Below, in pieces: positions 1 to 64,000 of a stretch of DNA of 64,000 nt. The notes beneath the pieces were generated by a model that saw only the letters and a list, made by a program, of their open reading frames with translations, was not told the origin of the DNA and ran no database searches. The number at the start of each line of letters is the position of its first letter. The stretch's first letter is position 1. The stretch is from Ilex aquifolium (lineage: Eukaryota > Streptophyta > Magnoliopsida > Aquifoliales > Aquifoliaceae): positions 25,190,744 through 25,254,743 of the forward strand of contig OX637393.1 in NCBI GenBank assembly GCA_951799425.1, written 5' to 3'. The position numbers and the translations under genes were made by a program.

Positions 1-400
1 CTTGCTTTGTTCCGCAGACTTACATGGGTTGGCATCATTGATGCTCTTTGAATGGTTTAAAGAGAAGTTGCAAGCAAGATTTCTTTGGAAAAGCTACCCA
101 TCACTTTATTTTTAAAGTACCCTCTTAAAGTTCTTTTATTATATAAGGAGCAATGTTTATGTCCTCCCCTACTCTCTTTATAATTTTGTTTTTTAATAAA
201 ATTTGCCCTATATGGGTTTAACTTAATATAGTTTTGTTCTTTTATTATATATGTCAACCGCAAAAAAAAAAATCATTTCCTTTTGCTGGTTATTTTGGAG
301 CTTAAATAAATTTCTTTTGTTATGGTGTTCAGGCATATTTTGCGTTAGACAAAATTCTGGTTAATCAACAAAGCACGTGTTGCAGTAAAATTTTATTACA
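1..400. other. No gene seen upstream of the FAR1-related locus
   Basis: AT-rich sequence with no convincing coding frame on either strand. It would hold the 5' flank or leader of the FAR1-related gene. No clear TATA box or repeat boundary was found. Confidence 0.5.
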
Positions 401-450
401 ATGGAAGGTGAATCTTCAAGTAGTTGATAGAAGAAAATGTTGTGACTGAA

Positions 451-2549
451 ATGATGAATGTAGTTGATGTAGACGAGCCTAAGGTTGGGATGATGTTCGA
501 AAGTTATAAACAGTTGCTTGAGTATTACACGGGTTATGGTAAGCGGTTAGGGTTCCCAGTGAAGATAAGATCATCAACAAAAGGGGATGATGGTGAGTTG
601 AAATACGTGACTATTGCTTGTTCTCGATCAGGCAAGTCAAAGTCCACTTCCAAAAATCCATTGAAGCCGCAACCAAGCATAAAAGTAGGTTGTAAGGCTA
701 AGGTCCTAGCAATTTTGTGTGCAGATGGAAAGTGGCGACTGAACACTGTCATGCTTGATCATAACCATGAGTTGAGTCCAAGCAAAGCCCGATTTTTTCG
801 ATGCAATCGAGTGATGAGACCACATGTGAAAAGGAAGCTTGAATTGAACGATCGAGCGGGAATTAGACTAAATAAAAATTTCACCTCGTTTGTAGTTGAA
901 GCTGGGGGGCATGAAAATATCTCCTTTTTAGAGAAGGATTGTAGAAACTATATTGAGAAAATAAGGCGGTTACGGCTCGGAGAAGGAGATGCCTCTGCAA
1001 TACAAAAGTATTTCTTAAAGATGCAAGCTGAAAATGCAAATTTCTTTTATACAATGGATTTGGATGATGAGGGTTGGTTAAGGAATTTGTTTTGGGCTGA
1101 TGCGAGGAGTAGGGCAGCATATCAAGAATTTGGTGATGTTATTACATTTGATACTACATATTTGACAAATAAGTATGACATGCCCTTTGCTCCATTTGTA
1201 GGTGTTAATCATCACGGGCAATCGACTTTGCTTGGATGTGGTTTGATCTCCAGTGAAGACATAGAAACATTTACTTGGTTGTTTCAATCGTGGCTTGCAT
1301 GTATGTCTTGGAAAGCTTCACATGCCATAATTACCGATCAAGACAAAGCCATGCAAAAAGCAGTTGAGATTGTTTTTCCTAATGCTAAACATCGATGGTG
1401 CTTATGGCACATCATGAAGAAATTGCCTGAAAAGTGAGAGGTTATGAGCAGTATGAATCCATCAAATATTTCTTGCAAAGGGCCGTTTATGATTCATTAA
1501 GTTGTACTGAATTTGAAGAAAGTTGGAATGGAATGATTGAAAAGTATATGCTACATAATAATGATTGGCTGAGTGGGTTGTACAATGAGAGGCGTCGTTG
1601 GGTGCCGATCTTTGTGAAAAACATTTTTTGGGCGGGAATGTCTACCACACAACGAAGTGAGAGTATGAACTCATTCTTTGATGGCTATGTCAACTCTAAG
1701 ACTACCTTGAAACAATTTGTCGAACAATATGAAAATGCATTGAAAAGTAAGGTGGAAAAGGAGAGCCAGGAAGAATGTAAGTCTGTATCTTCGCAAGTCC
1801 CTTGTGTAACCCATTATAACATGGAGAAACAAGTTCAAAGAGTCTACACTATCTCAAAATTTAAGGAGTTCCAAAGCGAATTGACAGGGAAGATGTATTG
1901 TGATTTGACTGCAGTCAAAGTGGAAGGTTTGATTTCTGAATACGACGTATCTGAGGATATCATGATTGAGGAGAAAAGAAAGAGTGCAAATTTCAAGGTT
2001 TGGTTCAATGAAAAAGATTCTGAAGTGAAGTGCAATTGTTGCTTGTTTGAGTATAGAGGAATATTATGCAAGCATGCAGTGGCAGTGTTAATCCGTAGAA
2101 AGATTTACTCACTTCCTGATAAGTACATCATACGGAGATGGAGGAAGGATGTGAAAAGATGTCACACAAAGATTAAAATCAGTTATAACTGTTTGAGTGC
2201 CACGCCTGAAGCAGAACGATTTGATAAAATGTGCAATGCTTTTAGCGAGTTGGCAAGCTTGGCGGCAGAATATGAAGATAAGTGCACGTTTGTGATGGAT
2301 TGTATACATGATCTAAAGGAGAAACTACAACAAAACGAAGGAGGTAGTGGAAGTTATCAACCAAGTCCCAGCTCGATTGTTGGTAGAAACTCTGGTGAGA
2401 AGAAAATACTTACTCCATTAGCAGTTAGAAGCAAAGGCCGTCCACCATTCAAAAGGAAGCAATCAAAAGTTGAGCAAGTTACAAGGAAAAAAAAGAAAAC
2501 GAAAAAGAAGATGATATCGCAAGGAAATAATACCACTAAAGGAGAAGAG
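451..2549 (+). pseudogene. FAR1-related (FRS-like) main exon, frameshifted
   Basis: FAR1-related proteins are plant transcription factors derived from Mutator-like transposases and act in the nucleus. The frame opens with an N-terminal FAR1 DNA-binding domain, with Cys in the IACSRSGK and VGCKAK strings and the HNH of LDHNHEL at about 760-768. The MULE transposase fold follows: FDTTY with its Asp at 1150-1152, a second Asp in TDQDKAM (about 1335) and the WCLWH pair at 1399-1413. After a one-base shift at about 1434 the frame continues with FEESW, a SWIM zinc finger (CNC...CKH, about 2030-2078) and a Lys-rich tail containing RSKGRPPFKRK. The first half stops at TGA 1435-1437 and the second resumes in the next frame without loss of conserved residues, so one base seems to be missing. 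The first in-frame ATG is 451. An ATG at 401 opens only MEGESSSS before a stop, which may mark a second lesion. It could instead be a MULE transposase, but the downstream exons favour a host gene. Confidence 0.85.
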
Positions 2550-2621
2550 GTGTGAATAAAATGACAATTTTTAAAATAATAATGTAGTAATTATTTCATT
2601 TCGTTATTTTATTTTTTGTAG

Positions 2622-3657
2622 GATTGCCGACCGAGTGAAAGTGATGCCATTGGGCTTGTTGGTGGTCAACCCACGAGTGAAGCGATTGATGTACTTGGAA
2701 CACAAGAAAGTATTGGGATGAAAGTATGACATCAACATCCAAATTATAATTATAATATTTGGATGTTATTTATTATTATGATATGTCTTAATTTTTTAAC
2801 TCTAAACATGTAGGATTCGCATATTACACAAACGGTTAATGTTGGCATAAGTGATGGCCAATGCTCCTCTTTGCAATTTTGTAATGTGAGTTATGAAAAT
2901 TATATATGTTATTATCTTGTTGACATCGTAGTTTTTTTTTATTGTATTATCTACTGTTTTTTTTTTTTTTTTTTGTGATAGAACAATATGGCCTTGCTAT
3001 GGGGGGTCACTCAAAGAGGTCTTGGAAATCATTTCATGGTTAGCAATCTAAGATTCATTATAGAAATTCTTTTTTTTAATGGTTGTACTATAATTTCAAT
3101 TTATGAAATTTCTTATTCTTGTTTACCATAACCAATATCTTTCTTGGGATGGTGAATAGGGTATGCACCCTGTGCCTTGTTCTAGCTTCATGCCTTGTTC
3201 TAGCTCCATGCCTTGTTCTAGCTCCAACGAAATGGTAGACATTTCGGAGTTGCTCATTACGTCTTCAACGTCAACGTCTAATGGCAAGTATATTTGATGA
3301 GTTGGAGAGAAATTTAGGAATTTTTGTTTTTTTATTCAAAAGTTGAGTTTTTGTTCTTAAACTTGAATCAACCATTAATTGTACTATTTTTTTTCCTATA
3401 GCAGGTACGGAGAAGAGGAAGATCGTCTAGTTTTGCAAGAGGAATATTGTAGTATTTTGTGTTCACTTTGTGTTACCCGTCCATCTGACATGATTTCTAT
3501 TGCTATGGTGGCGTTGATTTGCATTGTTATGCAAGAAAAAGATTACCTGTATTTAGTATTTTGTGTCCATTTGCGTTACCAATGTTGTATTGTTCTAATA
3601 CTTTTGGATGCTTTGGATATTTGTAATACAATTTATGGGTTGAATTTCGTCTTTTGA
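2622..3657 (+). CDS. Predicted 3' exons of the FAR1-related gene
   Basis: After a GT donor at 2550, five further exons can be drawn with GT-AG borders and one continuous frame: 2622-2723, 2814-2885, 2982-3038, 3160-3287 and 3402 (or 3405) to 3657. The first three are whole numbers of codons (34, 24 and 19). The fourth ends in phase 2 and joins the last in frame with either acceptor. The chance of five open joins arising at random is small, so this part looks maintained although the main exon carries a frameshift. The protein encoded is low in recognisable domains and includes a three-fold PCSSSM-like repeat. The final exon, rich in Cys and hydrophobic residues, is the least certain; the gene may end earlier. 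Transcript data would settle the splice sites. Confidence 0.55.
3175..3228 (+). repeat. 18-bp tandem repeat, three copies, in coding frame
   Basis: Three copies of an 18-base unit (TGCCTTGTTCTAGCTCCA-like), each six codons long, encode PCSSFM, PCSSSM and PCSSSN inside the predicted fourth 3' exon. Because the unit is a multiple of three, copy-number change would not break the frame. Confidence 0.85.
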
Positions 3658-4651
3658 TAATACATTGTTGTGGTTTGATGATTTGCTTAATTTTATCACT
3701 TGGTTAATTTTCTCATCAAGATCTACCCCACCTCTAGAGGATTAAGGCAGCTGGTCTGCTTGACTGCTCCTCTGATGTTGCCTGCAATCACTGCTGCAAA
3801 TGGACTGCCTGTTCAGCTGCAAATGGACTGCCTGTTCACTTGGTTAATTTTAAAAGCTGCATGTTTTCATTTCAGTTTGTTGAATTGAAAATATCTATTT
3901 GAATTTTTGACAATATCTATTTGAATTTTGACAATATCTATTTGAATTTTTTAAAACAACAAATTTGTTGCATTCATTCTGATGATAGCCTCCATTTTCT
4001 CCATCAACCCATGTCTGATTTAGGTGATGTTTGATTGGAGTTAGTTTTTTTTTTTATTGGGCATTTAATTGTGGCTTGATTGGGGCTTCTTGTTTGGTGT
4101 TTTATGTTGGATGGTAATAATGGTGTTCTGGACTGGGGGTGTATGGTGGTGGTGGCGGTCATGTAGTGGTTGCCATGATCGCGAGGTGCATACATTCGTG
4201 CATGAGCACAGCTCTACTAACACCATGTAACATTTGGTGCTACGTACAAATCTTGGTATAAGAACTTACACATTTGGTGTAAGAAATATACATAGGCAGA
4301 CTACAGATTAAGAGGAGCAGTACATTGATTCAGCAATTACTTTTTGGTATAAGAACTCAATTGTTCCACACAATGATAATACATCTACTCTCCATCAATT
4401 ATAAGAATTTACAACGGTTTTCTTCCCAAATAGCAACCCATCAATTCTAAAACAATTTACAATAGATTTTACAATGTCCAAAATATTAGAGTCTTACATA
4501 GACAATTCGTCGAATAGTTTGTAAGCAAAACCAATCTTGAGACTCCTACATAGACCTTTCCTCAAAAAAATACCCAATATCAAGCACACAAACCATGGTC
4601 CCCATTTTCATCAACAAATCAGTTCAAAAAAAAAAAAATTTCATCCCTAAT
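3658..4651. other. Intergenic stretch with two short tandem repeats
   Basis: No gene is supported here. A 23-bp unit (GCTGCAAATGGACTGCCTGT...) is perfectly duplicated at 3793-3815 and 3816-3838. A 21-22-bp unit containing ATATCTATTTGAATTTT occurs three times at 3891-3952. The rest is AT-rich and unassigned. Confidence 0.6.
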
Positions 4652-4879
4652 TCATAAGGCTGTTGATATGGTGCTGGACAATAGGCAGGCAGTCCGACGA
4701 TCCTGAAGCTCCTCCAATACCGTCTTTTCGTTCATCAACAAAACAGAGTACGAAGCATCACAAGATTTCACGGCCATTAATGGAGGAATTTGAGGAATCA
4801 TAAACAATAATTTGGGTATTGCAAGATTGACTGTCTCAAAGCTTCCATGGCCGATTGTTCCACCACGTACCCACTCCAT
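4652..4879 (-). pseudogene. Truncated MAP3K kinase domain, N-terminal end
   Basis: Read on the minus strand from the ATG at 4879, the protein begins MEWVRGGTIGHGSFETVNLA, which is the start of the plant MAPKKK17/18/20-type kinases. It has the glycine-rich loop GHGSF..V, then PLMAVKSCDAS with the ATP-binding Lys (AVK), then a helix C-like MNEKTVLEELQD containing a Glu. Similarity stops after LQD; the remaining 20 or so residues do not resemble the expected CPxIVRCFGDD-like continuation. About 76 residues remain of a domain near 260, so it cannot be an active kinase. There is no intron, which fits both retro-copying and the mostly intronless parent family. The family assignment rests on memory of the motif order, and a protein search would confirm it. 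Confidence 0.7.
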
Positions 4880-5768
4880 GGGTATGATCAGAGCTCGAAT
4901 TGTGAGTCTTTGTGGGTAAAAATGATGGTTTACTGTGAAGAAGATTGTCATGAGGATGTTTGCACTTTAGGGCTTTGGGGAAGAAAGTGTGCTTGGTTCG
5001 GGGAGAGAGAATATGAAAAGAGGGCTGATTTTTTGATGAAATCAAATTTTTTTAAGTTGTTGATTTTTTAAGTTTTTTTTTTTTTAAGAAATTAGGTGGC
5101 TTAATTTGCTGAGTTGGTAAGGACACCCAGCTGCCACATCATCAGGTCACCTATTTAGGTCTAAAAATTAGGTCCCAATAGCATTACCCTATATACGTAC
5201 AATAAAGATGTGTGTGTGATATGAACAGTAAAGATGGAGAGCAGTTGCATTAGGATAGAATTTTGGAGAGACATGTGTCTTAGTTTAGAAAGAGAATCAT
5301 GAAAGATGAGAGTGTGAGAGACAATCAATGTCTCAGTATAGAAAGTGATCCCTTAATATAAGAAATAAAATCAAGAAAATAATGATAAGAGTTGTAATCT
5401 GTATTTTAGGGAGAGAGAGACAGAGTTGAGGAATGAGTGATCGCTTAATTGTCGGATTTGATTGGGTTGGAGAATTAAATTTAGGGATGTTAGTTTTGGA
5501 AACTAAAAGTTTTGAGCGGCAAAAAATTTTCAAGAGCTAATATGGTACGTCGGATCGAAACGATCTGAGACGTTAATAACTTGAGACAGTTTAAAATATC
5601 GACAGTCGTTGGATGATGACTTTTTTGATCTCGAAACGATCTAGGTCGCTCTTTGTCTCTAAAATTTAAAATCGTTCTACTTTATTATATAGATGTACTA
5701 ACTACTCTCCATTGTGTTGGTAAGTGAATTAATAGTTTATTCAAATTCATACATTTCACCAACAGTTG
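4880..5768. other. No gene seen; low-complexity flank
   Basis: No coding frame of note. The string TCGAAACGATCT occurs twice about 80 bp apart (near 5557 and 5633). The stretch from 5700 leads into the 5' repeat of the Copia element. Confidence 0.45.
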
Positions 5769-6162
5769 CACCCAAGCTTTGCATCCAAAAGTTGCAGTTG
5801 TGCCAGATTGTATTACAAAAAAACAACGGAAAAAAATTGAGTGAAGACAAAAAACAGAGAAAAGTATACTGAGAATAACTAGAGTTTGAAAAGTGGATTT
5901 TGGAAAGAATTTATTCAATCTGATTTCTTTGCTTTCAATTCAAGAATGCTATCTTTTGGCAATTTTTTTTTTGTTTTGATTTGAGAATGATCAAGAGATA
6001 TTTGAGACACCTCTACATTTGCGAATGTACGCTTGTGAGAAGCGATAGTTGAATTCTGGAAGATAGAACGCCATAACCTGTTGCACTGGGTTTCATACTC
6101 AGAAAGACGAAAATATATTCTTAAGGACAGTGACTATATGCCTTTATCGATAAGTTTTTTAT
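5769..6162 (+). repeat. 5' direct repeat (LTR remnant) of the Copia element
   Basis: About 390 bp beginning CACCCAAGCTTTGCATCCAA closely match 11530-11932 in the same orientation, and the pair flanks Copia coding sequence, so these are the two LTR remnants. The 5' copy lacks a roughly 30-bp stretch present in the 3' copy near its start. Precise TG...CA ends, a tRNA-Met primer site and a target duplication were not found, so the outer boundaries are uncertain. Confidence 0.65.
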
Positions 6163-6237
6163 TCCTTACTTGTTTATTTTTTATATTGTAGCATTCTTGA
6201 TGTGAATTTTGATAACAATATTAAGAATAGAGTGAAC

Positions 6238-7146
6238 ATGGATGCTACAATTATAAACAGGACTATTCCGGATGTAACAAAAATCGAGTTTTTCAATGGG
6301 TCTAATTTTAAGCATTAGCAACAAAGGGTTATGATGTTACTAGATATTTCATGTGTTGCCTTTGTTTTAACTGATTTAAAACCCAAAAAAGATACAAAAA
6401 ATTATGAACGAGCAAAAGAAAAATGAGAAAAGACTGATACAGTTTGTCGAAATATTATCTTGAATGCTCTATCGAATGAAATTTTTGATGTTTACTATAA
6501 TTATAAGCATGTTAGGGAGATTTGAGATATTTTGGTGAAAAAGTATATTATCAAAGATGTGGGGGATTAAAAAGTATGCAATAGGAAATTTTTTAGACTA
6601 TAAGATAGTTGAGGAAAAGGATGAGTCTTCTTAAATTCATGATTATCATCTGAGTGTTAATGAGTTAAGGAATTATTTTGCCTAAAACATTCGTAGGTGG
6701 TGCTTTGATTGAAAAATTACCTGATTCTTGGAAAGTCTACAAAAATAATCTCAAACACAAAAGAAAAGATATGTTTTTGGAAGATGTAATCATCCATATT
6801 AGGATTGAGGAGAAAAATAATTTGAAGGATAAAACTGAAAAAACTAAGGAAAGTGTCTCTAAGGCCAATGTTGTGGGGACAACGAATAAGCCTTAATATA
6901 AGCATAAAGCATAAGAAAAAGAATCACAACGGAAAAAATCTCCATAAGGCTCAAGGTTCTAATTTTAAGAAGAAAGGTAATTGTTTTGTTTGTGGAAAGG
7001 CAGGACATTATGCTCAAGAATGCCGACACCAAAAGCGGAACGACAAACCTACCAAATCTAATGTCAATTTGGTTGAGGCGCATGATATTATTGCTACAGT
7101 CATATTCGAGGTTAACGTGGATGCTACTACAAAAATATTGGTTGAT
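6238..7146 (+). pseudogene. Copia gag with CCHC zinc knuckle, broken
   Basis: The frame starts at an ATG at 6238 and encodes a UBN2-type gag-like product with several stops and frame changes. The diagnostic part is the zinc knuckle at 6982-7023, CFVCGKAGHYAQEC, which matches C-x2-C-x4-H-x4-C. This protein normally packages element RNA in cytoplasmic particles. Stops at several points mean that no full gag could be made. Confidence 0.8.
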
Positions 7147-7559
7147 AGACTCCGGGGCTAACAAGCATATCTATAGCAATAGAAGTGCTTTTATCTCCTA
7201 CACACATGTGGGGAATAGAGAGGAACAAGTGTTTATGGGTGACTCTAGACCCTTGTCTGTTATGGGTAAGGGAAATGTGTTACTAAAATATGACTTCTGG
7301 AAAGATCCTCTCATTGTTTGAAGTGCTCCACATGCCTAATATTTGTTAGAATTTGGTGTCGGTATCTGTCTTGAATAAGGTACGAGTGAAAGTAACATTT
7401 GAGAGTGAAAAAATAATAATGACCAATAATGTCACTTTTGTTGGGAAAGGTTACTGTAATAAGGGTCTTTATATACTGAATGTTACTGAAGTCATGAATG
7501 AGAATGAATCTAGTTCTTTTACTTATGTGACTCTCTTGATATATGACATGGTAGATTAG
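7147..7559 (+). pseudogene. Copia aspartic protease remnant
   Basis: The catalytic motif is visible as WLIDSGANKHIYS, with DSG at 7148-7156, followed by FMGDSRPLSVMGKG, the usual spacing for Copia proteases. The frame ends at a stop at about 7319 and continues in another frame through the region leading to the pre-integrase domain. In an intact element this enzyme cleaves the gag-pol polyprotein. Confidence 0.75.
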
Positions 7560-8596
7560 GTCAAGTGAATTTTACTTATATCAAGAAGATGAGAGAATTA
7601 GGTCTTATCTCAAAATTTTCAAATTTGAATGTTGATAAATGTGAAGTTTGTGTTGAATCTAAAATCAATAAAAAATCTTCTAGGACGGTTGAAAGAGAAA
7701 CCGAATTACTTAATTTGATACATAGTGATTTAGGTAATCTTAAGAATACCATGACAAGAGGTGGAAAAAGATATTATGTTACTTTTATTAATGATTGTTT
7801 GATGTATACTAAATTATATTTGTTGAGGAATAATGATGAAGCAAGTGAAATATTTTTCAAATATAAACTAGAAGTCGAAAATCAACTGAATAGAAAAATA
7901 AAAAGGTTGAGGACTGATAGGGGAGGAGAATATGAAACTGACCCTTTTAATGAATTTTGTGAGCAACATGGTATTATACATGAAGTTACTCCTCCATACT
8001 CACCCGAATCTAATGGTGTAGACGGAAGGAAATATAAGACTTTAAAAGAAAGGATGAGTTCTATGTTAATAAGTTCAGGACTGCCGAATAATTTATGGGG
8101 AGAAGCTATTCTATCGGCATGTCATATTCAAAATAGAATTCCACATAAGAAAATAGGAAAAAATCCTTATGAAATTTGGGTAGGGCATCCACCATCCTTA
8201 AAATACTTAAAAGTGTGGAGGTGTTTAGCAAAAGTCATATTATCGGAACCTAAGAAGAGAAAATTAGGTTCTAAAACTTCAAATTGTATTTTTATAGGCT
8301 ATTCAATTAATAGTACTTCATATAGGTTTCTAGTGCTTAGAAGTAAGCATAACATTTTAGAACCTAACACAATCATTGAGGCTAAAAATACTATATTCTT
8401 TGAGGATAATTTTCCTGTGAAAAATAAGGTGTCAAATGAGAAAAGATTAATTCATGTTAGCAATGAACCCAAGGATGATATTTCTAGGGAAGAAATACAT
8501 GAACCTAGAAGCAGTAAAAGAGTAAGGAAAGAGACTAACTTAGGAGATGGGTTTTTCACATTTCTAATTGATAATGATCCAAAAACATATGAGTAA
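7560..8596 (+). pseudogene. Copia integrase with altered catalytic site
   Basis: The longest open frame of the element (343 residues) covers the pre-integrase zinc region (CEVC near residue 26) and the integrase core. The core Asp residues are present in HSDLGN and LRTDRGGEY. The third acidic residue, normally the Glu of an NGVAERKN-type motif, is replaced: the sequence reads NGVDGRKYKTL and the Glu position (8024-8026) is Gly. A histidine of the zinc region also appears as Gln upstream. The C-terminal part contains GCIFIGYS-like and RRSSRVRK-type strings typical of Copia. The frame has stayed open, but the enzyme is predicted inactive. Confidence 0.88.
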
Positions 8597-8599
8597 GCT

Positions 8600-10082
8600 A
8601 TTAGGTCACAAGATGCTACTTTTTGGAAAGAAGTAATTAAAGACAAGACTCTATTATGTCTAATCATACTTGGGAATTAGTAGAGTTACCTTCTGGTGCA
8701 AAACCTATTGGGTGCAAATGGATTCTTAAAAGGAAAATTGAAAATTGATTGAACAATTGATAAATACAAAGGTCGACTAGCAGCTAAAGGTTATAAACAA
8801 AGGAAAGATGTTGATTATTTTGATACTTATTCCCCAATTACAAGAACAACATCTATTAGGGCTTTGATTGCTATAGCTTCTATATATAAGTTAGTAATTC
8901 ATCAAATGGATGTGAAAACGGCGTTCTTAAATGGAGACTTGGAGGAGGAAATATACATGGAACAATCGAAAGGATATATTGTACTAGGTAAAAAGCATAT
9001 GTTATGTAAATTGATTAAATCATTTTATGGTTTAAACTTTAAAACAAACACTGAAACAATGGCACGAGAAATTTCACACTATTTTAGTGTCAAATGGCTT
9101 TAAAATTAATGACGTTGATAGATGTTTACGTTGTAAGTTTTATAGCAATTCTAGTGTTATTATTTGCTTGTACGTTGATGATATGCTTATAATGGGTACA
9201 AGTCTAGAGGTTTTTGCCAATACTAAAAAATTCTTGATGTCTAAGTTTGACATGGAAGATATGGGGAAGACAAATGTGATTTTAGGAATTAAGATTTTGA
9301 GAACTCCTAATAGTTTGATGTTGTATCAAGAACACTATGTGGATAAAATACTTAGAAAGTTTAACCATTTTGATCATAAGCCTATTTCTACACTTTATGA
9401 TGCTAGTGTTAAACTAAAGAAAAATAAAGGTGAACATATGTGTCAAAATGATTATGCTAAAATAATTGAAATTTTAATGTACCTTATGAATTGTACACGT
9501 CTTGATATTGCATATGCTATTGGTAGGTTAAATAGATACACACACTGGAATGCTATATCTATATTGTTGAAATACTTGAAATAGAATGCTAATTATGGTT
9601 TATCATATAGTGAATTTTTTGTTGTACTAGAAGGGTATATTGATGTTAACTGGATTTCTGATTCAGACGAGATGAAATCCATAAGTGGTTATGTGTTCAC
9701 CCTTGGTGGGGGTGCAGTGTCTTGGAAATCTTCCAAGCAAATGTGTACAACTCAGTCTACTATGGAGTCTGAGTTTATTGCCTTAGATAAGGCTGGTATT
9801 GAGGCTGAGTGGTTAAGAAACCTCTTAGTGGATATCCCTTTATAGATGAAACCAGTTTCATCTGTGTCTATGCATTGTGATTGCCAAGCTGAAATAGCAA
9901 GGGCAAAGAATAAGACCTATGGTAAAAATAGACATATATGCTTAAGACATAATACTGTGAGGCAGCTGCTTAATGATGGGATAATATCCTTAGATTTTGT
10001 GAGGTCGGAGTTGAATTTAGTCAATCCTCTGACAAAACCACTAGGGAGAAAACTAGTGGATAATACATCTAGGGGGATGTGA
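8600..10082 (+). pseudogene. Copia reverse transcriptase and RNase H, broken
   Basis: The RT begins near TWELVELPSGAKPIGCKW (about 8668-8720) and continues through YKQRKDVDYFDTYSPI and HQMDVKTAFLNGDLEEEIYM. The catalytic box YVDDM lies at 9171-9185. RNase H follows, with the strings [18 protein letters not shown] and [12 protein letters not shown], and the frame ends with VNPLTKPLGRKLV near 10060. Stops and frame changes occur near 8745, 9100, 9583 and 9843. Domain order gag-PR-IN-RT-RH identifies Ty1/Copia. Confidence 0.88.
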
Positions 10083-10482
10083 CTTATACCTGTATAAAAA
10101 TCACAAGTGATAGTAACCCAACTTACATGAATAGAGATCTCAAAAAGTAAGTTCATATGGGTAACGTATAAGGTTGAGTTTAACTCTTAATGGATCCATA
10201 GCCTAGATAAGGTAGTGTATCTAGTTGTAGTATACACTTGATGGATTCACCTATATAGTTGTGGAAGTGGGGTTGCTTCCTACGAGAGCTTGGGCATGTT
10301 CTCTAGAGAATCTATGAATATCTAGGTTGGGTGCATGACCTATTCGCACCAAACCACGATGAACAAACTCAGATTAGAGGTCTAATATGGATGATAAGTG
10401 TAGCAAGTTTACACCAAAAAAATCTAGTTCATAGAAATTTTATATTTCATTGGTTTCTGTAATCTCTGTTTATTTACCCTAA
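10083..10482 (+). other. Copia 3' non-coding region
   Basis: Sequence after the last coding frame of the Copia element, with no ORF. It ends where a new sequence starting GGGGTCGTTTGGATGCC follows a TAA trinucleotide. Confidence 0.5.
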
Positions 10483-11388
10483 GGGGTCGTTTGGATGCCG
10501 TATTAAGAAAATAAGGACTGTATTAGGGAATACAAGGCAATCCTGGATAGATAGATAAAATTGAAGATTAAATAGGGGATAAAAATAATACCAATTATAG
10601 TCAAGCGTTTGTTAAGTACGGTATTAAGAGTTGGATAATAAGTATCAAGTCCAATATAATATTTGATTAGGTAATTTATTCAATGGTATTAAATGAGTGG
10701 ACTAAAATACCCTCAATCATCTCCAATTTGATCCCTTATAGTGATACAATATTTCGTAGGCCTATGTCAATAGAACCAAAAGTTATGTAAATATTACTTA
10801 TTATGAATATTTTTAAATACTATTGGAATTAAACAAGCGTATTTTAATTGTGTAAAAGTGTATTTTGCATATATGCATTTTTTTATTATTAATGTCGTTG
10901 TTTATCATTATCCATATGAGCGACAAATGAGGTGCATCTATTACAGGTTATCCATATGAGGGGAGAAAATATTCATTACAATGGTAATACCACATGACAA
11001 TGTGATGTAATATCACCAGCCAATAATATTAAAACAAATAAGTAAATGGACCCCACAAAAATTAATAACCAACCTTTCATGTAAGCAAATAACTCTCCAT
11101 TCTTTCTACATGTAAGCCCAAGTGGGGCTCACCTTATCTACCTGAGGTTTTATTATTGGTTGGTAATACCATGTCATCAATGTTGATATTGAATCACTAT
11201 TGCATTCAATATTTACTCACATGAGGGGACGTCGGGTCATTGTAAAAAAGTTAAGGGTCGGTTTGTTATGAAATCAGGATGTCTATATAATTTTTATTAA
11301 AATAAATAAGAATAAATGATCACACGAAATTTTTTTATATTGAGGGTAAAATTGTAAAATAATGATATAATACACATAGGTTGTATTA
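10483..11388. mobile_element. MITE-like foldback insertion(s) in the Copia 3' end
   Basis: The left edge, CTAA then GGGGTCGTTTGGATGCC, resembles Tourist/PIF-type MITE termini next to a TAA target. A matching right terminus was not found. Within it, an imperfect inverted repeat of about 75 bp pairs roughly 10955-11030 with 11150-11230 (arms contain CCAATAAT and ATTATTGG). A second MITE-like start, GGGTCGGTTTGTTATG, lies near 11250. More than one insertion is likely, and the boundaries are tentative. Confidence 0.4.
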
Positions 11389-11502
11389 TGAGCTTTGCCG
11401 CCCTTGTGGTCCCACCCGGCTCGAATCCGGATTAGTCGGAGCCCAATGTGGCTTTCGGATACCGGATGGTTTGACCAAAAAAAAAAAAATAGTACGGATA
11501 GA
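11389..11502 (+). mobile_element. tRNA-derived SINE-like insertion
   Basis: About 114 bp containing GGCTCGAATCC, a good RNA polymerase III B-box, followed by GCCCAATGTGGC and a run of 13 A at the 3' end. An 8-bp direct repeat, TTGTATTA, flanks it at 11381-11388 and 11503-11510. No clear A-box is visible, so it may be 5'-truncated. Confidence 0.55.
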
Positions 11503-11529
11503 TTGTATTAGAATTATTCATATGTATTT

Positions 11530-11932
11530 CACCCAAGCTTTGCATCCAATAGTTGCGTCTTTGCTTCTGTGTTACTATTTAAAGTTGTGCCAGATTGTCT
11601 TACGAAAAAACAACGGAAAAAACTGAGTGAAGGAAAAAAAACAGAGAAAAGTATATTGAGAGTAACTAGAGTTTGAACAGTGGATTTTGGAAAGAATTTA
11701 TTCAATCCGATTTCTTTGCTTTCAATTCAAGAATACTATATTTTTCCATTTTTTTTGTTTTGATTTGGGAACGATTAAGAGTTATTCGAGATACTTTTAT
11801 ATTTGCAAGTACATGTTTATGGAGAAGCGATAGTTGAATTCTGGAGGATAGGACACCATAACTCACTGCATTGAGTTTCATAATCTATTCTTAAAGACAG
11901 TGATTACGCACTTCTATCGATAAATTTTTTAT
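11530..11932 (+). repeat. 3' direct repeat (LTR remnant) of the Copia element
   Basis: Partner of 5769-6162 in the same orientation, with scattered substitutions and a 30-bp insertion relative to it. It marks the 3' end of the Copia element. Similarity ends shortly after ATCGATAAATTTTTTAT. Confidence 0.65.
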
Positions 11933-12180
11933 GACTTGATCTCATATTGTATTACATTAATTTTATTATAAAAATAATATTTGTTTCTCATTAAAAAAAA
12001 GTGACTGATCTTTTAGAAGGTCGGAGGTGCAGACACAACTAAATTGTCTAGGATTATAACCTATATTTCCTTCACCCTATGCTCAAGCAACCGTCTATCC
12101 TTGTTTTTTTCAAGAATGGTGATGTAATTTTCATGTTCCTGTGCAGTAAAAGAAAATCAACGGATTACAGTTCACAACAT

Positions 12181-12377
12181 TTAGAATATACATTTGGGGA
12201 TGATACAATCAAAACCACGAGGCAATTTACGACGACATGATGACGATAGTGACGATGATGAAAATAGTTCAACTTTTCTTCCTGTCCTATGAACATCTTT
12301 CACGAGGATCTTCTGATCAACATAGCCCAAGACTGTGATTTTATTTGCTCTCACATATATTTCCACGCTAGTTACAC
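12181..12377 (-). pseudogene. Last exon of a HIPP-type heavy-metal-associated protein
   Basis: On the minus strand an AG acceptor (CTTTTAG) precedes an exon encoding GVTSVEIYVRANKITVLGY followed by VDQKILVKDVHRTGRKVELF. This is the second half of an HMA domain as found in plant isoprenylated metal-binding proteins (compare the family pattern GV.SVEVD...KVTV.GYVD...VLK.VR.TGR.AE.W). The exon ends in CIIPKCIF and a stop at 12181-12183. A farnesylation box needs Cys four from the end, and here it is three from the end, so isoprenylation is doubtful. The first half of the HMA domain with its CxxC metal site was not found upstream, only a possible scrap at 13453-13473. Probably a gene relic. Confidence 0.65.
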
Positions 12378-12970
12378 CTAAAAGAAAATAGTTGAGCCAA
12401 ATTAATTTGACATGCATGTATGCTCCAACATTGTAGGGTATCTTTTTGCCGATGAAATGAAATTACAAGAATAAAATGTACTTTGGCGACACTAAATACA
12501 GTTCACGCCCACAAATTCTATCACACCTATCAAGCCATTTAGTAGATACACATCTTTTTAGAATTTTTGATTATCTTTTCCTAATTTTCAAACTTTATTC
12601 CCTTTCTATTTTGATTTTTGATTCATTTCTCATTTCTCAATTCAAAACGAGACTTTGAATAGGTCGGAGTAAGAGGACACTCATCTTACCTACTTCAAGA
12701 TTTTTCATTAAAAAAGTGTTTTATAAATATATTTTTATAATAAAGTAGTTTACAATTCAAATCTCAAAAGATAAACAAAATGACTTTTGCTTTTCGCGAT
12801 TGAGATCGCTTTAAATTTTACTTTAAAGTTAATCTAACGGCTAATATTAACACCTTAAATTTAATAGGAAAAATAGGCCCCTAAGGTTGTGTTTAGAATT
12901 ACTTTTTAAAAGTACTCCTACAAATTATTTCTCATAAGTACTTTAAAAAAAAAAAAATATAGTTTGAAAC

Positions 12971-13258
12971 CGCCCCACCACTACCTCTACCACCGCCACC
13001 CCTATCACCACTACTTTTACTACCAGCACCACCAGCACCACCACCACCATTGCTGCCATCGCCACCCTCACCGCCACCACCACCACCACCACCATCACCG
13101 CCACCGCCATCGCCGCCGCCGCCACCACCACCACCACCACCACTGTCGCCGCCACCACCACCGCCATCGCCACCGCCGTCGCCGCTACCACCACCACCGC
13201 CGCCGCCACCACTATCGTCGTCGCCGCTACCACCACTGCCACCATGGTCATTGTCACC
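12971..13258. repeat. CCN/GGN trinucleotide microsatellite
   Basis: Nearly 290 bp of CCACCR-type triplets, giving Pro/His-rich frames on plus and Gly-rich frames on minus. The long open frames here reflect composition and not genes. It lies between the two HIPP exon remnants and would be intronic to that gene. Confidence 0.85.
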
Positions 13259-13452
13259 CACCACAACCATCACTGTCTCCTACCACCACCACCTCTCACC
13301 CCCACTACAACCGATGCTTAAATTCATTTATCTCTCCTCTATGTTTGTGATTTGATTTTGGATATGAATACAAATATGTTTATTGTTTACAATTTTTTAT
13401 TACTTTGTGCCTTCAGACACATGCAATAACTAGTATTTTTATATTGAAAAAT

Positions 13453-13473
13453 GTGCACCTTTAACTCAATAAC
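13453..13473 (-). pseudogene. Possible upstream HIPP exon scrap
   Basis: On the minus strand TTACAG precedes codons for VIELKVH, the first beta strand of many HMA domains (usually VELKVHMCCxGC). The following residues (IFQYKN) lack the CxxC metal site. Its position about 1.1 kb upstream of the HMA exon at 12181-12377, on the same strand, is what makes it worth noting; taken alone it is weak. Confidence 0.3.
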
Positions 13474-13475
13474 CT

Positions 13476-14295
13476 GTAACATATCACCGAAATATCCACG
13501 TAATTCAGTTTGCATGTAAATGAGGAAAGAGGAGGAGGAAGAAGAAACATATATTGAACTTCTTGATGAGGTAAGGTAATGGGGTGTTGAGGCTAATGGG
13601 ATAAGAAAAGAGGTGAGTGAAATGATTGTCGGTTTCAATATTATCTTGATGTCCATTACATATAATAGCATGCGTGGCCACCCAAGTGACACATTACATT
13701 ACGGACCTAGTATCATGTAACATTATTGTGGTGACATCCCACATTATTGGAAAAATGCCTACTTGAAATGCTTGATAATCGTTTAATAAAGTATCTACGC
13801 ATGAGAAGTTTGGTAATCGTAAGTTTTAAATTTTCATTATATAACATGTTCTAATATTATGTGAACTTGTCGCAAAATGAGTAATATTGTATAATACAGT
13901 CGGGTTTTATAATTAGGATCATAACTATTGACTCCCGTGGTGTGATATCATATAATCTATGCATCCCTATCTGGGACGGTGGCTTGAGGTTGTAGGAGTT
14001 ACGTGGTAGGAATTATTCTTCGAAATCTCACAATTCCTAGGTCTGGATGGTTCCCACACGAGGACCTATGGTCCACATGAGGGTGGACTATGGTGACCAA
14101 CGCACCTACTGCATCGTTTAGTAAAGTTGGTGTGAAATGATTAATAAGTATTAGTTTAGACTTTCATTAAAAAACAAATTATGAATTCATCAGAACCTTT
14201 GTCAAAGGAAATATTCTATCTATATATTATTACAGTAAATAAATTAAGTGGGAGAGGCTTTAGAAGGCTTCACTCTTTACTTTCTAATTTCTTCG
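13476..14295. other. No gene seen; probable old repeat
   Basis: No supported coding frame. A TGGTGACATCCCACATT string near 13729 resembles the start of some plant LTRs, but no partner or end was located. Confidence 0.35.
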
Positions 14296-15013
14296 TGTTT
14301 GGCGTATTTTCGGATTGCGGGTGTGCCAAAGTTCAGGTGGACTTAAAATCCAAACATGAATGACCTTATCTACTCAAACCCATGTGAGATTCTAAAATTG
14401 TGACTGTTCAGGCGAATGTAGCTAGGCGTAAGGTTACCTCTAGCTTATTTTCTATGCCTTGGAGATTAAGGATTTTAAATAATTTCACCAAATAGAAACG
14501 TATGAACGACACAGTGAAGTAAACAACGGGAATGTAAAGTAGCAAGTAATTTAAATTCGAATCTGGAAGACGAAACGAGTATTAAACTTAAATTAGAATT
14601 AAACGAAAGCAGTAAAAGATATTTCAAGTGATGATTACAGAAAAAGTAAAATTGCTTGGAAGCAAGAAACAAGTACAAAGATAGGCTTATTCTGTGAAGA
14701 GTATTTGTGATTCATCGTGGGATCCTTTCTCAGTGGCCTAACCTCTGCTATTTATACAGATAACTCTCAACCGTTGATCTATATTTTTTGGCCATTACTT
14801 GTGATCATGACCTTGTCTCTTAAGATATGTGAAAGTGTGCTGAACCATTTTCAACTGGCGGTTCATAATGTCACGTTTCCTTATTTCTCGAGATTCTAAG
14901 ATTCCTATTCTTCTAATCGTAATATCAATTGTTGACGCTCACTGACTCCCTTGTGACCGTCGGATCCCGTCCACGTTTCACCTTTTGAACTCGCTATTTT
15001 TTGGGTGTAAACA
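14296..15013 (-). mobile_element. 3' LTR of a minus-strand Gypsy element carrying PMD
   Basis: 718 bp bounded by TG (TGTTTGGCG...) and CA (...GGGTGTAAACA). Its left 440 bp recur inverted at 20612-21057, where they directly precede a primer-binding site. Its right 245 bp recur directly at 25150-25391. A polypurine tract, read on minus, abuts its right edge, so it is the 3' LTR of an element whose body lies to the right. No matching target duplication was found at the outer ends (CTTCG versus ATTAG). Confidence 0.8.
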
Positions 15014-15032
15014 TTGCCCCCTCCCCCCAAAA
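15014..15032 (-). other. Polypurine tract next to the 3' LTR
   Basis: Read on minus this is TTTTGGGGGGAGGGGGCAA directly followed by TGTTTACACCC, the LTR start. In LTR retrotransposons this tract primes plus-strand DNA synthesis, and it fixes the orientation of the element as minus. Confidence 0.8.
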
Positions 15033-15270
15033 TGATGCGACTGAATATTCCATATTCGGGGCATCGTTTTGCCTCTTTGAATTTAAACTTTTATCGCTGC
15101 ACTAGCCCTGCTTAGCCATATCGCCGTTGGCCGTGAAACTCGAGGATTGCGGCAAAAGTTCCACGTGTAGCCTTTTAGTCTATCCTTAAGTCTTTTTTGA
15201 TCTACAAAAAACGGCTGACATGCAATTCGTCCATATTTTTTAATCATTGTTTTGGCACATTCTCTGCGCC

Positions 15271-15277
15271 TATATAA
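15271..15277 (+). promoter_or_regulatory. TATA box candidate for the antisense PMD ORF
   Basis: TATATAA lies about 60 bp upstream of the PMD start codon at 15336, and CTCTGCGCC precedes it. This would give the PMD ORF its own promoter, opposite to the LTR-driven direction. Position only; no expression evidence. Confidence 0.4.
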
Positions 15278-16244
15278 TCCTTTTCCAGACCTAGTGCTTT
15301 TTCATTATTCTGACTTTCCTTCTTCTTCCTCAACAATGGAGGTTCTTCGTGCTACTACTCTTGAAGCCGCTCTTTCAAGAGCGCCAGCTACTCAATACAC
15401 TTTTCGTACCTTTAACATGCTCTCTGATTCTTCTTCATCACTAGAAACGGTCCTTGGGTCAGCCTTCAAAGAGATGCCTCTAGATAAGGTTTGGCGAATT
15501 TACCCTAACTCTTATATGTCTCTGCCTTTCAAATTCCATGAACCTCTCCAATGGACAAACTGGCTCAGTAGTAATCCTATTCGTGCATGGAAGGCTCTTT
15601 CCCCTAATTGGATTTCATGGGTTGCATGTGTTAAAGTAGCCAAGGGTACTTTATGGTGTCGCCTTGGTATTTATGATGCCATAGAGCTAAGCATTATCAC
15701 GATAACCATCGACAAGCCACTGCTCAGCGCTGTTATCTTATTTTGATTAGTGGCAAACAATACCTTTCATTTTTGCTTTGGCATAATGGGCCTTATGATA
15801 TATGATGCATATGCTCTTCTTAGCCTTCCTCCATTCGGAACTGAGGCTAATGCTCTGCTTACGCATACTGAACTGAGCTATATATTTCCACTTGAGGTGC
15901 ATAATAAGCCAATCACCGCCTATTCATTTTTCCTTGTGGCCTGCCATGGCCATGATGGTTCTCCTATGTCAAATAAAGAACATATCTCATTCTTGCTTTA
16001 CTGGCTTAACTAGTTCTTTTTCTGTACTCCGTCTTATAAGGTGACCAAGGAGTACATTCCGCTAGTTGCCTTCCTAGCCACGGGAGCTTCCTATGGTCTT
16101 TCCCCTGTCATGCTTACCCACCTCTATGCAGAGGGGTAGGAGATGGTGGCGTTGAAGATGCAGAGGGGCTCGGGTCCTCTTTGGGTGCTTCAACTATGGC
16201 TTCGTGCTTATTTCCTAGAGCTCTCTATCCTGCTTATTGATAAT

Positions 16245-18116
16245 TGATGAGCACGTAATATTGCATATTTAACCGCTTCATTACATGCATTTTAACTCAA
16301 CTTTGCATTTAATTACTTAGAGTTAGTCGAATTTATAAATAATGTTAAAATTTTGATGTTGTAGGTAATCATAGGGTAAATGATGGCTTTCAGAACCTTG
16401 CAACTAAGCGTCGATGAGTGGTGAAGGGATGAACACATTACATGAGGATTAGGAGGCTTTAAAGTGAAATAAATCAAGGAGGTAGTGGTACTTGGTATCA
16501 TAGGTACCGGTATCTAAGCTTACTGGAATTTTGGTACCAGCACTATTTGGTAGCAGTACCTCGGTTTTCCCCATTTTTGACCATTATCTACTTCGAATCT
16601 GAAAATTTCATAACATTAAAGTTGTAGATCTGGATGTTCTCTGTCTTGTGTCAAAATTTCAGCTCAATCGGACGGTGGGATCAAAAGTTATGACAAATTT
16701 ACGAAAGTTGGTCCTGAGCTAGCACCCCCCTTATGACCTACCGATAGAAGGAAGCCAAAACCTACCGGTATGTTTTTTCATAGACCTACCGGTAGGTTTT
16801 ACCCATAAACGCCAGAAAGTTGCAATCTCTTCTCCAACTGCTCTGTGGGCCCACTTCTGCTTCTCCCACACATACCCTGACATATTCTACATACAAGCAT
16901 GCCTCCCTACACCTAGAATCTGACTTTGGAAGAAAGAGCATGGAAGAGGAAGAGAGAAAAAGAGGGAGGCATGGTGGGTTACAGGCATGGCCTGTCCTTG
17001 CTTGTGTAAGTGTCCAACCCATTCTCCATGCTTGGATGTCAGCTCTCACAAACCATGGAGGGGGTATGGACGAATTTGGACCAAGTCTTACACTATAATT
17101 CAGATTTTACAAGCTTTTAAAAAGGGAGGCTACCTAAGCTTAGGAGTAGTATAGAGAGAGAAGCTCCCAAGGAAGAAGATGAAGTTCTAGAGAGAGAAAG
17201 TTAGGTTTTTACATTTTCTTCTCCATTTCAGTTGTAGTAAGCTTTAAATCACTTGCAATCTTTACTTCTTGCACTTTAATCTCCTTTATTTCAAGTGTAT
17301 TCAAGTTTAACTACATCTTCTAGCATTTCAAGTTTTATATTTGGGTATTTGCCTCCAATATTTGTATTTTGACTATGAATGTCATTTCTCTTGTAGCTTC
17401 ACTCTTTTCTTGCATTAATACAAGTTCCATGTTTCATTTCTTCACCATGTCTTTTTACATTGTGTATGTCTTTGAATCCATTATGAGTAGATAAGTTTTA
17501 GTTGGCTAATCCAAGGGAGATTTCCTCTTGGGTATGCTATATCAACTCTCTTTCATTCCTCCTCGTAGTGTAAGGTGTTTGATTTGACTAGGTTGAGTGT
17601 GGACGTGGTTGTGAGCTCTTGATACACCGTAGACTTGTCACGGGGTATGCTTGAGCCTACACCTCCACATTAGTCCCTCACTTCCTACGAATCAATTAAG
17701 CACCGAGACACCATTGGTAGAATGTTTTGAGTTGATTTGGCATTCCCATTAGAATGACCTCTTCAGATTAGCCAACCTTGTTTTCATTGCATTTTTATCA
17801 AAAACTCCACTCACCAAAACACACAACTACAAGATCTTACACTTTTTCATTTCTTTTCAAATCACCCTTCGTAAACACTTGACCTTTCCTTCCCTGAGGA
17901 GATAACCTTGGAATACCCATTCTAAGTAAAAAACGATATTACAAGTCTCTCTACGCATGGGGAGCACTTTTGCACACATACACACATTTTCATTCACACA
18001 TAAGTTTTCCCATTTCTAGCATCGAACCCGAGGGAGAGTGACACTCACCTACTCATATAAGCCATAAACACACAACCGGGTGCATGTTCGGAGACTAGGG
18101 TGAACTGCATCTAGCA
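16245..18116 (+). mobile_element. Solo LTR, family A, in the PMD ORF
   Basis: 1,872 bp, from TGATGAGCACGTAATATTGC to GAACTGCATCTAGCA, flanked by a perfect 5-bp target duplication ataat (16240-16244 and 18117-18121). The same family appears at 41790-43121, 51271-53176 and 60698-61536 on minus, and a fragment at 18593-19195. No internal region or second LTR is present, so it formed by recombination between LTRs. It contains the palindrome cluster at 16759-16798 and a shared 90-bp block just before it. Confidence 0.92.
16759..16798. repeat. Palindrome cluster: AACCTACCGGTAGGTT type
   Basis: AACCTACCGGTATGTT (16759-16774) and GACCTACCGGTAGGTT (16783-16798), plus a weaker copy near 16735. Family A solo LTR. 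Confidence 0.85.
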
Positions 18117-18529
18117 ATAATGCCTCTTTTTCTTATGTCTGTCTATTTGCCACGACCCTTTCTAGAGAACAGTCCTTCGCTGATTTTTTTTCTTACTTTT
18201 ATAATCTGAATGACTCACAGGCTGTTTGTATGCCATTTGCCCATAAAAGAGGTCCAGAATGGTTCCTGTACAAGCCTAGGTACGCCCCTGCTGATGCCAC
18301 TACTTCTCATGAGGATACCTGGTTCTCCTATCTTCACCCTCGAGAGCTGCATTATGGTCTGGGCCGACTTATGGCACCAACGCTCACTGCGGTGTTGAAA
18401 TCTACATGCCCCAGCGGTTTGCTCACCAGTTCGGCCTAGTGAAACAAATTTCTTATCCTTTTACTCACATCCTCAATGTTGAGTACATCAACCGACCAAA
18501 TGTAACCGATGTGAATGTTCAAGATGGCC

Positions 18530-18590
18530 ACATGTGTGCAAGGCATTAACCAAGCCTCTAGAGAATCAGGCACAGGCCACACCAGCATAG
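18530..18590 (+). other. Displaced gag fragment
   Basis: About 60 bp (GGCCACATGTGTGCAAGGC... to ...GGCCACACCAG) match 22350-22405 within the Gypsy gag in the same orientation. It sits between the PMD end and an LTR fragment from family A, so this junction is chimeric. Confidence 0.7.
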
Positions 18591-18592
18591 CT

Positions 18593-19195
18593 AAACCTTT
18601 AGTTGACTAATCAAAGAGGGATTTCTTGTTGGGTATGTGAAATCGACTCTCTTTCATTCTTCCTCGTAGTGTAAAGTGTTTGGTTTGACTAGGTTGAGTG
18701 CGGACATAGTTGTGGGCTTTTGATAAATCGTAGAATTGTCACAAGGTATGCTCTTGTCCAACGCAACTACATTAGTCCCTCACCTCCTACGAATCAATCA
18801 AACACTGAGACACCATTGGTTGAATGAAATGAGTCGATTTGGTATTCCCATTGGAATGACCTCTATGGATTAGCCAACCTTGCTTTCTTGCATATTTCTT
18901 AATTCACAACTCACCAAATTTTAAATCACAAGATTTTCCAATTTCCACTTTTTCACAAATCACTCTTCAAAAACACCCGACCTCACCTTCCCTGAAGAGA
19001 CGACCTTGGAATACTCATTCCAAGTAAAACACGAATTGCAAGTCTCTCTACACTTGGGGAGCACTTTTGCACACAGACACATTTTTGCTCATCCACACAA
19101 ATTTCCCCACTTCTTACATTAAACTCGAGGGAGAGTGACACTCACCAATCTCTATAAGCCATATACACGCACAATCGGGTTTGTGTTGGAAGTTA
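18593..19195 (+). mobile_element. Fragment of a family A LTR
   Basis: About 600 bp matching 17485-18090 of the solo LTR in the same orientation, starting near CTAAACCTTTAGTTGACTAATC and stopping after CGGGTTTGTGTTGGAAGTTAG. Both LTR ends are missing. It differs from the nearby solo LTR at many positions, so it is not a recent local copy. Confidence 0.75.
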
Positions 19196-19214
19196 GAAAA
19201 AACGATTTGAGTTT

Positions 19215-19430
19215 AAAGATGAAAACTTGTTGTTGTGGAAACAAAAAAAAAGGAGTAGAAGCGAAGGAGAAAGCCTGGATGAAAAAGGTAGATTATAAAC
19301 CTCTGACATGAGCATCTCCTGGTTAGAGTCTCCCCGAACTTGCAAATTTTTCCCAGCCACCGCTTCCTTTTTTCAGAAGTGATGTCGAGGAAATTCATCC
19401 TAAGGCCAATCTAAAGATCAAAGAAATAAG
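19215..19430. repeat. Direct repeat within the Gypsy-PMD element (copy 1)
   Basis: About 215 bp matching 24515-24730 in the same orientation (GATGAAAACTTGTTGTTGTGG... and ...CCTAAGGCCAATCTAAAGATCAAAG). Non-coding as far as can be seen. On minus it reads as MNFLDITSEKRKRWLGKICK, which may be a scrap of a longer ORF. Confidence 0.7.
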
Positions 19431-20611
19431 ACAGAATATAGCCGCAAGATGCACCGGAAGCCAGATGTAGTATCTTCTTCCAAATTCAACCAGTGCATGG
19501 TGTCAACCCATGTTGCCTTACCCCCAATACAAGGATCTACAAAATGACCCGAGGATGGAGGCAAAAATAGGTATTCATACGAAGGAAGAACATGAAGTAG
19601 GTTGTTAAAGAAAAATGCGGATGTGAAGGGGAAAATACAGATTCAAGTCCATAGCTAAGACCAAAGGAGGAAGGAGTTTGAAGGCTAACAAAGTTATCGT
19701 CCAGTTTTCTCTCTTCTAGGTCAGGAGGTTTAGACAAGAACAACATTTTTTCACAAGGAAGAAAGCATTTTTGAAAATTCATGTTTACCCCTGAGAAAAT
19801 CTAGGTCTTTTAGTATTTAAAGGCCATACTAAAGTTGAATACTTTAATAGTCTTGCCTTAAAAAATCGTCAACATTTATGACAGTTTAATGAGGAGAATA
19901 AAGCGTCACTCTAAACTATAGTCAAAACGCCTAAATGCATGCACACGGATTAAACGATAGAAACGTGATATAAGTGGTAATTAATGTCATTCAATTCGCA
20001 GTCATGTCAACCGTCACAAAAGAAATGGAAAGACAAATATGGATGAAGAAGTAAAAGACAAAAGAGTATATTTCTATTTTTTCATTTGTCATCTCTCTAG
20101 GAACTGTACAAGATTAGAAAAATGAAGTTCGAGTTGGTACAGTTACCTATTCATGGCCTGTAAATCAACCAAAATTGACTTGACAAGGGTCGAGCCCGAA
20201 TCTGCAAAGGCTGTAGCATTCACCGTAGCGGTCTTAAGATCTTCCAAACATTACTGATAGGATGTCGATTCCTCCAAGGGTACTGCACGCTGAGCCTCTA
20301 GCTTGGTGATATTTCGGTCTATCTTAGACAGCCTCTAAGGAAGAGAGTCAAAGTGTCTCGTGCCTATGGTGTAGGTTTGGATGTGTTAATTCAAGTTGAC
20401 TAACCACTCTCATTGGTCATACATGATGGCAATACAATCTTGTCGCTTCGGATACAATGGCCCTATTCCTAAATGAGGGCCAGAAGTTCATTGGCTAGGT
20501 GAACCAGCGCTTTACGGTCTTCTTCAAGGAGAAAAGGAGAGGTAGAGATGGATTTGACTCAGCGAAGCCATTCCTACAAGGAGATTTATCTCATCCACCA
20601 AAACAATGAGG
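19431..20611. other. Degenerate internal sequence of the Gypsy-PMD element
   Basis: No intact frame. Minus-strand readings between 20100 and 20610 contain hydrophilic stretches broken by stops. I cannot assign a domain. It lies between the PMD ORF and the left inversion breakpoint near 20612. Confidence 0.35.
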
Positions 20612-21057
20612 TGGCCAGTAAGGACGGTCATTACGATCCAATGATCAATCACAAAAATTCTTCATAGAGCAGCCTATCTTTTTACTTGTTTCTTGCTTTC
20701 GAGAAATTTTATTTTTCCTGTAATCATCACTCCGGTGATCTTTTACTTCTTTCGTTCAATGCTAAGTTCAATATTCATTTCTTCTTCCAGATTCAAATTT
20801 AATTTACTTGCTACTTTGCATTCCTGTTGTTTTCTTCACAGTGTCATTCATATGTTTCTATTTGGTGAAATTATTTAAAGTCCTTGAACTCCAAGGCATA
20901 GAAAAGAACCTTGAGGTAACCTTACGCCTCGCTACATTCGCCTGAGCAATCACGATTTTTGAACCCCACGTTGGTTTGAGTAGGTAATTTCGTTCGTGTT
21001 TCAATTTTAAGTACACCTAGACTTTGGCACACCCGCAATCCAAAAATAAGCCAAACA
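20612..21057 (+). mobile_element. U5-side fragment of the Gypsy 5' LTR, inverted
   Basis: Matches the left 440 bp of the LTR at 14296-15013, in opposite orientation, ending ...CCAAACA at 21057. The missing U3-side part is found at 25150-25391. It is directly followed by the primer-binding site and gag, so it is the 3' part of the 5' LTR. Confidence 0.8.
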
Positions 21058-21064
21058 TATTTTT

Positions 21065-21083
21065 TGGCATGCCTAGTGGGACC
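21065..21083 (+). other. Primer-binding site
   Basis: TGGCATGCCTAGTGGGACC begins 7 bp after the LTR end and starts with TGG, complementary to a tRNA CCA tail. The tRNA could not be named with confidence. Confidence 0.65.
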
Positions 21084-21097
21084 ATCAAAGAGACAAC

Positions 21098-22936
21098 ATG
21101 GCAAACACTCGAGGTAATGCCAAAATTAGCTCATCTAAAGTGCATCCAGTGTACGAAGTTGTGGAAGAAAGCAGGCATGGCATCCCCAACCAACAAGAAG
21201 AATTGCCTCCACCCAAGGGGTAAGAGAACCGTGAATCCGACTTAGAGCCGGAGGCCTCAATCAAGGCCCTGTCGCATGAAGTCTCTTAGCCGATCTCAGG
21301 TTTCATCCAAGGCCTAGGGGATTTGATTAGAGAGGAATCTAGGCGTACTAGACAAGTGCTAGAGCGGCTTGCTGATAGTTTGATCTGCCCGAGGGGTATG
21401 AGACAACCGTTGTTTCCCCCTGTACAGACGGTCCTAATGGAAGCATCACAACCAGTGCTTCCCCCGTATGTTCCACCTCAAAGAGCACAACAGCCCAGGA
21501 ATGGCCATAGGCGAAACAACAATCCTCTTTTGTAGAAGGAAGGGGTCCTTAATCCCGAGGTTGGGGGGCAAAGAAGGCAGCCATCGATCATTCTTCCAAC
21601 GGTGCCCCAAGTGGCCATGAACAGAGACCAACTAGAAGAGATCATCCAAGAACATGTCGGCCTTGCTATGAGGAGGGTGGTTAGGCCGACATACCAAAAA
21701 ACCCTATCCCGACTGGGTGGACAAAGAAAAAGAGTATCCTCGGTGTTACAAAGTTTCAGTGTTTGCCACGTTTTCTGGTGCAGACGGTCAGTCGACCATG
21801 GAACACATTGGCTGCTTCACAGTTCAATGTAGTGAGGCTGGGACTATCGAGTTGTTGAAACTAAGGTTTTTTGCCAATTCCTTCACAGGAGCGGCCTTCA
21901 AGTCATACATTGACTTGCCGCCCAATTCTGTAATGGGCTAACAACAACTCAAAGACAAGTTTCACGCTCATTTATATCGCACTAAGCTGAAATTAGCCAT
22001 GTCCAATTTTTCTAGGCTATACCAGATGGTTGGGGAATTGGCAGAACAATATATTGCATGGTTCAAGAAGGCTAGGAATTGATGCAAGTTGGTGTCACCC
22101 GCGATGGAATATGTGTAGATTGCACAAAATGGGTTGGTGTTCGAGCTCCAAAAGAAATTTGAAGGGATGAAGTTCAATAAATTGTTTGAGTTAGCCATAT
22201 GGGCTACTCTATATAAGCATATCCTGCGCAAAGAGATGGACCGAAGGAATACGCCCAAGGGAACATACTATAGAGACCCCAACACGGAGATCTTCATGGT
22301 CGAGCCAAACTAGGAGCAGGAGGTGAACATGGCTGAGATCATGGCGAGACGGCCATATGTGTGCAAGGCTTTAACCAAGCCTCTAAAGAATCAGGCACAA
22401 GCCGCACCAAGTGCTGAGAAAGGAACCGGTGACAAAAACAGTCAGAAGTATGAATTCAACATTGCAAAGGCCGATCAAATTTTTACCATCTACTAGTTGA
22501 CGTTATTATCAAGCTGTGGTTTGGGCATATGATCCCATCGACCGCATAGCTAAAATATAATACATACTACAAATGGCACAATTTGTGGAGCCATTCCACT
22601 ACGAACTCTGTGTTGTTTCAGAATGCCATTCAGAAGAGCCTAAGTAAGGGCTATTTGATCTTCGTAGATAAGGTAAATGTGGTGATAGGTGTTGATAAGT
22701 ACCTTTTCCAAAAGATAACCGCCATTAACATAGTGGAAGTGGGACAGTCGAAGGCCCCGAGGAAAAACATTGACTTGGATGAGGACAAGTCAATGGATGA
22801 AGAAAAGCCAAGGGGGAAGAAAGATGACACACCCCAAGATGAATCATTAGAGAAGGACTCTAGGGGTAAGCCATATATATTGTCGGGTTTTCAAGTACAG
22901 CTCGACATGGTCAATAACGGTCTATGTTTCAGGTGA
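21098..22936 (+). pseudogene. Gypsy gag, many stops
   Basis: Starts at ATG 21098, 14 bp after the primer site. Recognisable strings are HIGCFTVQC, LKLRFFANSFTGAAFKSYIDL, FSRLYQMVGELAEQYIAWFK and FELAIWATLYKHIL, which follow the Retrotrans_gag fold. Near 22570-22660 there is a YYKWHNLWSHSTTNS-type string, equivalent to the conserved YCKxHN...H...C region of Tat-like gags. Stops are frequent (for example near 21220, 21531, 21940, 22080, 22116 and 22311). Pol is almost entirely missing downstream. Confidence 0.8.
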
Positions 22937-23340
22937 AAGCTTTTTACGGGATCATTCCAAAACATGAGGTTATTAAAGAGGAGTAAGGAAAATCATCCAG
23001 AAGGCCATGGAAGAAATGGCATTACAAGGGAACCCACTAGGAGCGGTCGAGTGAGTGGTCGCTACCTAAGCGGGACCAAAAAGATCGGTCGAGAAGGACC
23101 TTTGGCATCAGTGACTTGGTCTGGAAAGTAAATTTTCCTTTGGGACTAAATGACTGAAGGACTGGCAAATGGTCGGCTGATTGGGAAGGACCATTTGAAG
23201 TCCTCAAAGTCAAAAAAGGTGGCATTACCACTTAATAGACCTAGATGGAGAGCGTCATCTTCAATTCATTAATGGGTAGTTCTTTAAGGCATACAGACCA
23301 GCGGTCTAGGAGGTCGCGGAACACGAGTGAAGACATTTAG
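22937..23340 (+). pseudogene. Gypsy integrase C-terminal remnant joined to gag
   Basis: DWEGPFEVLKVKKGGIT at 23179-23229 is the chromatin-facing C-terminal motif of Gypsy integrases, followed by the usual LDGE..L....N..... FKAY-like end in a neighbouring frame. Protease, RT, RNase H and the integrase core are absent, so about 3 kb was lost between gag and this point. Confidence 0.7.
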
Positions 23341-23464
23341 GGCTAGAGGTCACGACTAGTGGCTTAAGGCAGGCCGACAGCCAATAAAGAAATCTTTCTA
23401 CCATTTAACAATTGAAGAAATGCAACAAAATAGATGGCCAAGAATGAATAACAATGTAAATTTT

Positions 23465-24100
23465 AGGGTAAAAACACCAAAAAAAAAAAACCCTGAACTA
23501 AGCCTCAATCTCACATCACCCCCTATACTTTTACTAGTTTCACTTAACCCCCTTTAACTTGTGAACAAACTACAAATTATAACAGAGGTAACAGTTTATC
23601 CAAAAAGACTAATTGCAATCCAATTTTCTTTGTGATACCATCATTATAGAACACTAATCTTTAAAAAAACAAAGGGTAAAAACAAAAAGCGACCTGGTCA
23701 GGCTTATTTTTCCATGATGATTTCACTGGTGTGATTAGATTTAAGTTTCATGTTTTGTGTGTGCTCGAATTTGTCTTTGAAAATTAAAGTGATAATTGAA
23801 TTTTAAAATGGGTTACATAGCAAACAACCTTTTCTTCCTTAATTAAGCCTTGGGTTGTGTTATAGGGTTGTATTATAGTGCAATGGAGTGCTTGGAAGCC
23901 ATGATCGAGGTGGGTGTGTGTATGTGTGTGTGGTGAAGGAACCCACTAGGGTTTGGAAACTTGAAAATCAAAACTTTGAAAACTTGTTAAAGCTTCAAAA
24001 GGGGGGTTGGACTTAGCTCATTTGGGGTCAAGGATTTCAAACATGACCTAAGATTTGAGAAAGCAGGTCGTTTGATGGGTCAAAAATGAATTTGCAGGTC

Positions 24101-24167
<67 letters not shown>

Positions 24168-24394
24168 GAATGAAGGATAAAATTGGTAATTTAATTTTTA
24201 AATTTATGAAAAAATTATTTATTTTATAACATGCACATAATTAACATGTGCAATTACCGCACTGTTATAATAAACGGATTATGGTAAATTTTATAATTTG
24301 TTCGCAAGTTGGAGGGGTTAAGTGAAACCTACAAAAATAGAGGGGGTGAAGTGAGACTAAGACTTAGTACATGGGGGTTTATGTTTTTTACCCT
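23465..24394. mobile_element. MITE with long terminal inverted repeats
   Basis: About 930 bp with imperfect terminal inverted repeats of roughly 140 bp, starting AGGGTAAAAACACC and ending ACCCT. The arms contain the mirrored strings TTTCACTTAACCCCC and GGGGTTAAGTGAAAC. A 7-bp direct repeat AAATTTT lies immediately outside both ends. Long arms suggest a Mutator-like or hAT-like MITE. It sits in non-coding Gypsy sequence and carries a (GA)n tract. Confidence 0.8.
24103..24168. repeat. (GA)n microsatellite followed by poly-G
   Basis: About 27 GA dinucleotides to 24156, then 12 G. It is inside the MITE at 23465-24394. Confidence 0.95.
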
Positions 24395-24514
24395 AAATTT
24401 TATTCATAGAAATTTTCACAATTTCAGTGAAAATAATTTGTATAATACATGAATAATAAAATGCTGCATAAATCTAACATCAGAGTAGCTTGCTTCTGGA
24501 GGCTTGTCGTCTTT

Positions 24515-24730
24515 AATTTGAAGATGAAAACTTGCAGTTGTGGAAACAAAAAAAGGAGCAGAACTGAAGGAGAAAGCTTGGATAAAAAAGGTAGAGTATA
24601 AACCTCTGACATGAGCATCTCCTGGTCAGAGTCTCCCCAAACTTGCAAAATTTTTCCCAGCCACCGCTTCCTTTTTCCAAAAGTGATGCCGAGGAAAGTC
24701 ATCCTAAGGCCAATCTAAAGATCAAAGGAA
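24515..24730. repeat. Direct repeat within the Gypsy-PMD element (copy 2)
   Basis: Partner of 19215-19430 in the same orientation. The pair probably reflects a duplication that predates or accompanied the rearrangement of this element. Confidence 0.7.
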
Positions 24731-25149
24731 GATTTCCAAATATGACATCTTGAAAGGTCCCTGCACTGATCGGGAGGGTCATAAAAGGAGGAGTGCCATC
24801 ACGCTAACAAACACGGTGCACTATGGGAGCATCATCTTCAACATCCTGTCCCTCATCAACTTGAGCATGAGAAACAGACGTGGAACGAGTTATAGAAGAA
24901 CGTTGCCACTTGTGCTTGTGGCAAGAGCATGTTGGAGAGGTAGGAATAGTCAAGGAAGCTAGATCCGCAGAGTTTACGAGATAAATATCAACTTATCGAG
25001 GAGGAATAACAGCAGGAGGGGAAGTCTTGACTGGGCCATGTCGCGATTAAACTGCCGAGAAATGTATCACTTCCACCAAACCTCGGCGATCTTCGAAACA
25101 TAGAATTACTCCATGAAAGAGGTCATTTGAACAAAGCGACAGACAAGAG
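24731..25149. other. Unassigned internal sequence
   Basis: No supported gene. It ends at about 25150 where LTR similarity resumes, which is the proposed right inversion breakpoint. Confidence 0.35.
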
Positions 25150-25391
25150 AATAGTTTCAGTTGAATTTTTTCGGCCATTTTTTTTATCATGACCTTGTCC
25201 CTTGAGATACGTGAATGTGTTGAACCATTTTCAACTAATAGCTCATGATGTCACGTTTTCTCTTTTCTCGGGATTCTAAGAGTCCTATTCTTCTAACCGT
25301 TCTGTCAATTGTGGACTCTCACAGATCCCTTGTGGCTGTCGGATCCTTTCTATGTGTTACCCTTTGATCTCACTATTTTTGAGTGTTAACA
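25150..25391 (-). mobile_element. U3-side fragment of the Gypsy 5' LTR
   Basis: Matches 14768-15013 in the same orientation, and ends GAGTGTTAACA, the LTR start when read on minus. Together with 20612-21057 it accounts for nearly the whole LTR, with only about 30 bp unaccounted for. Confidence 0.8.
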
Positions 25392-25492
25392 ATTAGAATT
25401 CTAAATTTTTTTGAATTAGATGGCTATCTATTTTTTCCATTAATATTCTAACACGTGTCACTCATGGCTATCCATTTTTTCTCTCATTAACT

Positions 25493-25607
25493 TTTTATTT
25501 TATTTTATTTAGGGAGGGGAAGGGGACTTGAACCTTTGACCTCAAGAAGACAATACCTTCACAAGACAAGGAATACCATTGAACCAAAGGCCTGTTGGCA
25601 AATGGTC
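25493..25607 (-). mobile_element. tRNA-derived SINE with target duplication
   Basis: On minus it reads GGCCTTTGGTTCAATGGTA near the 5' end (tRNA-like A-box region), then GGTTCAAGTCCCC (B-box), then an AT-rich TAAATAAAATAAAA tail. A perfect 12-bp duplication CTCTCATTAACT flanks it at 25481-25492 and 25608-25619. Confidence 0.85.
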
Positions 25608-25619
25608 CTCTCATTAACT

Positions 25620-26349
25620 ATCCATTGTTAATTTAATTAATTTAAAAATCACTTTTAATACATAATAATGCTTTATAATTCTTTATTTAACTTCTCAAAT
25701 AATAGAAGCAAAAAAATAGATCAAGATTACGGGAAAGGAAAAAATATGAAAAACCATAGTAGGTTGTAAAACGCATGCATTGCAGAGATGAATTCACTAC
25801 TATTTTACTATAGGAGTACGAGTTGTTACCGGTTAAGATTTAAAATTATCCAATCTCAAGGACGTACATATAATTTAAGTGATTTATTTATGCCTTTAAC
25901 ATTCACGTATAGACTGTGGAAGTTCGAAGATACTAATGTTTTTTTTGGTGAACCTCAGTGGTACGATAAAATTTTATTGATTTAGAAATAAATTACACCT
26001 AGCTAGGAGGGGACGTATGTTCCTTACCCCTCGATGCAATCTAATTACAAGAATAGAACAAAATAAATAAAAGAAAGCAATAATGCATGCTGAGTACAAT
26101 TAAAGAATTAAAAATGTAATGTTGCCTAAGCATGCTACCTTAGAATTTTCGAATAAGTCAGCTATTGCAAGAGAGGCCAACGTGGATAGGAGTGTAGCAA
26201 GAGAGCCCAGCTTAGAGAGGAGTGTAGCAAAAGAGTCCAGTTGAGATATGGCTTGATCGAATGAAGTGATAATCCGGCTAGAATTTAGAAAAATAGAATG
26301 GATAGGATAGATAGTCTGAATTTTAAAAGGCTGAGTTGGTATCTTGTAG
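25620..26349. other. No gene seen; short internal repeat
   Basis: AT-rich, with no supported ORF. Near 26170-26240 a unit of about 30 bp containing AGGAGTGTAGCAA is repeated two to three times. Confidence 0.45.
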
Positions 26350-26712
26350 TCATTGTGCAACAGTGAGCTTCCGACGAATGGCCTTGATTTGTCGCTGGTC
26401 TTGCTGCAGTAGAAGTCTTATTGAAGTAGGAAGCCTGCTTGTGGTGGAGTAGTGATTAAACCTAATTAGTGTATAAATTAAAGTAGATTAATAGGTTAAT
26501 TATGTAGGTTAAAATAGTTGAATTTTGTGAAATTAGGGTTAGTGCATAAATTAGGGTTAATGCGTGGAATGTTGTTAATTTCAGGGTTTTGCGAGGAAAT
26601 TGTGGGGAGCAATCTGTCAAAGTCTAAAACAGTATGGGATGACAGTATAATTTCAACAACAACCTGCCAGAATAGTGTAGAACTTCGCCACCAAATTCCA
26701 GTGCATCCTCAC

Positions 26713-26742
26713 CGTCCGGACGATGGTGATGGCGTCCGGACG
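26713..26742. repeat. Palindrome cluster: CGTCCGGACG type
   Basis: Two perfect copies, 26713-26722 and 26733-26742, 50 bp before the TATA box of the Athila-like LTR. Confidence 0.9.
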
Positions 26743-26790
26743 GTAGTCAATGGCAGTTCCTTCTTTCTTCTACATTCCAGCAAACTCCTT

Positions 26791-26806
26791 GGCCTATAAA
26801 TAGGCC
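26791..26806 (+). promoter_or_regulatory. TATA box of the Athila-like LTR
   Basis: GGCCTATAAATAGGCC is a near-perfect palindrome holding TATAAATA. It lies 50-80 bp downstream of the CGTCCGGACG pair and would be the RNA polymerase II start region of the element. Confidence 0.6.
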
Positions 26807-27302
26807 TTGCCAACATCAGTTGGGGGAGAGCTAAGGAAGAGAGCTTAAAGCCTAAATCAAAAGAGAGATTCAAGGAGTTTAAGGGAGATTCAAGAGTAAG
26901 ATCACGTCCAACCTACTCTCGAGCCAGAATTTCTGTTATTGCTACATTTCTGTTATACCTTTCTACTTTGAAGGTTGAACTTCCGCCACCTTTGTGCCTT
27001 AATTGGTATTAAGGGTGGTTGTATTTCAACTAATCCTCTGGGGAGGAGTGTCCGTGTTTTATTTAGAATTGTAATGAAACTTACTTGCACTTCTTTCTTG
27101 TTAATAGCAATGGGGTGAGATTAGTTTAATTTCACTCTTCAGTGAAGGGTGAACATATGTATATTATTATTTAAGCTATGGAAATGCCGATGTTTAATTA
27201 TGTTTTATTGTTATATATACCTCCCTTTATTGATGGATTTTTATATTTATAATATGCTCATAGTTATGATCACCGAGCAGTACTTAATATTCTATACCAT
27301 AC

Positions 27303-29721
27303 TGTAACGCCCCAATTTCCGGGGGTCCTATATTAACTGTTGACCACCCGTCAACCCGCGGAAATACCCGTGGATGTCACTCAACCTAACACCACGGTAG
27401 TAGCATCCCCTTAACCGGGATCTTAATTCACAATTGTTAACCGGATTCGATTATTCATTTGGGTTCAACCAATATTCAATATACCATGATTTATACTCCA
27501 TTATAGTCCATTTACATCATTGAAGAGAAGGAAAACATAGATTGAAAATAGGGCGAATCAGTGTGAAAATCTGAAAATTTTGAAGAGAGTACCGGTACCA
27601 TTCAGTACCGGTACCCGGTACCGGTACTGTCAACCCACTGGAAAGGGGGTACCGGTACCCAGTACCGGTACTCTCTGCCCAGTTTTGCCTTTTTCCTCCA
27701 TTTTTCATTTCCAATCCATTCCAAACCTTCCCCAACTCATCCAATACCAGAGTAATAGGATTTTCTATATAACATGCTTTATAAAAATTCCATTACAACA
27801 ATTCCCAAAATTTATACATCAAAAATGGAAATTTTGGTAAAAACTTTACAACTCAAAATTAAGGCCACAAGTCGGCCCCCTTCATGCTTGATGCTCCCCA
27901 AGTGAGCCATCCACCGGTGCAAACCCAACACCTGAAATGTTTTTCCCACAAAGGGTGAGCCACGCTCAATAGGGTATCTCCTAGTGAGGCTACTCCCCAA
28001 CCTATATGCATATGAAATGTTCACATGCCACAAAACAACAATTCATAACATCCCAAGCAAGGAAATATATTCAATGATGGAATTTGCAATGCCATGCTAT
28101 GGAATGAGGTGAGACCCACTCATGCATATCAACCGAGCCCTTCCCGGCTCCTCTACTCATGCAAGTGCCAATGTGTACCAATCCGTCATTGATGTTGCAC
28201 ATCAAATGACCTTTCATTCTAGGGTCTATATAGGGGTGGATGTTCATAGACTCACACCAAAGGTCACCCAACCTACACGGAATTCATGGACTTCCACCAA
28301 CGGTTCCGCGTACACCGACACACTTTATGGGCTCTTATACCAACGGAGTGCGTATCCAATCACCGGGTCTCTCACCCGAGGGATAGTCTAGCCCTTCTTG
28401 CTACCCCAACCCTATCAACATATAAACCATGCGACTCGACTAGGTCTTCGACCCATATTACCCGAGCCCACTCGTCATCCACCACGCGTGGTGAAGACAA
28501 CCACCATGCACACACACCCACTAAATGCGATGTTCCCGTGCATATGCAATGTGATGCTCCATTGCAACAATATTACCATGTTCAATATGCTATGAGGAAC
28601 ACATGAACATTCCAATCACATTTTACATATTTCATGGCAAAATTACATCATAAGCATATAATTTCCATAATTCTCTACAATGTCAATATATTATAACATG
28701 TATACATATACCAACATTATCTTGAATAACACCCAAGCATGTCATCACAAAATCAAGTAATAACACACTTTAATTCTCATGGCATAATATAAGCACATAG
28801 CATGCCCACAATTCACATAATCCAAGAATTTCATTGGGTCAATCCCATATACCTAATTCTAGAAATTTTATTTAAAAATTTCTAATTACCAATCCAATTA
28901 GAATTGACCTTTACCCATTTCAATACCCATTTCAACACATTACCAACAATAGGCAAGAGATATACAATCTATCATCCTACCCATTTCATAAAAACATCCT
29001 AGGTTTGGAATAAACCTTAGTAGGAGGGAACCCTACCTCTTGTAGCGTGTAGAATCGTCGTGGGAAGCTCCTAGAACTCAAAGCAAGCTTGAATCCTCCA
29101 CTTCCAACTTTTCGGCCTCCCAACGTTCGGTGAAAGCCATCGTTTTTGGTACCCACGCGTAGCCCTCGACGCGTAGAGCAACTCTTGTTCTTGGCCCGAG
29201 TCGATTTGAGCGCTAGAACGGAGTAGATCGTAGAGAGAAGGTGGAGTGTTTCTCTCTTTTCCCTCTCTTCTCAATCGGCTGAACAATCGGCTGACACAAT
29301 GGGGAAAAATCTAATTTTTCCCCCTATTTATATTTTAGAATACTTGGCCCACAATTGGCCACACGTCCTATTTAATTTCGGGTCCGTTTTAATCCCGAAA
29401 CGACTAAATTTCGCTCCGGTTCAAGTTCGAATTATTTTTATTTCAAATTGCCTCTAATATTTCCCCAAACTTTAGAATTTTATAAAAATTTCGTGTACGG
29501 GGTCACCCGAGGCCCGTTCGTCTCGTAAAACGCGAAAAATCCGACTATCTCAGAATTCAATGAAATTTGACAGGGTAACTAGATTTCGCGAGACGAATCC
29601 AACGGTGATGTCCGTTTCATCATCCGAGCTCTAGAAAATTTCAGGTTTACAACCTGTACCATAGTGGCAATTTACCATTTTGCCCTTTTTCACAAAAGTT
29701 CAAATTTTCTCGGGTTTTACA
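27303..29721 (+). mobile_element. Solo LTR in the Athila 5' LTR
   Basis: 2,419 bp from TGTAACGCCCCAATTTCC to GGGTTTTACA, flanked by catac (27298-27302 and 29722-29726). The uninterrupted target is seen at the matching place in the 3' LTR (near 33168), which confirms the insertion. A second member begins at 62171 and a truncated inverted piece is at 32447-32808. It bears five perfect GTACCGGTAC motifs. Confidence 0.93.
27589..27671. repeat. Palindrome cluster: GTACCGGTAC, five perfect copies
   Basis: Copies at 27589, 27605, 27618, 27649 and 27662, each 10 bp. Solo LTR 27303-29721, about 290-370 bp from its start. Confidence 0.95.
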
Positions 29722-30399
29722 CATACTATCTACTAGCTATGTATTTGATTGGTTATAGACGGGTTAAGTCTCGGCATAGTCAATGCTTTTGATTCAATGC
29801 GTAAACCGGAATCTCGTCATCGGTGAATCATTAACCTACTGGTTGAATAACTACAGTGTTCCAACTGAATGACTCGCCTTCTGGTTCACTAGGGTTGTTT
29901 AACTGATGCATGGTACAGAACTACCCATTGAGTAATTCAAAGTATTCCTCTTGAATGGCTTGCCTTCTAGTTTGCTTGGATTACTTGATTGTTGCATATA
30001 TCTTCCAACTAACTTAACCAATTGTTGTGTTATGGTTTAATATACATCATACCTACCAGTTGACTTTCCAGTGACCTGAGAGTTAATTGTTGTAAGGTGG
30101 CATTTGCAATACTTAAGCAATATAAAGCATATGAGATCCTTGAACTGAAGGGTACTTTTTATATTATTGTCTTTTACCAATTTACCTATGCATTTTATTT
30201 ACCATTTATAAGCTCACATCACAAGTTATCTCATGTTACACTGCTTTAATAACAGTTTCTATGTTCTTATCTTCAATCTCAGTTATTAAACCTCTTTGTG
30301 GGATCGACCTCGGAATTAAACCAAGAAAACTACAATTTGATCACTTATACTTGGGTGTATGATGTAAAGTAGGTCACAATACAGGTCGAATCAAGTTTT

Positions 30400-30417
30400 T
30401 GGCACCGTTGCCGGGGA
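30400..30417 (+). other. Athila-type primer-binding site
   Basis: TGGCACCGTTGCCGGGGA lies 6 bp after the LTR end. It matches the TGGCGCCGTTGCCGGGGA site typical of the Athila lineage except for one base. Confidence 0.85.
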
Positions 30418-30499
30418 GTTACAGTGATTGTAATTCGAATAGGGAAGTTGTTTAGTTGTATTATATGTTTATATATTGTTTGTTGTCTTTTAATAGTTT

Positions 30500-32440
30500 A
30501 TGTCTGTTCAGTCATCAGTCGGATCTGTAAATCAGTCATCTCTGTTATCTTCATCTTCTTCATCTTCACAAGCATCATTTGACTTAAGTATGACTCAAAA
30601 TATTCCTTGGGAACAAGAAGTAGTTCAAGAGAATATTTGCATCTTACTCGTACTAATGTCCTGTCATGCTTAGCTTTTCCAACAGATGCTCCAAATCTTA
30701 ATATTAATGTAGGAATGATACAATTGCTACCACAATTTCATAGTTTGGAATCAGAAAACCCTTATGTGCATATGAAAGAATCTGAAGAAGTCTGCGGAAC
30801 TTTGCAAGATAACTCTGACATGGCCCGGTTGAAACTTTTTTTTTTCTTTGAAAGATAAATCTAAACATTGACTTTATTCTTTAAAATTCAATTCTATCCC
30901 AAGTTGGCAAGCCTTGCAAATTGAGTTTTTTAAAAAGTTTTTTCCTGTGCATCGTACTAATGCATTAAGACGTCAAATAATGATTTTTTTTGTAAAAGAA
31001 GGAGAGACTTTTTATCAATGTTGGGAGAGATTTAAGGATCTTCTCTAAGCCTATCCACATCATGCATTTGAAAATTGGACCTTAGTTGGTTTTTTTTATG
31101 ATGCCCTCCCATCTGCAATGCGATAGTTTGTTGAAATGATGGTCCAGGGAGAATTTATGAGTAAAAACCCTGAGGAGGCATTCCAATTTTTTGATACAAT
31201 TTCTGAGAGTTCTCAAATGTGGGACTCGGCTTCTTCAAAAATCGTTGAACCTAAGTCATCTACATCCGAAGGAGGGAAGTATGTGTCAAAAGAAGATGAT
31301 GATTAAGAGCTAGAATGACTAATTTATCCCGAAAGCTTGAAGCCTTAGAGATGAAAAAAATTAAAGAAGTGTCTGTAGTGTCTTCCACTGAACAAACCTG
31401 TGCGATCTGTGCGTTGTCAGGACATCCTGCACGAGAATGTCCAACTATACCAGCATTTAAAGAAGTTTTAATTGAATAATCTAATGCCATTTCAAATTAT
31501 ACTAAGCCTTATTCCAACCCATATTCTAACACCTATAACCCAGGATGGCGTAATCATCCAAATTTTAGGTGGAAAAATTCACAACCTATAAATCAACCAG
31601 TATGTCCACCTCCACCACAGCCACAGAATCAACAACAATATCAGCTTTATCAACCCCCGCATAAAAAGAGTCTAGAGGATACTACAAATCAATTTATTCA
31701 AAGTCAAATGAGTTTCAATACTCAAACAACTCATTCAGTCAATGAGTTTAAAGCTCAAACTTCACAAAGTATTGAAGACATCAAGAGTCATCTAGCTAAA
31801 CTGACCTAGTCCCTTAGTATATCAGAGAAGGGAAAATTCTCATCTCAACCTAAACCTCCACAGGACCAAAGTCAGACTAATGTTGTGTCATGTGAACCTT
31901 TTCCAAGTCAAGTGCAAGCAATTACCACATTGAGAAGTGGTAAGGTGATTGATAAGACCATTAAACCCAAAATTTAAAAAAAAAATATTTAAGTCAATCC
32001 CTAATGAACCACTTGAGCCTGAACCCTTAGCTGTAAAGGAACCAGAACCATCAAATGAAAAAGATCATTCGTGTCCTATTCCATTACCTTTTCCTCAAAG
32101 GGTCAAGAAGTCCTCATCTTTGAAAGATCATTATGAAATTCTTGAACTGTTTAAACAAGTAAAGATTAACATCCCTTTGCTGGATGCAATCAAACAAGTT
32201 CCTTCTTACACAAATTTTTTGAAAGATCTTTGCACATTAAAAAGAAATATCAATGTACAAAATAAATCATTTTTAACTGAGCAAGTTAGGGCTATCATTC
32301 AGCATAAGACTTTTCTTAAATATAAAGATCCTGAAAGTCCTACAGTTTCATGAAAATTTCTAGATTGAGCAAGCTCTACTTGATCTAGGAGCAAGTGTCA
32401 ATTTAATGCCATACTCAGTGTATAAGCAGTTAGGATAGGG
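30500..32440 (+). pseudogene. Athila-like gag and start of protease
   Basis: An ATG at 30500 is followed by a Ser-rich N terminus. Gag strings include WQALQIEFFKKFFP, EGETFYQCWERFKDLL and YDALPSAMR. A zinc knuckle (CAICALSGHPAREC) lies near 31399-31440, followed by YNPGWRNHPNFRW, a hallmark of Athila/Tat gags. Later strings are AITTLRSGKV and LLDAIKQVPSYTNFLKDL, then near 32370-32430 DLGASVNLMPYSVYKQLG, the protease active-site region. There are several stops and frame changes. Sequence identity to the element is lost at about 32440. Confidence 0.85.
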
Positions 32441-32446
32441 TGATTT

Positions 32447-32808
32447 TGTAAAACCCGGGAAAATTTGAACTTTTTATGAAAAAATGGAAAAATGGTAATT
32501 TGTCACTATAGTGCGGATTGAAAACTCGTATTTCTCTAGAGATCGGATGATGAAACGGACCTCATCGTTGGATTTGCCTCAAGAAATCTAGTTACCCAAA
32601 AAAATTTCGTCCAATTTCGAGATAGTCGGATTTTTCACGTTTTCGAGACAACCAAGTGTCGGGTAACCTAAAAAACGACCCCAAAAATAAAATTTCTAAA
32701 ATTTTATTATAATTTAAAATAATTTCATATAAAAATATTTTGAACTTAAACCGAAACGAAATTTAATCGTTTCGGGACGAAAACGGACCCCGGAATAAAG
32801 AACGCGTT
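32447..32808 (-). mobile_element. Truncated, inverted piece of the 27303-type LTR
   Basis: About 360 bp are the reverse complement of the final part of the LTR 27303-29721, beginning TGTAAAACCCGGG. It lies exactly where Athila pol sequence stops and the 3' LTR starts in mid-length, so it fills a deletion junction. Confidence 0.8.
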
Positions 32809-32809
32809 A

Positions 32810-33885
32810 TACCTTTATGTTATGCCTTTCGACTTAGAAGGTTGAACTTACGCCACTTTTGTGCCTTACTTGGTATTGAGGGTGGTTGTATTTCAACTAA
32901 TCCTCGGGGGAGGAGTGTCCTTGTTTTATTTAGAATTGTAATGAAACTTACTTGCACTTCTTGCTTGTTAATAGCAATGGGGTGTGAGTAGTTTACTTTC
33001 ACTTTTCAGTGAAGGGTGAACATATGTATATTATTGTTTAAGCTATGGAAATGCCGATATTTAATTATGCTTTATTGTTATATATACCTCCTTTTATTGA
33101 TAGATGGTTATATTTATAATATGCTCATGGTTATGATCACCGAGCAGTACTTAATATTCTATACCATACTATCTACTAGTTATGTACTTCATGCATGATA
33201 CAGTGATGTACGTGATTGAGCGTTACGTAAAATTCGATTGATTGGTTATAGACGGGTTAAGTCTCGGCATAGCCAATGCTTTTGATTCAATGCGTAAATC
33301 GGAATCTCGTCATCGGTGCATCATCAACCTGCCGGTTGAATAACTACAGTGTTCCAACTGAATGGCTCGCCTTTTGGTTCACTAGGGTTGTTTAACTGAT
33401 GCATGGTATAGAACTACCGATTGAGTAATTCCAAGTATTCCTCTTGAATGACTTGCCTTCTGGTTTGCTGGATTACTTGATTGTTGCATATACCTTCTAG
33501 CTAACTTAACTAGTTGCTGTGTTATGGTTTAATATACATTATACCTACCGGTTGACTTTCCAGTGTCTTGGGAAATAATTGTTGTAAGGTGGCATTTCCA
33601 GTACTTAACCATTATAAAGAATATGAGATTCTTGAATTGAAGGGTACTTTTTATATTATTGTCTTTTACCAATTTACCTATGCATTTTATTTACCATTTA
33701 TAAGCTCACATCACAAGTTATCTCATGTTACATTGCTTTAATAACAATTTCTCAGTTCTTATCTTCAATCTCAGTTATTAAAACTCTTTGTGGGATCGAC
33801 CTCGGACTTAAACCGAGAAAACTACAATTCGATCACTTATACTTGGATGTATGATGTAAAGCAGGTCACAATAAAGGTCGAATCA
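32810..33885 (+). mobile_element. Truncated 3' LTR of the Athila-like element
   Basis: Matches the 5' LTR from about 26952 onwards. The first 500 bp, including the palindrome pair and TATA box, are missing. It ends AATCA followed by the target copy agtag. Confidence 0.87.
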
Positions 33886-34452
33886 AGTAGGTAGAAGAGT
33901 CCCTATCCATAACTCCCTTATGAGCTAGCGCATCTGCAACTGCATTCCCCTCCCTGTAGGCATGTTTAATCTGAAAATTAAACCTCCTAAGATTTGAAAA
34001 AATCTCATGTGATAGAGTCCAAAGTCTCCATGTTGAGATGGATTGCTATTGTACCATATGCACTAAGATCTTCATATTTGTTTCGATAAGAATTGGATAA
34101 ACCTCCAAACCAAACTCCAACAATAACTGCAACCCATTTAGAAGAGCTCTGGCTTTAGCTTCCATGTTAGTACAATGCCCATAGAAATAGGAGCCAGCTA
34201 GGACAAGCTATCCCCATTGATTCCTTAAAACCAATCCACCACCTGACTGTCCTGGGTTACCTTTGGATGCCCCATCGATATTCAATTTAAGTGTACTCAT
34301 AGCTTTTTTCCCTAGAGGTCTAATGCAATCATACTTATCATTTGTGTATTATGGAGTTACAAAAATACATTACTTAACAAAATACTTTTCTAATATTTTT
34401 GGGTTGGTTGCATGAACCTTCTTTTGTCTTGGTGCTCTATTAAGGGACATGT

Positions 34453-37400
34453 TTTCACGGCCCAACTTTCAACAACAACATGATTCTAATAAAAATTCTT
34501 TAATTTAAAACTAACATGTGAAAGCATTTTAAATACAATCATCTATTAACTCAAGAAACAAAAATCAATCATCATTTAGCAAATTAAATCCCAAAACATC
34601 AATCCATAACTCAAGTTTACATCCAAACTTCAAATCAAAACAAATATCTCTCATCTAACTAAATAATAAATATTCATAAAACTATTCCATCCTCAAAAAG
34701 GAACAAGATAAACTAAATTGGTAATCCTAACCCTCCATATCCGGATTCATATTCCGACCCGCCTCATAATCTCACTATGCGGGCCAACCCGAACCCAACC
34801 CAAAAAAATAGTGTTAGGTTTGAGGTTTTTAGGGTTAATGTTAGAGTTAGGGTTGAAAAGTTTCAACCCGAATTAAATTCGGGTAAGGCTCGGTTTAAGA
34901 GTTAGGGTTCACAGGTTTAACCCGAACCCTACCTGAATTGATGAAAATCGGGCTCAACCTGAGTTCAACACAAATTCATGCATTATATTTTATATAAGCA
35001 ATATAAAAATAAAATATAAATATATATGTTTATAATTATTATTTATTATTATTAAAGAGGGAATGAAACATGATTTATAAGGACTATGAATGGTGAAAGA
35101 AGTTTACATAGCCAATGTAGGATAAGTAAAAAAAGTAAAAAGAAAAACAAGTAGTTGTCATCCCATATCGGATAGACAACTCAAATGACTTCTCCCCTCT
35201 TCCCCATATAAAGAAGGCTCACCCTAACTTCCTTAATAAGTTGTCTTGATGAGTTTCATCTTAGTGGGCTATGTAGGCCTATGTAATAGTCAAAAATTGT
35301 GCAAAGGTTCACACCTAATTTAGGATTATTGTTTGTTGAGCCTGAATTGCCAACCCGAATTGAGCCTGAATTGGGTAACCCGATTTCAACCTGACCTTGA
35401 CCGAAATCAACCCAAGCAATACTCGGGTTAGGGTTAAAGATTTTATATATAGGGTTGGTCTATGGTTGATCCCTCAACCCACCCAACGCACCCAAGTTGC
35501 ACCCCTAGTCCGATATCAATCTTAATACCCAAGTCCGAAATTTTTTAAAAGAATGGGTGAACACAACTAGCTCACTAGTGAAGTTTTCTCAACCCTATAC
35601 AAGCTTTAGAAATATAGGTAGATCTTAATTTTCCAAAATAAATCATGTGACATTGATGACGAACTCAAGTTTCGATACGTGTAAAAAAAAAATTCACCAT
35701 AGAATGGATCATTCAGAGAATAAACAATTTGTAACAAAAATATCTAATTTATGTAAGTTGATTAGCAAGAATTGACACAATGAAAACTATTTGGTTCACT
35801 TCCTACAACACAAATCATCCAATCAATCCTCGCAGGGCCACATCATTTTATGAAGTGCTCATACTGGTGCATAAATATTTAACGAAATCTTCCCAAGAGT
35901 AGTACACTAATCCTTAGTCTCAAACCTATATGGATAAATAGTGGTTTGGAACCTTGCAAGGAACCAATACCCCACTACAAGTAATAGAGAACCTTCAAAC
36001 CCCTCGAGATAAGAAACACATCTAAGCATTCTACGATATTTGTTTTGAGTTCATTTAAGTTCATCAACCCACAAACACAAGAGATTCAAAACATGCTTTC
36101 CAAATCCATCATGTATATAAAAAAATCGTTTCCACATTCTTATAGTAAGAGAAATTTCAATAAAATAACACATGGAATCGTAGGAAAAACATTCTCTACT
36201 TATCATTATTCAAAGTCTAGATTTTGTGAAATCAAAGCACATGGAATAAAAAACATGCATTTTCAATAAAATTTTATCATGCTTTTTCAAGAAAAACTAA
36301 AAACTGTTGTAGATCTATATTATGTATGTGAATAAGGGTCAAAAAATACATATAATAGCCCAAGCCTCAATGAATAGGAAAGGGAAAGAAACCCTACATT
36401 GATTCCGGAGAGATTGACCCTAAAGTGTGTTACGTTGTTACCCCCACATTGAACCCAACGATCTTTGCAGCCTGATCTCTTCTTCTTCCTCCACTTTCTT
36501 CTCTCCAAGTCTCTCCTAGGCCTCCAAGGGTTGAAAATCATGTAGAATAACACTAAAAAGTAGTCCTTATGGTATTTTGGTGCTACAACTAGGTTAAATA
36601 GTGCTAAATGAGAATCCAGGGTTTGGGAGGTGTGTTCGGACATAAATAGTGCACTTGTAGTGTCAAATTATTTCCTTCCCAAATTCTTCCCAACATGTGT
36701 TTAAGCCTCAAAATACCTCCAAACCTCTTTTTTTCAATTTCAAACCTCTACAACCATTTTAAGTGATTTGAAACACTTGAGATTCACCTTGAATCACTAA
36801 TATCTCAATCAAAATCCATTCTTGATCTCTTACAAAATAAAGTATCTGAACACCAAAATTACCATTTTATCGCTCCGGACTGCTATACAAGGTGAACATT
36901 TATACTAAGGCTTCTCGACCTCCCGGATTCAATGTTAATATTATTTTGACCTAAAAACTTTAGAAACTTGCCTAGCTACCCTTATCAAGATTAATGTTTC
37001 CAAAACTAAATTTGGCTCGAAAATCAATTTGCAAGAAATTCAAACTTCTTGGCTATTCTTTCAACAACGATTTAAAGTTCTTATTGTCACACCCCGGATC
37101 GCCCAGACATGCAAAGTCTATTACCTTAACCCGCGAAAGCAGTTAATAAATAATAAATACGAACTAGCGTAATGTAGTAAACCAACCCACACAACGAACT
37201 AAGCCTTTAGAACAAAATAGGTACATAAAAAACAACATAGTCAACCTATTACATCACTAACCACTTAGGTACAGATCATTTACATCATAGTTAAACCTAA
37301 ATCATTTACATTCTTCATACCCATCCCTAAACTATTCAAAACTCTAGGCAGTTTGACTATTTACAAACTATCCCGCCTCCTCCTAATTTGAAAAGGGAAA

Positions 37401-39691
37401 ACAACGTAGGTTGAGCATTAAGAGCACAATAGAGTAACTCAATGCCAAATAATCGATTTTGAAAATACATAGCTTTATATGATTAGACAAAAGAAAAACC
37501 AAAATTTGATACATATATATGAGAAACAATGTTATTTCATGTAAAATAGCATCATTTAAGCAAAACAATATTGTAAAAGAGAGTTCAAAAACATCCTATA
37601 CAGTGCCACACTGACGAGCAATAATCCTAATAGACCACTCAGGCCCAATATAAACATAAGATCCAACCTTTTAGGGGACTTACACCCCAAGGAAGATACG
37701 CTCCCTGAATTAATTTGGTACCCAAGTTCATAGATCACAGGACCACCCAGGCATTTACGAACTCAATGAAAAACCCACTATGGCTTCAACCTGGAATACA
37801 AACCCTTTGCCACTCAAACCTGTATGCACTTACATTTCAATCAAAAGATCCTGGAGTTTCATTCAATATGAATAATATGATCATTTCGAGCATTTGTACG
37901 AAACTGCACTCAAAACCCTAATCTAGGTTTGGATTCAAAATTCAACATTCAAACACCAAATAATATATTTCAAAGCATGTTAAACGATCATAAATAACTT
38001 ATGAAATAATTTAGAAACAAGTTTGAAAAACGTCACCTATTATCGATTTGTACGAAATCGATCTAAAACTGCCAAAAATAAAACGGTATCAATTTTTAAT
38101 GAAATTTCATAAAAATACTCAATTTAACTATTTAAAAGTGAATGTAAAATTTATTTGACTAAAAAAATGGGTCAAATCGGGCCCAAATGGCAAAACCGAC
38201 ATTTTACACCACTTATTGATCCAAGTATCGGATTGACTTGAAATTTTACTAGGATCTCCGTATGGACGTTATGAAAGTTTTGGGACCAACCAGTGGTTAA
38301 TAGAACATCAAACGCACCATCGGGACCCATTGGTGTCCCTTTCCCCATTTCATCTTCTTTATTTGACAGTTTGACCAATACCCTAGGTTCCTTCCCAACC
38401 ATCGTTGACCCTCTACTTCTCTCATGTATTTCTCACTCCACATAACCCATTTTCCCTTGTTTTTTGAACCTACATACCCTCGGCATAGCTCTCTTTTAAT
38501 CCCCATAGGTTTCAAGCTTTGAATTTACCTTAAAACCTATTCAAAAATAAGGTCAAAGTTAATGAAAAATAAGGGTTTCATAATAATCCAGACCTACAAT
38601 TTCCATTTTTACCACCCAAATAACCTCTAAACTCATTTTTGAGGCCATGGATGGATTCCTAAGGCCCAAATTAGCTAGGGTAGACCCTCATTTGAAGCTC
38701 AAACATCCAAACCATGGAGATCAAAAACCTCCATGGCCGAAACTTCATCACCAACACCACATCACCTCCGGCCACGACAAGCCTTCCAACCACCACTAGA
38801 AATCTCCTTAAAACCCCCTAATCACAACCCCATAAACCAATTAAACTAAAGCACTTTGAATTCACATACCCGCTTCGTGAAACCCTAAACCTCAAAACTT
38901 TTAACTTCAAATTTGAGTATTTACAGTTACCCAAACCAAAATATAAATGCATAAATGAATTCCTAGTATCCTAATTAAGCTAGAAGTTTACCTCTTGTGG
39001 CAAAAATTCAAAGTTAAGCTCTCTCTCTGACTTCTCTCTCTCCCTCTCTCTTTCTGTTTGTGTTTCTCTCTCTCTTGCATATTTTCTTCCCTTCTTATAC
39101 CTGAAAGATGTTGGTTCAAGAGCTTCCAAACAGCTGGGTAGTGCCCATGTAGAAAGGAGAGCTTCCACAACCGCCAACAAGCACCATGGGAGGTGCTTGT
39201 CACCTCAAGGGCAAACATGTAAATTCTTAATTTTTTGACAAATTTTTGAAAATTAATTAAAAATATATATTTTTTTAAAAATTAAATATATATTAAATCA
39301 ATCACTAGAAAATTATCCATTAAGTTTTTTAGGACTCAAATCAATGTCTGATTTGATTTGCAAATGCTATTCCCGCCCCCCAACTCTTCAGTGTGCACTA
39401 CCCCTTACTCATCTGATTATGCTTCCTAGCTCATTTTCTCTTCACCAGTCACATTCCTACACCTAAATAACACCCTAACCAACCCCAGAGCATCTATGCA
39501 CACACTTTGGAGCTATAAATTCATGGTCCAGCACTTTGGACTCCGAATCCCTAATCGTACACACACTCTTTTCTGTCCTAATTCTCAATCACCATATTTC
39601 GGATCCTTACCCCAATCATCATTTTAGTTATTTTAGAAGAACACTTCAGATAATATTATCCATATTTATTTATAATACGGGATGTCTTACA
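34453..39691 (+). mobile_element. Two LTR-like units head to tail
   Basis: The left unit starts TTTCACGGCCCAACTTTC (probably TGTCACGGCCC originally) and the right unit starts at 37085 with TGTCACACCCCGGATCGCC and ends GGGATGTCTTACA at 39691. Their lengths are close (2,632 and 2,607 bp) but they are only distantly alike. A 5-bp repeat catgt flanks the pair (34448-34452 and 39692-39696), which would make it one insertion. No coding sequence is seen. The interpretation is tentative. Confidence 0.45.
34790..35490. repeat. Degenerate CAACCCGAA-rich repeat, MITE-like
   Basis: Both ends are rich in CCCGAACCC/GGGTTAGGG strings in roughly mirrored arrangement around an AT-rich core with ATATAAAG. The right end GCACCCAAGTTGCACCCCT resembles termini of common plant MITEs. 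The left terminus was not found. Confidence 0.35.
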
Positions 39692-39696
39692 CATGT

Positions 39697-41789
39697 TTTC
39701 TGTTAAACAGTAAGTTATCATATGTTTTCGTACTATGTCATGTAACTTTAACTTTTGCATTCCTCTACCCATGTAATTGTCATAAATTGTGATTGTCATC
39801 AATAGTTATTATATCACTCTTTCTCACCGGTATCCTAGTAAGTCGTCTATAAATACGTCCAAACTAACAAAATTGTTTCTTATTAGATCATATTTATAAT
39901 TCACTAATTTCGTGGAGGTCATTGTAAAATCTCAACCTATTCCATGGTCATGATGCTATCATGTTCAAGATCCAAAAGCAACATTGAAGGGAGGAGTTTA
40001 AGCATCAAAGAAACATCATTCAAGCTTTGTATACACCTTTATGCTTAGGACAACTTCGACCCCTAAGATGAACCTTTGTTAATTTTAACTTAGGTTGATT
40101 AGGATGAAAATGGAATTGAAATCAATCCGATTATGACTCCTAAATTATTTTAAAAGAAAAGATTTTCTAAACCATTTATGAGTTTTGAAAACATAGTTTG
40201 AATCACAATCGGACTCCTCTTTGAGCAGCACCTTTTAGTGCTCAAGAAAATAAATTTTTGCATGATTTTATGCTTAAAAACTTCTAGGGACCGATCTATG
40301 CTCACTAGCCTTCGCAAAATCCGTCTCTTTATGACTTAGGAAAGAAAATGAGAAAAGGCCACGAAAGGCAGCACAGGGCTCGCTCTATGAGCTCTCTCGA
40401 GCGGTCTCATGGTCGCTCGAGCAGTGCCCAAGGTCGCTCTAGCGGTGTCTACCTTAGTCGTGTTTGAAACATTTTTTTTGTTCCATCTACAACCGCCTTA
40501 TGAACGCCATTCCCCCGATCAAGCGATCATTCGCGAATCTGAGTTTTGTTATTTACTAACACTACCCTTATTCCGAACCTATGCATAGGAAAATACTTTT
40601 GGACACCTAGTTTAAGCCTCTTAAGCTTCTAAAGAGATTTCTAAGAGATAAAATCATTCATCTACCTCGAGAGCTTCCACCACATCCTAGATCAATAAGA
40701 TCCAAAGGCTACCACTAGAGGTTCTATCCAACCTCACAAATTAGATTTGAAGATCTTGATGGTTTGATAAACGCATTGGTGTGTGCATGCTGAAGATTAT
40801 TGGTGCGCATATAATCCCTCGAGGCCTAGATGAACCGTGCGGCGGGGAGGTATAAGTGAAGCTACACTATACATCGAAGAGGGATTTTCGACAGAGAGAA
40901 AAAGAAGGAAATGAGCATCTAACCATAGTATTGGTTGATGTATAAGTCTCAAGTATTTGTATGTTTACTTAGCGGGTAGTGGATTAGGCTTTGGTGAACC
41001 GCGAATGTTCCCCTTAGTTTTTCTCGCGGAGGGTTTTCTGCGTCAACAGATTACTTGTGTTCCTTATTGTTTATCATATATAGTTGCATTTGTTAACATA
41101 CATGTGCACTATGTATTTGTGAATTTGATTGACAGACTATTCATCTATACATAGTTCTGCAATTGGGTTTAGGGATTTGGGATCACTGTGAGATTGATTT
41201 TGAGTGGATTAATTGAACATTAATTAAAATCAATCATCAAGGTAAATTGGGTTGTGGTGACTAAAGGGATTCTCACATTCTTTGCTTAATCTTTGTTAGA
41301 AGATGTAATTGTGGTAGACATAGATTTTAATTGGTAATTGATTCGTCACCAAAAGTATCAGTTATTTATCTATTATTTATGATGAATTGCATTGATTCTG
41401 AGTTATTAATTGGATAATCCCTTGATTTTATGATTTGATTGATTTTCAGTGTTTGGATATGTTATTAGGTAAAATAGGTAAATTGAGTCGAATTGGAGTG
41501 CTTGGTAAATCGACCATACAATTTGGAATTACAAAGAATATAAGGGGGTCAAAGTATAATTAAAGAAGAAGTCAACGAAGTCAATTTGAATATCGTGGGA
41601 CTAGTCCTGGATAGCTAGATGCGTCCTGACGCGAGTTTTGCGTTCGAGCGGAAGGTCTGATGCTGAGCAGCTTGGAATTTGGTTAAGTTTTTTTAACGAA
41701 AAGTAATGCTTTCATCCGAACGCGAGTCCTGCGTCTGGATGCACTTGCTAAAAATTGGATTCCAAAGAATTTAAGGTGTTAGTATGTAG
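39697..41789 (+). other. LTR-like remnants, no gene
   Basis: No supported coding frame. Near 40957-41050 the text GTGAACCGCG... TTTTCTGCGTCAACA resembles the R-U5 part of some plant LTRs. A cluster of CGCTCGAGCG-like motifs is at 40380-40446, and more degenerate GCGTC..GACGC motifs lie at 41611-41745. Element ends were not found. Confidence 0.4.
40380..40446. repeat. Palindrome cluster: CGCTCGAGCG type
   Basis: Four variants, including TCTCGAGCGG, CGCTCGAGCA and CGCTCTAGCGG, within 67 bp of LTR-like sequence. Confidence 0.7.
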
Positions 41790-43121
41790 TGCTTGATGCG
41801 GTTCACCCTAATCTCCAAAAACGAACCCGGATTGTGTGTAAATGGCTTATACGAAGTGGTAAAAGCAAGAACACACATAATGTAAAGAGACATAATGTAA
41901 GTATAAAGAGACATGGTAGTGAAATTGAACATGGAACTTGTATTAATGCAAGAAAAAGTTTAAACTACAAGAACAAGATCATTCATACCCAAAAACAAAG
42001 CTTGAAGAGAAAACCCAATTGCGGAAATGGAAATACAAGAGCATTAAGATAAACTTGATTACAACTTGAAATAAATGAGTTTAAAGTGAAACAGGGAATG
42101 ATTACAAGTAAAATAAAGCTTACTACAATGAAAATGGTGAAGGAAATGTAAAAACCCAACTTTCTCTCTCTATAACTTCATTTTCTACCTTGGAGCTTCT
42201 CTCTCTAAAAGCATGTAAAACTGAATAATGGTGTAAGACTTGGTCAAAATTCATCCATCCTCCTCCCTTAGCCTGTGTGGACTGAGTTGCAATCATTGGG
42301 GAGAGGTTCGACACTTAAACAAGCAAAAAAATGCCAAGCATGCTCCTCCCATGCTTTCCCAACCACCCTTCTTCTCACTCTTGCTTCCCTTCTCTCTCTC
42401 ACTTGAAATCTGAATTCTTGTGTTAGCAGAGCATCATGGGGTGTCATATATGTTAGGGTATGGTTTGGATGACAAGAGAAGGGCCCCCGGAGTAGGTGGA
42501 GTTGTGTGGGGAAGTGTCTGGGCAAATATGGGCAAAACTTATCGATAGAACGTCAAAAACCTACTGGTAGGTATTTTCCAGTAGGGTCTTCTGCCGGTAG
42601 GTTTTGCATGTCTTCTATTAGTAGGTCTTGCATGTCTTCTACCGGTTGGTCTTTTCATAAATTTGTCATAACTTTCGATTCTAAAGTCCGATTGAGCTGA
42701 AATTTTGACACAAGATAGAAGACATCTAGATCTACAACTTTCATGTTTTTTACCCTTTTAGATTTGAAGTGGATCATGGTAAAAAATGCAAAATACCGGG
42801 ATACTACTACAAATTGGTACGGGTGCCGATACCAAAATTTCGGTAAGCTTAGATACCGGTAATTATGATACCAAGTACCGCTTAATCCTTGATTTATTTC
42901 AGTTTAAAGTGTCTCAATCCTCATGTAATGTGTCCATCTCTTCACCACTCATCCACACTTAGTTGCAGGATTCCGAAAGCCATCATTTACCCTATGATTA
43001 CCTACAACATCAAAATTTTCACATTATTCATAAATTCGACTAACTCTAAGTAATTAAATGCAAAGTTGAGTTAAAATGCATGTAATGAGGTTGTTAAATA
43101 TGCAATATTATGTGCTCATCA
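41790..43121 (-). mobile_element. Family A LTR 1 (outer 3' LTR)
   Basis: 1,332 bp, ends TGCTTGATGCGG... and ...GTGCTCATCA on plus. It is shorter than its relatives (1,872-1,906 bp) because about 600 bp of the R-U5 part are missing near 41850. A polypurine tract (43122-43133) adjoins it on the internal side. Confidence 0.85.
42557..42650. repeat. Palindrome cluster in family A LTR 1
   Basis: CCTACTGGTAGG, TGCCGGTAGG and TACCGGTTGG-like motifs, decayed copies of CCTACCGGTAGG. Confidence 0.75.
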
Positions 43122-43133
43122 CACCCCCCAACT
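43122..43133 (-). other. Polypurine tract of the first internal unit
   Basis: On minus AAGTTGGGGGGTG directly precedes TGATGAGCAC, the LTR start. The same tract is at 53177-53188 next to LTR 2. Confidence 0.8.
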
Positions 43134-43867
43134 TAAGCTTTGCTAGTCCCTAGAAAACTAAATGTAAAAATTAAGAAAATAAAAATAAACATATACTAAT
43201 TCTACTACTGCATTTAGCATATGCAACAAGCTTTTAAACCCTTAGCTAATCCCTAGTGGATGAGTTTTGTCTCATGAAGGTTTCGAGTGAAACATATGCC
43301 CTTATCCTAACTAGCACTGAGATGTCAAAAATAGTTTTGTCCAATGCACCCAAACTAATCACACATGAATCACATCATAGCCTTAAATGCTATTCTAAAG
43401 TATCCACCTACACATTTCCTTTAAAAAATCATGTGTGTGTAAAATGAATATGTAATTTAAACCTTTACTCAACAGAATTCACATTCATTTAGCTATCCAA
43501 ATTCAGCTTTGATGCAATTCTCACCAAGGGTTTCTCTAAAAAAAAATGAATAACTCTATGATTATCCTGACATGCTCTTCATGTGTATATGTGAGATAGA
43601 ATATTGTGCACAAACCAAAATGCTCACATATAATCCAAAAATGATGTACATGCATAACAATTGAAACGACATTGGCATAATCTCATGAATGGAATGTTAG
43701 GGCACTAGATAGCAAAACCAACTTTTCTTTCCATTTAAAGTGTGCTCTCACCATTATTCCTCTAGAGCATTTAGGGCTTTCATGGGTTGTAATGAGGCAT
43801 TGGGGGTGATATTAAGGGCAAGTGAAATGAAGGGTAGAGGAAGACAAAAAAAGGTTATTCCGAGGGC

Positions 43868-44060
43868 ATGACCTTTATTATCAAAAATCTCTTTTTTTGT
43901 GGAATTTTCAGCTTTACACCTTCACTTCACTTTTATGTCTCTTTTTTCCTTCTGTCCTCAACATTTTTCTTCTCTTTTTCTTTTCTTTTCATTTCTTTTC
44001 TTTTTCAACCCCCTTTTTCTTCTTTTTTTCTTGACTTTCTCTCTTCTTTTTGATTCAATG
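43868..44060. repeat. CT-rich tract in internal unit 1
   Basis: TTCTTTTC-type polypyrimidine sequence, purine-rich on the coding strand of the element. It is repeated in internal unit 2 at about 53960-54130. Its apparent ORFs are compositional. Confidence 0.7.
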
Positions 44061-45866
44061 TCATTCATCCCTTTTGGGTTTCATCACCACATTTTCCTTT
44101 CTTCATGATTAATCATAGTCAGTCTCAGAACAACCAAGGTGCGGTAATTGTAATCATTTTGCACTGGCTTGGTAAAACATGTGTCAATGAAAGGAATTTT
44201 CAATTAAGGCTCAATCATGGCACTAGGGATAGATTTTTCACAAGAAAAAGTCTAAGGCTCAAAGCAAATCAAAGATGACCTAAGATCATCTCTAAATAAG
44301 CATGGGGAGGCGTGTTAGCATTTCAAGACAAAATCAATCAACTTTCCACATGCACTCTAACCAAAGCAAGCATAATGAGATTATTGAACATATTTTTGAA
44401 TTTGAAAAATTGTTCCTTTGTGTAAATGCAAGTTCCCTCAAAAAAGGATTGACACTAAAGCTCACACGCGTACTTATGTCATCTCCACTATGCATGTCAG
44501 GCTCTAAAATGTGGATCCAATTCGTAAATTGCCGAAATTACACATTCAAGGTGCACTATAGTTGAATTTGAAAGAAAACACATATGTGATGCTCCGGCAT
44601 AGGATAAACTTCTATGATGTACTCATGTATTCAAAGTTCAAAATGAAGATCAAACTATCACAAATCTCATAGCAATTAGTATAGGGGAATATAATTCAAT
44701 ATTAGATATTTTCCGCGAAAAATATCCAAAATTTCAAAATTTTTTTTTTTTTCAAAATTGTAACATTTTCAACTATTCTATACAAAACGTGGTGGAACAT
44801 GTAAATGGTGCACCTCACCCCCCAACTTGAACCATGCATTGTCCTCAATGCACAAGGAATCATGCAATGAGAAAAACGAAAGTAACATGGGAAATAAGAT
44901 ACTCCCATTTTTTTTTTCTTTTTTCCCCCTTTTTTTTTTTAGAAAATGAAACACAAAAAAGCTTGTTTACACCCCCAACTTAGACTCGAACATGATACTA
45001 AATAAGATTTGTTACGATAAAGCTCAAAATGAATTGAGTCCAAATTACGGAGAGATAAACAACTTCATGCTAAAATCTACACTACGATATCATGAAAATA
45101 AAAATATAAGAATAAAATAAATCTAACTACTTTGTACATGAAAACAAAACAAAAAGGACTCATGTCAATCTAGCTTCAATTCAGATATGAGCTTGTGCCC
45201 ATTGATTTTTTTTATTTAATTTTTTTTTGGTGTATAAATGCCTTTCCTAATCAATCTATCTAACAATACAAAAGATAATGATTAAAAATTCTCAACAAAA
45301 CAGAGGTGCGCACAAGTTTATGCAATTCCAACAATGGAGTACACAATTTCTCTTTGTAAATTTCTACACTCAACTCCATTTCAATGCCCTCCCCAAGTTG
45401 AAAATTATGAATCTCAACACCACACTTTGATGGCAAATTGATCTTAGGCTTATTAGCCTCATGTGAGATAATAACTTCATTAAATTTTTCACAATCAAGA
45501 GTGGTGGGAGATTCAAAATCAATTTGTGTAAACCCCCACATTCTTGTCTTTATATAATAATGTAATGATTTTGAAATGCTCATATTTGTAGTGAGGGAAG
45601 CATGAACTATATAGGTTGTAAAAGTAGAAGTTAGGAAGTGTTGTGGAGTTAAAATAAAATTTTTTTAGAACTTGGGTAGAAAGAATTTTAGACACTGCCT
45701 TAGTATTTGGACCATAACTTTTTACCTTGATGTCCATTGGATCTGAAATTTGGACAGTAGACACTAGACTTCCAGGGCTACAAAAGATTTTTCATGAAAA
45801 TTTTCCAAATCAACCTCTAAATAGGTGAAAACTTCACTGGAAGTTTCAGCAAAAACTTGGAGTCCA

Positions 45867-46025
45867 TTCGAACGTGAATAGACGTTCGAACGACAGTTCA
45901 TCGCAGTACTTTGTGTTTGATAGAGCTCTAATGGAAGAGTAAAAATACTGGGAGCAACTAACGTTCGAACACCAAAATGACGTTCGAACGTGAAACAGTA
46001 AATTGTAATACTGACGTTCGAACGT
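45867..46025. repeat. Palindrome cluster: ACGTTCGAACGT type
   Basis: Perfect 12-mers at 45980-45991 and 46014-46025; partial ones at 45867, 45892 and 45961. Just upstream of the TATA box at 46077. Confidence 0.92.
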
Positions 46026-46076
46026 GAATTACGAATTTGGGTTTCAGAATCGCGCACAAGAGACCATTTCTTCCAC

Positions 46077-46084
46077 TATAAATA
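46077..46084 (+). promoter_or_regulatory. TATA box of the 45527 LTR
   Basis: TATAAATA lies about 50 bp after the last ACGTTCGAACGT motif. Confidence 0.55.
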
Positions 46085-47454
46085 CTTAAGGACACCTCCA
46101 TTAGTCCCATTTCAACATTTCTAGCCCTAGAGAGGCTTAGGGAGGACTAATGAAGGGAAAAAACAAGAGATCAAAGTGTTGATTCAAGTTGGGAAAGATC
46201 AAATCTTCAAGTTTTCACACAAAACCAAGAAAGCAAGGTAGGGGTTCTTCCTATTTTTGTTCATTGAGGTTAGAGTTTATATATATGTATGGTTTGACTC
46301 TTAATCCTATATATATGCTATGAAATCATTATTTCTTGATACTCTTGCAAATATTACCATCTTTTGAAGGAAGCTATGGTTGGATAGTCATGAAATCTCT
46401 TCTTCTTGTCTTGAAAACCCTAGTTTTCAAGAAAAATGGGTTTTTCTCTCAATATTCCTTTGTGCATGATTTTAAAACTCTAGTGCTTTGTATTAAACAA
46501 TAAAATGGTATTTGTGATGATCTCTTGCATATTTTCTTAAATTGTTCTATTGGAATAATACATGTGAACTTTGAGAATTTTTGGATTTGCTTGTGATTTG
46601 AGGAAATGGGTTTGTATTGTATCTCTTGTGGATGTTTGGATGACCATAGGTGGTCGTTGACCGAGTATCGTAGAGTGGGTTAGATGCGTTTCTTACTCTG
46701 TGTGGGTTTGAAGGTTCCCTATCACTCGTAGTGGAGTTGGTGTCTTGCGAGGACCAAACTACTATTCGTTCATGTGGTATCGAGGCTAAGGATTAGTATA
46801 CTATTCCTGGTTTAGATCGTCCTTGCCAATGCGTCGGTATACGCCCTTCTAAAGTTGTATATCCTTGTGAGGATTGGGTATGTGTGTATGGGCTAGGATA
46901 TTCTCGATGTGTTTATTCATGCGATGTCATACATCATACCTGAGATACAAGTTGTGTTTTGAGATACATGGTGGGAAATGGTACAAATTGTGGGTTATTG
47001 TGTATTGTTGTGGAAATGGTTTATTACAAGAACTTGTTGGAAATGGTTTTTGGTTGGAAATGGCTTATCGTTGGGAATTGGTTTTACTTCTTCATTTAAT
47101 TTATTGTTGTTGCGTAAACTAGAGATCCGTTGAAATGTCACTGTTTTATGTCAAAAGTTATATATGATATTTGTGAAATGAGACTGACCTGTTTTATATG
47201 TTTTCAAAACTTGTTCGAATTTGGGAGGATTTTCCTACAGAGCTTAGTGCTCACCCCCTACAAACAACATTCTTTTCAGATTTTGGTTTTGAGGAAGAGC
47301 TCGGAGTGGACGAGTAGGTACTTTGGGAAGCTCAAGTGGATGGGCATGTGGATCCGGAGGGGGATGTCTAGAATGGTTCTTGTTATGTTCTAGACTAGGA
47401 GATTTATTTTGAGATAATGTTCATGTAAATATTTTCCTTATTCCGCTGCGAGAT

Positions 47455-47615
47455 AATAGTTTGGCATATTCTTTTGGGCGTAATTGCCATAGTTTGGCAT
47501 ATTCTTTTGGGGGTAATTGCCATAGTTTGGCATATTCTTTTGGATGTAATTGCCATAGTTTGACATATTCTTTTGGATGTAATGGTCATGGTTTGGCAAA
47601 GTCTTTTGAATGATG
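47455..47615. repeat. 36-bp tandem repeat, four to five copies
   Basis: Units such as CATAGTTTGGCATATTCTTT followed by TGGATGTAATTGC repeat head to tail, with small changes. It lies in the 3' part of the 45527 LTR and is absent from the related LTRs at 54672 and 57700. Confidence 0.9.
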
Positions 47616-47953
47616 TTGTAGATATTATGGATGATGAATGAAATTTTCTTTACTTATGGAAATTATTAGTTGCTCTCATGATGTGAATTGTTTTAGATAG
47701 TAATGCCTGATTAGCACAAAAACATGACATATTTTGGATGCTAATATGTCGTTTTATACTTGTTTCTGTCATGAAATTGGGGAGAAATTCGTTTAAACTT
47801 CATTTTGATGGAGTTTTGTGTAAATGCAGGAAAAATGATGTAAATAGCTTGAGTTAAGCCTCCATTGAAGTGGTTGAAGTCAATGAAGATGAAGGGGTAA
47901 CTTAAAGGAAGGCTTGGAGGGTGAAGAGATCAAGAAAATGCAAATTGGTTGAA

Positions 47954-48182
47954 AACCTTCTGGAAGGTTTGCCTTGGATTTCTTTTTCACTGCCAAAACC
48001 TTCCGAAAGGTTTTGCCTACTGGAGTGAAACCTTCCAGAAAGTTTTGCCTACTGGAGTGAAACCTTCCGGAAGGTTTTGTCTACTGGAATGAACCTTTCG
48101 GAAGGTTTTGCCTATTAACTGCTTCATTTAACTGTTCATGCACAAACCTTCCGGAAGGTTTCTGTCGACCTTCTGGAAGGTT
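47954..48182. repeat. Palindrome cluster: AACCTTCCGGAAGGTT, seven copies
   Basis: Perfect 16-mers at 48061-48076 and 48145-48160; near-perfect at 47954, 47997, 48029, 48092 and 48167. Several are separated by a TTGCCTACTGGAGTGA spacer. Confidence 0.93.
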
Positions 48183-48541
48183 CTGCAACTCAAGCTCTGC
48201 CATTTGGGGGTCCCACTTACATTTCTCCAACAGATCCCCTGACATCCCCTGCACGTCTAGGAGCCTCCTTTCACCTCAACTTGGACTTGGATGGATTTTG
48301 CATTAATGAGGAGGAGAGAGAAGAGGCATGGCAAGAGAGAAAGACTAGGCTTGTCCTAGCCTACACCATCCCATCCCTTTCATCCCCCATGATGGGAATC
48401 ACATCACATAGCATTGGGGAGGGCTCCATGGACGTTCTTGGGCAAGCTCCACCACTATTGTTCAGCATTAGCTAGGATTACATTGAATATAGAGAGAGAG
48501 AGTGCAAGGAAGAAGATGAATAGTGCTAGAGAGAGAAGTTA

Positions 48542-49049
48542 GGCTGTGTTTGGTTTGCATCTGCAAAACTGTTTTTTGTTTTCAAAATTTTAAAAACACC
48601 CAAATCCTGTTTGTTTAGCATTTTTGGTCTCAAAATTTTCGGAAAAAAAGAGATTTGAGTCAAAGAAACAGAAAACAAGTCTAGTTTGTTTTCGGAGTTT
48701 TCTTTGAAAATTTTGAAAACAAGGAGAACAATTTTGGACTTTAATGAGGTCTGCCCTTCGAGTCTCCTTAACAGCAAATTTCTTCATTCCTTTTTTTTTT
48801 TACTTCTTCCTCTCTCTCCTAATATATAATATATATATATAATAGATATTATAATATAATATATTATATAATATTCTATTATATTATATAATATTATAAT
48901 ATAATATATAAATATTATATTATATAATATTATTAAAATTCGTATATATTATATAATATATTTATATATATACCAATTTATATGTATAAATATATGTATA
49001 AATATATATATTATATAAATATTATATTATATAATATTATTAAAATTCG

Positions 49050-49129
<80 letters not shown>

Positions 49130-49711
49130 TATATATAAATTGGTATATATATTTATTTATTTATAAATTCTTACATATAAATTCGTAGATATATTTATAC
49201 ATATATTATATTATATAATATAATATATTTATACATATGTATAAATATATTATATAATATAATATATTTATACATATATATATATTTATACATATATATA
49301 TATTTATAAATATATATATATATATATTTATACCAATTTATATGTATAAATATACATATATTTATATTTATATTTATAAATATATATATATATATATATA
49401 TATTTATATTTATACCAATTTATATATGTATATATATTTATACATATATATGTATAAATATATAATAGAATATAATATTATAATATATAAATAACTTTCT
49501 TATATTTTTTTATTAATGTTTGAAATACTGTTCAAACATATATTTAGGCTGTCCAAACAGGTTTTACTATTTTCTATTCTGTAAAACTGTTTTTGAAATC
49601 ATCTAACCAAACAAGTTTTTTATCTCAAAAAATATCAAAACCATTTTCTCAAAACTCTTCTCAAAAACTGTTTTCGGATACCTGTTTTTGAAACGCATAC
49701 CAAACAGGCCC
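48542..49711. mobile_element. PIF/Harbinger-like MITE with an AT expansion
   Basis: Ends GGCTGTGTTTGGTTTGC and GCATACCAAACAGGCCC are inverted, with TTA on both sides (48539-48541 and 49712-49714). The related LTR at 17200 lacks it, confirming the site. The core from 48815 to 49500 is almost pure A and T with (TA)n runs. Internal arms (CTCAAAATTTTCGG-like and CTCAAAACTCTTCTC) are mirrored. Confidence 0.88.
48815..49500. repeat. TA-rich microsatellite and minisatellite block
   Basis: About 690 bp of ATATAT, TATAAATATAT and related strings. A pure (AT)n run lies around 49050-49130. The string CCAATTTATATGTATAAAT recurs several times. Confidence 0.95.
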
Positions 49712-51270
49712 TTAATGTTTTTCCATTTTCTTTCCATAATAAGACCTTTCTAAGCTTTGTTTGAAGTCTTGAATGCCATTTATTTCAAGTTGCTTTTAAA
49801 TTTAATCTTCTATTCAAGCTTTCACCATTAATGCATTCATGTTCTTCATTTTCTTAGTTTTAAAATGGGTATTAAATGCATTCACTTTTAGTTTATGTTT
49901 TCTTGCATTAACTTAGCTAAAATCTGCATTGCTCTACAATGTCTTTCCATTACATTAGTGTCTTTCCTTTAAGCATGAGTAGCTAAGTCTTTAAGTTAGC
50001 TAATCCAAGGGAGACCTCCTCTTGGGTATGCCATTTCAACTCATCTTCTTTCCTCCCCTCGGTGTACGATGGTTCGGTTTGACTGGGTTGAGTGTGGACA
50101 CGGTTGTGAGTCTTTGATATCCCGTAGACTTGTCACGGGTTATGCTTGGATCCTCACTTCCATCTCGTCCCGAGCTTCCCACGAATCAATCATTCATCTA
50201 TGCACCATTAGAGGAAGGTTTCGAGTTGACTTGGCATTCCCATTAGAGTGAACCTTTTGGATTAGCCAACAATTGTTTCCCATTTCATTTTCATCACAAT
50301 ACAACTCACAAACCAAAATTTAACAACAAAAGATTTTACACTTTGTTTTTACCACAATCACCTTCAAGACGATTCACCTCCTTCCCTAAAGAGACGACCT
50401 TGGAGTATTCTCCAAGTAAAACACGACACACAAAAGTCTTCTTGCGCTTGTAAAGCATTTTTGTACACACACACTCATTTTACACTTCATTTATCCACCA
50501 TTCCGTTGTCCTTTCTTTTGACATCATTCGGAGGGAGAGTGACACTCCCCAACACATATACACCATATACACATTCGAGGGTGATGTCCGGAGGTTAGGA
50601 TATACTACAATGGAAACCATCAAGTAATGCCATCTAAGGGAGATCTTGGGGCGTCACAATTTGCATACCATAGAAATAATCATCCTCAATAATTTGACTA
50701 TGCTCAAGATGTTGTTCTTCACAATTAGTAATTATGACATTAGTCAATGCAATAAGGTCATCTCTAATTTCAGGAAATTGTTGGGATACTTGGGCATTGA
50801 CTTCCATTTGGTATAGCATAAACTCGTAAAGAGTATTTTCCAATTTTTTTTTTCAGTTGAGTCCTCATATGTTGGATAGTAGCAACATTCATTTGGTGGT
50901 GTGAGATCGGATGAAAAATTATAAGGTTCGTTCTCCCAACCTTAACTTGGATAACTCGTTGCAACATAATGGTCGGAGTAAAAATTTTCGAGGGCCAATA
51001 TTGAAATTGATCCTCTACATGCCAAGTCTTGAACCATAAAATTTAATGGGCACTCACTAGTGATGTGCTCATACTCATTACAAATCTCACACACAATTTC
51101 AAAATTTTGGGCATTTAACACATTTTCATAAAAATTAGGAAACATAACATAAAACACAAACTACAACAAACTATTTATAATTGAAACGACATACCTTGGC
51201 CCGTGATGAAAATCACGAGACTTACCTATGCCGTCCCAAATCACCTTCGAATATATGACGCTTAGCCTTC

Positions 51271-53176
51271 TGCTTGATCGCGTTTACCCTAATCTCCGAA
51301 CATGAACCCTCGAATGTATAAATGGCTTATGTGTGTACGGAAGTGTCATTCTCCCTCGGTTTCGATGCAAGAAATAGGAAAAACGTGTGTGGATAAACAA
51401 AAACGTGAGTGTGTGCAAAACTGCTCCCCAAGCGTAGAGAGACTTGCGATGTCGTGTTTTACTTAGAATGGGTATTCCAACGTCGTCTCCTCAGGGAAGG
51501 TTGGTCAAATTATGGTGAATGTGATTTTGTAAAAATGGAAAAATGTAAAATCTTGTGAATTGGTGTTTGGGTGAGTGAAGATTGCTGGTAAAATGCAATA
51601 AAAAATAAGGTTGGCTAATCCGAAGAGGTAATTCCAATAGGAATACCAAATCAACTCAATTCATTCAACCAATGGTGCCTAGGTGCTTCATTGATTCTTA
51701 GGAAGTGAGGGACTAATGTGGAGTGTAGGCTCAAACATACCCCATGAAAAGTCTACGGTGTATCAAGAGCTCACAACCACGTCCGTACTCAACCTAGTCA
51801 AACCAAGCACTTTACACTACGAGGTAGAATGGAGAAAAGTTGATTTAACATACCCAAGAGGAAGTTCCCCTTGAATTAGCCAACAAAAAGCTTAGATACT
51901 CATGTTTAAAGTAAAAACATTCATAATGTAAAGAGACATGTAGATGAAATGGACTGAAAATATAGATGAAATGAAGCTTAGAACTTATATTAATGCTAGG
52001 AGAAGGTAAACTACAAAGGAGAATTCATTTCATACCAAAAATGGAAAGCTTAAAGACAAAACCCAGGTGAAAATATAAAAGTGCAAGAACATTGAATTAA
52101 ACTTAATTACACTTGAAATAAAGGAGATTACAATGCAATAAATGAAGATTACTAGTGAAATAAAACTTACTACAAGTGAAATGGTGAAGGAAATGCAAAA
52201 ATCTAACTTTCTCTCTCTAAAACTTCTCTACACTACTCCTAAGCTTAGGTAGCCTCCTCCCAAAATATTGTGTAAAAGTATGAATATATGGTGTAAGACT
52301 TGCTGAATTTCGTCAATGAGGCTCTCCTAGCCTATGTGTGCAGGCCTCCCATCAATGGGAGGTGAGATGATGCATTGGACAGGCTAGGACAAGCATAGCC
52401 TACACCCACCTTGCCTCCTTCCTTCTCTCTCCTCCTTTCCCATTCTCCATCTTCCAAAGCTGACTTTAGGGTGCAGGTAGGCATGTATATATGTAGAATA
52501 TGTCAGGGGATGTGTGCGAGAATCATATGTGGGACCCCCAAGCAAGTGGAGATTGAGATGAAGAATTTGGAGCTTTTAAGCAAAACCTATCGGTAGGTTG
52601 ATGACAAAACCTACCGGTAGGTTTTTGTTCAGTAGGCAAAACCTACGAGTAGGTTTTGGTTTCCTTCTACTGGTAGGTCGTAAATGGGATGGTAGCTCAG
52701 GACCAATTTTCGTAAATTTATCATAACTTTTGATCCAACCATCTGATTGAGCTGCAATTTTGACACAATACATAGGCCATCATGATCTACAACTTTCATG
52801 TTTTTCACTTTTTCCGATTCGAAGTGGATCATGTTCAAAAATGAAAAATACCGGGGTACTACTACAAATTGGTGCAGGTGCCGGTACCAAAATTCCGGTG
52901 GGCTTAGATACCGGTACCTAGGATACCAAGTACCGCTTCCTCCTTGATTTATTTCGATTTAAAGCCTCTCAATCCTCATGAAATGTGTCAATCTCTTCAC
53001 CACTCATCCACACTTAGTTGCAGGGTTCCGAAAGCCATCATTTACCCTATGATTACCTACAACATCAAAATTTCCACATTATTCATAAATTCGACTAACT
53101 CTAAGTAATTAAATGCAAAGTTAAGTTAAAATGCATGTAATGAGGCTGTTAAATATGCAATATTACGTGCTCATCA
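51271..53176 (-). mobile_element. Family A LTR 2 (shared middle LTR)
   Basis: 1,906 bp with TG/CA ends. It serves as 5' LTR of the unit to its left and 3' LTR of the unit to its right. The polypurine tract is at 53177. It contains palindromes at 52583-52679 and a TATA-less promoter region. It is near full length compared with the solo LTR at 16245. Confidence 0.88.
52583..52679. repeat. Palindrome cluster in family A LTR 2
   Basis: AACCTACCGGTAGGTT is perfect at 52608-52623, with variants at 52583, 52639 and 52664. Confidence 0.85.
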
Positions 53177-55183
53177 CACCCCCCAACTTAAGCTTTGCTA
53201 GTCCCTAGAAAACTAAATGTAAAAATTAAGCAAACAAAAATAAACCTATACTAGTTCTGCTACTTCATTTAGCATATGCAACAGGCCTTTAAACCCCTAG
53301 GTGATCTCTAGTGGATGAGTTTTGTCTCGTGAAGGTTTCTAGTGATGGTACCTACAAACTTGTTTTCCTTATATCCAACATTTGAAACATATACCCTTGT
53401 CCTAACTAGCACTGAGCTGTCAACAATAGTTTTGTCCAATGCACACTAACTAATCACACATGAATCACATCATAGCCTTAAATGCTATTCTAGAGTATTC
53501 ACCTACACATTTCCTTTAAAAATTCATGTGTGTGTAAAATGAATATGTAATTTAAACCTTTACTCAATAGAATCCACATTCATTTAGCTATCCAAATTCA
53601 GTTTTGATGCAATTCTCACCAAGGGTTTCTCTAAAAAAAAAATGAATAACTCTATGATTATCCTAACATGCTCTCCATGTGTATATGTGAGATAGAATAT
53701 TGTGCACAAACCAAAATGCTCACATATAATCCAAAAATGATGTACATGCATAACAATTGAAATGACCTTGGCATAATCTCATGAATGAAATGTTAGGGCA
53801 CTAGATAGCAAAACCAACTTTTCTTTCCATTTAAAGTGTGCTCTCACCATGCTTCCTCTAGATCATTTAGGGATTTCATGGGTTGTAAGGAGGCCTTGGG
53901 GTGATATTAAGGGCAAGTGAAACGAAGGGTAGAGGAAGACAAAAAGGGTTATTCCGAGGGCATGACCTTTATTATAAAAAAATCTCTTTTTTGTGGAATT
54001 TTTAGCTTTACACCTTCATTTCATTATGTCTCTTTTTTCCTTCTTTCCTCAACATTTTTCTTCTCTTTTTCTTTTCTTTTCATTTCTTTTCTTTTTCAAC
54101 CCCCTTTTTCTCCATTTTCTAGACTTTCTCTCTTCTTTTTGATTCAATGTCAATTATACCTTTTGGGTTTCCTCACCACATTTTCCTTTCTTCATGATTA
54201 ATCACAGTCAGTCTCGGAACAACCAAGGAGTGGTAATTGTAATCATTTTGCACTGGCTTGGTAAAGCATGTGGCAAGGAAACGAATTTTCAATTAAGGCT
54301 TAATCGCGACACTAGGGATAGATTTTTCACAAGAAAAAGGCTAAGGCTCAAAGCAAATCAAAGATGACCTAAGATCATCTCTAAATAAGCATGGGGAGAC
54401 ATGTTAGAATTTCAAGACAAAGCCAGTCAACTTTCCACATGCACTCTAACCAAAGCAAGCATAATGAGATTATTGAACAGATTTTTGAATTTGAAAAATT
54501 GTTCCTTTGTGTAAATGCAAGTTCCCTCCAAAAAGGATTGGCACTAAAGCTCACACAGGTACTTATTTCATCTCCATTATGCATGCCAGACTCTAAAATG
54601 TCGATCCAATTCGTAAATTACCGAAATTACACATTCAAGGTGCACTATGGTTGAGTTCGAAAGAAAGCACATGTAACACCCCGCATTTTCTTTTATATAT
54701 GTATATAGATATATAGTAAATAATTTTTGTAAAAATGTGGATATGTGTAATGATGTAAGAATGAACTATATAGATTGTAATAGTAGGAGAAATGCTAGAG
54801 ATGCATATTGATTGGGAAGTTTGAGTTTCAAAGACGTTTAAACTTGGAAAGGGTGATTAGATGAATTTCTAAATATTTTTAGGTCAAAATAAGGTGTCCA
54901 TTGAATCCGGAAGGTCGAACAACCTTGGGAGAGGTAATATGAGGTGTATTGGAAGTTAGAAAGTATTTTGGAGTAAAGACACATTTAGAGAGAGTTGGGT
55001 AAAAATGGATCTTGGACACTGCTTAGTATTTTGGCCATAACTTTTTATCCTTATGTCCAATTGATTTAAAAATTTTACAGTAGATAGTATACATCTGGGA
55101 ATACAAAAGTGTATCTCATGAAAATTTTCCAATTCAACCTCTAAATGGGTCAAAATTGCCCTGGGAGTCGAAATAGCCGAAGT

Positions 55184-55266
55184 GTACCGGAACACAGTAC
55201 CGGTATGGTACCGTACCAGTACTCCCGAACTAGTAGCTAAACCGTACCGGTACAGCGTACCGGTAC
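55184..55266. repeat. Palindrome cluster: GTACCGGTAC type
   Basis: Two perfect copies near 55244 and 55257 and several variants (GTACCGGAAC, GTACCGGTAT, GTACCAGTAC). Solo LTR 54672-56842. Confidence 0.9.
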
Positions 55267-56053
55267 GCCCGAAGTTTGGCACAGTAAAAGTCAGGATTTT
55301 GGTGTTTTAAAACACCCTTTTAAGCCTCATTTGACCCATTCTTCCATCCCATTCTCACCCCAAACATCTTAGAGCCCTAAGAGAAGAGAAAATGAGAGAA
55401 AAACACAAAGATCTTGAGAGAGTTACCCCTTATAGAGATCAAAACCGAAATTCCTCAAGAACACCATTTTTCTACTCTCTTCTTCTACACTTTCACTACA
55501 CCCTTACCCACACCTCTTGGAATCCTAGAGAGAGTCTTAGAAAAGAATAAAGAAGGAGAAAACACAAGATCAAAAGGGAAAAACAAAGGATTTAAGAGTG
55601 ATTCAAGATCAAACCCTAGATTTTCAAGAACATCAAGGTAGGGGTTTTCTCTCACTCACTTACATTGAGGCTAGGGTATTTATATATGTATGCTTTGGCT
55701 ATCAATGGTATATATATATGCTATGGAATCATCCTCTCTTAGGCTTTTTGGCAAAGATTACATGTTTTGAACAAAGTTAGGGTTTAATACCCATGAAATC
55801 TCTTCTCTAGTTTTAAAACCCTCATTTTTGGAGAGTGATGTATTTCCTTCTTAAATGCTTTCTTTATTATGGATTTTCGAAACCTTAGTGCTTTGTGTTG
55901 GGTAGAAAAATGATGTTATTGTGATCTCATGTATTTTTCTTTGTTGGTTGTGGAATTGTTACATGATATATTTTGGGGATTTTGGATAGATGCTTGTAAA
56001 TTGAGATAAATGTTAGAATTTTATGCTTGGCTGGGTTGTGGTGATGCACATGA

Positions 56054-56274
56054 GTGAGAGGTTCCTTGTAAGGATGCTCACCCCTTCTCAAGAGGTTCCC
56101 GGTAAGGATGCTTGAGAAATAAGTATGTGATAGTGAGAGGTTCCTTGTAAGGATGCTCACCCCTACCCAAGAGGTTCCCGGTAACGATGCTTGGAAACAA
56201 TGTAGTGATTGGTGAGAGGTTCCATGTAAGGATGCTCATCCATTCTCAAGAGGTTCCCGGTAAGGATGCTTGAG
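56054..56274 (+). repeat. Tandem hairpin-forming repeat, six units
   Basis: Six units of about 28-30 nt share a core AGGTTCC..GTAAGGATG. Flanking arms are complementary within each unit: GTGAG/CTCAC (56054, 56133 and, weaker, 56212), CTCAAG/CTTGAG (56087, 56245) and CCAAG/CTTGG (56167). They alternate in a larger period of roughly 80 bp. It lies in the R-U5 part of the 54672 LTR. Confidence 0.85.
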
Positions 56275-57699
56275 AATCAAATGAGACCTAAAAGGGGGTG
56301 GAGGTTACCACAAAGTATGCCACCTACCGAAAGAATTGTTGGGGATTGTTTATGGCAATTAATGGTGATTATTTGTATGTGGTGCTCGTTTATTCATTTA
56401 AGTAATGTTTTTACATAAACTTGAGATCCTTTTTAAATGTCACTGCTTTATTTCAAATTATGTATCTATGTTATGTTAAAAATGAGATCGACCGCTTTAA
56501 ATGTTTTTCTAAACCTTGTATGAGTTTGAGAGAATTTTTCTACAGAGCTTCGTGCTCACCCCCTACCACTAACATTTTTCAGATTACCCGCTTGAGGAGG
56601 ATGTAAGGGTCGAGGGGCCTGCTACTTGGGAGACTCCACTTGACGGGAGTGTGGATCCCGAGGTGGACGCATAGAGCGACCTCCTTTCCTTTTATACTAG
56701 ACTAGGACATTCTTTTGGATCACTTTGTAAATATTTGTGGATGACAAATGGAGTCTCGTTTCTTAAAGAATTATATTAGTGCTCTCATGATATGAATGTT
56801 TTAGAATATAATGTCGTCCAGGGTGTGTTTTGGGGCGTTACAGCACATATGTGATACTTCAGCATAGGATAAAAATCTATGATGTGCTCATGTAGTTCAA
56901 TATTAGATAATTTTCGTGAAAAATATCTAAAATTCCAAAAATATATTTTTTTTCAAAATTGTAACATTTTCAACTATTCTATACAAAACGTGGTGGAACA
57001 TGTAAATGGTGCACCTCACCCCCCAACTTGAACCATGCATTGTCCTCAATGCACAAGGAATCATGCAATGAGAAAAACGAAAGTAACATGGGAAATAAGA
57101 TACTCCCATTTTTTTTTTCCCCTTTTTTTTTTTTTTAGAAAATGAAACACAAAAAAGCTTGTTTACACCCCCAACTTAGACTCGAATATGATACTAAATA
57201 AGATTTGTTACGATGAAGCTCAAAATGAATTGAGTCCAAATTACGGAGAGGTAAACAACTTCATGCTAAAATCTACACTACGACATCATGAAAATAAAAA
57301 TATAAGAATAAAATAAATCTAAATATTTTGTACATGAAAACAAAACAAAAAGGACTCATGTCAATCTAGCTTCAATTCAGATATGAGCTTGTGCCCATTG
57401 ATTTTTTTTTATTTAATTTTTTTTGGTGTATAAATGTCTTTCCTAATCAATCTATCTAACAATACAAAAGATAATGATTAAAACTTCTCAACAAAACAGA
57501 GGTGCGCACAAGTTTATGCAATTCCAACAATGGAGTATACAATTTCTCTTTGTAAATTTCTACACTCGATGCCATTTCAATGCCCCCCCCCAAGTTGAAA
57601 ATTGTGAATCTCAACACCACACTTTGATGGCAAATTGATCTTAGACTTATTAGCCTCATGTGAGATAATAACTTCATTAAATTTTTCACAATCAAGAGT

Positions 57700-60066
57700 T
57701 GTAACGCCCCCAAAACCACCCTGGACGGCATTACATACTAAAACCATTTACATCATGAGAGCACTAAAATAAACCCTTCATAAATAAGACTTCATAAAAA
57801 TCATTTATAACATTTACCTCATTATCCCAAAAGAATATGCCATCTTTGGCCTTTACATTTCAAAAATCAACTAATGTAGCGCAGCGAAAATAATAAAAGA
57901 AAACTAGACTTCACAAGGTTCAAAATGAATATCCTAGTCTAGAACAAAAGTAAGCGACATCCCTAGAGGTCCCACTCGGGATCCAAGTATCCCTCTAGTG
58001 AAGCCTCTCCATGGCCCAGCTCATTAGCACCGAGCTCATCCCCTGGCACCAAATCTAAAAAATGTTCAACTGTAGGGGGTGAGCACGAAGCTCTGTAGAA
58101 AAATTCTTCCAAACTTGAACAAGGTTTAGAAAACAGATAAAAACCGGTCGGTATTATTTCGTAAATAGCATATATCAATTTTGAAGGAAAAACGGGACAT
58201 TTTAAATAGATCTCAAGTTTAAGCCGTAACAATAATCAAGTGAAAGGTTAAGGCAAATTTCATAACAATATACCATTTCTAACTTTTAGCCATTTAGGAA
58301 GGGCGCCCTCCGATGCATTGTCCCATACCAATGCACCGGCCAAGGCGGTCCAACCCATCATCCCATTTATATTGGTTCATCCTCGTACCATGTATGTTGA
58401 TTGCTTCTCATGAATCTACCCAACGATTATACCTAGTCCACCAATCACAATCACAATCACAAACACTTTAGGAAAGGGCGTCTACCATCCCAATGGCAGT
58501 GACGAGTCCCTTCCCAGGAAAAGTATACCATCCCTTGTTCGAACTCCAGTGAACGATAGTGGTCGCATTACCAAATGACAACCCACCACAAGTGTTAGGA
58601 AACCGTCTCACCCTCACTGGGATAGACTAACCACTAACACTCTACGGCATCTCTCGAAGGCAATCCAAGTCCATCACAACAACCATACCAATGAGGAAAC
58701 CAAAATATTCTCAATTCACCAACAATTCCAAATAACTACAAAATCCACAATTTCTCATTTTACAAGCATATCTCAAAATCCCCAAATTAAGCATGTGACA
58801 TTTTCAATAACCAACCAAGAAAAATGCAAGAGATCACAACAATATCATTTTATTATTCAACACAAAACACTATGATTTTGAAATCAAGAATAAAGGAAGA
58901 TTTCAAGAGGAAAACCCATCACTCTTGAAAACTAGGGTTTTTCAAACAAAAGAGGGATTTCATGGGTATACAACCCTAACTTTGTGTAAAACATGTTAAT
59001 AATTGCAAGAGAACCAAGAAACAATGAACCCATAGCAAATACATATGATTAGGAGTCAAAACATATATATATAACAACCCTAACATCAATGAACAAGAAT
59101 GGAAGAAAACCCCTACCTTGGTATTCTTGAAAATCTAGGGTTTGATCTTGAATCACTCTTAAATCCTTTGTTTTTCCCTTTTGATCTTGTGTTTTCTCCT
59201 TCTTTATTCTTTTCTAAGACTCTCTCTAGGATTCCCAGAGGTGTGGGTAAGGGTGTGGTGAAAATGTAGAAGAAGAGAGTAGAAGAATGATGTTCTTGAG
59301 GAATTTCGGTTTTGATCTCTATAAGGGATAACTCTCTCAAGATCTTTGTTTTTTTCTCTCATTTTCTCTTCTCTTAGGGCTCTAAGATGTTTGGGGTGAG
59401 AGTGGGATGGAAGAATGGGTCAAATGAGGCTAAAAAGGGTGTTTTAAAACACCAAAATCCCGACTTTTACTATGCCAAACTTCGGGCGTACCGGTACGCT
59501 GTACCGGTACGGTTTAGCTATTGGTTCGGGCGTACTGGTACTGTGTTCCGGTACACTTCGGCTACTTCGACTCCCAGGGCAGTTTTGACCCATTTAGAGG
59601 TTGAATTGGAAAATTTTCATGAGATACACTTTTGTATTCCCAGATGTATACTAGCTACTGTAAAATTTTCAGATCAATTGGACATAAGGATAAAAAGTTA
59701 TGGCCAAAATACTAAGCAGTGTCCAAGATCCATTTTTACCCAACTCTCTCTAAATGTGTCTTTACTCCAAAATACTTCATAACTTCCAATACACCTCATA
59801 TTACCTCTCCCAAGGTTGTTCGACCTTCCGGATTCAATGGACACCTTATTTTGAGCTAAAAATATTTAGAAATTCATCTAATCACCCTTTCCAAGTTTAA
59901 ACGTCTTTGAAACTCAAACTTCCCAATCAATATGCATCTCTAGCATTTCTCCTACTATTACAATCTATATAGTTCATTCTTACATCATTACACATATCCA
60001 CATTTTTACAATAATTATTTACTATATATCTATATACATATATAAAAGAAAATACGGGGTGTTACA
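57700..60066 (-). mobile_element. Solo LTR (TGTAACACCCCG type), inverted
   Basis: 2,367 bp, flanked by agagt (57695-57699 and 60067-60071). On minus it starts TGTAACACCCCGTATTTTC. It is a close relative of 54672-56842 in the opposite direction, 857 bp away. Palindromes GTACCGGTAC at 59488-59510. Confidence 0.95.
59488..59560. repeat. Palindrome cluster: GTACCGGTAC type
   Basis: Perfect at 59488-59497 and 59501-59510, variants to 59560. Mirror counterpart of 55184-55266. Confidence 0.9.
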
Positions 60067-60697
60067 AGAGTGGTGGGAGATTCAATATCAATTTGCATTC
60101 CATAGAAATAATCATCCTCAAAACAGTCACTATGCTGAAGATGTTATTCTTCACAATTAGTAATTATGACATTAGTCAATGCAATAAAGTCATCTCTAAT
60201 TTCAGAAAATTGTTGGGCTACTTGGGCACTGACTTCAATTTGGTATAGCATAAACTCGTAAATAGTATTTTCCAATTTTTTTTTAGTTCAGTCCTCATAT
60301 GTTGGATAGTGGCAACATTCATTTGGTGGTGTGAGATCGGATGAAAAATTATAAGGTCCGTTCTCCCAATCTTAACTCGGATAACTCGTTGCAACATAAT
60401 GGTCGGGGTAAAAATTTTTGAGGGCCAATATTGAAATTGATCCTCTACATGCAAAGTCTTGAACCGTATAATTTAATGGGCACTCACTAGTGATATGCTC
60501 ATACTCATTACAAATCTCACACACAATTTCAAAATTTTGGGCATTTAACGCATTTTCATAAAAATTAGGAAACATAACATAAAACACAAACTACAACAAA
60601 CTATTTATAATTGAAACGACATACCTTGGCCCGTGATGAAAATCACGAGACTTACCTATGCCGTCCTAAATCACCTTCGATATGACGCTTAGCCTTC

Positions 60698-61536
60698 TGC
60701 TTGATCGCGTTTACCCTAATCTCCGGACACGAACCCTCGAATGTATATATGGCTTATGTGTGTAGGGAAATGTCATTCTCCCTCGGGTTCGATGCTAGAA
60801 ATGGGAAAAACGTGTGTGGATGAACAAAAATGTGAGTGTGTGCAAAAGTGCTCCCCAAGCGTAGAGAGACTTGTAATGTCGTGTTTTACTTGGAATGGGT
60901 ATTCCAAGGTCGTCTCCTCAGGGAAGGTTGGTCAAATTGTGGTGAAGGTGATTTTGTAAAAATGGAAAATTGTAAAATCTTGTGAATTGGTGTTTGAGTG
61001 AGTGAAGATTGCTGGTAAAATGCAATAAAAAACAAGGTTGGCTAATCCGAAGAGGTCATTCCAATGGGAATACCAAATCAACTCAATTCATTCAACCAAT
61101 GGTGCCTAGGTGCTTCATTGATTCTTAGGAAGTGAGGGACTAATGTGGATTATAGGCTCAAGCATACCCCATGACAAGTCTACGGTGTATCAAGAGCTCA
61201 CAACCACGTCCGCACTCAACCTAGTCAAACCAAGCACTTTACACTACGAGGTAGAATGGAGAAAATTTGATTTAGCATACCCAAGAGGAAGTTCCCCTTA
61301 AATTAGCCAACAAAAAGCTTAGATACTCATGTTTAAAGTAAAAACATTCATAATGTAAAGAGACATGCAGATGAAATGGACTGAAAATAGAGATGAAATG
61401 AAGCTTAGAACTTGTATTAATGCTAGGAGAAGGTAAACTACAAAGTAAAATTCATTTCATACCAAAATGGAAAGCTTAAAGACAAAACCCAGGTGAAAAT
61501 ATAAAAGTGCAAGAACATTGAATTAAACTTGATTAC
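60698..61536 (-). mobile_element. Family A LTR 3 (outer 5' LTR), truncated
   Basis: 839 bp corresponding to the U5-R part of the LTR. It is cut at 61537 where a different LTR starts (TGATGAGTGAGTTTTATACC). The U3 part is not seen before the window ends. Confidence 0.8.
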
Positions 61537-61770
61537 TGATGAGTGAGTTTTATACCTACGAATTGAGTACTTTCGGCTTGAGGAATTTACAAGTTTTCAA
61601 TTGTTTTATGTTCTTTTTTATTTGTTTTGTGTGTTTTGATGTTATTTGGTAGGAATCATCATTTGAAAGCAAACAAGATCATTTGGAAGGAAACAAGGTC
61701 AATTTGGAGCTTAAATGTTGGATTTTTGAAGGCTAAGCAACAAGGGAGGCTTTAGGCTTAAAAGGGGGGC

Positions 61771-61855
61771 AGCGCAGTTCCAGCGCCTTTTCAGCACAGG
61801 GGCGCCCATATACTGCCCAAGCAGCGCAGTTTCAGCGCCTTTTCAACGTAGCTGT
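61771..61855. repeat. Repeated GCAGCGCAGTTYCAGCGCC motif
   Basis: Two 27-bp direct copies with a GGGCGCCC palindrome between. It holds the same position relative to the TATA box as the palindrome clusters of other LTRs. Confidence 0.75.
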
Positions 61856-61945
61856 GCTTGTGTTGGCTCTTGACGTGAATTCCGACTTGTTTTTGACCTG
61901 AAATTGGACTCTAATGCCTCATATATGCTAGAGTTTGAGTGGGGA

Positions 61946-61953
61946 TATAAATA
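61946..61953 (+). promoter_or_regulatory. TATA box of the 61537 LTR
   Basis: TATAAATA about 90 bp after the GCAGCGCAGTT repeat pair. Confidence 0.5.
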
Positions 61954-62170
61954 TACTGATTTTGGGGGCTGAAAACATAAGGAGAAGACCAAGGATTGAT
62001 AGAAAATTGAAGGCAAGAATCGAAGGAACCGACACGAAGAAAATCGGGATTGAAGGCTAGAGAGGAGTTGGAGATTGCAACTAAGTTTTCATTCCTTTTC
62101 TCTTACTTTTACTTATTGATTTTCTAAGATGTTGTTTAATTTGAGAAGGATGTTTCTCAATTACATTATG

Positions 62171-64000
62171 TGACGCCCCAATTTTCGGGGGTCCTATATT
62201 ACCCGATGACCAACCGTCAACCCGCGGAAGTATCCGTGAATGCCCCTTAAACCCGACACCACGTCAAATAACATTCCTTTAACCGAAATCATAACCCACA
62301 ACTGTAAATTTAAATCAATTATTCATTTGGTCTAACCAAGACCCAGCGCACTTTGATTTACACTCCATTATAGTCCATTTACATCATTGGAGGAAGGGAA
62401 AACATAGATTGAAAATAGGACAAAGCAATTTAAAAATCAGAAATTTTTGGAGAGAGTATCGGTACACAGTACCGGTACCATACCATACCGGTACGCAGTA
62501 CCGGTACCCCGATGTACCGGTATACAGTACCGGTACTGTTAACCTATTGGAAAGGGGGTACCGGTACATATTGTACCGGTACTCTCTGCCCAGTTTTGCC
62601 ATTTTCAACCAATTTTCATTTCCAATCCATTCAAAACCTTTCCCAATTCATCAAATACATGTTTGACAAGGATTTCCATATAAAACATGGTTTGTACAAG
62701 TTCTATTACAATTAATTCCATATATTTACATATCAAAATGGAACTCTTACAAAAGCTTTACAAAATAACCATAAAAGCCACAAGCCGGCTTTCTTCAACC
62801 TTGAGGCTCGAAATGGGAGCCGTCCGTCGGTGTAAACCCCGCACCTGAAATGTTTTTCCCACAAAGGGTGAGCCACACTCAATAGGGTATCTCCTAATGA
62901 GGCTACTCCCCAACCTAAATGCATATGAAATGTTCACATGCCAAATTCAACAATTCATAACATTCCAAGCAAGGAAACATATTCAATGATGGAATTTGCA
63001 ATGCCATGCTATGGAATGAGGTGAGACCCACTCATGCATATCAACCAAGCCCTTCCCGGCTCCTCTACACATGCAAGTGCCAATGTGTACCAATCCGTCA
63101 TTTATGTTGCACATCAAATGACATTTCATTCTAGGGTCTTTATAGGGGTGGATGTTCATGGACTCACACCAAAGGTCACTCGACCTACACGGAATTCATG
63201 GACTTCCACCAACGGTTTCGTGTACACCGACACACTTTATGGGCTCATATACCAACGGAGTGCGTATCCAATCACCGGGTCTCTCACCCGAGGGATAGTC
63301 TAGCCCTTCTTGCTACCCCAACCCTAACAACCATGCAAACCGTGAGACTCGACTAGGTCATCAACCCGTATCACCCGAGTCCACTCGTCGTCCACCAAAC
63401 TTGGTGAAGACAACCACCATGCCCACACACCCACTAAATGCGATGTTCCCGTGCATATGCAATGTGATGTCCCATTGCAACAATAATACAATGTTCAATA
63501 TGGTATGAGTAACATATGAACATTTACAACACATTTCACACACTTTATGGCAAAATCATATCATAAGCATATAATTTCCATAAAACAATTTCCAAGCATG
63601 TTGTCACATAATCATGTTATCAACATCTTAAATTCTTCAAGGCATATACATAAACACATAACATGCCCACAATTCCATATAACCCAAGATTCACATTGGA
63701 TTAATTTCATGTACCCAATTCTAGAAATCTCATTTAGAAACTTCTAATTACCAATCCAATTAGAATTGATCTTTACCCAATTCCATAACCATTTCACCCA
63801 TATCAAACAAATAGGCAAGAGATACACATCCTATCATCCTACCCATTTCATTAAAACATTCTAGGTTTGGAATAAACCTTCGTAGGAAGAAACCCTACCT
63901 CTTGAAGCGTAAACCCACTTGGTAGACACCTTCAAGAATCTCTATCTTGCCCAAAACCCTTGATTCCTCCAAGCTCGATTTTGGAACTTCGGTGAAATTC
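62171..64000 (+). mobile_element. LTR of the 27303 type, running off the window
   Basis: Starts TGACGCCCCAATTTTCGGGGG and aligns with 27303-29721 through to the window end. The left neighbour is ttatg. Seven GTACCGGTAC-like motifs lie at 62469-62582. Coding-looking frames near 63034 are shared by both copies but are non-coding LTR sequence. Confidence 0.85.
62469..62582. repeat. Palindrome cluster: GTACCGGTAC, up to seven copies
   Basis: Perfect at 62469, 62498, 62527, 62558 and 62573; variants at 62485 and 62514. Confidence 0.93.

Follow-up and report, generated by a model that had tools for sequence, protein, structure and literature searches.

Palindrome arrays in LTRs of the window

The window, a 64-kb stretch of Ilex aquifolium DNA, contains LTRs in which short palindromes stand in arrays, mostly 2-8 palindromes per LTR. 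In a B2 LTR that starts at 45527, an array of CGTTCGAACG/ACGTTCGAACGT palindromes occupies 45864-46025 on the forward strand, with ACGTTCGAACGT-like units located within it and the TATA word CTATAAATA lying 3' at 46076-46084 (forward). The B1 LTR starting at 54672 carries a GTACCGGTAC array at 55184-55266 (forward), and for both of these arrays the related copies agree; an inverted second B1 LTR (5' end at 60066) has GTACCGGTAC-like units at 59486-59554 on the reverse strand. A D LTR starting at 47708 bears a AACCTTCCGGAAGGTT array at 47954-48182 (forward). Family A LTRs can hold two arrays, c1 and c2: the reverse-strand copy with its 5' end at 53178 has four AACCTACCGGTAGGTT-like units in c2 (52584-52677) and GTACCGGTAC-like units in c1 (52878-52920), while the forward copy starting at 16243 has AACCTACCGGTAGGTT-like c2 units at 16759-16798, and the reverse-strand copy with its 5' end at 43123 retains a decayed c2 array at 42558-42649. 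Two C repeats on the forward strand, starting at 27303 and 62169, carry five copies of GTACCGGTAC (27589-27671) and eight GTACCGGTAC-like units (62456-62582), respectively. Another LTR-like promoter region, also forward, has two CGTCCGGACG units at 26713-26742 and CTATAAATA at 26794-26802.

The original prediction placed palindrome clusters in related LTRs here, and they are found at those places, far above Markov simulations. Matches to the array units are expected at means of 0.12-0.56 per 64 kb, with maxima of 1-4 (first-order Markov, 50 runs, equal stringency). When palindromes of at least 10 bp with at least three G/C in the central 10 are counted, leaving out AT-rich ones, 21 of the window's 57 are clustered, meaning that a like one lies within 500 bp, whereas simulated sequences average 0.03 such palindromes and never exceed 2 (60 runs). 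All 21 have a CG centre.

The relationships among these LTRs differ from those first proposed. No end-to-end alignment joins the LTRs at 45527 and 54672: BLAST gives four blocks of 71-77% identity, two of which bracket the arrays. The LTR at 47708, first taken for an A-type copy, belongs to the separate family D, which aligns to A mainly in its 3' part (~72%) and only weakly around the array. As for the assignment of AACCTACCGGTAGGTT to three A copies, similar units do occur in all three, but the sole perfect unit is at 52608, and those in the copy at 41790 are all decayed.

One motif per LTR, from a shared vocabulary

We sampled related copies genome-wide, drawing A, D, B1 and B2 from the 40 best matches per search (A, 38 of 38 non-window matches; D, 20 of 39; B1 and B2, 30 of 40 apiece); these samples are therefore weighted towards sequences near to those in the window. 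Twenty further B places were chosen, not at random, from 100 of 103 for contig spread and variant anchors; a wider census of B motifs yielded 5,283 places at up to three mismatches, and a further search 204.

Within single LTRs the motif is uniform, as had been claimed. In B, not one of the 80 rows combines two motifs (≤1 mismatch). At least two CGTTCGAACG/ACGTTCGAACGT units occur in 30/30 B2 relatives (≤2 mismatches) and a GTACCGGTAC array in 30/30 B1 relatives. The 40 A rows comprise 27 of TACC type, 9 of TTCC type and 4 mixed; the other 36 lack any unit of the other type, though three of them have one asymmetric unit. D is of one type: by eye, 19 of 20 copies are TTCC, and the remaining one has no array in its stretch.

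Clusters that sit at the same place, with one motif per LTR and a branch-specific motif, are seen in three LTR groups, A, B and C, which share no BLAST similarity. Group B uses GTACCGGTAC, CGTTCGAACG, GCTACCGGTAGC or CGTCCGGACG (80 copies, with two copies each behind GCTACCGGTAGC and CGTCCGGACG), group A uses CCTACCGGTAGG or CCTTCCGGAAGG (40 copies, 4 mixed) and group C uses GTACCGGTAC or CCTACCGGTAGG (3 copies). Every motif found is CG-centred, and the vocabulary crosses group boundaries: GTACCGGTAC is common to B and C, CTACCGGTAG to A, B and C, and CGTCCGGACG to B and the region at 26713, which has no BLAST similarity to B.

Motif changes are few and follow the LTR trees

On a tree built from the flanks of B (337 columns), the four motifs require 3 changes versus 27.7 when shuffled. 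The flank tree of A (353 columns, with row L139 left out for want of a flank anchor) likewise requires 3 versus 12.0, although this tree is weakly resolved, 5 of its 37 inner branches being starred and 19 open, with an unsettled bootstrap. In array c1 of A, TTCC units replace GTACCGGTAC-like ones in 4 of 40 rows, which is one change on the tree. Since motif type tracks the flank trees, switches are rare on these sequences; the trees do not support the repeated switching that had been envisaged, nor is a flip-flop between motifs seen. Agreement with the tree is half of what gradual change along it, named beforehand as the contrary outcome, would produce. The perfect 16-mers occur at 1723 and 7077 sites genome-wide (reversed-sequence controls: 0 sites), whereas the asymmetric hybrid intermediate tested occurs at 74.

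Whole-array replacement is supported. B flanks are alignable on both sides across motif types, and between types the whole array differs, spacers included. In C, the switch is known from one copy, L003 (one of four loci taken from 1723 places), where C flanks surround a CCTACCGGTAGG array. In a comparison aimed at a candidate direct cassette transfer from A to C, its spacers score at best 30 against A arrays and 25 against a GTAC array of its own group, with 4 of 300 shuffles as high.

Family A preserves a mosaic tract. In the nine TTCC copies, the 59 bp 3' of the array reach a best identity of 0.77-0.87 with D against 0.70-0.73 with TACC-A, whereas over the following 85 bp the values are 0.58-0.64 with D and 0.82-0.88 with TACC-A; the 59/85 bp division was set after the sequences had been viewed, and 10 of 61 rows (8 TACC-A, 2 D) were anchorless and left out. 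Because a D-like and then an A-like stretch follow the new array, these sequences suggest that the A switch was a block swap by recombination. The donor of the new array is D-like, not D itself. In two of the four mixed copies (L070, L140) the post-array stretch matches TACC-A at least as well as D. Across 14,020 bp of flank from A, no palindrome unit was found (≤3 mismatches).

Host elements and promoter spacing

Our domain search covered 10 ORF pieces of three elements, with A and C outside it. A B2 element (L108) has an RT-RNase H ORF ending in an integrase zinc-binding domain, followed by SH3_Tf2-1, which is the gypsy order; no chromodomain after the integrase, a Tekay/chromovirus trait, was found in the five B pieces. 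A D element (L109) has Retrotrans_gag and rve and, by eye, RNase H-like sequence 5' of the integrase. By domain content, B and D are Ty3/gypsy elements rather than Ty1/copia elements such as Sireviruses, and reverse transcriptase with gag in B2 and gag with integrase in D set them apart from VANDAL DNA transposons. L109 also has six AACCTTCCGGAAGGTT-like units at 7435-7599, ~0.5 kb 5' of an ORF piece (8083-8796) that matches Transposase_32 (E 1.8e-25). This Athila-like makeup, a gypsy gag-pol plus a Transposase_32 ORF, was found in this one D element, and PF20167 has been linked to Athila in the available part of one account (PMC11728184).

A scan for TATA words covered the B1 and B2 copies. 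Among 30 B2 copies, the last palindrome unit starts 61-63 bp 5' of the TATA word in all 27 that have one, while none of the words scanned was present in 30 B1 copies.

Arrays as candidate exchangeable promoter cassettes

We propose, with a probability of roughly 0.6, that the clusters are exchangeable promoter-proximal arrays of enhancer sites in U3 for putative dimeric DNA-binding factors, swapped as cassettes. Each cluster would act as an enhancer array, 5' of any TATA box that can be seen, and its several CG-centred palindromes of 10-16 bp have a shape that would fit the site of a homodimeric factor. Local duplication would let an array grow or shrink, and recombination between elements, which we infer to proceed by ectopic conversion or by a switch of template while co-packaged RNAs are reverse-transcribed, would sometimes replace it in block with the array of another LTR. 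A block swap of the palindrome word probably alters which putative protein turns the element on, so that a different factor would drive it. A successful swap may then found a new subfamily, which would be why the motif tracks the LTR tree.

Several other readings bear on the same observations. The units could instead have changed together in place, by point mutation and then homogenisation through slippage or unequal exchange, with spacers retained. By eye, many spacers recur in arrays of both types, TTCC and TACC, within A and D, which would fit this, as would the differing number of units among copies, yet we consider it improbable: both half-sites of the units changed on a branch to the TTCC-plus-mixed clade of only ~0.003 changes per column, hybrids are few, the D-like tract in A runs past the array, and B arrays differ down to their spacers. 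More improbable still is that what counts is hairpin formation by the palindromes, as RNA or DNA, for small-RNA silencing or transcript shape, their sequence being free as long as dyad symmetry stays. Symmetry is indeed retained through the motif changes, and maize Sirevirus palindromes are small-RNA hotspots in what is available of two accounts (PMC5311732, PMC10760457), but hairpins would not need one sequence throughout an LTR, a CG centre in every motif, a few motifs recurring in unrelated groups or the fixed TATA spacing of B2. Chance palindromes or an assembly artefact can practically be dismissed, given thousands of copies genome-wide and empty reversed controls; a chance origin was rejected by both the Markov and the palindrome-clustering simulations.

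A rival that we regard as unlikely, though less so than these, is that the arrays are targets of a putative element-encoded anti-silencing or autoregulatory protein co-evolving with the motif, as VANC does with VANDAL. VANC motif arrays diverge together, according to the part of the account at hand (PMC5735166), and in D a candidate would be a Transposase_32-type protein acting on TTCCGGAA arrays, with the same-motif array preceding its ORF in L109. That arrangement is known from this single element, however, the five B pieces searched gave no Transposase_32 match, DNA binding by Transposase_32 is putative, and the protein would have to act in trans to explain one motif across unrelated families.

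The cassette model could also be part of something broader, although we hold this to be doubtful: a shared retrotransposon address code, in which a small vocabulary of CG-centred palindromes would each be read by a dimeric factor, some perhaps element-encoded. Because unrelated families would trade whole cassettes, elements might escape silencing of, or competition on, one address, and each capture would launch a subfamily. This reading cites the Athila-like protein with the same sites 5' of its ORF. As to host transcription factors for these motifs, the available portions of the literature yielded none evidently about them. LBD factors might presumably bind such sites, an idea that we mention without claiming it.

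Comparison with known systems

The original prediction knew of no described system like this, but close precedents exist in the repeated motifs of Sireviruses, the U3 subfamilies of Tnt1 and the arrays of VANDAL/VANC. Tnt1/Retrolyc1 are Copia elements. In the available part of the Sirevirus account, RM boxes are palindromic, occur in many copies (at least 8 per element), have one motif per element that differs between elements, and sit in the upper LTR half a short distance 5' of the TATA, with extra copies 5' of the env ORF (Bousios et al. 2010, PMC2829016). Our arrays likewise repeat a palindrome within one LTR, though in fewer copies; they lie shortly 5' of a TATA word in B2 (27 of 30 copies; none found in B1), and those before the extra ORF of L109, seen in this one element, may be a counterpart to the copies that Sireviruses place before their post-pol ORF. 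Table 3 of the Sirevirus account has three unambiguous perfect palindromes of even length, and these too are CG-centred (PMC2829016). Sireviruses are Ty1/copia, however, and their motif is called Sirevirus-specific, while B and D are Ty3/gypsy, and we met no array swaps between close LTRs in that part of the account (PMC2829016).

Subfamilies of the related Tnt1/Retrolyc1 elements are defined by their U3 regulatory region, where the main differences lie, and in the LTR flanks that we compared A, B and C similarly differ in a U3 stretch and are otherwise alike; CG-centred palindromes common to unrelated families were not met in the available Tnt1 text (PMC1838419). VANDAL elements, as far as the accounts at hand go, have dense short-motif arrays in non-coding regions (PMC5735166, PMC10398659), and they resemble ours in dense units, subgroup-specific motifs and joint divergence. 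They are DNA transposons with a non-palindromic YAGTATTAY in co-oriented units and a demonstrated motif-binding protein (PMC5735166, PMC10398659), whereas here palindromes lie in LTR elements and there is a candidate ORF in D only. In Arabidopsis, new Athila lineages were founded by recombination between distant families, a parallel to recombination founding LTR element lineages here, but the available description is in terms of gag, pol and env (PMC2410132), and the piece exchanged here is a short LTR array. Additional-ORF gypsy elements, including Retand, resemble D in their extra ORF, and a sunflower Athila ORF is partly similar to Transposase_32; Retand has its tandem repeats in the stretch from pol to the 3' LTR, not inside the LTR as here, and no motif switching was met in the parts available (PMC11963269, PMC7264820, PMC11728184).

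Against these systems, three features seem to be new, namely the gypsy setting, the visible swaps and the motifs that unrelated families have in common, and Sirevirus-like palindromic arrays are extended to Ty3/gypsy elements. The Tnt1 literature available to us does not settle what causes U3 differentiation, nor whether the outcome is evasion of host control or adaptation (PMC1838419). In the present LTRs the difference comes down to a single short palindrome with flanks that match, in thousands of copies, so that DAP-seq, methylation and small-RNA data could directly test the factor and the effect of a swap.

Palindrome arrays in related LTRs

Among 57 sufficiently G+C-containing palindromes in the window, 21 are clustered, and all 21 have a CG centre; simulated sequences average 0.03 clustered palindromes and never exceed 2. 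Arrays are seen in several groups of LTRs: the A LTRs (16243, 43123- and 53178-) carry CCTACCGGTAGG, the D LTR (47708) carries CCTTCCGGAAGG, the B2 LTR (45527) carries CGTTCGAACG, and the B1 LTR (54672, plus an inverted copy ending at 60066) carries GTACCGGTAC, which is also the array motif of the C repeats (27303 and 62169); an LTR-like promoter region at 26713 has CGTCCGGACG. The original prediction held that the LTRs at 45527 and 54672 align from end to end and differ in their palindromes. The difference holds, with distinct arrays sitting between two matched blocks, but the alignment reduces to four BLAST blocks at 71-77% common to B1 and B2.

The C repeats (27303-29048 and 62169-63910) begin TGTRACGCCCC. 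The B1 LTRs at 54672-60066 form an inverted pair around ~1.2 kb of sequence, and inside the pair 56890-57702 is 95% like 44689-45505, directly before the B2 LTR. Two long ORFs at 424-2555 resemble a FAR1/MULE-type protein by eye only, as do ORF pieces at 6826-9584 a Ty1/copia element (zinc knuckle, integrase, RT).

Among copies fetched from the rest of the assembly, L108 (B2) combines gag, RT and RNase H with an SH3_Tf2-1 domain, and L105 (B1), with a short internal region, has zinc-knuckle, protease and SH3_Tf2-1 pieces; B is therefore Ty3/gypsy, and perhaps chromovirus-like. D is probably Athila-like: its copy L109 carries gag and integrase along with a Transposase_32 match in a sense ORF piece, and a sunflower Athila ORF with partial similarity to that domain has been reported (PMC11728184).

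Motif types follow the flank tree in family B

GTAC units occur in 30/30 fetched B1 copies, none of which has two CGTTCGAACG units, and CGTTCGAACG units occur in 30/30 fetched B2 copies, two of which additionally hold two weak GTAC-like words, none exact. The conserved 34-base left anchor of B, used as a query, hit 103 places; among 20 hand-picked from the 100 matches listed, 16 had GTACCGGTAC, two had GCTACCGGTAGC (L153, L154) and two had CGTCCGGACG (L164, L165). No two-motif row was found among 80 B rows at <=1 mismatch, bearing out for B the expectation of one motif inside each LTR. When 16 of these rows are aligned, both flanks match across motif types, the right one including CTATAAATAC in many rows; the arrays do not. 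On a tree built from 337 flank columns of all 80 rows, 3 changes account for the four motif types, the fewest possible (27.7 with shuffled labels), and thus each motif marks one branch; the repeated switching that had been envisaged is not seen in B. A TATA word was found in 27 of 30 B2 copies, and in every one of these it follows the start of the last unit by 61-63 bp; a scan of 30 B1 copies found none of the TATA words looked for.

Switched A copies are mosaic

Family A gave 41 rows, 38 of them fetched and 3 belonging to the window. The 40 usable ones comprise 27 TACC, 9 TTCC and 4 mixed rows; in the mixed rows the first unit is TTCC and later units are TACC. One asymmetric unit is also present in 3 of the TACC rows. 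On a flank tree that is poorly resolved overall, the three states make 3 changes (12.0 shuffled), and TACC parts from all other rows by 1 change, on a branch of ~0.003 changes per column with support of 84/79. Units are altered at both half-sites along such short branches, which independent point mutations would hardly explain. In c1, the second of the A arrays, a single change seen in 4 rows turns GTAC-like units into TTCC.

A copies that switched have a mosaic structure. For the 9 TTCC copies, the 59 bp after the array reach 0.77-0.87 at best to D versus 0.70-0.73 to TACC-A, whereas the next 85 bp reach 0.82-0.88 to TACC-A versus 0.58-0.64 to D, at a split point picked after the sequences were seen. 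Over the 59 bp, the mixed copies score 0.80 to D and 0.77 to TACC-A (L066), 0.80 and 0.70 (L084), 0.78 and 0.78 (L070), and 0.75 and 0.80 (L140). D arrays are by eye TTCC in 19/20 copies, and L098 has no array within the stretch examined. The simplest account is block replacement by D-like LTR sequence, with partial exchanges later.

Unit symmetry

In the 800 Mb assembly containing the window, perfect AACCTACCGGTAGGTT occurs at 1723 places and perfect AACCTTCCGGAAGGTT at 7077, with 0 for each reversed control. The asymmetric hybrid AACCTTCCGGTAGGTT occurs at 74 (39 forward, 35 reverse), a count low beside those of the two perfect palindromes, though perhaps no lower than expected from neutral decay. 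Of 249 units in the fetched A and D copies, 239 have symmetric half-site letters (TA 144, AT 95) and 10 do not. In A and D the central CG (0.79-0.91 kept) belongs to the more frequently altered positions, as does its G in B1 (0.80), with C-to-T and G-to-A changes prevailing; in B2 it does not (0.94-0.95). Outer positions vary equally or more in several sets.

Array regions of A, B, C and D loci repeatedly contain the word TACTGG: 33 in 27 TACC-A copies, 8 in 13 TTCC or mixed A, 19 in 36 A c1, 27 in 20 D, 49 in 46 B-GTAC and 44 in 30 B-TCGA, with 0 in 2 B-TCCG, 0 in the 26713 region and none in the flanks of 143 copies. Some may be decayed TACCGG, less likely so within TCGA or TTCC arrays, or the word may be a second conserved box.

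A shared vocabulary and its possible readers

Motifs cross group boundaries: GTACCGGTAC is common to B and C, CTACCGGTAG to A, B and C, and CGTCCGGACG to B and the 26713 region. BLAST at E 1e-6 found no between-group similarity among the window LTRs of A, B and C and the 26713 region, and the common motifs therefore point to factors used in common by unrelated families, whether encoded by the host or provided in trans by elements. Among the 4 loci obtained via the TACC 16-mer, L003 resembles the C repeats of the window on either side of its array (~70-74% next to the array) and has CCTACCGGTAGG where they have GTACCGGTAC; over 71 bp, units included, its array region is 80% identical to an A LTR. 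With units masked, its spacers score 30 at best against A arrays and 25 against a GTAC array of group C, and 4 of 300 shuffles score as high. Three more CGTCCGGACG palindromes lie at L107:2976-3066, a stretch unmatched in the related L105 and L106.

We observe the arrays' position, symmetry and uniformity, their change of motif, its agreement with the trees, and the A mosaic. The arrays would be multimerised sites for dimeric DNA-binding factors within a U3 enhancer, passing between LTRs by recombination, and a swap's success would be selected via transcription or escape from silencing; factor binding, activation and selection at the arrays are what we infer. The main rival is a VANC-like array factor encoded by the elements themselves. 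In one Athila-like element, L109, six further TTCC units (7435-7599) lie ~0.5 kb before the Transposase_32 ORF piece (8083-8796), an arrangement that may reflect autoregulation and is like the extra boxes preceding env in Sireviruses (PMC2829016).

Comparison with known systems

Bousios et al. (2016) reportedly described palindromes in the LTRs of maize Sirevirus elements. In the literature searched, which covered few subscription papers, neither arrays of this type nor their exchange turned up for gypsy LTRs. The original prediction that no described system resembles this one does not hold. Sirevirus repeated motifs (PMC2829016) are the nearest kind, and the arrays here fall outside that class because B and D are gypsy. 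Other parts of the pattern are covered by Tnt1 and Retrolyc1, with subfamilies defined by U3 (PMC1838419), by VANDAL/VANC arrays (PMC5735166; PMC10398659), and by recombinant Athila lineages (PMC2410132).
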